Source: Arachis hypogaea (taxonomy: Eukaryota > Streptophyta > Magnoliopsida > Fabales > Fabaceae). Taken from it: a DNA stretch of 64,000 nucleotides. The stretch lies in the NCBI RefSeq assembly GCF_003086295.3, contig NC_092048.1:70412841-70476840 (forward strand). The letters run 5' to 3'. Every line of letters starts with the position of its first letter. The stretch's first letter is position 1. The notes below the pieces were generated by a model. It ran no database searches and was not told the origin of the DNA. It saw nothing but the letters and a program-made list of their open reading frames with translations. This document shows positions 1 to 64,000 of this stretch, piece after piece. A program made the translations under genes and the position numbers.

Positions 1-888
1 AAAGAACGTGATGAAGGTGATGATTATGTGTGACGCTCATCATCCTTCTCCCTTATGAACGCGTGCCTGACAAACACTTCTGTTCTACATGAAATAAGCT
101 AGAATGAGTATCTCTTAGATCTCCTAACCAGAATCTTCGTGGCGTAAGCTAGAATGATGGCGGCATTCAAGAGAATCCGGAAAGTCTAAACCTTGTCTGT
201 GGTATTCCAAGTAGGATTCAATGATTGAATGACTGTGACGAGCTCCTAACTCGCGATTGTAGGGCGTTAGTGACAGACGCAAAAGGATAGTAAATCCTAT
301 TCCAGCATGATCGAGAACCGACAGATGAATAGCCGTGCCGTGACAGGGTGCGTGAGCATATTATTCACTGAGAGGATAAGATGAAGCCATTGGCAAGGGT
401 GATGCCTCCAGACGATTAGCCGTGCCGTGACAGGGCATTGGATCATTTTCCCTTGAGATGACCGAAAGTAGCCGTTGACAGTGGTGATGTATCACATAAA
501 GCCAGCCATGGAAAGGAGTAAGACTGGATGAAGATAGCAGGAAAGCAGAGGTTCAGAGGAATGAAAAGCATCTCCATTCGCTTATCTGAAATTCCTACCA
601 ATGATTTACATAAGTATCTCTATCCCTATTTTATTATATAATATTCGAAAACACCATTATCACTTTATATCTACCTGACTGAGATTTACAAGGTGACCAT
701 AGCTTGCTTCATACCAACAATCTCCGTGGGATTCGACCCTTACTCACGTAAGGTATTACTTGGACGACCCAGTGCACTTGCTGGTTAGTTGTATCGAAGT
801 TGTGACAATTATGTATTGAGATCAGCGCACCAAGTTTCTCACATTGCCAGGGATTGTTTGAGCCTGGACATCACAATTTCGTGCACCA
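1..888 (+). repeat. Element A 5' LTR, 3' part only
   Basis: Base 1 corresponds to base 9208 of the 3' LTR and the match runs to the LTR end, ..TTTCGTGCACCA at 888. The U3 region and promoter of this copy lie before the window. Compared with the 3' LTR it lacks a 4-bp GACT duplication near 510 and shows about ten substitutions. Its last 65 bases contain a decayed copy of the primer-binding region (824-870). Confidence 0.9.
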
Positions 889-894
889 AGTTTT

Positions 895-912
895 TGGCGC
901 CGTTGCCGGGGA
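895..912 (+). other. Primer binding site of A (tRNA-Asp)
   Basis: TGGCGCCGTTGCCGGGGA is the exact complement of the 3' end of plant tRNA-Asp(GTC) including CCA, as I remember that tRNA. It lies six bases after the LTR end. In LTR retrotransposons this is where minus-strand DNA synthesis is primed. Confidence 0.92.
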
Positions 913-2803
913 TTGTTCGAGTTTGGACAACTGACGGCTCATCTTGTTGATCAGATTAGGTAATTTTTTTTTCGTTTTGTTTTCAAAAATCTTTCAAAAA
1001 CTCTTCTTTTGTTTTTGAAAAAAAATGTTTTCAAAAATTTTCTTCAGAATTTTTAAGAATGAATTCTAGTGTTTCATGAAGCATGTGAAGCCTGGCTGGC
1101 TGTAAAGCCATGTCTAAATTCTTTTGGACTGAGGCTTCCAAACCATCAGAGGTAAGTTACATACTTGATAAATGATGAGCAGCAATTTGTTATCAAGATC
1201 AATATACTCTGGTGTTAAATGCTAAAACTTGGCTGGCCATTGGCCATGTCTAGTGTTTTGGACTGGAGCTTTCATTGAAAGCTTGGCTGGCTAGTGAGCC
1301 ATGTCTAATTCCTGGACTGAAGCTTTAGACTAACATGGCAAGATTCCTGGAATTCATATTAAAAATTTTGGAATCCTTATTTTCCTTTTTCAAATTAATT
1401 TTCAAAAAAAAAAAAATTTTAGAAAATCATAAAAATCAAAAATATTTTTCTGTTTCTTGTTTGAGTCTTGAGTCATATCATAAGTTTGGTGTCACCTGCA
1501 TATGCATCTTGCATTTTTTCGAAAATTTCATGCATTCATAGTGTTCTTCATGATCTTCAAGTTGTTCTTGGTAAGTCTTCTTGTTTGATCTTGATGATTT
1601 TTTGTTTTGTGTCTTTTCATGTTTATCATATGCATTCTTGAATTCTTAGTGTCTCAGCATTAAAAAATTCTAAGTTTGGTGTCTTGCATATTTTCTTTGC
1701 ATTAAAAATTTTTCAAAATTGTGTCTTGATGTTCATCATGACATTCATAGTGTTCTTGGTGTTCATCTTGACATTCATAGCATTCTTGCATGCATTCATT
1801 GTTTTGATCTAAAAATTTCATGCATTGCATATTTTTCATGTTTTTCATAAAAATTTCAAAAATAAATAAAAAAAATATCTTTCCATTTTTCTCTCATCAA
1901 ATTCGAAAATTTGAGTTGACTTTTTCAAAAATTTTTAAAATCAAATTGTTTCTCATGAGTCAAATCAAATTTTCAATTTGAAAATCTTATCTTTTTCAAA
2001 ATCTTTTTCAAAAATCAAAACTTTTTCAAAATTCTTAGTTATTTTCGAAAAATCCAAAGATATTTTTCAAAAATCTTTTTCTTATTTTTATATCAAATTT
2101 TCGAAAATAACATAATCAATTAATGTTTTGATTCAAAAATTTGAAGTTTGTTACTTGCTTGTTAAGAAAGATTCAAACTTTAAGTTCTAGAATCAAATCT
2201 TGTGATTTCTTGTGAATCAAGTCATTAATTGTGATTTTAAAAAAAATCAAATCTTTTTCAAAAACTAATTTCTATCATATCTTTTTCAAAAATATCTTCT
2301 TATCTTATCTTTTTCAAAAATATCTTTTCAAAATATCTTTCCTAACCTCCTAACTTCCTATCTTTTCAAAATTTGTTTCAACTAACTAACTAACTTTTTG
2401 TTTGTTTCTTAACTTTTTCAAAACCACCTAACTAACTCTCTCTCTCTAATTTTCGAAAATATCTCCCCTCTTTTTCAAAAATTTCTTTTTAAGTAACTAA
2501 TTATTTTTTTTTTATTTTTGATTTCAAAAATTTTCGAAAAATACTAACAAATTTTAAAAAACCAATTTTCAAAAATCACTAACTCCTTTTCAAAAATAAT
2601 TTTCGAAAATTCCCTCCTTCTCTCTCATCCTATTCTATTTATTCATTCATCTAGTAACATCTCTTCCTCACATCATCACCAAATTCGAACCCCCTCCTCT
2701 ATCTGTGTTCGAATTTCTTCTTCTTTTCTTCTACTAACAATAAGGATCCTCTTTACTGTGACATAGAGGATTCCTCTTCTTTTCTTTTTCTCTCCTCTTT
2801 CTT
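913..2803 (+). other. Untranslated leader of element A
   Basis: This stretch of 1.9 kb has no convincing ORF. It is very rich in A and T with repeated TTTTCAAAAAT-type runs. Between about 1080 and 1330 there are three imperfect copies of a roughly 50-bp unit containing GGCTGGC, AGCCATGTCTA and TTGGACTG. The word TAAGTTTGGTGTC occurs twice (near 1480 and 1670). A CT-rich tract precedes the gag start. In related elements the leader carries dimerisation and packaging signals, but none can be located by sequence alone here. Confidence 0.6.
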
Positions 2804-5131
2804 ATGAGCAGGGACAGAGAAAAAGGCATTCTTGTTGAAGCTGATCCAGAACCTGAAAGGACTCTGAAGAAAAAATTAGGAGAAGCAAAATTACAACAAT
2901 CCAGAGATAACCTTTTAGAAATTTTCGAACAGGAAAAGGAGATGGCAGCCGAAAATAATAATAATGTAAGGAAGATGCTTGGTGACTTTACTGCACCTAA
3001 TTCCAATTTACATGGAAGAAGCATCTCCATTCCTGCCATTGGAGCAAACAACTTTGAGTTGAAACCTCAATTAGTTTCTCTGATGCAGCAGAACTGCAAG
3101 TTTCATGGACTTCCATCTGAAGATCCTTTTCAGTTCTTAACTGAATTCTTGCAGATATGTGATACTGTTAAGACTAATGGAGTAGATCCTGAAGTCTACA
3201 GGCTCATGCTTTTCCCTTTTGCTGTAAGAGACAGAGCTAGATTATGGTTGGATTCTCAACCCAAAGAAAGCCTGAACTCTTGGGATAAGCTGGTCACGGC
3301 TTTCTTAGCCAAGTACTTTCCTCCTCAAAAGCTGAGCAAGCTTAGAGCTGATGTTCAAACCTTCAGACAGAAAGAAGGTGAATCCCTCTATGAAGCTTGG
3401 GAAAGATACAAACAGTTGACCAAAAAGTGTCCTTCTGACATGCTTTCAGAATGGACCATCCTGGATATATTCTATGATGGTTTATCTGAGCTATCAAAGA
3501 TGTCACTGGACACTTCTGCAGGTGGATCCATTCACCTAAAGAAAACGCCTGCAGAAGCTCAAGAACTCATTGACATGGTTGCTAATAACCAGTTCATGTA
3601 CACTTCTGAAAGGAATCCTGTGAATAATGGGACGCCTATGAAGAAGGGAGTTCTTGAAGTTGATACTCTGAATGCCATATTGGCTCAGAATAAAATATTG
3701 ACTCAGCAAGTCAATATGATCTCTCAGAGTCTGCATGGAATGCAAGCTGCATCCAACAGTACTCAAGAGGCATCTTCTGAAGAAGAAGCCTATGATCCTG
3801 AGAACCCTGCAATAGCAGAGGTGAATTACTTAGGTGAACCTTATGGAAACACCTATAACTCAACATGGAGAAATCATCCAAATTTCTCATGGAAGGATCA
3901 AAAGCCCCAACAAGGCTTTAATAATGGTGGAAGAAACAGGTTTAGCAATAGCAAGCCTTTTCCATCATCAACTCAGCAACAGACAGAGAACTCTGAACAA
4001 AATGCTTCTAATTTAGCAAATCTAGTCTCTGATCTATCTAAGGCCACTGTAAGTTTCATGAATGAAACAAGATCTTCCATTAGAAATTTGGAAGCACAAG
4101 TGGGCCAGCTGAGTAAAAGGATCACTGAAATCCCTCCTAGTACTCTCCCAAGCAATACAGAAGAGAATCCAAAAGGAGAGTGCAAGGCCATTGACATAAG
4201 CGCCATGGCCGAACCTGTGAGGAGAGGAGAGGACGTGAATCCCAAGGAGGAATACCTCCAGGGACGTCCAGTGATCAATAAGGAGCTTCCCTCTGGGGAA
4301 CCAAAGGACTCTGAGGCTCATCTAGAGACCATAGATATTCCATTGAACCTCCTTATACCCTTCATGAGCTCTGATGAGTATTCCTCTTCAGAAGAGAATG
4401 AGGATGTTACTGAAGAGCAAACTGCCAAGTTTCTTGGTGCAATCATGAAGCTGAATGCCAAATTATTTGGCATTGATACTTGGGAAGTTGAACCTCCCTT
4501 GTTCATCAATGAACTAAGTGATCTGGATCAACTGACATTGCCTCAGAAGAGACAGGATCCTGGAAAGTTCATAATACCCTGTACCATAGGCACCATGATC
4601 TTTAAGGCTCTGTGTGACCTTGGTTCAGGAATAAACCTCATGCCCCTCTCTGTAATAGAGAAACTGGGAATCTATGGGGTGCAAGCTGCTAAAATCTCAC
4701 TAGAGATGGCAGACAGCTCAAGAAAACAGGCTTATGGACAAGTAGAAGATGTATTAGTAAAGGTTGAGGGCCTTTACATACCTACTGATTTCATAGTCCT
4801 GGATACTGGAAAAAAAGAGGATGAATCCATCATCTTAGGAAGACCTTTCCTGGCCACAGCAAGAGCTGTGATTGATGTTGACAGAGGTGAAATATTCCTT
4901 CAATGGAATGAGAACTCCCTTGTGTTTAAAACTCAAGGATCTCCCTCTGCAACCATGGAGAGGAAGCAGAAAAAGCTTCTCTCCAAGCAGAGTCAACCAG
5001 AGCCCCCACAGTCAAACTCTAAGTTTGGTGTTGGGAGACCACAACCAAACTCTAAGTTTGGTGTTGAACTCCCATATCCAAACTCTATGTTTGGTATTGG
5101 AGAGTCTCAACAAAGCTCTGCACATCTGTGA
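2804..5131 (+). CDS. gag-pro: Gag-protease polyprotein of element A
   Basis: An intact 775-residue ORF starting at the first ATG after the CT-rich leader end. Residues about 90-240 form a Retrotrans_gag domain (LMLFPFAVRDRARLWLDS, then FPPQKLSKLRADVQTF and ESLYEAWERYKQL). A Gln/Asn-rich linker with a YNSTWRNHPNFSW segment follows, but I see no CCHC zinc knuckle. Residues about 585-690 are a retroviral-type aspartic protease with the active site CDLGSG near residue 605 and the flap/closing motif IILGRPFLATARAVID. The tail has three imperfect PNSKFGV repeats encoded by palindromic DNA. The protein should build the virus-like particle and process it. It ends where RT would normally follow, so pol has been lost. 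The sister copy in element I (45979-48315) has the same layout. Confidence 0.92.
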   Translation: MSRDREKGILVEADPEPERTLKKKLGEAKLQQSRDNLLEIFEQEKEMAAENNNNVRKMLGDFTAPNSNLHGRSISIPAIGANNFELKPQLVSLMQQNCKFHGLPSEDPFQFLTEFLQICDTVKTNGVDPEVYRLMLFPFAVRDRARLWLDSQPKESLNSWDKLVTAFLAKYFPPQKLSKLRADVQTFRQKEGESLYEAWERYKQLTKKCPSDMLSEWTILDIFYDGLSELSKMSLDTSAGGSIHLKKTPAEAQELIDMVANNQFMYTSERNPVNNGTPMKKGVLEVDTLNAILAQNKILTQQVNMISQSLHGMQAASNSTQEASSEEEAYDPENPAIAEVNYLGEPYGNTYNSTWRNHPNFSWKDQKPQQGFNNGGRNRFSNSKPFPSSTQQQTENSEQNASNLANLVSDLSKATVSFMNETRSSIRNLEAQVGQLSKRITEIPPSTLPSNTEENPKGECKAIDISAMAEPVRRGEDVNPKEEYLQGRPVINKELPSGEPKDSEAHLETIDIPLNLLIPFMSSDEYSSSEENEDVTEEQTAKFLGAIMKLNAKLFGIDTWEVEPPLFINELSDLDQLTLPQKRQDPGKFIIPCTIGTMIFKALCDLGSGINLMPLSVIEKLGIYGVQAAKISLEMADSSRKQAYGQVEDVLVKVEGLYIPTDFIVLDTGKKEDESIILGRPFLATARAVIDVDRGEIFLQWNENSLVFKTQGSPSATMERKQKKLLSKQSQPEPPQSNSKFGVGRPQPNSKFGVELPYPNSMFGIGESQQSSAHL

Positions 5132-5336
5132 GGCTCCATGAGAGCTCACTGTCAAGCTATTGACATTAAAGAAGCGCTTGTTGGGAGGCAACCCAATGTT
5201 TATCTAATTCTTATTTTTATTGTTTTTCATGTTTTCTTAGGTTCATGATCATGTGGAGTCACAAAATAAATATAAAAATTGAAAACGGAATCAAAAACAG
5301 CAGAAGAAAAATTACACCCTGGAGGAGCATCTGTTT
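5132..5336 (+). other. Spacer after gag-protease with a conserved hairpin
   Basis: This spacer starts directly after the stop codon and contains GCGCTTGTTGGGAGGCAACC and a TTTTTATTGTTTTTCATG tract. The same spacer follows gag-protease in element I and the pol stop in element K. This shows that A and I derive from an element in which pol once lay in front of it. Confidence 0.6.
5181..5196 (+). promoter_or_regulatory. Post-ORF stem-loop, TTGGG-AGGCAA-CCCAA
   Basis: A 5-bp perfect stem closes a six-base loop AGGCAA. Equivalent hairpins occur at 45914-45929 (element I), about 55608-55623 (element K, weaker stem) and 23980-23997 (element D, stem GGTGGG/CCCACC, loop AGACAA). It always lies 40-120 bases downstream of the last gag or pol codon. 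Its function is unknown. Confidence 0.6.
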
Positions 5337-5515
5337 GGCGTTCAGCGCCAGAACAGAGCATGGTTCTGGCGCTGAACGCCCAAAATGGGCAGCTTCTGGG
5401 CGCTGAACGCCAGAACAGGCATGGTTCTGGCGTTCAACACCAGAAATGGCACACAGATGGGTGTTGAACGCCCAAAATGGCCACCAACCTGGCGCTGAAC
5501 GCCCAGAGTTGGATA
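5337..5515 (+). repeat. Palindromic word array (GGCGTTCAGCGCC type) in A
   Basis: About seven imperfect copies of a GGCG-TT/CT-CAACGCC palindrome with CAGAA..TTCTG borders sit in 180 bases, on both sides of spacer words such as AAATGGGCAG. Each copy can fold on itself and pair with its neighbours. The same word occurs in the LTR of A (8718-8830), in element I (about 45448-45775) and in C (18131-18235). Confidence 0.8.
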
Positions 5516-5570
5516 CAAAGGCATTTTTACATGCCTAATGGGTGCAGGGATGTAAATCCTTGAACACCTC

Positions 5571-5624
5571 AGGATCTGTGGACCCCACAGGATCCACTAA
5601 GGATCTGTGGACCCCACAGGATCC
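5571..5624 (+). repeat. Two copies of a 25-bp repeat with inner palindrome CTGTGG-ACC-CCACAG
   Basis: AGGATCTGTGGACCCCACAG plus GATCC is present at 5571-5595 and again at 5600-5624. A similar double unit is found in element I near 45344-45393 on the other strand, and a single relative in C near 18278-18295. It always lies between the word array and the promoter-like segment of ORF3. Confidence 0.75.
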
Positions 5625-5695
5625 CCACCTACCTCCACTCACTTCTTCTCACCACTCTCTTTCACACAACCCCATAAACACTCTTACCCAAAAAC

Positions 5696-6058
5696 CCTTC
5701 ACCAATCACCTCAAACTCTCTTCCCCATCACCTCTTCACCACTCACATCCACCCACTCCTCCCAATAAACCTACCTCATAAACTCCACCTACCTTCAAAA
5801 TTCAAAACCAATTTCCCACCCAAACCCACCCATATGGCCGAACCTTAACCCCCCTCCATTCCCTATATAAAGACCTCCATTCTTCACCAAATTCACACAA
5901 CACACCCCTCTACACTCTCCTTAGCCGAAACCACATCTCCCTCTCCCTCTCCATATTTCTTCTTCTTCTTCTTCTATTCTTTTGTTTATTGCTCGAGGGC
6001 GCACAATATTCTAAGTTTGGTGTGGTAAAAGCATAGCTTTTTTGTTTTTCCATTACCA
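5696..6058 (+). promoter_or_regulatory. Internal promoter-like segment upstream of ORF3
   Basis: A CCAATCACCT box lies near 5701, a TATA box CTATATAAAG at 5863-5872, and a CT-rich untranslated stretch with a TTC/TTCTTC run at 5950-5975. ORF3 starts about 190 bases after the TATA. The same order (CCAATCACATCC, TATATAAA or TATATATA, CT-rich leader, hairpin, ORF3) is seen in C (16625-16960) and in I on the minus strand. This suggests a pol II promoter that gives ORF3 its own transcript; that is inference. Confidence 0.6.
5990..6025 (+). promoter_or_regulatory. Degenerate hairpin plus TCTAAGTTTGGTGTGG module before ORF3
   Basis: TTGCTCG-AGGG-CGCACAA followed by TATTCTAAGTTTGGTGTGG is the A copy of a module that is perfect in C (16894-16932) and I (44985-45018). 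Here two of the seven stem pairs are broken. The downstream word matches the polypurine-tract word at 8325-8341. Confidence 0.55.
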
Positions 6059-6061
6059 TTG

Positions 6062-7210
6062 ATGGCACCCAAGACCGGAGAATCCTCTAGAAGAGGGAAA
6101 GGGAAGACAAAAGCTTCCACATCCGAGTCATGGGAGATGGAAAGATTCATCTCTAAAGCCCATCAAGACCACTTCTATGATGTTGTGGCCAAGAAGAAGG
6201 TGATCCCTGAGGTCCCTTTTAAACTCAAAAGAAATGAGTATCCGGAGATCCGACATGAAATTCAAAGAAGAGGTTGGGAAGTTCTAACAAATCCCATCCA
6301 ACAAGTCGGCATCCTAATGGTTCAAGAGTTCTATGCCAATGCATGGATCACCAAGAACCATGATCAAAGTAAGAACCCGGATCCAAAGAACTATGTTACA
6401 ATGGTTCGGGGGAAATACTTAGATTTTAGTCCGGAGAATGTGAGGTTGGCGTTCAACTTGCCATACATGGAAGAGAACGCACGCCCCTAAACAAGGAGAG
6501 TCAACTTTGATCAAAGGTTGGACCAAGTCCTTGTGGACATATGTGTAGAAGGAGCTCAATGGAAGATTGACTCCAAAGGTAAGCCGGTTCAACTAAGAAG
6601 ATTGGACCTCAAGCCTATTGCTAGAGGATGGTTGGAGTTTATTCAATGCTCAATCATTCCCACTAGCAACCGGTCTGAAGTTACTATAGACCGGGCCATC
6701 ATGATCCATAGCATCATGATTGGAGAAGAGGTGGAAGTTCATGAGATTATACCTCAAGAACTCTACAAGGTGGCTGACAAGTCCTCCACTATGGCAAGGT
6801 TAGCCTTTCCTCACCTCATTTGCCACCTATGCAATTCAGCTGGGATTGACATAGAGGGAGATATCCTCATTAAAGAGGAAAAGCCCATCACTAAGAAAAA
6901 GATGGAGCAAGCAAGAGAGCCCAGTCATGGAGCTCAAGAGGCGCAAGAAGCTCATCACCATGAGATTCCGGAAATGCCTCAAATGCACTTTCCTCCACAA
7001 AACTATTGGGAGCACATCAACACCTCCCTAGAAGAATTGAGTTCCAATATGGGACAACTAAGGGTGGAACATCAAGAGCACTCCATCATGCTCCATGAAA
7101 TAAGAGAAGATCAAAAAGCAATGAGGGAGGAGCAACAAAGACAAGGAAGAGACATAGAAGAGCTCAAGGACATCATTGGTTCCTCAAGAAGGAAACGCCA
7201 CCATCACTAA
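6062..7210 (+). pseudogene. ORF3 of element A (plant 'putative transposon protein' domain), one stop codon
   Basis: One reading frame of 382 codons from ATG 6062, broken only by TAA at 6488-6490 where the sister copy in element I has a Tyr codon. Conserved blocks are ESWEMERFISKAHQDHFYD, GWEVLTNPIQQVGILMVQEF, a VRGKYLDFSPENVRLAFNLP block, GWLEFIQCSIIPTSN, DRAIMIHSIMIGEEVEVHEI and ARLAFPHLICHLCNSAGI. This resembles the family I remember as Pfam Transposase_32 ('putative plant transposon protein'), common in Athila-like elements. The C-terminal 60 residues are a likely coiled coil ending in a basic SSRRKRHHH tail. Function is unknown; despite the family name no transposase catalytic triad is visible. 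Confidence 0.75.
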
Positions 7211-8303
7211 GGTGGATTCATTCCTTGTTCTTATTTCCTCTGTTTTTCGTTTTCTATGTTATGTGCTTATCTATGTTTGTGTCTTCATTACATGATCATT
7301 AGTAGTTAGTAACTTTGTCTTAAAGTTATGAATGTCCTATGAATCCATCACCTCTCTTAAATGAAAAATGTTTTAATTCGAAAGAACAAGAAGTACATGA
7401 GTTTCAAATTTATCCTTGAACTTAGCTTAATTATATTGATGTGGTGACAATGCTTCTTGTTTTCTGAATGTATGCTTGAACAGTGCATATGTCTTTTGAA
7501 GTTGTTGTTTAAGAATGTTAAATATGTTGGCTCTTGAAAGAATGATGACTAGGAGACATGTTATTTGATAATCTGAAAAATCATAAAAATGATTCTTGAA
7601 GCAAGAAAAAGCAGCAAAGAACAAAGCTTGCAGAAAAAAAAAAGGGGGCGAAAAAAAAAATAGAAAAAAAATAATAATAATAAAGAAAAAGAAAAAGCAA
7701 GCAGAAAAAGCCAATAACCCTTAAAACCAAAAGGCAAGGGCAAAAAAAAAAGGGGATCCCAAGGCTTTGAGCATCAGTGGATAGGAGGGCCTAAAGGAAT
7801 AAAATCCTGGTCTAAGCGGCTAAACCAAGCTGTCCCTATCCATGTGCTTGTGGCCTGTAGGTGTCAAGTGAAAACTTGAGACTGAGCGGTTAAAGTCAAG
7901 GTCCAAAGCAAAAGAAGAGTGTGCTTAAGAACCCTGGACACCTCTAATTGGGGACTTTAGCAAAGCTGAGTCACAATCTGAAAAGGTTCACCCAATTATG
8001 TGTCTGTGGCATTTATGTATCCGGTGGTAATACTGGAAAACAAAGTGCTTAGGGCCACGGCCAAGACTCATAAAGAAGCTGTGTTCAAGAATCATCATAC
8101 TGAACTAGGAGAGTCAATAACACTATTCGAAATCTGAAGTTCCTATAGATGCCAATCATTCTGAACCTCAATGGATAAGTGAGATGCCAAAACTATTCAA
8201 GAGGCAAAAAGCTATAAGTCCCGCTCATATGATTGCAGCTATGTTTCATTGATAGTTTGGAATTTATAGTATATTCTCTTCTTTTTATCCTATTTGATTT
8301 TTA
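7211..8303 (+). other. 3' untranslated region of element A
   Basis: No coding capacity is visible. The order of words (GTTTTCTGAATGTATG, CCAATAACCC, AAAGCCTTGG, CTGTCCCTA.CCATGTGCTTGTGG, GGTCCAAAGCAAAAG, TCTGTGGCAT..GTATCCGGTGGTAATACTGG) is conserved in C (19830-20629 and 28231-28544), in I (42689-43793, minus) and more weakly in G (36700-37530). Such conservation of an untranslated region across diverged copies suggests either a function or recent common descent. Confidence 0.6.
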
Positions 8304-8341
8304 GTTGCTTGGGGACAAGCAACAATTTAAGTTTGGTGTTG
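8304..8341 (+). promoter_or_regulatory. Hairpin plus polypurine-tract region at the 3' LTR of A
   Basis: GTTGCTTG-GGGA-CAAGCAAC is a perfect 8-bp stem with a four-base loop (8304-8323). It is followed by AATTTAAGTTTGGTGTTG and directly by the LTR start TGATGAGC. The position directly before the LTR is where the polypurine tract must lie, although this tract is an unusual one with T residues. Confidence 0.8.
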
Positions 8342-10099
8342 TGATGAGCGGATAATTTATACGCTTTTTGACATTGTTTTTAGTATGTTTTTAGTAGGAT
8401 CCAGTTACTTTTAGGGATGTTTTCATTAGTTTTTATGTTAAATTCACATTTCTGGACTTTACTATGAGTTTGTGTGTTTTTCTGTAATTTCAGGTATTTT
8501 CTGGCTGAAATTGAGGGACTTGAGCAAAAATCAGATTCAGAGGTTGAAAAAGGACTGCTGATGCTGTTGGATTCTGACCTCCCTGCACTCAAAGTGGATT
8601 TTCTGGAGCTACAGAACTCGAAATGGCGCGCTTCCAATTGCGTTGGGAAGTAGACATCCAGGGCTTTTCAGAAATATATAATAGTCCATACTTTGGCCAA
8701 GAATTGACGACGTAAACTGGCGTTCAACGCCAGCCTTCTGCCCAAATCTGGCGTCCAGCGCCAGAAAAGGATCCAAAACCAAAGTTGAACGCCCAAACTG
8801 GCACAGAAACTGGCGTTCAACTCCACAAATGGCCTCTGCACGTGCAACACTCAGGCTCAGCCCAAACACACACCAAGTGGGCCCCGGAAGTGGATTTATG
8901 CATCAATTACTTACTCATGTAAACCCTAGTAGCTAGTTTATTATAAATAGGACCTTTTACTATTGTATTAGGCATCTTTTGATCATCTTAGGATCTTAGG
9001 ATCATCTTTGAATGCATTGTTCTTAGATCAAGGGGGCTGGCCATCTCGGCCATGCCTGGACCTTTCACTTATGTATTTTCAACGGTAGAGTTTCTGCACT
9101 CCATAGATTAAGGTGTGGAGCTTTGCTGTTCCTCAAAGATTAATGCAAAGTACTTCTGTTTTCTATTCAATTCATCTTATTTCGCTTCTAAGATATCCAT
9201 TCGCACCAAAGAACGTGATGAAGGTGATGATTATGTGTGACGCTCATCATCCTTCTCCCTTATGAACGCGTGCCTGACAAACACTTCTGTTCTACATGAA
9301 ATAAGCTAGAATGAGTATCTCTTAGATCTCCTAACCAGAATCTTCGTGGCGTAAGCTAGAATGATGGCGGCATTCAAGAGAATCCGGAAAGTCTAAACCT
9401 TGTCTGTGGTATTCCAAGTAGGATTCAATGATTGAATGACTGTGACGAGCTCCTAACTCGCGATTGCAGAGCGTTAGTGACAGACGCAAAAGGATAGTAA
9501 ATCCTATTCCAGCATGATCGAGAACCGACAGATGAATAGCCATGCCGTGACAGGGTGCGTGAGCATATTATTCACTGAGAGGATAAGATGAAGCCATTGG
9601 CAAGGGTGATGCCTCCAGACGATTAGCCGTGCCGTGACAGGGCATTGGATCATTTTCCCGTGAGATGACCGAAAGTAGCCGTTGACAGTGGTGATGTATC
9701 ACATAAAGCCAGCCATGGAAAGGAGTAAGACTGACTGGATGAAGATAGCAGGAAAGCAGAGGTTCAGAGGAACGAAAAGCATCTCCATTCGCTTATCTGA
9801 AATTCCTACCAATGATTTACATAAGTATCTCTATCCCTATTTTATTATATAATATTCGAAAACACCATTATCACTTTATATCTGCCTGACTGAGATTTAC
9901 AAGGTGACCATAGCTTGCTTCATACCAACAATCTCCGTGGGATTCGACCCTTACTCACGTAAGGTATTACTTGGACGACCCAGTGCACTTGCTGGTTAGT
10001 TGTATCGAAGTTGTGACAATTATGTATTGAGATCAGTGCACCAAGTTGCTCACGTTGCCAGGGATTGTTTGAGCCTGGACATCACAATTTCGTGCACCA
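8342..10099 (+). repeat. Element A 3' LTR (1758 bp)
   Basis: It begins TGATGAGCGG and ends ..GTGCACCA, matching the partial 5' LTR from 9208 on. A TATA box TATAAATA is at 8942-8949, after the palindrome words GGCGTTCAACGCC (8718-8830). The right border is followed at once by integrase-coding sequence of element B read on the minus strand. Confidence 0.92.
8942..8949 (+). promoter_or_regulatory. TATA box of the A LTR promoter
   Basis: TATAAATA lies in the middle of the LTR, about 600 bases after its start. The equivalent position in element I on the minus strand also reads TATAAATAG. It is the expected core promoter for the genomic RNA. Confidence 0.6.
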
Positions 10100-13000
10100 G
10101 TGAACAAATTCTCTAGCATCTTTGAAGATAGTTGGCCAATAGAACCCACTCTGTAGTATCTTTGCAGCTGTTTTTTCTGGCCCAAAATGTCCACCATAGG
10201 CTGAGCCATGACAATGCCACAGTATATTTCTTATTTCACTCTCAGGAACACATCTCCTAATTACTCCATCAGAGCATCTCTTGAACAGGAAAGGTTCATC
10301 CCACAAGAACTTCCTTGCTTCATTGATTAACTTCTTCACTTGTTGCTTAGATAATTCTTGAGGTATCTTCCTCCCTACTTTGTAGTTTGCTATGTCAGCA
10401 AACCAAGGTGCTTGTTGAATCTGCAGCAAATGTTCATCTGGGAAGCTTTCATTCACAGGCTGTGAGGCTTCTTGGATTGTTTCTTGTGGTAGTCTTGATA
10501 AATGATCAGCAATTTGGTTTTCAGTGCCCTTCCTGTCCTTTATTTCAATATCAAATTCTTGTAAGAGTAATATCCACCTGATAAGTCTTGGCTTAGCATC
10601 CTGTTTTGACATTAAATACTTAATGGCAGCATGATCAGTATAAACCACAATTTTAGATCCTATCAAGTATGATCTGAACTTATCAAATGCATAAACTAGA
10701 GCTAACAATTCCTTCTCTGTTGTGGTGTAATTTTTTTGAGCTTCATTCAATACTTTACTTGCATAATATATGACGTGATGCAAGTTTCCCTTCTTTTGTC
10801 CAAGCACAGCACCAATTGCAATGTCACTTGCATCACACATGAGTTCAAAAGGTAGTTCCCAATCTGGGGGTGTGATGATTGGTGCTGTTGTGAGTCTATT
10901 TTTTAAAGTTTCAAAGGCATGCTGGCAATTTTCATCAAAAACAAAAGGAGTATCAATCATAAGCAGATTGCTCAAAGGTTTAGCTATTTTAGAAAAATCC
11001 TTGATAAACCTTCTATAAAATCCTGCATGCCCCAAGAAACTTCTAACAGATTTCACATTAGTTGGTGGGGGGAGCTTCTCTATGATTTCCACTTTTGCCT
11101 TGTCAACTTCTATCCCTTTTCTTGAAACTTTGTGACCAAGAACAATCCCTTCGGGCACCATGAAATGGTATTTCTCCCAGTTCAAAACCAAATTAGTTTC
11201 TTGGCACCGTTTCAAGACGAGAGTTAGATGTTTCAGGCAAGTATTGAAATTGTCACCAAAAACAGAGAAGTCGTCCATGAAGACCTCTAAAAACTTTTCG
11301 ACCATATCAGAGAAGATGGAGAGCATACACCTTTGAAATGTGGCTGGGGCGTTACAAAGCCCAAAGGGCATCCTCCTGTATGCAAAGACTCCAAATGGGC
11401 ATGTAAAGGCAGTCTTCTCTTAATCCTTGGGGTCCACCATGATTTGATTATACCCAGAATATCCGTCCAAAAAGGAATAATAGGCATGGCCGGCCAATCT
11501 TTCCAGCATCTGATCAATGAATGGGAGAGGAAAATGATCTTTCCTGGTGGCATCATTCAATCTTCTATAGTCTATGCACATCCTCCACCCCGTCACTGTT
11601 CTAGTAGGGATTAACTCATTCTTCTCATTGGTGATGACCGTTATTCCTCCTTTCTTTGGTACAACTTGGACCGGGCTTACCCATGAGCTGTCGGATATTG
11701 GGAAGATTATCCCTCCATTCCACAACTTCATTACTTCCTTCTGGACAACTTCCTTCATCGTGGGATTTAGCCTTCTTTGAGGTTGAACTACTGGCTTGGA
11801 GTTATCTTCCAAGAGGATCTTATGCATACATACTGTAGGGCTGATGCCTCTCAGGTCGTCAATGGTCCATCCTAAAGCGTCTTTGTGAGCTTTGAGTACA
11901 TCAAGAAGTTCTCCTTCTTCCTTTTTTGTTAATGACGAATTGATGATCACTGGGAAGTTCTCTGATGCACCCAGGAATGCATATTTGAGATGGGTGGGTA
12001 ATGGCTTTAGTTCTTGTTTTTGTACTTCTTCCTTCTTGTCTTGTTTTTCCTCTTGCTCAATAGACATCTCGTCTACTTGTTCCTCTGTTGTCTCTTGATT
12101 TTCTTCTTGCTCTTGAGGATTATCTTCCAACATTTCTTCCACCAAACTCTATCATATCCACTCTCATGTAATCCTCTTGCTCAGGAATGTGTTGCATTGA
12201 CTTGAAAACGTTTATGACCATTTGTTCATTGCGGACCCTGAAGATCATCTCTCCTTTTTCTACATCAATGATGGCTCTTGCTGTGGCTAGAAATGGCCTT
12301 CCCAAAATGATTGAATTGTTTCCTTCCTCTTCAGTATCCAAAATCACAAAATATGCTGGAAAAATAAACTCCCCAACCTTCACCAACAGGTTTTCCACAA
12401 TTCCATTGGGTGTCTTGATCGCTCTATCAGCCATGACTAGTGACATCCTGGTGGGTTTGAGTTCTTCTATAGCAAGCTTCCTCATCATAGACAGGGGCAT
12501 TAGGTTGATACTAGCTCCAAGATCACAAAGAGCCTTGTCTAATGTCATGTTGCCTATGGTGCAAGCAACTACAAAACTTCCTGGATCTTTAAGCTTTGGT
12601 GGGATTCCCTTTTGAAGCACCGCGCTACATTCTTCAGTGAGAAGTATAGTTTCCTTCTCCAACCAGCTTCTTTTCTTGTTAATGAGTTCCTTCAAGAACT
12701 TGGCATATAAGGGCATCTGTTCCAATGCTTCAGCCAGGGGAATGTTGATTTCCAGCTTCTTGAAAGTTTCCAGGAATTTGCGGAAGTGTTGATCCTTGGT
12801 TTCTTTGTTGAACCTCTGAGGGTATGGTAGTGGAGGTGTAATGCTCTTCTCCACTTGCTGTTGTCCCGGAATTGCTTCCTTTGAACTATGTGGCTGGTTG
12901 TCTTTCTCTTTGAGCTTCTCTGGGGCATTTCTTCTTGTTGTCATGTCTTTATTGCTAGCTTCCCCTTTCTCTGATGATTTTTTGTTGCTATCCAAAGGCT

Positions 13001-14600
13001 TCTTGGTTACCTCCTTGTTGTTGTCTACCAATGTCTTTCCACTCCGTAGTTGTACAGCTTTGCACTCTTCTTTTGGATTAGGAATGGTGCCACTTGGTAG
13101 TGATCTTGAAGGTCTCTCAACAGAAATCTGCTTGGAGATTTGCCCATTCTGCCTCTCTAGGCTCTTCATGGAGGCTTCATGGTTCTTGGTTGTCATCTCT
13201 TGGTGTTTCCACATTTTGTCTATCAAGGTTTCCAAGTTAGTGATTCTTTGAGATTCTGGTGATGCTTGTGGTGGGTTGTGAGATGTGGATGGTGGATGGT
13301 AGGCATTTTGGTTGGTGGGTTGGTTATTGGATTGATAATGGTTGGGGTTGGGGTAGTTGTTTTGAGGTTTTCTGTAAGAGTTTTGGTTAGTTTGCTGCTG
13401 GTTGTGGTTTTGGTTGTTTCTTGAAGTGTTTTGGTTTGAGTTCCTCCGCCATGGTTGTTGGTTCTGGTTGTGATTATCCCCCCATCTGAGGTTTGGGTGG
13501 TTCTTCCACGATGGATTGTATGTGTCACCATAAACTTCATTCTGTCCAGAGTTTTGGTTATGCATGTACTGCACTTGCTCCTGTTGTTGCTCTTCTTGGC
13601 TTTCTTCATTCTGCACCCATACAGTTGATGGGTGGCTTATGTTCACAGCTGCTAGTTGAAGGCTGTCAATCCTTTTGGCCATTTGTTCAAACTATTGTTG
13701 AATTTGTTGTTGCATCATCTTGTTTTGAGCCAAAATGGAGTCTACTCCTTCCAATTCTAGTACCCCCTTTCTCTGTGATGGTTGGCGGTTTCTTTGATGA
13801 GCAAAGAAATATTGATTGTTGGCCACCATGTCCACAAGATTCTGGGCTTCCTCAGCAGTTTTCATCAGTTGTAATGAACCTCCAGCAGAATGATCTAATG
13901 CCTCTTGAGATTTTAATGTCAGGCCTTCATAGAAATTCTGCAGCACGTCCCATTCATTGAACATCTCTGGAGGACACTTTCTGATTAAGGCTTTGTACCT
14001 CTCCCATGCTTCATACAAGGATTCGGTATCTAATTGTGTGAATGTCTGCACCTCAGTTTTCAGCCTGATGATCCTTTGGGGTGGATAGAATTTGGCTAGA
14101 AATTTAGTCACCAAATCATCCCAACTAGTGATACTTCCTTGGGGAAAAGTTTCAAGCCATTGTGCGGCCTTGTCCCTTAATGAGAACGGGAACAGCAGAA
14201 GCTTGTAAGTTTCAGGATTCACGCCACTGGATTTGACAGTGTCACAAATCCTTAAGAAGGTAGATAAATGCTGGTTGGGATCTTCCAATGGGCTGCCTCC
14301 ATAGGAACAATTGTTCTGGACAAGTGTAATGAGTTGTGGTTTTAGCTCAAAGTTGTTTGCATTGACATTGGGAGTTAAGATGCTGCTTCCACAGTGTCTG
14401 GGATTTGCAAAAGTGTAGGAGGCCAACACTCTCCTCTGTGGTGGATTGGGATTAGATGGATCTCCTTCCATCTCGTGATATTCTTCCTCAGATTTTTCCT
14501 CTCCAACAATACCTTTCCTTCTTTCAGCTCTTCTTAATCTCCTGAGAGTTCTCTGGTCAGATTCGGATAAGATAGGAGTAGCTCTCCCTGTACTTGACAT
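10100..14600 (-). pseudogene. gag-pol: gag-pol polyprotein of element B, broken
   Basis: The reading begins at ATG 14600 (MSSTGRATPILSES). Gag (KLLLFPFSLRDKAAQWLETF, FYPPQRIIRLKTEVQTF) is followed by a stop TAG at 13694-13692, probably from CAG. The frame then continues through an Asn/Gln-rich region and the protease (CDLGASINLMPL; IILGRPFLATARAIIDV). Near 12145 an extra T shifts the frame. RT starts (LNPTMKEVVQKEVMKLWNGG, WRMCIDYRRLNDATRKDHFP), is cut by TAA at 11422-11420, then goes on with [16 protein letters not shown] and FMDDFSVFG. RNase H keeps CDAS, E and YTDHAA residues. Integrase shows the start of the HHCC finger ([12 protein letters not shown]) and ends at the element A junction. 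All breaks look like decay. Confidence 0.9.
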
Positions 14601-14768
14601 ACAAACAAAACAAGAGAAACACACAACCAGTGATACTTCAATCTATTGCTAGAATGAAGTTTTAGTTAGCTTAAGCAAAAATTCAAACAGTTAGTAGGTT
14701 AGTCAAAATTAAAGAAAAAGTGCTTGATCTAAACTACCACCTCACTTAATCATTGTCAATCTATTCAA

Positions 14769-14786
14769 TCCCCGGCAACGGCGCCA
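14769..14786 (-). other. Primer binding site of B (tRNA-Asp)
   Basis: On the minus strand this reads TGGCGCCGTTGCCGGGGA, an exact match to the tRNA-Asp complement, six bases after the LTR end at 14793. Confidence 0.92.
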
Positions 14787-14792
14787 AAAACT

Positions 14793-16603
14793 TGATGTGC
14801 GGAAAACGATCCGACACAAAACTCACCGGCAAGTGTACCGGGTCGCATCAAGTAATAAAACTCACGGGAGTGAGGTCGATCCCACAAGGATTGAAGGATT
14901 GAGCAACTTTAGTTTAGTGGTTGAATTAGTCAAGCAAACAAGTGTTGATTGTGTGAAATTGTGTTGACAGGAATTAAATTGCATAGAATGTAAAGGGGAG
15001 TGGGTGATTTGCAGGAAATTAAAGGGAACAAAAAAAGAAAAAGAGCTGAATCTTAAAGAACAAGAAATTAAATGGCAGAAACTTAGAACGCAAGAAATGT
15101 AAATTGCAGAATCTTAAAGTGCAATAAATATAAATTGCTTGAATTATAAAAGGAGTTGGGAATTGGGATTGCAGAAATTAAACAAGGAAAAGTAAATTGC
15201 AACAAGCAGGAATATAAAATGTGGATTCAATCAAACCGGATCTCAAATGACAATAACAATAAGCTTGGTGTAGCAACGAAATAAGGAAATTGAAATTGAA
15301 AGATGTAGATCTCAGGACCCAAGAGACTAGATAACCAAGTCTAGATCTCAATGCCTTCCTAGATCTAAATTTAGAATTCAATTGCAAGAAAAGTAAGATC
15401 AAGCAGTAGAAGAAAGGAATTCAAATATTGATTTCTCAAAAAGTGTAGTAAAGAAAACAGAGAGATCTCAAGGTGAGATTGAGATAGAATTTCCACAATT
15501 CTTCAACACCCAAGACTCAAAATCTCCAAATAGCTCAAAACCCAAAAGCTCTCCAAAAACTACTCAGCAAAACTAAAAGGAAAGCTCTCCCCAAAATCAC
15601 TAAGTAAAAACTAAAAAGGAAAAGCTCCCTTAAAACTTCAAATCCTAAGCTATTTATACACTTTCTTCAAATGATCATTAAGCCTTGAATTGGGCCTGTA
15701 GTCTTGATGGAATTGGGTTGACAGTAGCCTCCGTTGATTGCTCTTGGTGTTGGGAAGAAATCCACTTGTGAACCGGGCCATGAACCATTCACGTTTGAGT
15801 CAACGTTTGAGGCAAACGTTGACTCAAACGTCTTCGTGTGTGGCATTATGCAGCTCGGCCACTTGCTGTCATCCACGTTTAGCTCAACGTTTGAGGTCAA
15901 ACGTGAGCTCAAACGTGGTTCTCCCATGCTACTCCTTTGGCCAACGTTTGGCCCAACGTTTGAGGCAAACGTTGGCGCAAACGTGGCTCAATTAAATCAT
16001 CAATCAGGGACTCTTCTTCATGCTAAATTGGCGCCAACGTTTGACCTCACGTTTGAGGCAAACGTTGGCGCAAACGTTGGTTTGCTCCAGGGGTGCTCTT
16101 TTTCATTCATTTTGGCGCCAACGTTTGACCTCACGTTTGAGGCAAACGTTGGCGCAAACTTTGCCTTCCCTTGCTTCTTCTTCAGCCAACGTTTGCCTCA
16201 ACGTTTGAGGCAAACGTTGGCGCAAACGTTGGCTCTTCTCCAGGGTGTTCTTCATCTGCTTCTCACGTTTGATTTAACGTTTGAGGCAAACGTTAGCTCA
16301 AACGTGAATCCCTCTTTTCAAGCCCATTCTTGCAACCTTCTTCCAAGCTTTATTTCACCTATCATCAATCAACAATTGTATCAAAGCTATGCCATAATCA
16401 TGAGAATTGTTCTTCTTCTTGTCATATGAGCAATTATGGCACAAAAACTCATGAAAATGCATCAATTTATCCATGGTTGATTGAATCAAAGGAAACATGA
16501 AATTCAACTCAATTAACTTACTTATGGCTTAAGAAAGTGCATGAAACTAAATGAAAACAAAGAAAAAAGACTAGTGAAACTAGGCTAAGATGACTTGTCA
16601 TCA
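14793..16603 (-). repeat. Element B 5' LTR (1811 bp)
   Basis: Read on the minus strand it starts TGATGACAAGTCATC (16603) and ends ..TTTTCCGCACATCA (14793) just before the primer site. A TATA box TATAAATA (minus) lies near 15651-15658. Upstream of it in the U3 part is a striking hairpin array (15791-16310). The start resembles that of solo LTR H. The partner LTR is outside the window, so the boundary is set by the TG..CA ends, the primer site and the switch to element C sequence at 16604. Confidence 0.85.
15791..16310 (-). repeat. Array of long perfect palindromes (CAAACGTTGGCGCAAACGT type) in the B LTR
   Basis: Seven nested palindromes start near 15791, 15880, 15940, 16032, 16116, 16184 and 16263. 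The first (15791-15831) is a perfect 18-bp stem with a five-base loop GAGGC. The others share the inner core AACGTTTGAGG-CAAACGTT but vary outside it. One strand happens to stay open as a 231-codon frame, but this comes from the repeat and is not a gene. Confidence 0.9.
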
Positions 16604-16624
16604 CCCATACATACTTCCCTATAA

Positions 16625-16960
16625 ACCCTAGCCCAATCACATCCATATCACTTCCCCAAAACCGTCACAACTCCCACCAACCCCCACCCACTTCAAAATC
16701 AAATTTCCCATCCAAAACCTCACCCATGGCCGAACCTAACACTACCCCGCTCCTATATATACCCCTCTTCATAACCCTTCATACACACACCTCTCATACA
16801 CTCATAAACCCCACTAGCCGAGCCCTCTCTCTCCCTCTACCACCTTCTATTTTCTTCTTCTTCTTCTACTCCATTCTTTTTTTTCCTTTTTTTTTTGCTC
16901 GAGGACGAGCAAATTTTTAAGTTTGGTGTTGGAAAAGCATAGCTATTTTTCTTTCCATTA
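16625..16960 (+). promoter_or_regulatory. Internal promoter-like segment, C copy 1
   Basis: CCCAATCACATCC (CCAAT type) lies near 16631, TATATATA at 16755-16762, then CT-rich sequence to the hairpin at 16894 and the ORF3 ATG at 16967. The layout matches the segments in A and I. Confidence 0.55.
16894..16932 (+). promoter_or_regulatory. Perfect hairpin TTTGCTCG-AGGA-CGAGCAAA plus TTTAAGTTTGGTGTTGG
   Basis: An 8-bp perfect stem with loop AGGA (16894-16913), followed by the same word that precedes the 3' LTR in A and C. It lies 35 bases before ORF3, so here the module is internal. Confidence 0.75.
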
Positions 16961-16966
16961 CCATTT

Positions 16967-18129
16967 ATGGCACCCAAGGTTAGAGAACCCTCTAGAAAGA
17001 GGAAAGGAAAGGCAGTAGCCACCACCTCTGAATCTTAGGAGATGGAGATATTCATCACCAAAGCCCACCAAGACCACTTCTATGAAGTAATGGTAGAGAA
17101 GAAAGTGATCCCTGAGGTCCCTTTCAAGCTCAAGAAGAATGAATATCCAGAAATCCAAAGAGATATCCAGAAAAGAGGTTGGGAAGTCCTAACCAATCCC
17201 ATTCAAGCTATTGGGATTCTAATGGTGCAAGAGTTCTATGCTATTGCATGGGTTACTAAAAACCATGACACTAGTATGAACCCAAATCCAAAGAATTGAA
17301 GCACCAAGGTTCGAGGGAGAATCTTAGATTTCAGCCCGGAAAGTGTGAGATTGGTATTTAGCTTGTCTCTGATGCAAGGCGACCCATATCCTTACACTAG
17401 GAGAGCCCACTTTGATAAAAAATTGGATCAAGTACCCTCAGACATCTGTGTGGAAGGAGCACAATGGAAAAGAGATTTCCAAGGCAAGCCCATTCAACTA
17501 AGAAGGCTTGACCTCAAGCCCATGGCTAGAGGATGGTTGGAATTCATCCAACGTTCCATCATCCCTACTAGCAATTGGTCAGAAGTGACTATTGACAGAG
17601 CTATCATGATCGTTTGCATCATGATTGGAAGTGAGGAGGAAGTACATGAGGTGATTCCTCAAGAATTGTACAAGTTAGCTGAGAAGCCTTCCACCAATGC
17701 AAGGTTGGCATTTCCACACCTCATCTGTCATATATGCAATTCAGCTGGAATTGTCATAGGAGGAGATATCTCCACTAGGGAGGACAAGCCCATCACTATG
17801 AAGAGGATGGAGCAAACTAAAGAGCATGCACAGGAGCCTGTGCAGCCGCCTTAACATGAGATCCCTGAGATGCCTCAAGGGATGTATTTTCCTCCTTAAA
17901 GCTGTTGGGATCAATGGCAGACTTCTCTTGGAGAATTGAGTACTAACATGGAACAATAGAGGGTAGAGCATCAAGAGCACTCCATCACCCTCAATGAAAT
18001 AAAAGAAGACCAAAGAGCCATTAGAGAATATCAAAGGGCTATGAGGGAAGAACAACAAAGGCAAAGGAGTGACATTGAAGAGATCAAGCATCACATTGGA
18101 TCCTCAAAGAGGAACACTAGCCCTCAATG
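16967..18129 (+). pseudogene. ORF3 copy 1 of element C, five stop codons
   Basis: A single frame from ATG 16967 with the same blocks as A's ORF3 (ITKAHQDHFYEVMVEKKVIP, RGWEVLTNPIQAIGILMVQE, ARGWLEFIQRSIIPTSNWSE, LAFPHLICHICNSAGIVI, then a coiled-coil tail). Five in-frame stops (near 17036, 17297, 17852, 17897 and 17957) break it but no frameshift is visible. Keeping the frame with only point stops suggests it decayed recently. Copy 2 follows in tandem. Confidence 0.8.
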
Positions 18130-18130
18130 A

Positions 18131-18235
18131 AACGCCAGTGAGGAAGCCCTCATTGGGCGTTCAACGCCCCAAGAAGAAAGCATTGCTGGCGTTGAACGCC
18201 ATCCAGGGAGCAGCCCCTGGGCGTTCAAACGCAAG
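18131..18235 (+). repeat. GGCGTTCAACGCC palindrome words between the two ORF3 units of C
   Basis: GGGCGTTCAACGCCCC and TGGCGTTGAACGCCA occur within 100 bases, plus a decayed copy. They take the place that the array at 5337-5515 has in A, in front of the next promoter segment. The tandem unit is therefore array, promoter and ORF3. Confidence 0.7.
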
Positions 18236-18277
18236 TGCAGAGAAGTAGAGAATCTGGATTCTGTAGTCTCTCAAGAA

Positions 18278-18622
18278 TTGTGGGTCCCACAGAATCTTCA
18301 CCTACCTTACTTAACCCCACCTACTTTCCCACTTCCCAAAAAAAAAACCTTAGCCCAATCACATCCATTTCATTTCCCCATACCATTATAACTCCTACTA
18401 CCCCCACCCACATAAAAATCAAATTTTCCACCCAAACCCACCCTATGGCCGAACCCAAGCCCTACCCATTCCTATGAATACTCCTCTCCATCACCCTTCA
18501 TGCACACACCTCTCATATCTTCTCCACCCCACAAGGCCGAGCCCTCCCTTTCCCTATTTTCTTCTTTTCTTCTATATTCTTCTCTTTTTGCTCGAAGACG
18601 AGCAAAGTTTTAAGTTTGGTAT
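18278..18622 (+). promoter_or_regulatory. Promoter-like segment and hairpin, C copy 2
   Basis: The segment repeats that of copy 1 (CCCAATCACATCCATTTCA near 18355), but the TATA region has decayed to TCCTATGAATAC near 18471. A perfect hairpin TTTGCTCG-AAGA-CGAGCAAA lies at 18587-18606, followed by GTTTTAAGTTTGGTATTGGG. Confidence 0.5.
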
Positions 18623-18663
18623 TGGGAAAGTATAGCTTTTTTTTCTTTATTCCATTACCATTC

Positions 18664-19829
18664 ATGGCACCCAAGGTTAGAAACTGCTCTAAGAGAAGGA
18701 AAGGAAAGGCAGTAGCCAATCCCTCAGAATCTTAGGAGATGAAGAGATTCATCACCAAAGCTCACCAAGACCACTTCGATGAAGCAGTGGCTGAGAAGAA
18801 AGTGATCCCTAAGGTCCCTTTCATGCTCAAGAAGAATGAGTATTCGGAAATCCGAAGAGAGATCCAGAGAAGAGGTTGGGAAGTCCTAACCAATCCCATC
18901 CAAGAGGTTGGGATTCTTATGGTACAAGAGTTCTATGCTAATGCATGGGTCACCAAAAACCATGACACTAGTGTGAACTCAAATCCAAGGAATTGGATCA
19001 CCATAGTCCGAGGAAGAATCTTAGATTTCAGCCCGAAAAGTGTGAGTTGGCGTTCAAATTGCCTCTATTGCAAGAAGACCTTCATCCTTACCCTAGGAGA
19101 GTCAACCATGATCAGAGATTGGATCAAGTGCTCTCAGATATCTGTGTAGAAGGTGCACAGTGAAAAAGGGATTTCCAAGGCAAGCCCATTCAGTTAAGAA
19201 GGGTTGACCTAAAGCCCATAGCTAGAGGATGGTTGGAGTTCATCCAAAGATCCATCATCCCTACTAACAACCGGTCAGAAGTGACTGTTGACAGAGCCAT
19301 CATGATTCATTGCATCATGATTGGAACTGAGGTGGAAGTTCATGAGGTGATTCCTCAAGAACTGTACAAGGTAGTTGAGAAGCCTCACACTAATGCAAGA
19401 TTAGCATTCCTACCCCTCATCTGTCACTTATACAATTCAGCTGGAATTGTCATAAATGGAGATATCTCCATTGGGGAGGATAAGCCCATCACTAAGAAGC
19501 GAATGGAGTAAATTAGAGAGCATGCACAAGAGCCTGTGCATCTGCCTCATCATGAGATCCCTGAGATGCCTCAAGGGATGTATTTTTCTCCCCAAAGCTA
19601 TTGGGATCAATGGCAAACTTCTCTTGGAGAGTTGAGCACTAACATGGAAAAATTAAGAATGGAGCATCAAGGACATGCCATCACTCTCAATGAAATCAGA
19701 GAAGATCAAAGAGCCATAAGGGAAGACCAAAGGGCTATGAGGAAAGAGAAACAAAGGCAAAAGGGATAACATAGAAGAGATCAATCAGCACATTGGATCC
19801 TCAAGGAGGAGCACTAGGCGCCACCATTA
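18664..19829 (+). pseudogene. ORF3 copy 2 of element C, frameshifted
   Basis: It begins MAPKVRNCSKRRKGKAVANP at 18664 and parallels copy 1. Breaks include a TAG after the first 24 codons, a one-base loss near 19045 (GTGAGTTGG against GTGAGATTGG in copy 1), TGA near 19162, TAG near 19508 and a frameshift near 19765. The C-terminal coiled-coil coding region with EDQRA repeats is still recognisable. Confidence 0.8.
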
Positions 19830-20629
19830 AAGGTGGATTCTTTCTCTTTACACCCCTTTCTTGTTATTTTTCTATTTACTGTATGTTTATTTATCTGTTT
19901 TCTTGTCCTAATTGCATGATCATTTGCATTGATGTCATAAAAAGCTGTAAAATATCCCATATATATCTCACCTTGCTTAAATGAAAATTTTTATTGAAAA
20001 TAATTGAGAGATGCATGAATTTTAAGTTTAAAATAAGATTAGTTTAATTAGTTTGATGTGGTGTCATTTTCTTTTGTTTTCTGAATGTATGATTAAACAG
20101 TGCATATTTGAAGTTAAAATTTTAGAATGTTGGCTCTTGAAAGAATAAGGAAAAAAGGAAAAATATTATTGATAATTTGAAAAATCTGAAAATTGAATCT
20201 TGAAGCAAGAAAAAGAAGCAAAAAGCAAAAGAAAAAGCATGTTGCAAAAGAAAAAAAAATTATATGCATGCAAGAAAGAAAAAATGGTAAAAAAGTAAAA
20301 GAAAAAAAAATCCATTACTGCCCAAAAATGCAGGAAAAGGAGGACAGATTGAAAAAGCCAATAACCCTTTAAACCAGAAGGCAAGGGTAAAAGGACCCAA
20401 GGCTTTAAGCATTAATGCATAGGAGGGCCCAAAGAAATAAAATCCTGGCCTAAGTGGCTCAATCTAAGCTGTCCCTAACCATGTGCTTGTGGTGTGAAGG
20501 TGTCAAGTGAAAAGCTTGAGACTGAGCGGTTAAAGTCGTGGTCCAAAGCAAAAAGAGTGTGCTTAAGAACCATGGACACCTCTATTTGGGGACTCTAGCA
20601 AAGCTGAGTCACAATCTGAAAAGGTTCAC
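19830..20629 (+). other. 3' untranslated region of C, left of D
   Basis: Non-coding. It follows the same word order as A 7211-7990 (GTTTTCTGAATGTATGATT, CCAATAACCCTTTAAACCAG, CTGTCCCTAACCATGTGCTT). It stops at 20629 where D is inserted. Confidence 0.7.
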
Positions 20630-22068
20630 TGATAAATCACTATTTTATGGTTTATCTTGTACTCAATTGAGTGGTTTTTATTAACTCTTTACCCAATTAT
20701 TCATACTATTTGCATGGTTTTATATTTCCATCCTAATTATGTGTTTTGATTGAAAACATGCTTCTTTGATCTTATATTTGCTTATTATTAATCCTCTCTT
20801 ATTACTATTAGATGCCTTGATATGTGTGTTAAGTGTTTTCAGATATTATAAGGCAGGAATGACTTGGAGGATGGAAAGGAAGCATGCAAAAGTGGAAGGA
20901 ATACAAGAAGTTGGAGAAATTGCTAAGCTGTCCAGCCTGACCTCTTCGCACTCAAACAACTATAACTTTAGCTATAGAGGTCCAAATGACGCAGTTCCAG
21001 TTGCGTTGGAAAGCTAACGTCTGGAGCTTCGATTTGATATATAATATGTTATAGTTTCCCTGACGCTAGGCAATGCGATCGCGTGATCCATGCGGCCGCA
21101 TCGCAGTGACAGAAATCAGCGTGTTTGAGTTCTTCTCCAGCGATTTCTGGGCTGTTTCTGACCCAGTTTGCGGCCCAGAAAACACAGATTAGAGGCTATA
21201 AAGTGAAAAAATATATTCCTTCATAAAGAGGCTCTCATAATTTACTTTTCATGTTTTAGATGTAGTTTTAGAGAGAGAGGTTCTCTCCTCTCTCTCTCTT
21301 AGGATTAGGATTTAGGACTTCTCTTAGTTTTAGGAGTGACTCTCGATCCCAGGTTTAATGTTCTTTTCTGTTTAATTTCGTTTCCATTTTTATTCACCTT
21401 AGTACTTTAATTGATATTTATCTTTTGAATAATTGGCTTATGGCTTTCATGTTATGATTTTCTTTATTAATGCAATTGAGGTATTTTCATATTTGTGATT
21501 TATATTTAGCTTTTTACATTCTTGGTTTTGGTTAAGAAATCAGTAACTCAGGAGTTATCCAATTCAACAGCATAATTGATAATTTTTATCTTGCCAATTG
21601 AATTGAACTTCAATAATCTCAATCTTTTCTTAGGAAATAAATAGGATTCGAAGATCAAACTAATTAATCCCTTGACTTTCCTTTACTTTAGTAAAGGTTG
21701 ACTAAGTGGAATTAAGATTCAACTTTCATTATTATTGATAAGGATAACTAAGTCTGGACTTCCAATTTCTAATACCTTGCCAAGAGTTTATTTTATTATT
21801 ATTATTTATTTTTCTTATCATTCAACATACTGCTTCCTTACTTTCAAAACCCCCAATTTACAAGACTCATAACCACTAATAAGAAAACCTCCCTGCAATT
21901 CCTTGAGAAGACGACCCGAGGTTTAAATACTCGGTTAACAATTTTTAAGGGGTTTGTTACTTGTAACAACCAAAACGTTTGTACGAAGGGATTTTTGTCG
22001 GTTTAGAGACTATATCTACAATGCGACTGTTTTTATGACATTCTTTACTGGCAAAAATCCCAACGTCA
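20630..22068 (+). repeat. Element D 5' LTR
   Basis: It starts TGATAAATCAC and ends CCCAACGTCA. A TATA-like CTATAAAGTG lies near 21198. A short GC-rich palindrome region (GCGATCGCGTGATCC, GCGGCCGCA) lies at 21071-21105. The match to 26788-28225 runs the full length. Confidence 0.95.
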
Positions 22069-22071
22069 AAA

Positions 22072-22089
22072 TGGCGCCGTTGCCGGGGA
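22072..22089 (+). other. Primer binding site of D (tRNA-Asp)
   Basis: TGGCGCCGTTGCCGGGGA, exact, three bases after the LTR end. Confidence 0.92.
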
Positions 22090-22439
22090 GTTGCAAACGT
22101 GTGCCTTATTATTGGTTATTGTAAATATTTTATTTTTGCTTGTTTATTTGTTTTTATTTTTGTTTTTATTTTTGCTTTTTCTTAAGTTAAGAGGTTATTG
22201 GTTTTTTATTTTAAAATTTTTATTTTATCTTATCTTATTTCAAAAATCAAATTTCAAAATTCAAATTTAAAAATTTTTCAAAATTCAAATTTAAAAATTT
22301 TCAAATTTCAAATTTCAAAAATCCAAAATTCAAAAATTTAAAATTCAAAATTTTAAAATTTAATTTTCAAATTCAAAATTTAAATAACATTTTAATTTAA
22401 ATTTGTTTTTATTTTTGTTTTTAATTTTTATTTGCTACT
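22090..22439 (+). other. Leader of element D
   Basis: No ORF. Low-complexity sequence made of AAATTCAAATTT and TTTTTATTTTTG runs. Nothing else is visible. Confidence 0.6.
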
Positions 22440-23876
22440 ATGAACTCTCACCCCTTTGGCTATGAGTCTGGTTACAATAATATTGCAGGTAGAAGAAATT
22501 ACAATGAGAACAGGCATCAAGGTTGGAACAATCAAAGATGGGAGGAGCCACAAGGATTTGATCAACCCTCATGGCAACAACCACCTCCAATGGACCATCA
22601 ACAACCACCACCATATGCCTATGAACCCTTTCCTCAACACAACTTTGAACTACCACACTCACAAGCCAACTACCACCATTCACCTCCATATGACTCTAAC
22701 CCTCAACCACCATACCAACCACCTTATGAGCCATATGAACCATATATAGAACCACCCCAATTCTAACCCAATTACTCACAAGAACTACCACTTCAATATT
22801 CACCATCTCCATATCCATCAATCCAAGAGCACTATGATCCTATTTATGAAAGCCGAGTACATCAAGAGACAAAGGATCGTTTCAAGGAAACAGTGGATCG
22901 ATTTTATGCAACCATTCGTCAATTTGAGCAGGCGATAATTCAATTAGTTTCCCGACGTTCGGACACTCAAGGAACCCCCATGGCTTCATGTGGACAATCT
23001 AATGAAGAACGTAGTATGAAGGAGATACTAGAAACTCCAGTGAACAGTACGGAGCATGACTTTGTACTGGAACAAGTAGAGAAAGCCAGAATTATTGAAG
23101 AAGAAGAATTGGTTGAAGACTTAGGAGATGCAGAACCTCCATGGGAAAGTCCAGTCATAGAACCCCCTTCCAAGACATTTGAAATTGATGCTGAGGAGGG
23201 TGTACAACCTCCAAGGCATATCACAGTTGAAGACTTGGAAGAGGTTGATCAAGTGATGGAGATTCAAGAAGAAGAAGCACGACCTCCCATGCCCTTGGAA
23301 AGCAATGAAGAGGAGATTGAATTGGAAGAAAGCTACCAAGAGGAAGAGGTTGAAATTGAAGAAGCTTGCAAAGAGGTAGTATTTATCAGAGAAGAGCACA
23401 AGGGAGTGGAGCTTGCAATTTCATTAAAAACACCTCCCCCTAAGTTGCCATCATCCTTCACAACATTCAAGTGGGTAAAATTCATATCCCTTAGCTTTCT
23501 AATCCCACTTGAATATGGATTACTGGAGACGGATGGTCAACTTAGAGCTCTTTGTGGCATTAAGAGTAAGAGGAAGATGGCCAGTGGTAAGAATTGTCCT
23601 ACAAGGTTCATTATGGTTGGAAGCTTTAAGTTTAAACACAAAGGTTGGTATAAAGCTCAACTGAATGGGTCTAGGAAGTTGTTTGGCCACTTACGTGAGA
23701 ATTCAGACTGCTTGCCACCCGGATGGAACAATATTGCTCAACCAAAAGACGGGTGCAAAGGCAAGGTCTGGGACCCCAGAATCCAATCTATCAATCACCA
23801 CTCTTGGGGCCTGGTCACTTGCTTTAACTTACTTGAAGGCTTTCTGCACCTAGTTTGGGACCCCGGAGGTTACTAG
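22440..23876 (+). pseudogene. Gag-like orphan protein of element D, one stop codon
   Basis: A 478-codon frame from ATG 22440, broken once by TAA at 22764-22766. Residues 1-110 are rich in Tyr, Pro, Gln and Asn (RHQGWNNQRWEEPQGFDQPS, YQPPYEPYEPY). This resembles the disordered region after the gag domain in B and J. After the stop come a QETKDRFKETVDRFYATIRQ helix, a very acidic region (about residues 220-325) and a C-terminal block with Trp and Cys residues (PSSFTTFKWVKFISLSFLIP, NCPTRFIMVGSFKFKHKGWY, a final VWDPGGY). There is no capsid domain, zinc knuckle or protease. Element E carries the same N-terminus (30293-30658). The C-terminal block I do not recognise. Confidence 0.65.
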
Positions 23877-23979
23877 AGATACAAACATGGGTGGAGATTC
23901 CTGGATGAATACAAGCATAAGCCACCATAACAGGAAGCTCATCAAATATCCAACTTAAGGACTCTAACTAAAAGTGCTA

Positions 23980-23997
23980 GGTGGGAGACAACCCACC
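23980..23997 (+). promoter_or_regulatory. Post-ORF stem-loop GGTGGG-AGACAA-CCCACC
   Basis: A perfect 6-bp stem with loop AGACAA about 105 bases after the gag-like ORF. It is the D counterpart of the AGGCAA-loop hairpins of A, I and K, with a different stem sequence. Confidence 0.65.
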
Positions 23998-24137
23998 ATG
24001 GTATGATCGTTCATTTTTCATTTTTATTTAGTTTTATTTGATTTCAAGTTTTATTTTATTTTATTGAACCTGGAGTTTTGCATCACATTCATATTAACAC
24101 TGCATTCTGCATCTTTTCAGATAAAAAAAAAAGCGAG

Positions 24138-24680
24138 CACACGACGCGACTGCATCAGCAACGTGTCCGCGTCGCAAGGAGATGGGAGACAATATTAATA
24201 TGAACAGAGAGTTTCGCAGGAGCAGCGCTGGAGGCGTGCCAATGGCACAAATCACCCCACGCAACCGCGTCGCTGACGCGACCGCATCATATGGGAATAA
24301 TGGCCTCCCACGCGACCGCGTCACCCACGCGGCCACGTGACCTGAAATCGGCGTAAAAAGGGTGTATGGCAGAAAGTTGAGCTGGAGTTGGGCTGGACCC
24401 GTGCTAGTAGCACAAGACCTGCCAGCGAACGCATCACCCACGCGTCCGCGTCATATTAGAAATAAGGCCACCCGCGCGATCGCGTCGACCACGCGACCGC
24501 GTCACCCTGGATTTTGGCAATACTGAGTTTTGAACAGAGAGTTGTGCGACCGCGAGGCTGCACTTGCGCCACTAGCACAAATCGAGTCACGCGATCGCGT
24601 GCCCCACGCGTCCGCATCACCCAACCTTATCGCGCACCATGCGACCGCGTCACCCACGTGACCGCGTTGCCAGCTTCGCA
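24138..24680 (+). repeat. GC-rich CGCGACCGCGTCACCCACGCG array in D
   Basis: About ten copies of a CGCGACCGCGT palindrome-like word, often followed by CACCCACGCG, lie in an otherwise AT-rich element. Some copies show TG/CA changes expected from loss of methylated CpG (GCATCA, CACGTG). Related words lie in both LTRs (21071 and 27230). Spacer text such as CTGGAGTTGGGCTGGACCCG is not repeated. Confidence 0.85.
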
Positions 24681-25213
24681 CAACCTATCCAAATTAGTAC
24701 CAATTTTCTTATCTTTTCTTTTCTAATCCTAATTTCTTCCTTCTCTCTCCTTTCTCACTTTCTTTTTCTTCTTCTCATCCTTTTTCCCTCTCATTTTATT
24801 TTATTTTATTTATTTGCGTACTTTCATTCATTGCATATTTTTATTTTTCTAAATTTATTATTTTACCATTGGTATTCAAATGTTCTTATTCAACTATTAT
24901 TTCTTTTCTGGTATTATCTTGGTGCTTATGACTTGTTTTATTCTGGTTAGGTAATATTATTTAAATCAATGCCAATATTTTATACCTGTATTACTTTTGT
25001 ATTGATTTTTAATTTATATTATCTTTCCTTCCCCACTCTCTTCCCCATTGTTGCATATTCTGCACCACTGGTATGCTATGGCTTCTATTGTTTTCTTACA
25101 TGTTGTAGCTACCATGTAAATGAGACCCTTTTCATTTGGCATTAACCCAACCATACTTCATTTATTTTCTTATCTCTATTATTGGGTTACCTTTCTTCCC
25201 TTTTTCTTTCAGG
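24681..25213 (+). other. AT/CT-rich spacer in D
   Basis: No coding evidence. It is pyrimidine-rich and ends TTTCTTTCAG just before ATG 25214, which looks like a 3' splice site or an ORF3-type leader. Confidence 0.4.
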
Positions 25214-25435
25214 ATGGCCACCAGGAAGAGAACCGGAAGATGTTTAAATGGGGAGACAGACAAGTCCATCTGCACAATCCTTAGAGAAAAGCAACAGTTG
25301 AAACAACCCGTCCACTTGCACATCTCAGCATGCACCGAGGACGGTGCAATCTTTAAGTGTGGGGAGGTCGATACCGATCTCCGTGGGTTAGTACCTTCCT
25401 ATCTCAAACACCAATGTTTTATTTTTTCTTGTTAG
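25214..25435 (+). CDS. Small ORF with internal hairpin module in D (possible ORF3 relic)
   Basis: A 73-codon frame beginning MATRKRTGRCLNGETDKSIC after a CT-rich stretch and TTTCAG. The basic start is like the ORF3 starts (MAPK..SRKRKGK) but nothing further aligns. The hairpin at 25331-25348 lies inside it. I do not recognise the protein, and the frame may be chance. Confidence 0.25.
   Translation: MATRKRTGRCLNGETDKSICTILREKQQLKQPVHLHISACTEDGAIFKCGEVDTDLRGLVPSYLKHQCFIFSC
25331..25368 (+). promoter_or_regulatory. Internal hairpin plus polypurine-tract copy in D
   Basis: TGCACCG-AGGA-CGGTGCA is a perfect 7-bp stem with loop AGGA. It is followed after ATC by TTTAAGTGTGGGGAGGT, identical over 17 bases to the polypurine-tract region at 26771-26787. 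The copy lies 1.4 kb upstream of the 3' LTR, so it resembles a central polypurine tract. Confidence 0.8.
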
Positions 25436-26749
25436 TTGTTGCATTTGCATATTTAATTGCATGTTTATTTGATTTTATGCATTTAGTTACTACTTGGTTG
25501 AAGTAATATTTTCTTTTTCAAGAAATATTATAGCATTTCACTAATTTGAAAAAAATTTTTATGTTAAAACTTGTTTGAAGTTGTATTTGGAACATGGTTT
25601 TTAAGCCAAAGAACACACAACCTATGAGATTTGAGCTTATTTATATGGTTACATTATTTAACCATAAATATTTTATTCCTGTGTATTTCCTTCTCTATGA
25701 TTGTAATCTATTTTTTTTGTTCCATTCTATATGTCCAATATTTAGTGTATTTACATGCTTGCATATGATTGAGGCCATTGTTTGATTTTAGCTCACTTAT
25801 CCCAAAATTAGCCTACCTTTTACATCACCCTTGTTAGCCCCCTTGAGCTTTTAAATCCCTTTTGTTTTATAACCACATTACTAGCCTTAAGTAGAAAAAC
25901 AAAATAAGAATCCCAAGTTAAATCCTTGGTTAGCTTAAGATAGATATTGTGTAAAATTTAAGTGTGGAAAATTTTATGGGAACATGGGATGATATGAAAA
26001 AGTAGGGAATTAAATTGAATAAGTTATTTAAAAATTTGGGAAGTATGCTCATGTGAAATCAAAATAATTAAATTACTATGTGCATTGAAGAAAAATATAT
26101 TAAATAATTAAATAAGGGGATACAAAAAAAATGAAAAAAATACCCCAAATGCAAAATAAAAAAATCAATGCACATGGGACAAAATTCAAAAATAAGTTTG
26201 ATACATGAGCATGTAATACAAAAGTGGGAAAATTTTGGGTAGCTAGGTAAAGTATTTTTAAATTATATAAAGTATGTATATGTTAGGTGAGATCTTAGAC
26301 TAATTAAGGATTCACTTTGTTAGCTCACTTAGCCTTATATATATATACCCTCACCCTTACCTTAGCCCCATTACAACCTTGAAAAGACCTCATGATGTTT
26401 GCATTGGTACATTAAATTTTTGTTGATTGGTTAGATGAAGAACAAGGTTTAGAAAGCATGACTAGAGAAGAGTAGAGTGAATAACCCTATACACTTGAGA
26501 GATTAGAGTGATATACACTTCCAGTGAGGGTTCAACGCTTAAATTCTATGTTTCTTGCTTTCATGAGCTGTCTTCTTACAAGTTCACTTGCTTTTTATTG
26601 TCTGATTTGAATTAATGGAAATTGGTTTATATTTGTCTTGGAGAACTTATTTACTCTTAACCAAGTAAGTAAAAGCATTTAGCATGTAGTTGCATTCATA
26701 GGTTGCATTTCATACCATTCCTCTTCATCTTTATAGCTTCTCTTGAGCT
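25436..26749 (+). other. Non-coding 3' region of D
   Basis: AT-rich with no supported ORF. A short TATATATATAT run lies near 26336. AAAATAAAAAAATCAATG-type low complexity fills 26000-26200. Confidence 0.5.
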
Positions 26750-26787
26750 TAGCATGAGGACATGCTAGTGTTTAAGTGTGGGGAGGT
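26750..26787 (+). promoter_or_regulatory. Hairpin plus polypurine tract before the 3' LTR of D
   Basis: TAGCATG-AGGA-CATGCTA is a perfect 7-bp stem (26750-26767), then GTG and TTTAAGTGTGGGGAGGT, then the LTR start TGATAAACC. GTGGGGAGG is the likely primer for plus-strand DNA. Confidence 0.85.
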
Positions 26788-28225
26788 TGATAAACCACTA
26801 TTTTATGGTTTATCTTGTACTCAATTGAGTGGTTTTTATTAACTCTTTACCCACTTATTTAGACTATTTGCATGGTTTTATATTTCCTTCCTAATTATGT
26901 ATTTTGATTGAAAACATGCTTCTTTGATCTTATATTTGCTTATTATTAATCCTCTCTTATTACCATTAGATGCCTTGATATGTGTGTTAAGTGTTTTCAG
27001 ATATTATAAGGCAGGAATGGCTTGGAGGATGGAAAAGAAGCATGCAAAAGTGGAAGGAATACAAGAAGTTGGAGAAATTGCTAAGTTGTCCAGCCTGATC
27101 TCTTTGCACTCAAACAGCTATAACTTTAGCTACAGAGGTCCAAATGACGCGGTTCCAGTTGCGTTGGAAAGCTAACGTCCGGGGCTTCGATTTGATATAT
27201 AATATGCTATAGTTTCCCTGACGCTAGGTGACGCGACCGCGTGATCCATGCGGCCGCGTTGCAGTGACGAAAATCAGCGTGTTTGAATTCTTCTCCAGCA
27301 ATTTCTGGGCTGTTTCTGACCCAGTTTGCGGCCCAGAAAACACATATTAGAGGCTATAAAGTTGGGAAATACATCCATTCATAAAGAGGGTCTCATAATT
27401 CACTTTTCATGTTTTAGATGTAGTTTAGAGAGAGAGGTTCTCTCCTCTCTCTCTCTTAGGATTAGGATTTAGGACTTCTCTTAGTTTTAGGAGTGACTCT
27501 CGATCCCAGGTTTAATGTTCTTTTCTGTTTAATTTCGTTTCCATTTTTATTCACCTTAGTACTTTAATTGATATTTATCTTTTAAATAATTGGCTTATGG
27601 CTTTCATGTTATGATTTTCTTTATTAATGCAATTGAGGTATTTTCAGATTTGTGATTTATATTTAGCTTTTTACATTCTTGGTTTTGGTTAAGAAATCAG
27701 TAACTCAGGAGTTATCCAATTCAACAGCATAATTGATAATTGTTATCTTGCCAATTGAATTGAACTTCAATAATCCCAATCTTTTCTTAGGAAATAAATA
27801 GGATTCGAAGATCAAACTAATTAATCCCTTGACTTTCCTTTACTTTAGTAAAGGTTGACTAAGTGGAATTAAGATTCAACTTTCATTATTATTGATAAGG
27901 ATAACTAAGTCTGGACTTCCAATTTCTAATACCTTGCCAATAGTTTATTTTATTATTATTATTTATTTTTCTTATCATTCAACATACTGCTTCCTTACTT
28001 TCAAAACCCCCAATTTACAAGACTCATAACCACTAATAAGAATACCTCCCTGCAATTTCTTGAGAAGACGACCCGAGATTTAAATACTCAGTTAACAATT
28101 TTTAAGGGGTTTGTTACTTGTGACAACCAAAACGTTTGTACGAAGGGATTTTTGTCGGTTTAGAGACTATATCTACAATGCGACTGTTTTTATGACATTC
28201 TTTACTGGCAAAAATCCCAACGTCA
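26788..28225 (+). repeat. Element D 3' LTR
   Basis: Full-length match to 20630-22068. This copy keeps more intact CpG-containing words (GACGCGACCGCGTGATCC near 27230) than the 5' copy. It ends CCCAACGTCA and is followed by the altered target duplicate TTCTC. Confidence 0.95.
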
Positions 28226-28230
28226 TTCTC

Positions 28231-28544
28231 CCAGGTAAAGTGTCTGTGGCATGAATATATCTGGTGGTAATACTGGAAAACAGAGTGCTTAGGGTCACGG
28301 CCAAGACTCTGAAAGTTGTGTTCAAGAATCAAAATAAGCTTAACTAAGAGAGTCAATAATATCATCTGGATTCTAAGTTCCTAAGGATGCCAACATCTCT
28401 GATTTTCAATTGATAGTGAGATGCCAAAACTATTCAGAAGCAAAAAGCTACTAAGGCCCGCTCATCTGATTTTAACTAAGCGTCATTTGAAACATAGAAA
28501 TTTATTGTATCTTAATTTTCTTTTCCATCCTACTGTGTTTTTTA
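28231..28544 (+). other. 3' untranslated region of C, right of D
   Basis: Non-coding continuation of C (GTGTCTGTGGCATGAATAT, GTGGTAATACTGGAAAACAG), colinear with A 7990-8303. Confidence 0.7.
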
Positions 28545-28582
28545 GTTGCTTAGGGACAAGCAACGGTTTAAGTTTGGTGTTG
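28545..28582 (+). promoter_or_regulatory. Hairpin plus polypurine-tract region before the 3' LTR of C
   Basis: GTTGCTT-AGGGAC-AAGCAAC: 7-bp stem; the 8th pair (G-C in A) is A-C here. It is followed by GGTTTAAGTTTGGTGTTG and the LTR start TGATGAGCCG. Confidence 0.75.
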
Positions 28583-30188
28583 TGATGAGCCGATATTTTA
28601 TACGCTTTTTGACATCATTTTCATATTTTAGATTAGTTTTTGTTTAGTTTTTATTGAGTTTTTATAGGATTTAGTGTTAATATTGAGTTTTTGTTTAGTT
28701 TTTATTGAGTTTTTATTGAGTTTTTATTGTTTAGTTTTTGTTTAGTTGTTTAGCTATAATGATTTTTTGTATTTTTGGACAATTTTAGGTATTTTCTGGC
28801 TGAAATTGAAGAGTTAGAGTAGAAGTCTGATTTAGAGACAGAGAAAGCACTATAGATGCTGTCCAGATCTGACCTGCTTCCATTCGGAAGATATTTCCTG
28901 GAGTTACAGAAGTTTAAATGGAGCGTTCTCAATGGCTATGGAAAGCTGACTTCCAGAGCTTTCCAGCAATATATAATAGTCCATACCTTGCTTCGGATTA
29001 GAAGGCCCAAAACTAGCGTTCAACTCCAACTATCTGACTAGTTCTGGCGTCCAGCGCCAGAAAAGGATTCCAAGCTGGAGTCCAATGCCCAAAAAGGTGC
29101 CAGGACTGGAGTTCAATGCCCAAGGAAGCCTAAGCACGTGGATTTTATCAAAGCTCAGCCCAAACACTTACAAAGTGGGCCCCAGAAGTAGATTTTAATA
29201 CTAGATAGACTGTTTTACCCTTACAACTCACTAGTTTAGCATTTAAAGTGTATTTTACATAATCATTTGAAGAGATCATACACCATACACGTTTTTATCA
29301 TTGTTTTACTTTGGTATGAGTTTCTAAACCTCCTAGGTTGAGGGGAGGAGCCCTGCTGAGTCCTATAAATTAATAAAAGAATTACTGTTTCTTCTTTGAT
29401 CTGTGTTTGATCTATCTCTAAGATGTATATCCGATCTTCATCGTGGTGAATAGGATGATCTAACCAATTAGCTCTGTTCATCATATTAAGACAAACATGC
29501 CTGACAAATACCCGCGTCTACTTGGGTTCATGTGAATACTTGGAAGGAAAGCAGGAGCCAACAACTATGTTTATACATCTCTCAGACGGTTAGTCCACGA
29601 ATTTGTTGGGTACTTCTCGAGACACCAGTTCAACTGATTTTTGGGGAGATTAGGGTCTCTGTGGTAGAGGCTAGAACCCAAAGAAGCAGCGTTCTCTGAT
29701 CCGAAAGATTCGACCTTGTCTGTGGCATTTTGTGTAAGATCGCCAAGAGAATGGACTGTACACGCTTCACCCTCAAGTAGAGATGGATCCACACTAAACC
29801 TAGGGTTTAGATCTGAAGGAGTATTGGCAGCTGCTCAAACCACTATCAATCACTTACAGCCTGCCACAGAAGAAGATCATTCACAATCAAGGAAGACAGT
29901 AACACTAGATTTCATTCAGAAAGACAAAGCAACTTTGACTCTCAACTCTATTCCTATTAAACATCTTTATTAGTTATATGTTTTCATAGTTTCATGATAC
30001 TTTATCCAATTCCATATACAACCTTTCGATTCCACATAACTAAGACCTGCAAGACAACCATTGCTTGCTTCAAGCCACAATCCTTGTGGGATCGACCCTG
30101 ACTCGCTCAAGTATTACTTGGATAACCCAGTGCACATGCTGGTTCTGCTGCTGTACGAACAGTGTGGGGTTTGCATACACACGCACCA
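28583..30188 (+). repeat. Element C 3' LTR (about 1606 bp)
   Basis: It starts TGATGAGCCGATATTTTATA and ends ..CACACGCACCA. Start and end resemble the LTR of A, and the middle carries TTCTGGCGTCCAGCGCCAGAA (near 29040-29061). The partner LTR is not in the window. The right border is set by the change to element E sequence. Confidence 0.75.
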
Positions 30189-30658
30189 GGTTTATAATTG
30201 GAAGGTGGTTCATCTTGGTAAGGGTATAGAGATGGTGTATATTAAGGTGGTTCTTGGGAGTAATTGTGTTGTAATTGTTGTGGTTCTATGTATCATTCAT
30301 ATGGCTCATAAGGTGGTTGGTATGGTGGATAAGGATTAAGGTCATATGGAGGTGTTTGATGGTAGGGGGCTTGTGAGTATGATGGTTCAAAACTATGTTG
30401 AGGAGGTGGTTCATAGGCATATGGTGATTGTGGTTGACAACCACAATGAAGGTCTCCACATCTATTAGGTTGATATGCATTAGGAGTTGGATTATACCTA
30501 TAAGAAATCGGAGGAGGTTGTTGCCATAAAGAGTGATCAATTCCTTGAGGCTCCTCCCATCTTTGATTGTTCCATCCTTGATGCATGTTGTCATTGTAGT
30601 TCCCATTTCCTACAAAATAGTTTGAACCAAACTCATAGCCAAAGGGGTGAGAATTCAT
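30189..30658 (-). pseudogene. Gag-like protein of element E, 5' part, broken
   Basis: ATG at 30658 begins MNSHPFGYEFGSNYFVGNGN, clearly related to the start of the D protein. The frame continues with HQGWNNQRWEEPQGIDHSLW and YPPYQPPYEPYE. Stops appear near 30293 (TGA) and about 20 codons later (TAA) before the junction with element C. No known domain is visible. Confidence 0.65.
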
Positions 30659-30800
30659 AGTGGAAAAGAAAAACAACAACAAAAACTAAGAAGAGATAAT
30701 GAAAACAAACTCCTAAACCAAAACTAGCAAACCAACAAAAAGCAAACTATTCACACTATTCACATATGAACAATAACCAATAACAAGCATACATTGCAAT

Positions 30801-30818
30801 TCCCCGGCAATGGCGCCA
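30801..30818 (-). other. Primer binding site of E (tRNA-Asp, one mismatch)
   Basis: The minus strand reads TGGCGCCATTGCCGGGGA, one base off the tRNA-Asp complement, six bases after the LTR end. Confidence 0.85.
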
Positions 30819-30824
30819 AAAACT

Positions 30825-32352
30825 TGAAAAAGCGAAACCGTCGGCTTAGAATTTTCTTCTCGGTAAAAGAGAAATAACTTCGTTGCAAGTATAGTTCCAA
30901 ACCGACTAGTAATGCTCAATCAAAGTTTAATTTTGTTTGTCACGAGTGCAAACCAATAAAAATACCGAGAGTATTAGATCTCGGGTTGTCTCTCAAAGGA
31001 ATTACAGTGAGGTATGCACATTATTCGTTATAGTATCCAAGGGGTGGTTTCCATATAAGGGCAATAAAATACATGGCAAGAAAAGTTAGAAAACAACTAA
31101 AGAAAGCAAATAATAAAGATAGACAATCATGGCAAGGATTGAGAATATAGGCTTTCTATCCTAATCATTAATTATCATACAATGATTAACAAGAGCTAAT
31201 CCTATTTAGTCATCTCCAACATTGGAAGAAGGTATAATGTTATCTTCACTTGAGAGAAAGTCAAATAAAACTAGTTAATCTTAATCCAAAAGTCCTAATC
31301 AACTTACTAATTGAATTAGCCAGAGATTAGAGTCAATGAAAATAATATTAAGTAACAACTCTAGATCACCAATCTAAATTGGGTATTGATGACTTAAAAG
31401 CACCTAATTTCTCTTTCCAAGCCAAGAATGCTCAAAAAGCTACTCTAAACCTAAGCCAAGCATTTTATCAAACACTTGGAAGGTATAAAAGGAAAGCATC
31501 ATAAATTGCAAGAAATAATAAAAACTATTTCTACCCAATGCAAGAAATTAACAATAACTACTCAAAAAAGCATTAAAAGAACATAAAACATACAATTGCA
31601 TTAAAGGAAATGGGAAATTAACAAGAGTGCTCATAAACATAAAGGCAACAAAATAAAGGAAATAACATGTAAAACTAAGAAAGCGAAGCTATAGAAACAA
31701 GAAATTACAAGGAAAACTAGATAAAAACAAGAATTAAAACCTAAATCTAAGAAGAAAATTAACCTAAGAACCCTAATTCTAGAGAGAATAGGGAGCTTCT
31801 CTCTCTAGAAAACTAGCTAAAGCATCATCCTAACCTAAACTAATTGCTCCCCCCTTGACCCATCTTGAGTTCTGCATCAAATAGCTTCAGAAATAAGTTG
31901 GACTTGGGCCTGGAAAGCTCAGAAATCGCCCCAGCGAATTCACTTTAATGAGGTCACGCTATCAGCGTCACACGTGCACGTGGACGACGCCTGCACGTCG
32001 CTGGCAGATTCCATCCTCATGCGTACGCGTGGGTGACGCGTGCACGTGGCCATGAATTCTCCAAAAGCTCATTTCTTCATGAATCCTCCACTTTGGATGC
32101 TTTTATCTTCACTTTTTCCATCCAATAATTGCCTTATGAATATGAAATCACCCAACAAACGTATCAAGGCATCGAATGAGATTAAAGTGAATTAAAATTG
32201 GCAAATTAAAGGCCTAAAAAGCATGTTTTCACTCTTAAGCACAAATTTAGGGAGAATTACAAAAGCATGCTATTTCATTGAATAAATGTGAGAAAAGTAG
32301 ATAAAATCCTATAAATTAAGCACAAGATAAATATAAAAATTGGGGTTTATCA
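30825..32352 (-). repeat. Element E 5' LTR (about 1528 bp)
   Basis: Minus-strand start TGATAAACCCCAATTTTTAT (32352) matches the D LTR start for its first bases; the end is ..GGTTTCGCTTTTTCA (30825). A GC-rich palindromic stretch (ACGTGCACGT, GCGTACGCG, GACGCGTGCACGTGG) lies at 31965-32050. Confidence 0.75.
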
Positions 32353-32552
32353 AACCCTAAGAGTAATTCAAAAATTTAATGAAATAAAAAACACACAAAG
32401 GACACCAAACTTAAGAATTGAAGCTAGACTCAAATAAAAGACAAAGAAAAGATGGATTTTTTGAAAAAGAAAACAAAAGACACAAAATAAAATAGTAAAA
32501 AGTATTTAATCTAAGCAACAAGATAATCTGGTAGTTTGTCAAATCTGAACAA

Positions 32553-32570
32553 TCCCCGGCAACGGCACCA
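32553..32570 (-). other. Primer binding site of F (tRNA-Asp, one mismatch)
   Basis: Minus strand TGGTGCCGTTGCCGGGGA, one change from the exact complement. Confidence 0.85.
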
Positions 32571-32576
32571 AAAACT

Positions 32577-34092
32577 TGGTGCACGAAACTGACTTCGCAA
32601 GTTTCGCACAGATAGACCGACAACTGCACCAGGTCGTCCAAGTAATACCTCAAGTGAGTGAGGGTTGACCCCACAGAGATTGTTGGTTTGAACAAGCAAT
32701 GACTATCTTATAGATCTCAGTCAGGCGGATAGAAAATATAGTTGTCATGAAACAACACATAAAAATAGAATAAAGATAAAATTACTCAATTGGTGTGAAA
32801 TTAGTGATGAGAAAATGGTTGATGCTTCAGAGATGCTTCTTCCTTTTGGATCAACTTTTCTCACCATCTACTCTAACTTCTGATGATTCATTCCATGGCA
32901 GGCTGTAAATGATTAACACCGGGTCAGCGGTCATTAATCTCCTCTGCTTCAGATCAAACGTCGGGTCAGCGGTCATCCAATCTTAACGTGGGCGAAGCTC
33001 TAGCAGTGAATTCCCTTGGTGATCCTACTCAAAGTGCCGCAGACATGGTCAAATCTTCTGGATCAGAGAATGCTGCATCTTTTGGTTCTATCCTATACCA
33101 CAAAGGCCCTAATTACCCCGTACCTCGGCTAAACTGATGTCTCGAGAGGTCCCCAACGAAGTCGTAGATTAGCCGTCTAAGAGATGTATAATAAAGCTTG
33201 TGGTTCAGTACTATCCCGTCAAGGACTCATACGAACCCATGTGAATAGGGATGACGGTCAACTTACACTCCCAATTCATTAGGATGAAGAACGAAGATAC
33301 ATCTTAGAATAAAATCAAGCATAGATTGAAATAGAATAGTGATATAATTAATCCATAAGAATCAGCAGAGCTCCTAACCTTAACTTAGGAGGTTAGTGAC
33401 TCATACTCTACAATATGATGTTTGAAAATAAAAGTGGGGGAAAAAAAAGATCTTAAACAAGGGTGATCTCTCCTATATATACAAATCTGATAACTAAGAA
33501 TTACAGAAATAAGATAACTAGTCCTATAGTGCGAAAATCCACTTTCCAGGCCCACTTGGTAAGTGTTTGGGCTGAGATTGAGTGAAGCCACGAGTTGGTA
33601 CCCCCTCTAGGGCGTTGGACGCCAACTTGGGACTTCTGAATGGTCGTTGGATTCCAGCTGCTCCCTTCTGGGCGTTGGACGCCAAGAATGGGATTGGTGG
33701 CTGGCGTTGAATGCCAGTTTTGGGCATTCCTTTCCAAAGAAAAGTATGAACTATTATATATTTCTGGAAAGTCCTGGATGTTACCTTTTCATAGCCATTG
33801 AGATCGCGCCATTTGGAATTCTATAGCTCAAGAATTGCTCCTTCGAGTGCATGGAGGTCAGAATCTGACATCATCTGCAGTCCTTTCTCTGTCTCTGAAT
33901 TGGACTTTGTCAAAACTCATCAATTTCAGCCAGAAAATACCTGAAATCACCATAAAACACACAAAATCAAAGTAGAATCCAAAAATATGAATTTTGCACT
34001 AAAACATATGAAAATATAATAAAACTTAAACAAAACATAATGAAAACTATATGAAAATGATGCCAAAAAACGTATAAAATATCCGCTCATCA
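32577..34092 (-). repeat. Element F 5' LTR (1516 bp)
   Basis: Minus-strand start TGATGAGCGGATATTTTATA (34092), end ..TTCGTGCACCA (32577). It has palindrome words GGCGTTGGACGCC and TGGCGTTGAATGCCA at about 33608-33722 and TATATATAGG (minus) near 33474. It is close to the LTRs of A and C. Confidence 0.8.
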
Positions 34093-35026
34093 CTAACCAT
34101 CTGTTACAATCGCATTAAAACCTCCCTGGTGGATCAAGTTTTCGAGACAAAATGTTTCTGTTCGCCTGGTACAACAAAAAATAGCACCGATAAATTAAAA
34201 AAAACTCCAATAAAAAATTAATAATTATAATAAAAAATAAATATTAACAAAAATTAAAAATAAATATTATAATATTTACAAACAAAGAAACCTATAATGT
34301 TAATTACATTACATTTAATTAAGTTAGAATGATATAATATTATAACTAAAATTATCTTAAAATAGAAAATTCCAAAATATATTATTTATTATTTTCAAAA
34401 AATAATTAATTATAAAAAAATTCTATTCATTTATTAATTATAATATTTGCAAGTTATAATAATATAATCAATATTACAAATATTAAGTTATAATAATATA
34501 ATATTATAATTAAAACTATTTTAAAAAAATAATTTTCAAAAATATTTTTAATTATTTGCAGAAAATATAATTATCAAAATGTTATTAAATATTAATTATA
34601 ATAATTATAATATTATACTTTTTAACCCGAAATATAGTTTTTACTATTTGAAGAAAATAGTTAATAAATAAAATATTCTAATTATTTATTAATTATAATA
34701 TTTGCAAAGTATAATAACAAAAAGAATATTTTAAAAAGTATGAAATATTTTTTAATTATTTGCACTATAATTAATTTTTAACGTATTATAATTATTTAAT
34801 TAATATTACTTTTAAAAATCATTTAAAATAATGTAATTCCAAAATATTTTATAACTATTTGAAGTATAATTTATTTTAAAATATTATAATTCTTTATTGA
34901 TTATAATATTTATAGATTAATCATAATATTATAAATGTTTCTTAATTATAATATTTACATAATAATTACTATATATATAATTAATATACACTGACTAATT
35001 ATTTACTAAAATATGAAAATAATGAG
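34093..35026. other. AT-rich unannotated DNA
   Basis: The first 100 bases have normal composition but no recognisable coding content. From 34190 on the sequence is extremely AT-rich with repeated AATTATAATATTTGCA-type words, suggestive of an old, decayed AT-rich repeat. No gene is visible. Confidence 0.5.
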
Positions 35027-35137
35027 CCAAAAACTTGATACACTCGAATATTGACAAGTGCACCAAATCGCACCAAGTAATAGCAGGGTAAGTGAATATC
35101 ATTCCCACAAGGATTAAAGGATCGAGTAAACCCTTGA
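35027..35137 (-). repeat. LTR end fragment (B-like)
   Basis: CCAAAAACTTGATACACTCG.. CAAGTGCACCAAATCGCACC and ATTCCCACAAGGATTAAAGG parallel 14784-14900 of the B LTR. It is a decayed 3' LTR end on the minus strand, without a recognisable primer site, joined to the ORF3 remnant that follows. Confidence 0.6.
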
Positions 35138-35197
35138 CAAGCAACAATTTTAAGTCTGGTGTTGGGCACTCCACTTTTCTTCACTTTTACCATCCAT

Positions 35198-36657
35198 ATG
35201 GCAGCAAAAACCGGAGAGTCCTCCTCAAGAAAGAGAAAAGAGAAATCTCCCTCATCTAGTCCCTATGATTTCACCCGGTTCTTTTTCAAGAATCATGAGA
35301 ATCACTTCAATTAAATTGTGAGGAAAAAAAACTAATCCCGGAGGTTTGTTTTGACATACAACCGGGCGAGTATCTGGAAATCCAAGACCAGATTCAGTGG
35401 AGGGGTTGGAAAGTTCTAACCAACCCCATGACTAACGTGGGCATGCTAATGGTCAAGGAGTTCCACGCCAATGCTTGGGTGACTTACAAGCATGCACAAG
35501 GTGTGAACACGAACCCGAAGAACTGGTGCACTGTAGTCTGAGGGACGATCATGGAGTTTAGTCCAGAGAGTGTGAGGGAGATACTTCATCTGGCACCATC
35601 TAGAGACAATCCTCACTCTTACACACAAAGGTAGTGTTTGGAAGAGAGACTAAAACAGAGAGACTGAGACTGAAATAAATTTCAGTATTGTATTTGGCGT
35701 AAAGAAGAAGACAGAAATTGAAATAAGAATGAAGCTCTAATTTAATTTGCACAAAGGGTAAAGTTGAAACTAATTAATTGAAAGGGGAGTATTTTAGGTA
35801 TAAAATATTATTAAAATTTCAGTCTCTGTTCCAAAAAATTTCAGTCCCTTATGTCCCCACTTTTTGGAGGTATTGAAATACTGAAATTTTAGGGACAGAG
35901 ATGGAATTTTTAGTACCAGTTTCTGAACCAACAAACATGATACTGAGTTCCAGTCTCTTAGTCTCCATCCCAATACCTCAAAATAAATGCTACCAAAAGG
36001 TCAACACGGACTAGAGATTGGACATGGTCCTTGCTGATATTTGCATTCCCGGAGCAGAGTGGAGGAGGGATACCAGAGGTCAGCCGTATGAGCTGGGTAG
36101 GCATGATTTGAGGCTAGTTGCTTAGGGGTGGTTGGAGATTATTCAGCGCTCTATCATTCCTACAAGTAACTGGTCAGAGGTTACTATCGACTGAGCTGTG
36201 ATGATTCATTGCATCATACTTGGTAATGAGGTAGAGGTACATCGGGTGATCCCACAGGAGATATATAGGCTAGCCGATAAGGCCTCCACCTCTACTAGAT
36301 TGGCCTTTCTCCACCTCATCCGTCGTCTTTGTGAGGATGCCCGAGTCCATATTGACGGAGATACCTTCATTGTTGTTGATCGACCTATCAGGAGGAGGGG
36401 TATAGAGCATGCTAGGGAGCTTAGACATGCACCACCACAAGAGCTAGTTTCCCCTCATCAGCAGGAGTAGCGGGATGCCTCATGAATTTTATTTCCCTCC
36501 CCGTGATTACTGGGACCAGTTGACCACATCTATTGGGGAGATGACATCAACTGTTGATCAGCTGAGAATTGAGCATCAGGACCACTCAGCCCTCCTCCAT
36601 CAGCTAGTGGAGGAGCAGCTGAGGCATAGGCATGACTTGGATGAGCTGAAGTCATAG
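35198..36657 (+). pseudogene. Decayed ORF3 of remnant G, split by a MITE
   Basis: ATG 35198 gives AAKTGESSSRKRKEKSPSSS, then several frame breaks before 35629. After the insertion at 35630-35994 the frame shows MMIHCIILGNEVEVHRVIPQ, ARLAF-like TRLAFLHLIRRLCEDARVHI and a coiled-coil tail DQLRIEHQDHSALLHQLVEE. The order is as in A's ORF3. Many stops exist, so it is dead. Confidence 0.7.
35630..35994. mobile_element. MITE-like insertion (365 bp) in the G ORF3
   Basis: It starts GGTAGTGTTTGGAAGAGAGA and its other end, reverse-complemented, starts GGTAGCATTTATTTTGAGGT. Both ends carry GAGAGACTGAGACTGAAA-like words, giving a long imperfect terminal inverted repeat. Removing it rejoins the ORF3 text CACACAAA/AGGTCAACACG. 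AAA on both sides could be a 3-bp target duplication. It has no ORF. The superfamily cannot be assigned by eye. Confidence 0.7.
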
Positions 36658-37530
36658 AGAGATTCTCTGGAGGGAGCACCAGCCACCATGACTGAGGTGG
36701 TTTAGTTTCTTTATCTTCTGCCTTCCCTATTTTATTTTCTATTTCCTAGTATTTTTTCTTTGTTTTTGTTTTCTGTTTGATAGCTTTTGCATGACTTGTG
36801 GTAGTATTTTATTGCTTTTCTAGTTTAGTTATTTATTTTGTTATTTTAATTGTATTATGAAAATTTGTCTCATGTATTACTCACTGAGTTTGAAAAATAA
36901 AAAAAAAGAGGTGGTAAAATGCATGAGACTTAAGTTATATCTTATGAGTTGTTCTGATTACTTTGATGTGGTGCTATTACCTATACTTCTGAATGTATGA
37001 AATGAACATTGCATATTTGGTTCTTGAAGAATAGGAACTTAGAGAATTTTTATGGATTCTCTAAAGTAAGAAATTGGTCCTTGAAGTAAAACAAACAGCA
37101 AAAGGAAAAAGAAAATAAAGAGCAAGGTCCAAAGCTCTGAGCATCAATGGTTAGGATGGTCTAAAATGATTAAAAGCTCAAATAAGCTATTTTCCTAACT
37201 ACATACTTGTGGTGTGAATGTGTCAAGTAATTCTTGAGACAAAGCACTAAGAGTCAAGACCAAATGCAATTACAGAGTATGCCAAAGGCTCTGAGCACCA
37301 CTGTTTGGGAGAAATAAAAAGAAAAACTAGAACTCAAAAGAGTTCTCTAGTTAAGTACTTGTGGTGTTGTTGTATCATGTTAAGCTTGAAGACAAAATAC
37401 TTAGAGTCGTGGCTAGGCTCAAGGTGTACAGCACCAAAGGAAAAGAAAAGAAAAAGCTGTGTTCAAGGATTAATCAGAGCTTCAAGAGAAAGAGAGTCCA
37501 TAATACCATCTGTGTTCAAGGATTAATCAG

Positions 37531-38839
37531 AGTTGTGTTTACAGAGCATGACTCACTTCAAAATTTTATGTCCAAATTTAATTTTTAATATTATCTTTTA
37601 TGATGGAACTTCTCCCGTACATCCGTCAGTTACGTTACATAAAGAAACCATTTCCATAGTGAACGACAACTCATATTCTCTATCTCATTTTCATCTATAT
37701 TTCAGTATTTCAGTAACAGTTGTAGAAAAATAATGTGTAACATCTTCTTCAATTCTTTACTCTATTAATTTACCTTTTAATTTGTTTCATTTTTTTACTT
37801 CGATTTCTAATTCAAGATGCACTTCTCTGTATGGAACAATTATTATTAGAATAAAAAAAAATAGTCATTATGACAGAAATTAAAAAAAATAGTAAATAAA
37901 AATTAGTAGAAAAAATAGTTATTATGTTAGAAATCAGAGTTGTCAATCATACAATGGGACTATTTTAGTTCAACCATGTCGAAAAGAATAAAAGAAAATT
38001 TGAATCTAAATTTATTAGATATTAAATAAAATAAAATTACATAAAATATTTTTTACCGTATAAATTAAATAAAAAATTATCAATATTTTTAAATAAATAT
38101 TTTATACAACAACTGCCATATAAAACTCACTAAATAGTAAAAAAGAGTTGAACATCAGACTCCTATATCCTTTTGTATATTGTTATTCTGTTATAGTATA
38201 AATAATAATTTTGGAATTATTTAAATATTTTAATATAAATTATTTAATATTGTCAGAACTAAAAAAATTAAGAAATAAAATTAATATTTCTTCTAAGAAT
38301 GATTATTTTTAAAATTATAAATACACAATAAAAAATTAGAGTACATTAAAATGTTATTATAATAAAAAATAATTCAAAAGAAAAGATTAACAAATTAATG
38401 GAAAATATATACACAACTAACCAATCTTATCATCATTCAGTATATTATTTAGACTCATTCTAATACTTGAATATCTAAAAAATAGATTATTAACAGATAA
38501 ATAATATTTTTTGAATTATCTAAATCTTTTAATATAAATGATTTAATATTGTTTGGACCAAAAAAATTAAGCAATAAGATTAATATTTCTTCTAAGAATA
38601 ATTTTCATCAAAATTATAAATACATAATAAATATCTAGAGTACGTTAAAATAGTACCATAATAAAAAAAATTCAAATATTAAATTAATAGTGTAAATTTT
38701 GTAAGTGAATAATTATCAATCATAATACACTGTATTATAGATATATGTAACATATTATATTAGAAATAATTAAAAGTTTACTAATTATGAATGAAAGCTT
38801 TTAAATAATAATAATTTATACCCACTAATGTTATTATTG
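37531..38839. other. AT-rich unannotated DNA with a diverged duplication
   Basis: No coding evidence. The stretch 38215-38385 (TTTTAATATAAATTATTTAA.., TTAATATTTCTTCTAAGAAT) is repeated in diverged form at 38511-38685, an old roughly 300-bp tandem duplication. A or T runs dominate the rest. Confidence 0.5.
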
Positions 38840-38844
38840 TTCTG

Positions 38845-41070
38845 AGATGTCAGGGCATCTTGGCCAGTTTCATTGACCTTTTTCATTACTATTTTAGGGT
38901 AGTTTCATGCATTCTCTTAGTAAATAAGCAAGTTTTGGGTGAATATACACTTACATCTTGATTCAAGCAAACATTGTGAACTTTACATGATTTCATGAGA
39001 ATTATGCATGAATTGAATGATAAAATGGATGATGCATGAACTCATGACTTGAAACAAAGCTTTGATGCACCTTATTTGTTTGATTTCAGGACAAAGGAAG
39101 CAAAGAAGAGCCACGTTAGCAGCCACGTTAGTCCCACTAACGTGACCACTAACGTGGAATGGGAGTAAGTTTGCAACGTTAGTGGAAAAGTTACCACCAA
39201 TAACGCCTTCGAAGGCCATCATAACCCACGTTAGTTGCTACGTTAGTTACATTAACATGGGAACTAACGTGGAAGGAAAAAGAAGCTCCAACGTTAGTGG
39301 TAAAAGTAAACACCACTAACGTTTCAAAAGGCCACACATAGCCACGTTAAGAGTCACGTTAATCTAATTAACGTGAACTCTAACGTGGAATAAGAAGAGA
39401 TCGCCAACGTTAGTGACACTCACCTTTGTCACTAACGCTGGATCAGGCCAAGATTGCCTACTTTAGTGGTCACGTTAAGACCACTAACGTGAATGGTAAT
39501 GTGGAGCAAGGGATGATATGCCAACGTTAGTGACACTAAGCTTTGTCACTAACATTGGAGATGGCAAGCACACCCACGTTAGTGGTCACGTTAATTCCAT
39601 TAACGTGAAGCACTAACATGGAAGGAAGGGGCGTTTTGAAGCGTTAGTGACAAAGGTAAGTGTCACTAACGCCCTCGAGTTTTGGCATGCCCACGTTAAG
39701 GGCCATGTTAGTTACACTAACGTGGATCATTAACGTAGGAAAGAGGGACAAGGAGCAGCGTTATTGGTAAAAGTAAGTGTCAATAATGCTTGCAAAGGGC
39801 TAAGAGGCTACGTTAGTAATCACGTTAGTACCACTAACGTTGAAGTTAACGTGGATCAACTGGTTTGGAACGTTAGTGACAAAGTTATTGTCACTAACGC
39901 TTTCGAACCCAAGTTCACACTTAACATTAATGCCACTAACATCCTAACTAACGTCCTACCATGCCTAACTCACATTCTTTCTGCAAGCAAAGCTGAGCCC
40001 ACTGAAGACTGTAACCACTTCAACTAAAGATCAAGGGCCCATATCCAAGACTTGAAGAGCTAACTAGAAGATCAGAAGAGTAGTATATATAGGGATAGTT
40101 TTGAATTAAAAAGGGGATTGGAAATTTAGAAAGCTACACTTTGTACATTTTACTTTCTCTGTAATTTCTAGTTTAATTTCAGAATGTACTCTTCTCTATC
40201 ATCTTCCATTTTCAGAGCTATGAACAACAAAATCCCTTTTCATTGGGTTAGGGAGCTCTGTTGTAATTTATTGGATCAATTATAGTTTTCATTCTTCTTC
40301 TTCTTTCTTTTCTCTTGATTTACTAGAAAGATTTCGATCTTAAATCAATTGGTTAGTTGTCTTGGAAAAGAAACTCTTCATAATTGGATCTCCTCTGAGC
40401 CTTGGAAAAGGGATGAGGATCATGCTAGAATTGCTTTCTCTTGTTGGACCAAATTGGGGTTTGGATGGATATAGTGACATATAATCCTACCAACACTTTG
40501 ATTTGGAAATACATGTGGTATAATCAGTGACCATACTTCATCTCTTCCCATGAGTAATTAAATCAAGGAATTGGGTAATTGTTCAAGCTTAGAGAGATTG
40601 GGTTGCCAATGAATTGGAATCCAATCACTTAAGATTGCCAAGGAGATCAATGAATGCATTGATTGAGGAAGAGATGAGAATGAACTTGATCCGGAGAATG
40701 CAACATCTCCTAAGCCCAATGAATCCCCCATTTCTGATCTTACCCATTCTCTTTACCTTCTGCCATTTACTTTTATGCTTATCTCCCCAAATCCCCATTT
40801 AAGATTCTGCAATTTACTTTCTGCAATTTACATTCCGCCATTTATTTCCAGCACTTACATTTTTTGTTATTTGCTTTTCCGCCATTTAATTTTCTGTAAT
40901 TTCTCAACTTAATTTCTGGTTAGTTGAACTAGAACATTCCTCTAATTAAAGTTGCTTGACCAATCAATCCCTGTGGGATTCGACCTCACTCTATTGTGAG
41001 TTTTTACTTGATGACAATTCGGTATACTTGCCGAAAGGAAATTTGTTGAGAGACAAGTTTCCGTGCATCA
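38845..41070 (+). repeat. Solo LTR H (2226 bp)
   Basis: The left end, AGATGTCAGGGCATCTTGGCC, aligns base for base with the B LTR start TGATGACAAGTCATCTTAGCC apart from substitutions. The right end is ..AAGTTTCCGTGCATCA. No primer site or internal region follows. Flanks TTCTG (38840-38844) and TTCTA (41071-41075) fit a 5-bp target duplication with one change. It carries the array at 39109-39960 and a TATATATAGG TATA-like site near 40085. It most likely formed by recombination between two LTRs. Confidence 0.8.
39109..39960 (+). repeat. CCACGTTAGT/ACTAACGTGG hairpin array in H
   Basis: About seven units with a period near 116 bp start at about 39111, 39226, 39341, 39457, 39573, 39690 and 39807. 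Each unit has two hairpins: CACGTTAGT..ACTAACGTG with an inner CACGTTA/TAACGTG pair, and AACGTTAGTGACA..TGTCACTAACG. Spacer text between units is not conserved. Confidence 0.88.
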
Positions 41071-41075
41071 TTCTA

Positions 41076-41672
41076 TCTATTACTTGGATTTGGACCAATT
41101 CTATTGTTATTTTGAGTATCTGACTCCTTAAGAAGTAAATATATTATTGACATGAGATTAATGCATTTTTAAATTCTACCAAAAATAAAGTAATTTCTTA
41201 TGTAAATCATAGCTACTAAGAGTAAAAAAAATATAATAGTAATTATTAAAATATAGATCTAAACGAAAAAATTATTATTTATAATTTATAATAATTAATG
41301 TAGATAAAGTAACTCAAGCAAAATATTAAAGGTCAATAATTTTGGGCATGCGTCTATTTCTATTTGTGATATCTTTAAAAAAAAGATAAATTGGATTAAA
41401 AGCAAATTAAATAAAAAAATTTCTATGTATATTCAATAATACTAATAAGAGATGAGATGAGGAGAGAGAAACAGATTAGAGGTAAAAGATAACGGGTAAA
41501 AGTTATATCAAGGTGGCCAAGTAGTGGAGAAGTTAATAGAAAGGATAATAATGGAAAGAAATCTTGGACACCAAACCCATGTATTGCCATTATATATTGT
41601 TATAGATAATAATAATAATGATAATAATGATAATAATGATAATATAATAAGAGTAATAACAACAGCAACACC

Positions 41673-41729
<57 letters not shown>

Positions 41730-41927
41730 AATAATAATACTAATAATAATAATAAATTTAATTTTTGTCTAATTAAAATATTTTTTGATAAATAATTTAA
41801 ATTTTAGTCAAATAAATAATAATTAAATTAAACTTCAATAATCATAAAATTCTATTTAATTATTTTTGTTAAAAATAATTTTCTTAAAAACTATATCTCA
41901 ATATAATATAATAACTTATAATAACTA
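41076..41927. other. AT-rich DNA with a microsatellite
   Basis: No gene is visible. A CAA repeat of about 18 units (41672-41727) runs into an AAT repeat to about 41755; an AATAATGAT stretch precedes it. The right edge abuts the truncated LTR of element I without its normal end, so a deletion boundary lies near 41927. Confidence 0.6.
41672..41755. repeat. Microsatellite (CAA)n(AAT)n
   Basis: An uninterrupted CAA run of about 56 bases is followed by imperfect ATA/AAT units. It is read through by a spurious poly-Thr frame. Confidence 0.95.
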
Positions 41928-42650
41928 CATAAGTGATAAGGTCCAGGCATGGCCGAATGGCCAGCCCTCCCAAAAGTCTAAGATAGCATAAAACTAATCA
42001 AAGATCTGATCTGAAGATGTAAATACAATAGTAAAAAGTCCTATTTATACTAAACTAGTTACTAGGGTTTACAGAATGAGTAATTAATGCAGAAATCCAC
42101 TTATGGGGCCCACTTGGTGTGTGCTTGGGCTAAGCATTGAGCTTTACACATATAGAGGCTTCTCTTGAAGTTGAACGGCAGTTTGTAACCTGTTTCTGGC
42201 GTTTAACTCCACTTTGCAACCTGTTTCTGGCGTTTGACTCCAGAATGCAGCATGGAACTGGCGTTCAACGCCAGTTTACGTCATTTATCTTTAATCAAAG
42301 TATGGACTATTATATATTTCTGGAAATTCCTAGATGTCTACTTTCCAACACAATTAAGAGCGCGCCATTTGGAGTTCTGTAGCTCCAGAAAATCCACTTT
42401 GAGTGCAGGGAGGTCAGAATCCAACAGCATCTGCAGTCCTTCTTCAACCTCTGAATCTGATTTTTGCTCAAGTCCCTCAATTTCAGCTAGAAAATACTTG
42501 AAATCACAGAAAAACACACAAACTCATAGTAAAGTCCAGAAATGTGAATTTTAATTAAAAACTAATAAAAATATACTAAAAACTAACTAAATTATACTGA
42601 AAACTATGTAAAAACAATGCCAAAAAGCGTATAAATTATCCGCTCATGAC
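41928..42650 (-). repeat. Element I 3' LTR, truncated
   Basis: Matches 50875-51594 of the 5' LTR (both read GTGATAAGGTCCAGGCATGG near one end). The remaining 950 bases of R/U5 are missing. The LTR start, read on the minus strand, is TCATGAGCGG, with one change from TGATGAGCGG. Confidence 0.88.
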
Positions 42651-42688
42651 AACACCAAACTTAAATTGTTGCTTGTCCCCAAGCAACT
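42651..42688 (-). promoter_or_regulatory. Hairpin plus polypurine-tract region of I
   Basis: The minus strand reads GTTGCTTG-GGGA-CAAGCAAC, a perfect 8-bp stem, then AATTTAAGTTTGGTGTTG up to the LTR. It is identical to the module in A. Confidence 0.8.
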
Positions 42689-43793
42689 GAAAATAAAATG
42701 GGATAAAAAGAAGAGAATATACTATGAATTCCAAAATATCAATGAAAATTAGCTCCAATCAGATGAGCGGGACTTGTAGCTTTTTGCCTCTTGAATAGTT
42801 TTGGCATCTCAATTTATCCATTGAAGTTCAGAATGATTGGCATCTATAGGAACTCAGAGTTCAGATAGTGTTATTGATTCTCCTAGTTCAGTATGTTGAT
42901 TCTTGAACACAGCTACTTTATGAGTCTTGGCCGTGGCCCTAAGCACTTTGTTTTCCAGTATTACCACCGGATACATAAATGCCACAGACACATAACTGGG
43001 TGAACCTTTTCAGATTGTGACTCAGCTTTGCTAAAGTCCCCAATTAGAAGTGTCCAGGGTTCTTAAGCACACTCTTCTTTTTGCTTTGGACCTCGACTTT
43101 AACCGCTCAGTCTCAGGTTTTCACTTGATACCTTCACGCCACAAGCACATGGTTAGGGACAGCTTGGTTTAGCCGCTTAGGCCAGGATTTTATTCCTTTA
43201 GGCCCTCCTATCCACTGATGCTCAAAGCCTTGGATCCTTTTTATTTACCCTTGCCTTTTGGTTTTAAGGGCTATTGGCTTTTTGCTCTTGCCTTTTGATT
43301 TAAAGAGCTTTTGGCTTTTTCTGCTTACTTTTTCTTTTTCTTTATTTTTTTTTCGCAATTTTTTTTTGCAAGCTTTTGTATTCACTGCTTTTTCTTGCTT
43401 CAAGAATCATTTTTATGATTTTTCAGATTATCAAATAACATGTCTCCTTTTTCCTTATTCTTCAAGAGCCAACATATTTAACATTCATAAACATCAACTT
43501 CAAAAGACATATGCGCTGTTCAAGCATTCATTCAGAAAACAAAAAGTATTGTCACCACATCAAAATAATTAAACTAGTTTCAAGGATGAATTTGAAACCA
43601 TGTACTTCTTGTTCTTTTGTAATTAAAACAATTTTCATTTAAGAGATGTGATGGATTCATATTCATAACTTTAAGGCATAGACACTTAGACACTAGTGAT
43701 CATGTAATAAGACACAAATATAAATAATCATAAAGCTTAAAAATCGGAAAACAAGAAAATAAATAAACAAGGAGATTAAGGAATGAGTCCACC
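42689..43793 (-). other. 3' untranslated region of I
   Basis: Non-coding and colinear with A 7211-8303 on the opposite strand. Open frames across poly-T stretches here (43258-43572) are low-complexity artefacts. Confidence 0.65.
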
Positions 43794-44944
43794 TTAGTGA
43801 GGGTAGCGTTTTCCTCTTCTTGAAGAACCAATGGTGCCCTTGAGCTCCTCTATGTCTCTTCCTTGTCTTTGTTGTTCCTCCCTCATAGCTCTTTGATCTT
43901 CTCTAATTTCATAGAGGATGATGGAATGCTCTTAGTGCTCCATCCTTAGTTGTCCCATTCTGGAACTTAATTCTCCTAGGGAAGTGTTGATTTGCTCCCA
44001 ATAATTCTGTGGAGGAAAGTGCATTCCCTGAGGCATCTCAGGGATTTCATGGTGAGGAATCTCCTCATGCTCATGTTGAGGTTCATGATCTCTTGTTTGC
44101 TCCATCCTTTTCTTAGTGATGGGCTTATCCTCTTCAATGAGGATGTCTCCCTCTATGTCAATTCCAGCCGAATTGCAGAGGTGGCAAATGAGGTGAGGAA
44201 AGGCTAACCTTGCCAAATTGGAGGACTTGTCAGCCACCTTGTAGAGTTCTTGAGGTATAATCTCATGAACTTCCACTTCCTCCCCAATCATGATACTATG
44301 GATCATGATGGCCCGGTCTATAGTAACTTCAGACCGGTTGCTAGTAGGAATGATTGAGCGTTGAATGAACTCTAGCCATCCCCTAGCCACTGGTTTGAGG
44401 TCAAGCCTTCTTAGTTGAACCGGCTTGCCTTTTGAGTCAATTTTCCATTGAGCTCCTTCCACACATATGTCCATGAGGACTTGGTCCAACCTTTGATCAA
44501 AGTTGACTCTTCTAGTGTAGGTGTGTACGTTTTCTTCCATCATTGGCAAGTTGAACGCCAACCTTACATTTTCTGGACTGAAATATAAGTATTTTCCCCG
44601 AACCATAGTAAGCCAATGCTTTGGATTCGGGTTCACACTTTGATCATGGTTCCTTATGATCCATGAATTTGCATAGAACTCTTGAACCATTAAGATCCCG
44701 ACTTGTTGAATAGGGTTGTGAGAACTTCCCAACCTCTTCTTTGAATCTCAAGTCGGATCTCCGGATACTCATTCCTTTTGAGTTTGAAAGGAACCTCAGG
44801 GATCACTTTCTTCTTGGCCACAACTTCATAGAAGTGGTCTTGATGGACCTTAGAGATGAATCTCTCCATCTCCCATGACTCAGAGGTGGAAGTAATTGCC
44901 TTCCCTTTCCTCTTTCTAGAGGTTTCTCTGGCCTTAGGTGCCAT
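43794..44944 (-). pseudogene. ORF3 of element I, frameshifted
   Basis: ATG at 44944 begins MAPKARETSRKRKGKAITST and matches the A protein closely. A one-base loss near 44720 shifts the frame inside the TNPIQQVGI block. A TAA at 43934-43932 (from CAA) comes before the last 45 codons. The Tyr codon that is a stop in A is intact here, so each copy keeps what the other lost. The tail has the same coiled coil (GQLRMEH, EDQRAMREEQQRQGRDIEEL). Confidence 0.8.
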
Positions 44945-44984
44945 GAGTGGTTATAGAAAAATAAAAAGCTATGCTTTTACCACA

Positions 44985-45260
44985 CCAAACTTAAAATGTT
45001 TGCTCATCCCGGAGCAAAAGAAGAAAGAAAGAAGTAGAAGAAGAAAAATAGAGGAGAGGGAGAGAGAGATGGTTTTGGCCAAGGGGAAGAAGAGAGGGTT
45101 TTGTTGTGTGAAAATGAAGAGGGAATGAGGGGTTTATATAGGAGTGGGGAGGGGTTTAGGGTTCGGCCATTTAGGGTTTAGGGAAATTATTTTGAATTTA
45201 AAGGTAGGTGGGGTTTTTGGGAAAGAGAGGATGGATGTGATTGGTGAAGAGGTGATGGGG
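44985..45260 (-). promoter_or_regulatory. Internal promoter-like segment and hairpin upstream of ORF3 in I
   Basis: On the minus strand: CCAATCACATCC near 45243-45232, TATATAAA at 45140-45133, CT-rich leader, then hairpin TTTGCTC-CGGGAT-GAGCAAA (45018-44999) and TTTTAAGTTTGGTGTGG. The ATG follows about 40 bases later. Confidence 0.6.
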
Positions 45261-45447
45261 AAGAGTGATTGAGTTGATTGGTGAGGGATATTTGGGGAAG
45301 AGAGTTATGGAAAGGTGTGAAGAGGAGAGAAGAAGTAGGTGGGGATCCTGTGGGGTCCACAGATCCTGAGGGAATCCTGTGGGGTCCACAGATCCTTAGG
45401 TGTTTGAGGATTTCTCATCCCTGCACCTTTTTGACGTGTAAAACGCC

Positions 45448-45775
45448 CCATATATGCAACCCTGGCATTTAACGCCAAACTGCAGCATGTTTCTGGTGTT
45501 AAATGCCACTTCCTTGCTTGTTTTGGGCATTCAACGCCAGTCCATAGCATGTTTCTGGCGTTGAACGCCAGAATAGTGCATGTTTCTGGCGTTAAACGCC
45601 AGTCTGATGCTTGTTTCTGGCGTTTAATGCCAGCTTTCCTCTGGGTGCAATCTTGGCATTTAAACGCCAGACTGCTGCTTGTTTTTGGCATTTAACGCCA
45701 GTTTCATGCTCTGTTCTGGCGTTAAACGCCAGCCAGATGCTCCTTTCTGGCGTTTAAACGCCAGTAAGCCCTTCC
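45448..45775 (-). repeat. Palindromic word array (TGGCGTTTAACGCCA type) in I
   Basis: About a dozen GGCGTTNAACGCC words with CAGAA..TTCTG borders, more than in the A array at 5337-5515. The centre is often TTTAA here and TTCAA/CTGAA in A. Confidence 0.8.
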
Positions 45776-45913
45776 TCCAGGGTGTGCTATTTTCAATGCT
45801 GTTTTTCATTCTGTTTTTGATTTTTCAGTAGTTTTTGTGACTCCACATGATCATCAACCTAATAAAACATGAAATAAAAAAGAGAAAATAAAATAAAAAA
45901 TGATTAAATAACA

Positions 45914-45929
45914 TTGGGTTGCCTCCCAA
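45914..45929 (-). promoter_or_regulatory. Post-ORF stem-loop TTGGG-AGGCAA-CCCAA of I
   Basis: Identical to the A hairpin at 5181-5196 and again just downstream of the gag-protease stop. Confidence 0.6.
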
Positions 45930-45978
45930 CAAGCGCTTCTTTAATGTCAGTAGCTTAACAGTGAGCTCTCATGGAGCC

Positions 45979-48315
45979 TCACAGATAATCAGAGCAAGGT
46001 TGAGACCTCCCAACACCAAACTTAGAGTTTGGTTGTGGGGGTTCAACACCAAACATAGAGTTTGGTTGTGGCCTCCCAACACTAAACTTAGAGTTTGACT
46101 GTGGGGGCTTTGGTTGACTCTGCAGTGAGAGAAGTTTTTCATGCTTCCTCTCCATGGTTACAGAAGGAGGTCCTTGAGTTTTAGACACAAGGTTGTCCTC
46201 ATTTAGTTGAAGGACTAACTCTCCTCTGTCCATATCAATGACAGCTCTTGCTGTGGCTAGGAAGGGTCTTCCAAGGATGATGGATTCATCCTCATCCTTC
46301 CCAGTGTCTAGGATTATGAAATCAGTAGGGATGTAAAGGCTTTCAACCTTTACTAACACATCCTCTACTAGTCCATAAGCCTGTTTTCTTAAGTTGTCTG
46401 CCAATTGTAATGAGAATATGGTAGGCTGTACCTCAATGATCCCCAGCTTCTCCATTACAGAGAGTGGCATAAGATTTATACCTGACCCTAGGTCACACAG
46501 AGCTTTCTCAAAGGTCATGGTGCCTATGGTACAGGATATTAAGAATTTGCGAGGATCTTGTTTCTTTTAAGGTAAAGTTTGCTGAACCCCTGTATTTAGT
46601 TCACTAATGAGCAAGGGAGGTTCACCTTCCCAAGTCTCATTACCAAACAGCTTGGCATTCAGCTTCATGATGGCTCCTAGATATTGAGCAACTTGCTCTT
46701 CGGTTACATCTTCATCATCTTCAGAGGAAGAATAGTCTTCAGAGCTCATGAACGGCAGAAGGAGGTTTAGTGGAATCTCTATGGTCTCTATATGAGCCTC
46801 AGATTCCTTTGGGTCCTTAATAGGGAACTCCTTCTTGCTTGAGAGACGTCCCATGAGGTCATCCTCATTGGGATTCACGTCCTCTCCTTCCTCTCTAGGT
46901 TCGGCCATGTTGATTATGTTAATGGCCTTGCACTCTCTTTTTGGATTCTCTTCAGTATTGCTTGGGAGAGTACTAGGAGGGGTTTCAGTGATTTTCTTAC
47001 TCAGTTGGCCCACTTGTACCTCCAAATTTCTTATGGAAGACCTTGTTTCACTCATGAAACTTAGAGTGGCCTTGGACAGATCAGAGACTAAGTTTGCTAA
47101 ATTAGAGGTATTTTGTTCAGAGTTCTCTGTCTGTTGCTGAGAAGATGATGGAAAAGGCTTGCTATTGCTGAGCCTGTTTCTTCCACCATTATTAAAGCCT
47201 TGTTGAGGCTTTTGTTGATCCTTCCATGAGAGATTTGGGTGATTTTTCCATGAGGGATTATAGGTGTTTCCATAGGGTTCACCCATGTAATTCACCTCTG
47301 CTATTGCAGGGTTCTCAGGATCATAAGCTTCTTCCTCAGAAGATGCCTCTTGAGTACTGTTGGATGCAGCTTGCATTCCATTCAGACTCTGGGAAATCAT
47401 GTTGACTTGCTGAGTCAACATTTTGTTCTGAGCCAATATGGCATTCAGAGTATCAATTTCAAGAACTCCCTTCTTCTGAGGCGTTCCATTATTCACGAAA
47501 TTTCTCTCAAAAGTATACATGAATTGATTATTTGCAACCATGTCAATAAGTTCTTGAGCTTCTGCAGGCGTTTTCTTTAGGTGAATGGATCCACCTGTAG
47601 AATGGTTCAGTGATATCTTGGAGAACTCAAACAGACCATAATAGAATATATCCAGAATGGTCCATTCTGAAAGCATGTCAGGAGGACACCTTTTGGTCAT
47701 CTGCTTGTATCTTTCCCAAACTTCATAGAGGGATTCACCATCTTTTTGCTTGAAGGTCTGAACATCCACTCTAAGCTTGCTCAGCTTTTGAGGAGGAAAG
47801 AACTTAGCCAAGAAGGCTGTGACTAGCTTATCCCAAGAGTTCAGGCTATCTTTAGGTTGTGAGTCCATCCATGTTCTAGCTCTGTCTCTTACAGCAAAAG
47901 GGAAAAGCATGAGCCTGTAGACTTCAGGATCTACTCCATTAGTCTTAACAGTCTTACAGATCTGCAGGAACTCAGTTAAAAACTGATAGGGATCTTCTGA
48001 TGGAAGTCTATGGAATTTGCAGTTCTGTTGCATTAGAGCAACTAATTGAGGTTTCAGCTCAAAATTGTTTGCTCCAATGGTAGGGATTGAGATGCTTCTT
48101 CCATCAAACTTGGAAGTAGGTGTAGTATAATCACCAAGCATCCTCCTTGCGTTATTGTTGTTAGGTGCGTCTGCCATCTCCTTTTCTTGTTCAAAAATTT
48201 TAGTAAGGTTGTCTCTGGATTGTTGTAATTTAGCTTCTCTTAGTTTTCTCTTCAGAGTCCTTTCAAGTTCTGGATCAGCTTCAACAAGAATGCCTTTTTC
48301 CTTGTTCCTGCTCAT
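45979..48315 (-). pseudogene. gag-pro: Gag-protease of element I, one stop codon
   Basis: ATG at 48315 begins MSRNKEKGILVEADPELERT and follows the A protein throughout. A single TAA (46569-46567, from CAA) lies just before the protease, which then continues in frame with CTIGTMTFEKALCDLGSGIN and IILGRPFLATARAVIDMDRG. The tail again has PNSKFGV-like repeats. Without the stop the layout is the same as in A, including the absence of RT. Confidence 0.9.
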
Positions 48316-49747
48316 ATGAAAGAGAAGAAAACAAGAAAAGAAGAAGAATCCTCTATGTTACAGTAAAGAGGTTCCTTATTGTTAGTAGAAGAAGAAAGGG
48401 AATTAGAGTGAAGAAGAATGGATAATCCAAACACAAGGGTGAGGATAGGAGCAGAGATATGAGATGAAGAGAAGAGTTAGTAAGTAATTAAATAAATAGA
48501 AGGAGATGAGAGAAAGAAGTTTTCGAAAATAATTTTTGAAAAGGAGTTGATGATTTTCGAAAATTAAAGGGGAAATAAAATTAAAATTAAAATTTAAAAT
48601 AATTAATTAATTAAAAAGAATTTTTGAAAAAGAGGGAGGTATTTTCGAAAATTAGAGAGGGAAGAGTAGTTAGGTGGTTTTGAAAAAGATAAGAAGTAAA
48701 CAAAAAGTCAATTAGTTAGTTGAAAAAGATTTGAAAATCAATTTTGAAAGGATAAGAAGATAAGAAGTTAGAGAAGATATTTTAAAATCAAATTTTTGAA
48801 AAAATATGATTTAAAAAGATATGATAGAAAGATATGATTAAAAAGATATAATTAAAAAGATTTAATTTTTTAAGATTAAAATTGATTACTTGACCAACAA
48901 GAAACTAAAAGATAAGATTCTAGAATTTAAAGATTGAACTTTTCTTAACAAGAAAGTAACAAACTTCAAATTTTTGAACCAATCACATTACTTGTTTGTT
49001 AAGTTTTGAAAATTTTGAAATAAAATTAAGAAAAAGATTTTGAAAATAATTTTTTTGAAATTTTCGAAAATCATAAAAAAACTGAAGAAGATTTAATTTT
49101 TGAAAAAGTTTTGAAAAAGATAAGATTTTTAAAATTGAAATTTTGATTTGACTCATAAGAAACAACTAGATTTTAAAAATTTTTGAAAAAGTCAATCCAA
49201 ATTTTTGAAATTTTGAGATAAATAAAGAAAAGATATTTTTTATTTTTGAATTTTTAATGATGAGAGAGAAAAACACAATTATGACCCAAAACATGAAAAT
49301 TATGAATCAAAACAAGAAAAATATGTAAGAACACTTTGAATGCAAAGATGAACACCAAGAACACTTTGAATGTCAAGATGAACACCAAGAACTTATTTTT
49401 GAAAAATTTTCAAGAAAAGAAAACATGCACGACACCAAACTTAAAAATTTGCAAACTTTAGACACTAACAAATTGAAAATGCATATGAAAAACAAGTAAA
49501 GACACAAAACAAGAAAATAAGGGGATCAAACAAGAAGATTGGCCAAGAACAACTTGAAGATCATGAAGAATGCAATGCATGAAATTTTCGAAAATAATTT
49601 TTAGAAAATTAAAAAGATGCAATTGACACCAAACTTAAAACTTGACTCTAGACTCAAACAAGAAACACAACAAATATTTTTGATTTTATGATTCTATAAA
49701 TTTTTTTGATTTTTCGAAAATAAATTTGGGAAAAACGAAAAAAGAAG

Positions 49748-49795
<48 letters not shown>

Positions 49796-49888
49796 TTTTC
49801 GAAAATAAGAAATAAAAAGCTTAAAATTAAAATAAAATTACCTACTCTGAGCAACAAGATGAACCGTCAGTTGTCCAAACTCGAACAA
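48316..49888 (-). other. Leader of element I
   Basis: Non-coding, AT-rich, with TTTTCGAAAAT-type words as in A. A TA microsatellite of about 20 units lies at 49750-49791. TAAGTTTGGTGTC words occur near 49440 and 49630. Confidence 0.6.
49750..49791. repeat. Microsatellite (TA)n
   Basis: An uninterrupted TA run of about 42 bases in the leader of I. Confidence 0.95.
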
Positions 49889-49906
49889 TCCCCGGCAACG
49901 GCGCCA
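49889..49906 (-). other. Primer binding site of I (tRNA-Asp)
   Basis: Minus strand TGGCGCCGTTGCCGGGGA, exact. A decayed second copy of the region (GGTAACGGCGCTAAAAACTT) lies inside the LTR near 49945. Confidence 0.9.
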
Positions 49907-49912
49907 AAAACT

Positions 49913-51594
49913 TGGTGCGCAGAAATCATGATCATTCCTTCCTTGGTAACGGCGCTAAAAACTTAATACGCACGTTCATGTTCTTAATTCTGTTTCACAA
50001 CTTCGTACAACTAGCCAGCAAGTGCACTGGGTCGTCCAAGTAATAAACCTTACGTGAGTAAGGGTCGATCCCACGGAGATTGTCGGCTTGAAGCAAGCTA
50101 TGGTCACCTTGTAAATCTCAGTCAGGCGGATTCAAATGTATTAAGAGATTATGGTGTACTAAAAGATAATTAAAATAGGATAGAGATACTTATGTAAATC
50201 ATTGGTGAGAATTTCAGATAAGCGTATAGAGATGCTTTCGTTCCTCTGAACCTCTGCTTTCCTGCTGTCTTCATCCAATCAGTCCTACTCCTTTCCATGG
50301 CAAGCTGTATGTTAGGCATCACCGTTGTCAATGGCCACCTGTCCTCTCAGTGAAAATGGTCCAATGCGCTGTCACTGCATGGCTAATCATCTGTCGGTTC
50401 TCGATCATACTGGAATAGGATTTACTATCTTTTTGCGTCTGTCACTACGCCTAGCACTCGCGAGTTTAAAGCTCGTCACAGTCATTCAATCCCTGAATCC
50501 TACTCGGAATACCATAGACAAGGTTTAGACTTTCCGAATTCTCAAGAATGGCCGTCCATGGGTTCTAACTTATACCACGAAGATACTAATAACTCGGACT
50601 CGGTCCCCTATATTAGATATCCAAGAGATACTCATTCTAGCTTGTTTGCATGTAGAACAGAAGTGTTTGTCAGGCACGCGTTCATAAGTGAGAATGATGA
50701 TGAGCGTCACATAATCATCACATTCATCATGTTCTTGGGTGCGAATGAACATCTTAGAAGCGGAATAAGTTGAATTGAATAGAAAAACAGTAGTACTTTG
50801 TATTAATTTATGAGGAACAGCAAAGCTCTATACCTTAATCTATGGAGTGTAGAAACTCTATCGTAAAAAATACATAAGTGATAAGGTCCAGGCATGGCCG
50901 AATGGCCAGCCCTCCTAAAAGTCTAAGATAGCATAAAACTAATCAAAGATCTGATCCGAAGATGTAAATACAATAGTAAAAAGTCCTATTTATACTAAAC
51001 TAGTTACTAGGGTTTACAGAATGAGTAATTGATGCAGAAATCCACTTCTGGGGCCCACTTGGTGTGTGCTTGGGCTGAGCATAGAGCTTTACACGTGTAG
51101 AGGCTTCTCTTGGAGTTGAATGCCAGTTTGTCACCTGTTTCTGGCGTTTAACTCCACTTTGCAACCTGTTTCTGGCGTTTGACTCTAGAATGCAGCATGG
51201 AACTGGCGTTCAACGCCCGTTTACGTCATCTATCCTTAATCAAAGTATGGACTATTATATATTTCTGGAAAGCCCTGGATGTCTACTTTCTAACGCAATT
51301 GAGAGCGCACCATTTGGAGTTCTGTAGCTCTAGAAAATCCACTTTGAGTGCAGGGAGGTCAGAATCCAATAACATCTGCAGTCCTTCTTCAACCTCCGAA
51401 TCTGATTTTTACTCAAGTCCCTCAATTTCAGCCAGAAAATACCTGAAATCACAGAAAAATACACAAACTCATAGTAAAGTCTAGAAATGTAAATTTTAAT
51501 TAAAAACTAATAAAAATATACTAAAAACTAACTAAATTATACTAAAAACTATGTAAAAACAATGCCAAAAAGCGTATAAATTATCCGCTCATCA
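49913..51594 (-). repeat. Element I 5' LTR (1682 bp)
   Basis: Minus-strand start TGATGAGCGGATAATTTATA at 51594; end ..TTTCTGCGCACCA at 49913. It carries GGCGTTCAACGCC-like words near 51120-51225 and a TATAAATAG (minus) near 50990. The left end is matched by similarity to the A LTR. Confidence 0.88.
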
Positions 51595-54500
51595 CTCAAC
51601 TTGAAGGCCCTCCTAGAATTTGTGGTTTGTGCTCTAGCACCACGCATTACACTGATCAATTCCATCAAACTCTAGAGGAGCATGCTCTTGTTGTGGCCAA
51701 TGTGAATTACAACAACCGTCTACCCTATCCTTCTCAAGGCCAAAATAACTACTCTCATGGTAGTAATTAAAATCAAGGGTGGAGGGATAATGCACAAGGG
51801 AGCAATCAAAACCAAAGATGGAACAACTCTTCTTCTCATTACAACAACAACCAATCTTCATCTAAATACCATCACAACAACAACAACCACCAAGCCAACC
51901 AAAATCACCAAAACCAAAACCAAAGCAACTACATCAAATACCAAGCACCACACCATAGACAACAATCTAACCAATCCTCTTCATCTTCCACCAATCAATT
52001 TGATGAGCTTAGAACCACTATGGAGAAACGGGACGAGAGCTACAAGGCTCAATTCGATACCATGGGCGCTTAATTAGCCAATCTTACCGACATGATCTCG
52101 AAGATGTCCATGTCCTCCAACAATACCAACCAACCCTCAAGCTCTTCTAGCCTTCCTTCCCAACCCCAACCAAACCCCAAAGGTGGTCTCAACGTCATCA
52201 CTATACAGTCGGGGACTACATTAGAAGAGATACCTCCTAGGGTAATGGAAGACATTCATGAGGAAGAAGTGGTTGTTGAAGCTCCACATGAAGAGGAGGA
52301 GGTAGTCAAAAAGCATGATGAAGAAAGTGTAAGCCTTAAGGAACCCAAGAGGAAAGCTATAGTGGATGAGTCCATTCCTATCCCATTTCCTTTCTTGGTG
52401 AAGAAAGCAAAGAAGACGCCGGAATTCGATTTAAACATGCTTCAAGTGTTCAAGAAAGTTGAGGTAACCATACCACTTCTTGATGCTATCCAACAAATTT
52501 TGAAGTATACAAAATTTCTGAAAGACTTGTGCACACACAAGGATAGGATACGAGAGTTGGAGACATTATCCTTGGGTAGTTCAATTTCTTCCTTGATGGA
52601 ACCTATTCCAAAGAAAGGTGGTGACTCTAGACCTTGTTTAGTTTCTTGTTGTATTGGTGGACGTACTTTTCATGACTGTATGTATGATCTAGGAGCTTGC
52701 GTAAGCATCATGCCACTTTCTATCTTTGTGCGGTTGAATTTAGCTCCATTAAAGAAGTCGGCGGCGAAGTTTGCCTTAGCCGATAAAAGTGTGATCACGG
52801 TGATGGGAATAGCAGAAGATGTACTTGTGGCAATCAAGGACTTAGTCTTTCCGGTTGACTTTTACATCCTTGAAATGCCCCCAACAGAAAATAGAAGCTC
52901 ATCCTCTGTTCTACTTGGTAGACCCTTCCTCAAGACCTCTAAATTCAAGTTAGATGCCTTCACCGGCACATATTCTTTTGAGGTTGGAGACAAAACTATC
53001 AAGTTCAATTTAGAAGAGGCCATGAAGCATCCTCCCGAAGAGCATTTCGTTCTCCGATGTGATGTAATCGATGAAGTGGTAGCGAAAGTGCAAGAAGAAG
53101 ACCACAACAAGTTGTGCTACCATGTTGTTGAAGAGACGGATGACCAAGAGAATGAATATGAGAAAGTTGTTGAGAATGAACTCCGTGAGCTTGATGAAAA
53201 GGAACCTCAGCTTGAGGCAAAAAGTGAACTGAAGCCTCTTCCATCTCATTTGAAGTTTGCTTTCTTAGAGGACAACCAAAAGTTTCCAGTCATTATTGCT
53301 AGTGAGCTTTCGAGTGAAGAAGAAGAAAAGCTCCTAGATGTCCTAAGAAGGTACAAGAAGGCAATTGGTTGGAGCCTAGCTGATATTGTGGGGATTGACC
53401 CTCACAAGTGCATGCATCGTATATTTCTCCAAGAGGGAGCTAGGCTGGTTAGGCAACCTCAAAGGAGGCTCAACCCGACCATCCTTGATGTGGTAAAGAA
53501 GGAGGTCACTAGGCTACTTGATGCGGGTATCATATACCCAATTTCTGATAGTGAATGGGTGAGCCCAGTCCATGTTGTTCCCAAGAAATTGGGCATTACT
53601 GCGATTAAGAAGGATGATGGTGGAGTGGTCACCAAGAGAGTACAAAATGCATGGCGAGTGTGCATCGATTATAGGAGGTTGAACGCCGCTACAAGAAAGG
53701 ACCACTACCCTTTGCCCTTTGTTGATCAGATGTTGGACCGTTTGGTGGGTAAATCCCATTATTGCTTTCTTGATGGATTCACTGGTTACTTCCAGATTCA
53801 CATTGCTCCTGAAGATCAGGAAAAGACCACATTCACTTGCCCTTTTGGCACCTTTGCCTATAAAAGGATGCCATTTGGACTATGTAATGCACCTGCTACT
53901 TTTCAGCGGTGTATGACCAGTGTCTTTTCTGATCTAATGGAGAATTGTCTGGAAGTCTTTATGGACGACTTCAGTGTTTATGGAAATTCATTTAATTGTT
54001 GCTTAGAGAACTTGGCCAAGGTCCTAGCTAGATGTGTTGACACTAACCTTGTCTTAAACTTTGAAAAATGCCACTTTATGGTAAGGCAAGGTATAGTGTT
54101 AGGACATGTGGTATCTAGTGAAGGCATTTCTGTAGACCCGGCCAAGGTCGATGTTGTCACCACTTTACTTCACCCCTCATCTGTGAGGGAGGTTCGCTCG
54201 TTTTTGGGACATGCAGGATTTTGCAGGCGCTTTATCAAAGATTTCAGCAAAATTGCTTTGCCATTGTCGCGCCTACTCCAAAAAGATGTGGATTTTGAGT
54301 TTGACAGTGCATGTGTGAAAGCATTTGAAGAGCTAAGGAGAGTTCTTACCACAGCATCGATTGTGCGAGGCCCCAACTGGACATTGCCATTTGAGATAAT
54401 GTGCAATGCTTCAAACCATGCTGTAGGTGCCGCGCTTGCACATCGCGATGGTAAACTTCCTTATGTCATTGCTTACTCTTTTAAAACATTGGATGCAGCG

Positions 54501-55437
54501 CAATCCAACTATACCACTACAGAAAAGGAACTCCTAGCTATTGTTCATGCTTTAGATAAATTCAGATCTTATCTGCTAGGGTCCAAGATAGTGGTATACA
54601 CGGATCATGCAGCTTTGAAGTACTTATTGACCAAGAATGAGTCAAAGCCTAGACTCATACGTTGGATCTTGCTTTTGCAAGAATTCGACATTGAGATTAG
54701 GTACTGGAGTGGGTCTCAAAACTTGGTTGCGGATCATTTAAGCCGCCTTGAGAATTTAAAATTTGACCCATTTCCGATCAATGACTCATTCCCATTGGAT
54801 AGTTTGCATGCTGTGTCGGATAGCTTTCCTTGGTTTGCCCCAATGGCGAACTACTTGGTTGCGAAAATCTTCCCTCCCAACTTTTCTAACAACCAAAGAG
54901 ACAAGTTGAGGAGTGATTCCAAATACTACATTTGGGATGATCCTCACTTGTGGAAGAGGGGCATGGACCAAGTAATTCAAAGATGTGTGCCGGAATCTGA
55001 AATTCAACCCGTTCTTGAAGCTTAACATTCGTCCGAATGTGGTGGCCACTTTGGCCCACAAAAGATAGCTAAAAAGGTGTTGGATTGTGGATTCTGGTGG
55101 CCAACCTTATTCAAGGATGCTAACCGGTTCTGTGTGTCTTGCCATCAGTGTCAGAAGTCGGGAAACACGTCCCAAAGGGATGAAATGCCTCATCAACCTA
55201 TGTTGTTTTATGAGATATTTGATGTATGGGGCATTGACTTTATGGGACCGTTTCCCAACTCAAGTGGATATCTATATATTCTGCTAGCGGTTGACTACGT
55301 GTCAAAGTGGGTAGAAGCAATACCTACCCACTTTGACGACCCCAATACCGTTGTTTCTTTTATTAGAAATCACATTGTATGCCGTTACGGGTCGCCACGA
55401 GCAATCGTGAGCGACCAAGGATCCCACTTTTGTTATG
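51595..55437 (+). mobile_element. Element J: gag-pol part of a Ty3/gypsy Athila-like element
   Basis: Only coding sequence remains, from the gag zinc knuckle to the middle of integrase. The left part was lost or displaced by insertion of I and the deletion at 41927. The right part ends inside integrase where minus-strand K sequence begins. No LTR is present. Confidence 0.85.
51597..55437 (+). pseudogene. gag-pol: gag-pol polyprotein of element J, partial
   Basis: One frame throughout. The gag knuckle CGLCSSTTHYTDQF has Phe where the last Cys of CCHC is expected. Two stops (TAA 51768 and 52071) precede the long open part 52092-55022. The protease has CMYDLGACVSIMPLS and VLLGRPFLKT. RT shows [56 protein letters not shown] and FMDDFSVYG. 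RNase H has Asn instead of the first catalytic Asp (MCNAS against MCDAS in B) but keeps YTDHAA. TAA at 55023 interrupts the integrase finger. The core then shows WGIDFMGPFP (first Asp) and VSDQGSHF (second Asp) but ends before the catalytic Glu. Confidence 0.9.
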
Positions 55438-55607
55438 ATAAGGGTGAAATGTCTTCTTTAATGAAAACCATGGTGGAACACCAAACTTAGATTTACACAC
55501 TCACCCTTTACTTTCTTTGGTGTGCAACACCAAACTTAGCTCCTAGCAATGTAGAGAAATCTCATTACTCTCTTATTGACAAGCTATGGAAAGAGAATTA
55601 CCTTTAG

Positions 55608-55623
55608 TTGGTTTGCCTCCCAA
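55608..55623 (-). promoter_or_regulatory. Post-ORF stem-loop of K
   Basis: The minus strand reads TTGGG-AGGCAAA-CCAA, a weaker 4-bp version of the A and I hairpin, about 45 bases after the pol stop codon. Confidence 0.5.
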
Positions 55624-55664
55624 CAAGCGCTCTTTTAATGTCACTAGCTTGACGACTAACTCTC

Positions 55665-56311
55665 TCAGTCGAGTCTGTATTTTTTCTTAGTCCTTTCCTT
55701 CATATCACCCAAGTAGTGCTTGAGCCTTTGTCTATTTACAGTGAAGGTCTCCTGTGATTTTTCTTCCATGATTTCTATATGTCCATAAGGGGAAACCTTG
55801 GTGATAAGAAAAGGGCCAGACCACCTTGATCTTAATTTCCCAGGGAAAAGTTTCAATATGGAGTTGTAAAGTAGCACTTTCTGTCCTTCCTCAAAGCTTC
55901 TTGGTGCCATCTTGAGGTCGTGTTTTTCCTTTGCCTTTTCCTTGTACATTTTTGCATTTTCATAGGCTTGGAATCTGAATTCTTCCAATTATTACAGTTG
56001 TAAGAGCCTCCTTTCACCAGCTGCTTCACCATCAAAATTCAATAACTTGAGAGCCCAGAAAGCTTTGTGTTCAAGCTCTAATGGCAGGTGACAAGCCATA
56101 CCATACACCAGTTGATATGGAGACATCCCAATTGGTATTTTAAAGGCTGTCCTGTATACCCAAAGAGCATCATCCAGCTTCTTTGACTAGTCTTTTCTTG
56201 AAGCTCCCACCATCTTTTCCAGGATCCTTTTTAGCTCTCGATTGGATACTTCTGTCTGGCCACTTGTTTGCGGGTGATAGGGTTTGGCAACCCTGTGCTT
56301 AACCCCATATC
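55665..56311 (-). pseudogene. pol: Integrase C-terminal part of element K
   Basis: It begins in the block [20 protein letters not shown], which contains the catalytic Glu, continues with [20 protein letters not shown] and [11 protein letters not shown], and ends with a GPF-type module ([20 protein letters not shown]) and a basic tail. A TAG (near 56189) and a double stop TAATAA (near 55994) break it. The last 107 codons (55988-55665) are open. Confidence 0.85.
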
Positions 56312-59300
56312 TGTAACGACCCAATTTTTAGTACGCCTAGGACATACCAGAAACTGAGTGCTACCAATTTGTCATCCTAATTATTATCTATTATTTATTA
56401 TATGAGCCTGATTCGTTGTTAAAAGCGTAGTTAGTTAGTGAGGTACTTTTTTTTTAAAACGTTTGGATTAATAAATAGAATCATTCATAAGCAATTCACA
56501 AATAATAATAGATAAAACGCTTATAAACAACCACACATAAATACATCTCAAGCAGATGATAGCATTCCGTGATCCAGCTTTATTAGAGTATAGACTTTTA
56601 GATAGAACACCCCTAGATATAGCTAGATAATAACTATATACATATACATACATACAACATCCCAGGTCCTGACCTGTTCAAGAGGTCCCTAAGCTGGCAC
56701 CTAGGCTAGCCTAGACTCTATACTCACCTAGTCCCTCTAAACTACTAAAGCGAGGGAAAGTATGTTCTAAGTCTTCAAAACTCAAGTCAGGTGGAACGTC
56801 ATCAAAAGGTGGAACATCATCTTCTACTCCTCTGCACGATCAGATATTGCCATATGATATCAATCCAGTACCTCATCAAGTAGCCATATAACAAGAGTCT
56901 CGTACATAGAATTTAGGTTAAAGTTCGCGTACAAACGGGGTGCAGATATTGGCTGGTTTCACCGTATATACATATGAACAGAGAACGGGATTCACCCAAG
57001 ACTCAGAAGACTACCTAGAGCGGAATCCTCTTTGTGAACGGTAATAAGCGAACTACGGAAGTGTACCCAAGCTTCCATCTGAAGGGGGAAGGGAGAGAGA
57101 AGGGGTAAGAACTTGGGAGTTCTTAGTAGGGTCGGGGTTATTAGTTAAGTTCATTAATTCCGTGTTGTTTAGCAGACAAATAGCAGAATACAAGAAGCAG
57201 TAAATAGAAGATACATATAAATAGAGGAAATAGAGAAAATAGAAAACAGAACACAAACAGAAAAATACAAGAAAATACAACACAGACACAGAGAATAAAA
57301 TACAAACAAGGAAAGCATACATTCATACAACAATCATAACAGAGGAAAATGCACAGCCAAGTATGATGCATGTCTAGCCATAGTGCAGGTAATGAGCTCA
57401 TTTGTCGGTTACATACCCACTCCTGACGTTACCCAGCAACCTCTGTCTGGATAAGGCTTTCCTGTTGGCAATATCCACTGCAAGCAACCTTTGTCTTGCA
57501 GGGCGGCACTTATTAGCCGATATACGCCTAACAGACTCACTATAAGCAACCTCTGTCTTACAGGAGCAACAACATACTCACTGTAAGCAACCTCTGTCTT
57601 ACAGGAACAACAACACACTCACTGTAAGCAACCTCTGTCTTACAGGAGCACACTCATCTCGATACCTCTATAAGCAACCTCTGTCTTACAGCAAAGCATT
57701 ATAGCAAGGTATCCCAGGAAAGCGTTCTCAGTGGTCGTACCACCATCTATCTGACTGCCTCTCTGCAGCAGATTCTTACATAATCATTCTCATTATCATC
57801 ATTCATTAACATTCTCATTATTCATCATCACTTTCACATTCTTATGCAGTACTTCTTTCTTTCTCTGTTCAATCATGCTATACAAACTCTACAGCTTTTA
57901 CTTTTACAACATCTTAATTCAAACCATTTCTCTTTATCACATTACTCTTTTCTCTTTGTCTTTTTACTTTGCTCTGATTACTCTTTTCTCTGTATCCTTT
58001 TATTCTGCTCTGGTTACTCTGTTCTCTATGTTTCTTTACTCTGCTCTGATTTCTCTATTTAACGTATGTATTTATAGCTTATGTAAATTTCGGTATGAAT
58101 AGTTAGTCTGTCCCAAGTATAGGTTCATTAAGTCTATACTGAAACAGTTTAACTTTTCATATAATACCTAACCCTAGTCGCAACTCAAGGACTAACTACG
58201 TTGCCCTAGTTCGTTCACTAATTTCTATCTATTTTTCTGTCATTAAAACCTTACAGACTTTTTATTCGATTTTTATCTTTTCTTCAACTTTTTATCTTTT
58301 ATTTATCTTTGCCTCACTAATATGTTTTTACCACTCCCTAAGTGTTTTATGAAAGTAATTATGAGATTCTGTGCTTAAAGTCGTCTTTCTAAAGCTTTTA
58401 CAGAAAACTGCCTTTTCTGCATTATTTTATTAATTTTATTAAAATATTATTTTTAATTAAATATTATTATTTAATATTTTATTATTTTTTAATTATTTTA
58501 TCATTAAATTTTTGAAAATTAACTTAATTTTACTTTTAACCTTTAAAATTCACTTTTTACCACCCGTAACTTTTAATATTTATACTTTTACCACCCTAAC
58601 TTTCATAAATTACCAAATAACCCCTTAAACACCAAAAATTTTACTTCCTTGCCCTTTTAAGGATCTAAAGCCTGTTCTTCATCACACTCAAAGTGTTCTT
58701 CATGTTCTTCATAAATTCTTCAGATTCCTTCTCTGTTTTTACCCGTTTTTCAGTCTTTTCAGCAACCGATTTTTACTATAATTCATAATAAATTAGCAGC
58801 CACTAAAACTCCATATTTTCTACATGATTTCAACACAAATTGAACCTCAATTTAAGCTTAGGGTTTCGTTTTTCCAGCTTCCCAAGAACATGAACTTTAA
58901 AGCTTGAATTTCATCAAATTTCATCAAAATTTCACCAAATTTTCACCAAGAATCAATCATATATGCAACCAATTTTTAGCACAGCAAATTTATACAACAT
59001 TCACACAAATCAAACACAAATAATCAAGATTAATTTCGTGACACCCTACCTGGTTTTGCTGCTCCTAATTCGGTTAGACTTTCAGGTGGTCTTTAAGAAC
59101 TTTTTCCTCCTAAATCACATCAAGAACAACTTTAAATCCAAAAACTCTCAACTAACCAAATCTCACTCAGCATGTTAGGAAGTGATTTCTAAGCTTAGAC
59201 TTGTTGTAAATTCACGTTTCTTGGCTCTCAAGTCAAGTTAAGCATGATTGCTAAGGAAAAAATCAAGAAAACACATGTTTTGCATGATTTTCCTTGAAAA

Positions 59301-60166
59301 CCGAATTGAAATGGGAGGGAGACAGCCATCTCACCTTATTTCCATCATTGATAAGTTATATGGTTATGTAGAGAAAGAAGAGAGGATCATTTTGGTGAAA
59401 TCAGAGTTTTGATTTGAGTTTTAGTTCAGAAGAAATCAAGCTTTGAAGATTAAGTGTTCATGAAAGTTCTCTCTTTTCTCTCTTGTTATTTTTGGCCAAA
59501 ATGATAAAATGAGACAGCCTTGAAGGTCTTGGGGTGTAAGGTGAGTTGTGATTGGTTGGCTTGGAGGTGGGTTAAAATAATATTAAAATATCTCAGGTGT
59601 ATAACTACTAAAACTAGATGTATCGGAACACTTGTAAAAACATCTCTAAAAATTATTTTCTGAGCTACTAGCATAAATGACACTAGTAACATATTTATTA
59701 TGAGAATAGAACATGTATGATGAGGCCTTAGCATTGCTAACATCATCAGAGAGTGCTAGTGCTAAGCTGCACCAGTAAAACCTAAACCCAGTTAAACCGA
59801 TTTCCTGTTTTTAACTAAAACAGACCAGGTAACCTTATAATATCATTCAAGAAGCCTCTAATACTAATATAATGATAATATCATCCTATTATCTCTCTTA
59901 TCTCATAAATCGGGTCCGGTTTGTCAAATTGAAACTATTTCCAAAAAACCGAATCAAAACTCCTAACCGATACGGTTCAAAAACTAGGTTCTTCGTGACT
60001 GCGTTATTGAGCTTGCCTCATAAAAGGTTCTATCTTAAAGATGACATAATGACAATGAGGATTGAGATACTTGATGATATATCAGAGGTGTTCCCTTTAC
60101 TGATCTTCCGAAGAAATTCGTGCCTGTAGAAAAGATCTCGCGTACTCGAAAATCAGGGTTGTTACA
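56312..60166 (-). repeat. Element L 3' LTR (3855 bp)
   Basis: It matches 60618-64000 over the whole visible length with scattered substitutions, a 36-bp unit-number difference in the hairpin array and a 10-bp duplication (TTGTTCTTCA) near 63020. The part 58430-58640 is extremely AT-rich. Short frames in it are not supported as genes. Confidence 0.92.
57433..57691 (-). repeat. Hairpin array with constant loop in the L 3' LTR
   Basis: Six copies of loop CAACCT(C/T)TGT (plus-strand reading) are flanked by pairing arms: CCAG/CTGG (57433), CTGCAAG/CTTGCAG (57478), CTATAAG/CTTACAG (57540), CTGTAAG/CTTACAG (57581 and 57622) and CTATAAG/CTTACAG (57668). Spacing is irregular (about 40-60 bp). The arms change together in several copies. 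Confidence 0.85.
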
Positions 60167-60204
60167 TTCTACCCTCCTAAAAGAAAATTTTGCCCTCAAA
60201 ATTT
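60167..60204 (-). promoter_or_regulatory. Hairpin plus polypurine tract of L
   Basis: The minus strand reads AAATTTTG-AGGG-CAAAATTT, a perfect 8-bp stem with a four-base loop, then TCTTTTAGGAGGGTAGAA and the LTR start TGTAAC. It has the same arrangement as in A, C, D and I although the element belongs to another lineage. Confidence 0.8.
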
Positions 60205-60603
60205 CAGCCGCCTACAGGAATCCATCTTCAAGCAGTCTATTTCCTTCAAGCCATCCTGACGAAGAGATCGGTTCATTCCTTACAGCATCTAAATCTCACA
60301 TAGTCATAGTCATGGAGATCATAATAGCTATGAAGATAGCTGTGGCTCACAACAATTCGTCGTTCGGAGCTCGATTAAACCGTGCCTATTCATAGTCATT
60401 GAGGTCTTATCCGCACCAAACAATCAACATTAAGGTGATCAGTCTTAATATCTCAAGTTAAGTACGAACATTCCCAAAATGAGCACTCATAGACATTCAT
60501 GCCAAATGTATCTTAAAGATACCCTATCGGCATGAGACACACAAGCAGAGTATGCAATAAAGCATAGTCAGTCCACTCCCCAGGCTCTACCGGGAACAAA
60601 CTA
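60167..60603 (-). other. Interior of element L
   Basis: Only about 450 bases with no supported ORF. It contains the hairpin AAATTTTG-AGGG-CAAAATTT (minus, 60204-60185) and the polypurine region (60182-60167). Between them and the primer site there is unremarkable sequence with no similarity to gag or pol that I can see. Confidence 0.7.
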
Positions 60604-60614
60604 CTCTGATACCA
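60604..60614 (-). other. Primer binding site of L (initiator tRNA-Met)
   Basis: The minus strand reads TGGTATCAGAG, complementary to the 3' end of plant initiator tRNA-Met (..CTCTGATACCA), three bases after the LTR end. Confidence 0.85.
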
Positions 60615-60617
60615 AAT

Positions 60618-63600
60618 TGTAACGACCCAATTTTTCAGTATGCTTAGGACATACCAGAAACTGAGTGCTACCAATTTGTCATCCTAATTATTATCTATTA
60701 TTTATTATATGAGCCTGATTCGTTGTTAAAAGCGTAGTTAGTTAGTGAGGTACTTTTTTTTTAAAACGTTTGGATTAATAAATAGAATCATTCATAAGCA
60801 ATTCACAAATAATAATAGATAAAACGGTTATAAAAAACCACACATAAATACATCTCAAGCAGTTGATAACATTCCGTGATCCAGCTTTTTTAGAGTATAG
60901 ACTTTTAGTTAGAACACCCCTAGATATAGCTAGATAATAACTATATACAAATACATACATACAACATCCCAGGTCCTGACCTGTTCAAGAGGTCCCTAAG
61001 CTGGCACCTAGGCTAGCCTAGACTCTATACTCACCTAGTCCCTCTAAACTACTAAAGCAAGGGAAAGTATGTTCTAAGTCTTCAAAAATCAAATCAGGTG
61101 GAACATCATCAAAAGGTGGAACATCATCTTCTACTCCTCTGCACGATCAGATATTGCCAGATGACATCACTCCAGTATCTCATCAAGTAGCCACATAACA
61201 AGAGTCTCGTACATAGGATTTAGGTTAAAGTTCGCGTATAAACGGGGTGCAGACGTTGGCTGGTCTCACCGTATATACATATGAATAGAGAACGGGATTC
61301 ACCCTAGACTCAGAAGACTACCTAGAGCGGAATCCTCTTTGTGAACGGTCATCAGCGAACTACGGAAGTGTACCCAAGCTTCAATCTGAAGGGGGAAGGG
61401 AGAGAGAAGGGGTAAGAACTTGGGAGTTCTTAGTAGGGTCGGGGTTATTAGTTAAGTTTATTAATTCCGTGCTGTTTAGCAGACAAATAGCAGAATACAA
61501 GAAGCAGTAAATAGAAGATACATATAAATAGAGGAAATAGAGAAAATAGAAAAAAGAACACAAACAGAAAAATACAAGAAAATACAACACAGACACAAAG
61601 AATAGAATACAAACAAGGAAAGCATACATTCATACAACAATCATAACAGAGGAAAATGCACAGCCAAGTATGATGCATGTCTAGCCCTAGTGCAGGTAAT
61701 GAGCTCATTTGTCGGTTACATACCCGCTCCCGACGTTACCCAGCAACCTCTGTCTGGATAAGGCTTTCCTGTTGGCAATATCCACTGCAAGCAACTTTTG
61801 TCTTGCAGGGTATCCACTGCAAGCAACCTTTGTCTTGCAGGGCGGCACTTATTAGCCGATATACGCCCAACAGACTCACTATAAGCAACCTCTGTCTTAT
61901 AGGAGTAACAACATTCTCACTGTAAGCAACCTCTGTCTTACAGGAGCAACAACACACTCACTGTAAGCAACCTCTGTCTTACAGGAGCACACTCATCTCG
62001 ATACCTCTATAAGCAACCTCTGTCTTACAGCAAAGCATTATAGCAAGGTATCCCAGGAAAGCGTTCTCAGTGGTCGTACCACCATCTATCTGACTGCCTC
62101 TCTGCAGCAGATTCTTACATAATCATTCTCATTATCATCATTCATTAACATTCTCATTATTCATCATCACTTTCACATTCTTATACAGTACTTCTTTCTT
62201 TCTCTGTTCAGTCATGCTATACAAACTCTACAGCTTTTACTTTCACAACATCTTAATTCAAACCATTTCTCTTTATCACATTACTCTTTTCTCTTTGTCT
62301 TTTTACTTTGCTCTGATTACTCTTTTTTCTGTATCCCTTTATTCTGCTCTGGTTACTCTGTTCTCTGTGTTTCTTTACTCTGCTCTGATTTTTCTGTTTA
62401 ACGTATGTATTTAAAGCTTATGTAAATTTCGGTATGAATAGTTAGTCTGTCCCAAGTATAGGTTCATTAAGTCTATACTAAAACAGTTTAACTTTTCATA
62501 TAATACCTAACCCTAGTCGCAACTCAAGGACTAACTATGTTGCCCTAGTTCGTTCACTAATTTCTGTCTGTTTTTCTGTCATTAAAACCTTGCAGACTTT
62601 TTCTTCGATTTTTATCTTTTCTTCAACTTTTTATCTTTTATTTATCTTTGCCTCACTAATATGTTTTTACCACTCCCTAAGTGTTTTATGAAAGTAATTA
62701 TGAGATTCTGTGCTTAAAGTCGTCTTTCTAAAGCTTTTACAGAAAACTGCCTTTTCTGCATTATTTTATTAATTTTATTAAATTATTATTTTTAATTAAA
62801 TATTATTATTTAATATTTTATTATTTTTTAATTATTTTATCATTAAATTTTTGAAAATTAACTTACTTTTACTTTTAACCTTTAAAATTCACTTTTTACC
62901 ACCCGTAACTTTTAATATTTCTACTTTTACCACCCTAACTTTCATAAATTACCAAATAACCCCTTAAACACCAAAAATTTTACTTCCTTGCCCTTTTAAG
63001 GATCTAAAGCCTGTTCTTCATTGTTCTTCATCACACTCAAAGTGTTCTTCATGTTCTTCATAAATTCTTCAGATTCCTTCTCTGTTTTTACCCGTTTTTC
63101 AGTCTTTTCAGCAACCGATTTTTACTATAATTCATAATAAATTAGTAGCCACTAAAACCCCATATTTTCTACATGATTTCAACACAAATTGAACCTCAAT
63201 TTAAGCTTAGGGTTTCGTTTTTCCAGCTTCCCAAGAACATGAACTTTAAAGCTTGAATTTCATCAAATTTCATCAAAATTTCACCAAATTTTCACCAAGA
63301 ATCAATCATATATGCAACCAATTTTTAGCACAGCCAATTTATACAACATTCACACAACTCAAACACAAATAATCAAGATTAATTTCGTGACACCCTACCT
63401 GGTTTTGCTGCTCCTAATTCGGTTAGACTTTCAGGTGGTCCTTAAACACTTTTTCCTCCTAAATCACGTCAAGAACAACTTTAAATCCAAAAACCCTCAA
63501 CTAACCAAATCTCACTCAGCATGTTAGGAAGTGATTTATAACCTTAGACTTGCTGTAAATTCACGTTTCTTGGCCCTCAAGTCAAGTTAAGCATGATTCC

Positions 63601-64000
63601 TAAGGAAAAACATCAAGAAAACACATGTTTTGCATGGTTTTCCTTGAAAACCGAATTGAAATGGGAGGGAGACAGCCATCTCACCTTATTTCCATCCTTG
63701 ATAAGTAACATGGTTATGTAGAGAAAGAAGAGAGGATCACTTTGGTGAAATCAGAGTTTTGATTTGAGTTTTAGTTCAGAAGAAATCAGGCTTTGAAGAT
63801 TAAGTGTTCATGAAAGTTCTCTCTTTTCTCTCTTGTTATTTTCGGCCAAAATGATGAAATGAGACAGCCTTGGAGGTCTTGGGGGTGTAAGGTGAGTTGT
63901 GATTGGTTGGCTTGGAGGTGGGTTAAAATAATATTAAAATATCTCAGGTATATAACTACTAAAACTAGATGTATCAGAACACTTGTTAAAACATCTCTAA
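60618..64000 (-). repeat. Element L 5' LTR, partial
   Basis: Begins TGTAACGACCC in plus reading and matches 56312 onward. From the 3' LTR length about 470 further bases should follow beyond the window. Confidence 0.92.
61741..62030 (-). repeat. Hairpin array in the L 5' LTR, seven copies
   Basis: Same array as at 57433-57691 with the CTGCAAG/CTTGCAG unit duplicated. The copy CTATAAG/CTTATAG (near 61879) is fully paired here, where the 3' LTR has a mismatch. Confidence 0.85.

Follow-up and report, generated by a model that had tools for sequence, protein, structure and literature searches.

How a plus-strand primer differs from the other purine runs of its element is, to our knowledge, an open question for most LTR elements. 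The DNA analysed here (the window, 64,000 nucleotides from Arachis hypogaea, whose genome comprises 2.557 Gb in 440 contigs) is a nest of LTR retrotransposons, and it raises this question through a small tetraloop hairpin beside putative primer sites. Hairpin and tract have a simple common design: a 7-8-bp stem closed by a G-C pair, an RGGR loop, and 2-3 nt before the tract begins. Our preferred reading, to which we assign a probability of about one half, is that the hairpin is a selected cis-acting structure forming one module with a putative plus-strand primer site.

Hairpins at the 3' LTR borders of the window

Self-comparison of the window placed LTR pairs for elements A, D, I and L and identified A, I and C as relatives of one another, so that the five terminal hairpins represent roughly three independent families. 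The PBS TGGCGCCGTTGCCGGGG is present in A and D and, as printed, only partly in I; that of L is TGGTATCAGAG. We take the lineages to be Athila-like and Tekay-like and the Athila4/Calypso lineage to be related to the elements here, and the LTR start presumably resembles that of the peanut FIDEL family. Element L (56312-64000) appears to carry LTRs about 3.8 kb long, one of them cut by the window end; its internal region, with PBS, hairpin and tract, spans only about 0.45 kb.

An earlier note on this DNA had described tetraloop hairpins in A, I, C, D and L, and all five are where it put them (Table 1), that of C with a closing mismatch. Each was said to lie within about 20 bases of its tract; they end 2-3 nt before TTTAAGT in A, I, C and D, and 2 nt before TTTTAGGAGGG in L. 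In all five elements the tract adjoins the 3' LTR, with 18 nt from stem base to LTR in A, I, C and L and 20 nt in D. The tract is largely purine-rich in D and L, and only 7 of its 16 letters are purines in A, I and C. The broader statement, that a hairpin precedes every polypurine tract, holds for the LTR-bordering tracts (5/5) but not beyond them: the D motif at 25957 has none, and among the window's 18 AAGTTTGG motifs four have a perfect hairpin, three a mismatched or decayed one, and the remaining 11 no preceding purine-tetraloop stem of 6 bp or more.

Table 1. Hairpins, tracts and a hairpin-free motif in the window
Feature	Sequence or state	Position	Strand	Neighbouring feature
A, terminal hairpin	GTTGCTTG-GGGA-CAAGCAAC	8304..8323	+	
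A, tract bordering 3' LTR	TTTAAGTTTGGTGTTG	8326..8341	+	LTR start 8342
I, terminal hairpin	letters identical to A	42668..42687	-	
C, terminal hairpin	closing A.C (equivalent to 7 bp with a 6-nt loop)	28545..28564	+	
D, terminal hairpin	TAGCATG-AGGA-CATGCTA	26750..26767	+	
D, tract bordering 3' LTR	TTTAAGTGTGGGGAGGT	26771..26787	+	LTR start 26788
L, terminal hairpin	AAATTTTG-AGGG-CAAAATTT	60185..60204	-	
C, internal hairpin	TTTGCTCG-AGGA-CGAGCAAA, then TTTAAGTTTGGTGTTGG	16894..16913	+	ATGGCACCCAAG about 55 nt downstream
C, second internal copy (tandem duplicate)	loop AAGA	18587..18606	+	
I, internal hairpin	TTTGCTC-CGGGAT-GAGCAAA, C.T at closing pair	44999..45018	-	
A, internal copy	decayed (TTGCTCGAGGGCGCACAA)	5989..6006	+	142-aa ORF start 6062
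D, internal hairpin	TGCACCG-AGGA-CGGTGCA, then ATC and TTTAAGTGTGGGGAGGT	25331..25348	+	
D, third PPT-like motif	TTTAAGTGTGG; hairpin-free natural control	25957..25967	+	

In a count over both strands that omitted pure A/T hairpins and kept the true sites, 0.98% of window positions have a perfect stem of at least 7 bp around a 4-nt loop whose end lies 10-30 nt upstream of them. Counted from the hairpins, on both strands and with pure A/T cases excluded, 7 of the 10 purine-tetraloop hairpins with stems of at least 7 bp abut a TTTAAGT or TTTTAGGAGGG tract, as do all five with stems of at least 8 bp. RNA folding forms the hairpin at 9 of 10 window sites, the decayed internal copy of A giving only a broken one; the 88-nt surroundings of these ten sites are not unusually stable as RNA (z from -2.5 to +0.9). 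No Rfam 15 model matches any of the hairpins at gathering score, the only matches in the window being two to snoR71. (These matches to a plant C/D snoRNA, just above threshold, lie at 3338-3445(-) and 47671-47778(+), antisense inside the gag ORFs of A and I.) Inverted motifs of the form ACGTTTG...CAAACGT, some with an AGG loop, are repeated at 15780-16305, with no adjacent tract in the part read.

Pairing, loop and distance across the genome

At the ten window sites (nine distinct), 91.7% of cells are paired and 7 of 8 pairs are changed on both sides. In a shuffle control the pairing, both-sides and covariation values were reached by 0 of 500 shuffles and the number of pair types by 1 of 500; slid registers pair to at most 45.3%.

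Pattern searches, which give lower bounds and all concern this one genome, indicate how common the module is. The exact letters of the A hairpin occur at least 27,374 times, and CAG-N7-RGGR-N10-TTTAAGTTTG has at least 26,823 matches, the reversed control having none. Among about 100 A-family rows, the first listed and on contig 1, six have a change in the 7-bp core by eye, none of them compensated, and the loop is GGGA or AGGA. D-type junctions, sought by tract and LTR start alone and hence blind to the hairpin, number at least 19,240 (6 in the reversed control). Fifty were read (the first 30 listed, all on contig 1, and 20 picked with a preference for variant tracts): the core AGCATG/CATGCT is perfect in 45, the loop, with any 4 nt allowed, is AGGA in 46 and AAGA in 3, and the seventh pair is loose (TA 25, AT 8, TT 9, AA 6, two others). 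An equally hairpin-blind search gave at least 1,123 L-type junctions and none in the control; in the first 30 listed, 23 have a perfect stem of at least 8 bp, 6 a damaged one and 1 none, and the upstream sequences split into visibly different groups, to all of which the hairpin is common.

Two further patterns reach other families. GAGGACY-N8-TTTAAGTNTGG is found at 550 or more places, with a stem in 19 of the 20 read. This D-internal-like set (first 20 listed) has many mismatches at pair 2, which are enriched by design since the pattern forced a right-arm pyrimidine there, and one group has G-C at pair 2 where D has C-G. The pattern CGAGGACG-N8-14-AAGGNGGG occurs at 464 or more places versus 8 in the reversed control. 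In 20 of these, chosen for variety among the listed places, the stem is perfect over at least 6 bp in 15, damaged or G.U-bearing in 4 and absent in 1. These stems (AATTTTCG/CGAAAATT, AGATTCG/CGAATCT, AAGTTTCG/CGAAACTT and GATTTTCG/CGAAAATC), in which the pattern dictated pairs one and two, vary between groups at pairs 5-8 with pairing retained. A CG-AGGA-CG form, like the TTTCG-AGGA-CGAAA that the earlier note gave for other plants, occurs in this genome.

Pooling 120 genome sites from four pattern sets with the ten window sites gave 130 sites and 50 distinct arm pairs; none was left out, so that two stemless, chance-like sites (L219 and L252) and one that has lost its stem (L217) are counted. 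Arm positions are paired in 86.6% of cases versus 52.0% when arms are swapped (sd 3.1; maximum 62.9 in 5000 swaps), a comparison that ignores kinship among the sites and uses small samples partly chosen for variety. (It should be added that the D and L-type loops were located by best pairing, which favours pairing, and that the swap control was applied afterwards.) Ten different stems are perfect over 7 bp; all ten have G-C as pair 1, and pairs 2-7 all vary, with two to four types each. This variation is mostly between families, the stem being nearly fixed inside a family. Compensated changes are found between families; none was seen among the A-family rows listed. We consider it very probable that the hairpin is real and kept by selection on base pairing.

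Whether it acts as RNA is a separate matter. Stem mismatches at the pooled sites are G.U in 15 cases and A.C in 15, and because these counts are equal, plus-strand RNA is not favoured over DNA. The equality would suit a role at the DNA level, in a cruciform, as a site for a protein on double-stranded DNA, or as a hairpin in single-stranded minus DNA. A double-stranded protein site would, however, keep its letters rather than its pairing, and ten different perfect stems are in use; we judge a DNA-level role to be quite improbable. Coding does not account for the L-type hairpin through a pol-length frame, since at 30 L-type loci stop-free frames crossing it reach at most 86 codons and those ending in it at most 40; a short peptide may run across it. 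Pairing of the U-rich tract with the PPT, which folds had suggested, was rejected, since shuffled tracts pair almost as strongly: among 46 distinct D sites the mean z is -0.28, with 8 below -1.

The loop is more constant than the stem. It is RGGR at 124 of 130 sites (AGGA 97, AGGG 22, GGGA 5), although in 40 of the 130 the pattern itself demanded AGGA and the step that located D and L-type loops required four purines. The near-invariance of the loop Gs suggests that something binds them, NC being the natural candidate; zinc-knuckle proteins prefer exposed loop Gs on a short stem. The hairpin might accordingly be a Gag/NC-binding element for RNA packaging or dimerisation, its closeness to the tract being a matter of history. 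The partly pattern-set RGGR loop and the retention of the hairpin by the non-autonomous L would fit such an element, but packaging would demand neither precise spacing from the LTR nor a neighbouring tract at every copy, and the internal copies described below carry the tract too; we judge this reading unlikely.

The distance in question is indeed narrow. From loop end to LTR start there are 25-28 nt wherever measured: in the window, 27 in D and 26 in the other four elements; 26 in all 24 L-type sites with a stem of at least 5 bp (of 30); 26 at 14, 25 at 3 and 27 at 1 among the AAGGNGGG sites (the 18 of 20 in which the LTR start could be placed by motif); and 27 in 35, 26 in 9 and 28 in 1 of the D sites (45 counted of 50), the D and L-type patterns themselves fixing the part from tract to LTR. 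Measured from the stem base the distance is less steady (16-21 nt, stems of at least 5 bp).

Internal copies and hairpin-free tracts

Five further copies of the module, each a hairpin with a TTTAAGT-type tract, lie inside A, I, C and D, away from the LTRs. The terminal tract is repeated with them: in D the identical 17 nt stand at 25352 and 26771, and in C the same 16 nt at 16916 and 28567. (Element C has a tandem duplication at 16623-19817, with a period of about 1.7 kb, which spans the internal hairpin module and what comes after it.) The two copies of D share the AGGA loop, the 3-nt length of the spacer and the 17-nt tract; 5 of the 7 stem pairs differ, and every change is compensated. In 5 of 30 D loci, and in 3 of 20 loci of the D-internal-like set, internal and terminal D sites were found together, 1.3-1.5 kb apart; each locus extends only 1.5 kb to either side. 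The internal copies associate the hairpin with the tract rather than with the LTR or the 3' end of the RNA, and since they have no LTR near them, they disfavour 3'-end formation as a general role. Of the functions that the earlier note had offered for an RNA structure at the tract, this one therefore loses ground as a general explanation, whereas base pairing tied to the tract is upheld by compensation, spacing and the internal copies.

The same elements also contain PPT-like motifs that lack the hairpin. The third motif of D lies about 0.6 kb after the internal module, and no hairpin precedes it in the window or in the six D loci listing that motif. The sequence TAAGTTTGGTGT recurs without a tetraloop hairpin in the leaders of A and I, near the end of the gag ORF and elsewhere, at 1482, 1672, 5021 and 5054 (+) and at 49636, 49442, 46023, 32412, 55537 and 55488 (-); in gag it stands in tandem copies, among them the short palindrome CCAAACTCTAAGTTTGG.

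These observations bear on the simplest account, in which the hairpin has no function and is an old structure inherited by descent and copied along with its neighbours. Much as that account would have it, the stem hardly varies inside a single family and decays once an element has inserted. Yet double changes are compensated both between families and between internal and terminal copies, PPT-like motifs in the same elements are free of the hairpin, and the swap test speaks against it as well; mere descent is very improbable.

The surroundings of the internal copies suggest another possibility, namely that a pyrimidine tract ending in YAG, the hairpin and an ORF start in A, I and C make up a regulated 3' splice site or the start region of the ORF that follows. 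In A, I and C the internal copies lie upstream of ATGGCACC(C/T)AAG, which follows the hairpin by about 55 nt, and in A and I an ORF with Pfam PF20167 lies downstream of the module. Against a window mean of 50% (sd 13), pyrimidines make up 57-97% of the 30 nt upstream of the hairpin at 9 of the 10 window sites, L being the exception with 47%; the means are 72% in 50 D sites and 55% in 30 L-type sites. The A-family pattern that has at least 26,823 matches places CAG at the 5' base. However, behind the terminal copies there is only the LTR, and no ORF of more than 63 aa begins between the internal and terminal copies of D (ATG start, ORFs of at least 60 aa listed); the YAG stands at varying distances or within the stem, and the distance from loop to LTR is left unexplained. 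A splicing or start-region function accordingly earns little credence. (The 30 nt directly before the internal hairpins of A, C and I, at 5959-5988(+), 16864-16893(+), 18557-18586(+) and 45019-45048(-), are 90-97% pyrimidine and resemble a plant 3' splice site.)

A putative primer module and its known parallels

What the sequence offers, in pairing, between-family compensation, loop conservation, spacing and internal presence, is a covarying, precisely spaced structure in one plant genome, apparently in two lineages of elements. That its role is tied to the primer site is slightly favoured. Under the preferred reading, in which hairpin and primer site form one module, the hairpin in genomic RNA would mark a weakly polypurine tract as the chosen primer. 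Minus-strand RT would copy U3 and the tract and then meet the stem, where it would be slowed or held; the pause would leave the tract and the edge of U3 in fresh hybrid behind the polymerase, and RNase H of the paused RT would gain time or position for the cut at the tract/U3 junction. The loop Gs could be a grip for Gag/NC or RT, and the internal copies could serve as second plus-strand start sites, like a central PPT. In this scheme the tracts are presumed to be working primers and RNA the active strand, and the steps given to RT, RNase H and NC are likewise conjectural.

The stall-and-cut step is doubtful. The base of the 8-bp stems is 18 nt from the junction, and in HIV-1 RT 17-18 bp separate the two active sites. 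A ruler set by stalling fits poorly, though, because the distance is steadiest from the loop and not from the stem base. In Ty3 the separation of polymerase and RNase H is given as about 13 bp in a review (PMC5371799), which is shorter than 18; with this value and the steadier distance from the loop, a pause is possible at best. A more specific proposal envisages an RNA element acting in cis and shared by two lineages of plant Ty3/gypsy elements: an RGGR hairpin about 26 nt from the LTR would turn a tract into a plus-strand primer and, in some families, serve at two places in each element, one internal and one terminal. This proposal is tentative and falls somewhat short of even odds. If true, it would mean that primer choice rests on structure as much as on polypurine sequence. 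The tract of A, I and C is barely polypurine, and a covarying hairpin beside it gives a direct handle on primer recognition; the hairpin has tens of thousands of copies in this genome, a natural contrast within one element is offered by PPT-like motifs that have it and others that lack it, and it can serve as a marker for 3' LTR borders and non-autonomous elements.

Searches outside this genome gave little. A pattern scan of IMG/VR returned no plant element among the matches listed, nor did protein scans, and a stem of at least 4 bp around an NGGA loop was present at 1 of 121 listed IMG/VR pattern sites; a GTDB scan gave 11 bacterial records. In a term search the word hairpin was absent from the main texts of PMC1142308, PMC6317226, PMC2864245, PMC11963269 and PMC2410132. 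No description of such a hairpin was found in the literature covered, which was partial, subscription papers lying mostly outside it, so an earlier description may exist. We know of no such hairpin at the central PPT of lentiviruses or the second PPT of Ty1.

Both are known cases of a second plus-strand start inside an element (PMC2829016), to which the internal copies in peanut would correspond as putative second starts. In yeast Ty3 a SHAPE map of the genomic RNA puts the PPT in a base-paired region with lower-probability pairs, and the available passages of that paper (PMC11381356) contain no tetraloop hairpin before it. Benachenhou et al. called for a systematic search for PPT-containing hairpins (PMC3601003). 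Closer to the present elements, Athila4 and Calypso have an extra PPT in the linker (Wright and Voytas 2002, cited in PMC2829016), placed, as here, in the stretch from pol to the 3' LTR; the citing passage mentions no hairpin.

A close parallel is the inverted repeat around the PPT of Sireviruses and of almost half of the other Ty1/copia elements studied, for which a part in making the PPT accessible to RNase H has been proposed (Bousios et al. 2010, PMC2829016). Like the peanut hairpin, it has an exact position by the plus-strand primer of a plant LTR retrotransposon, in elements with several PPT copies near the 3' end. The arrangement differs: in Sireviruses one arm is upstream and the other inside the LTR, with the PPT at the 5' side of the loop, whereas in peanut both arms stand before the tract, so that a PPT in the loop and a right arm in the LTR are not what the peanut hairpin has. 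Sirevirus arms average 28 bp, and their upstream PPTs are without the repeat, whereas the internal copies in peanut have the hairpin. Finally, the Sirevirus repeat belongs to Ty1/copia elements, whereas the peanut hairpin, with its 4-nt RGGR loop, is of the Ty3/gypsy type.
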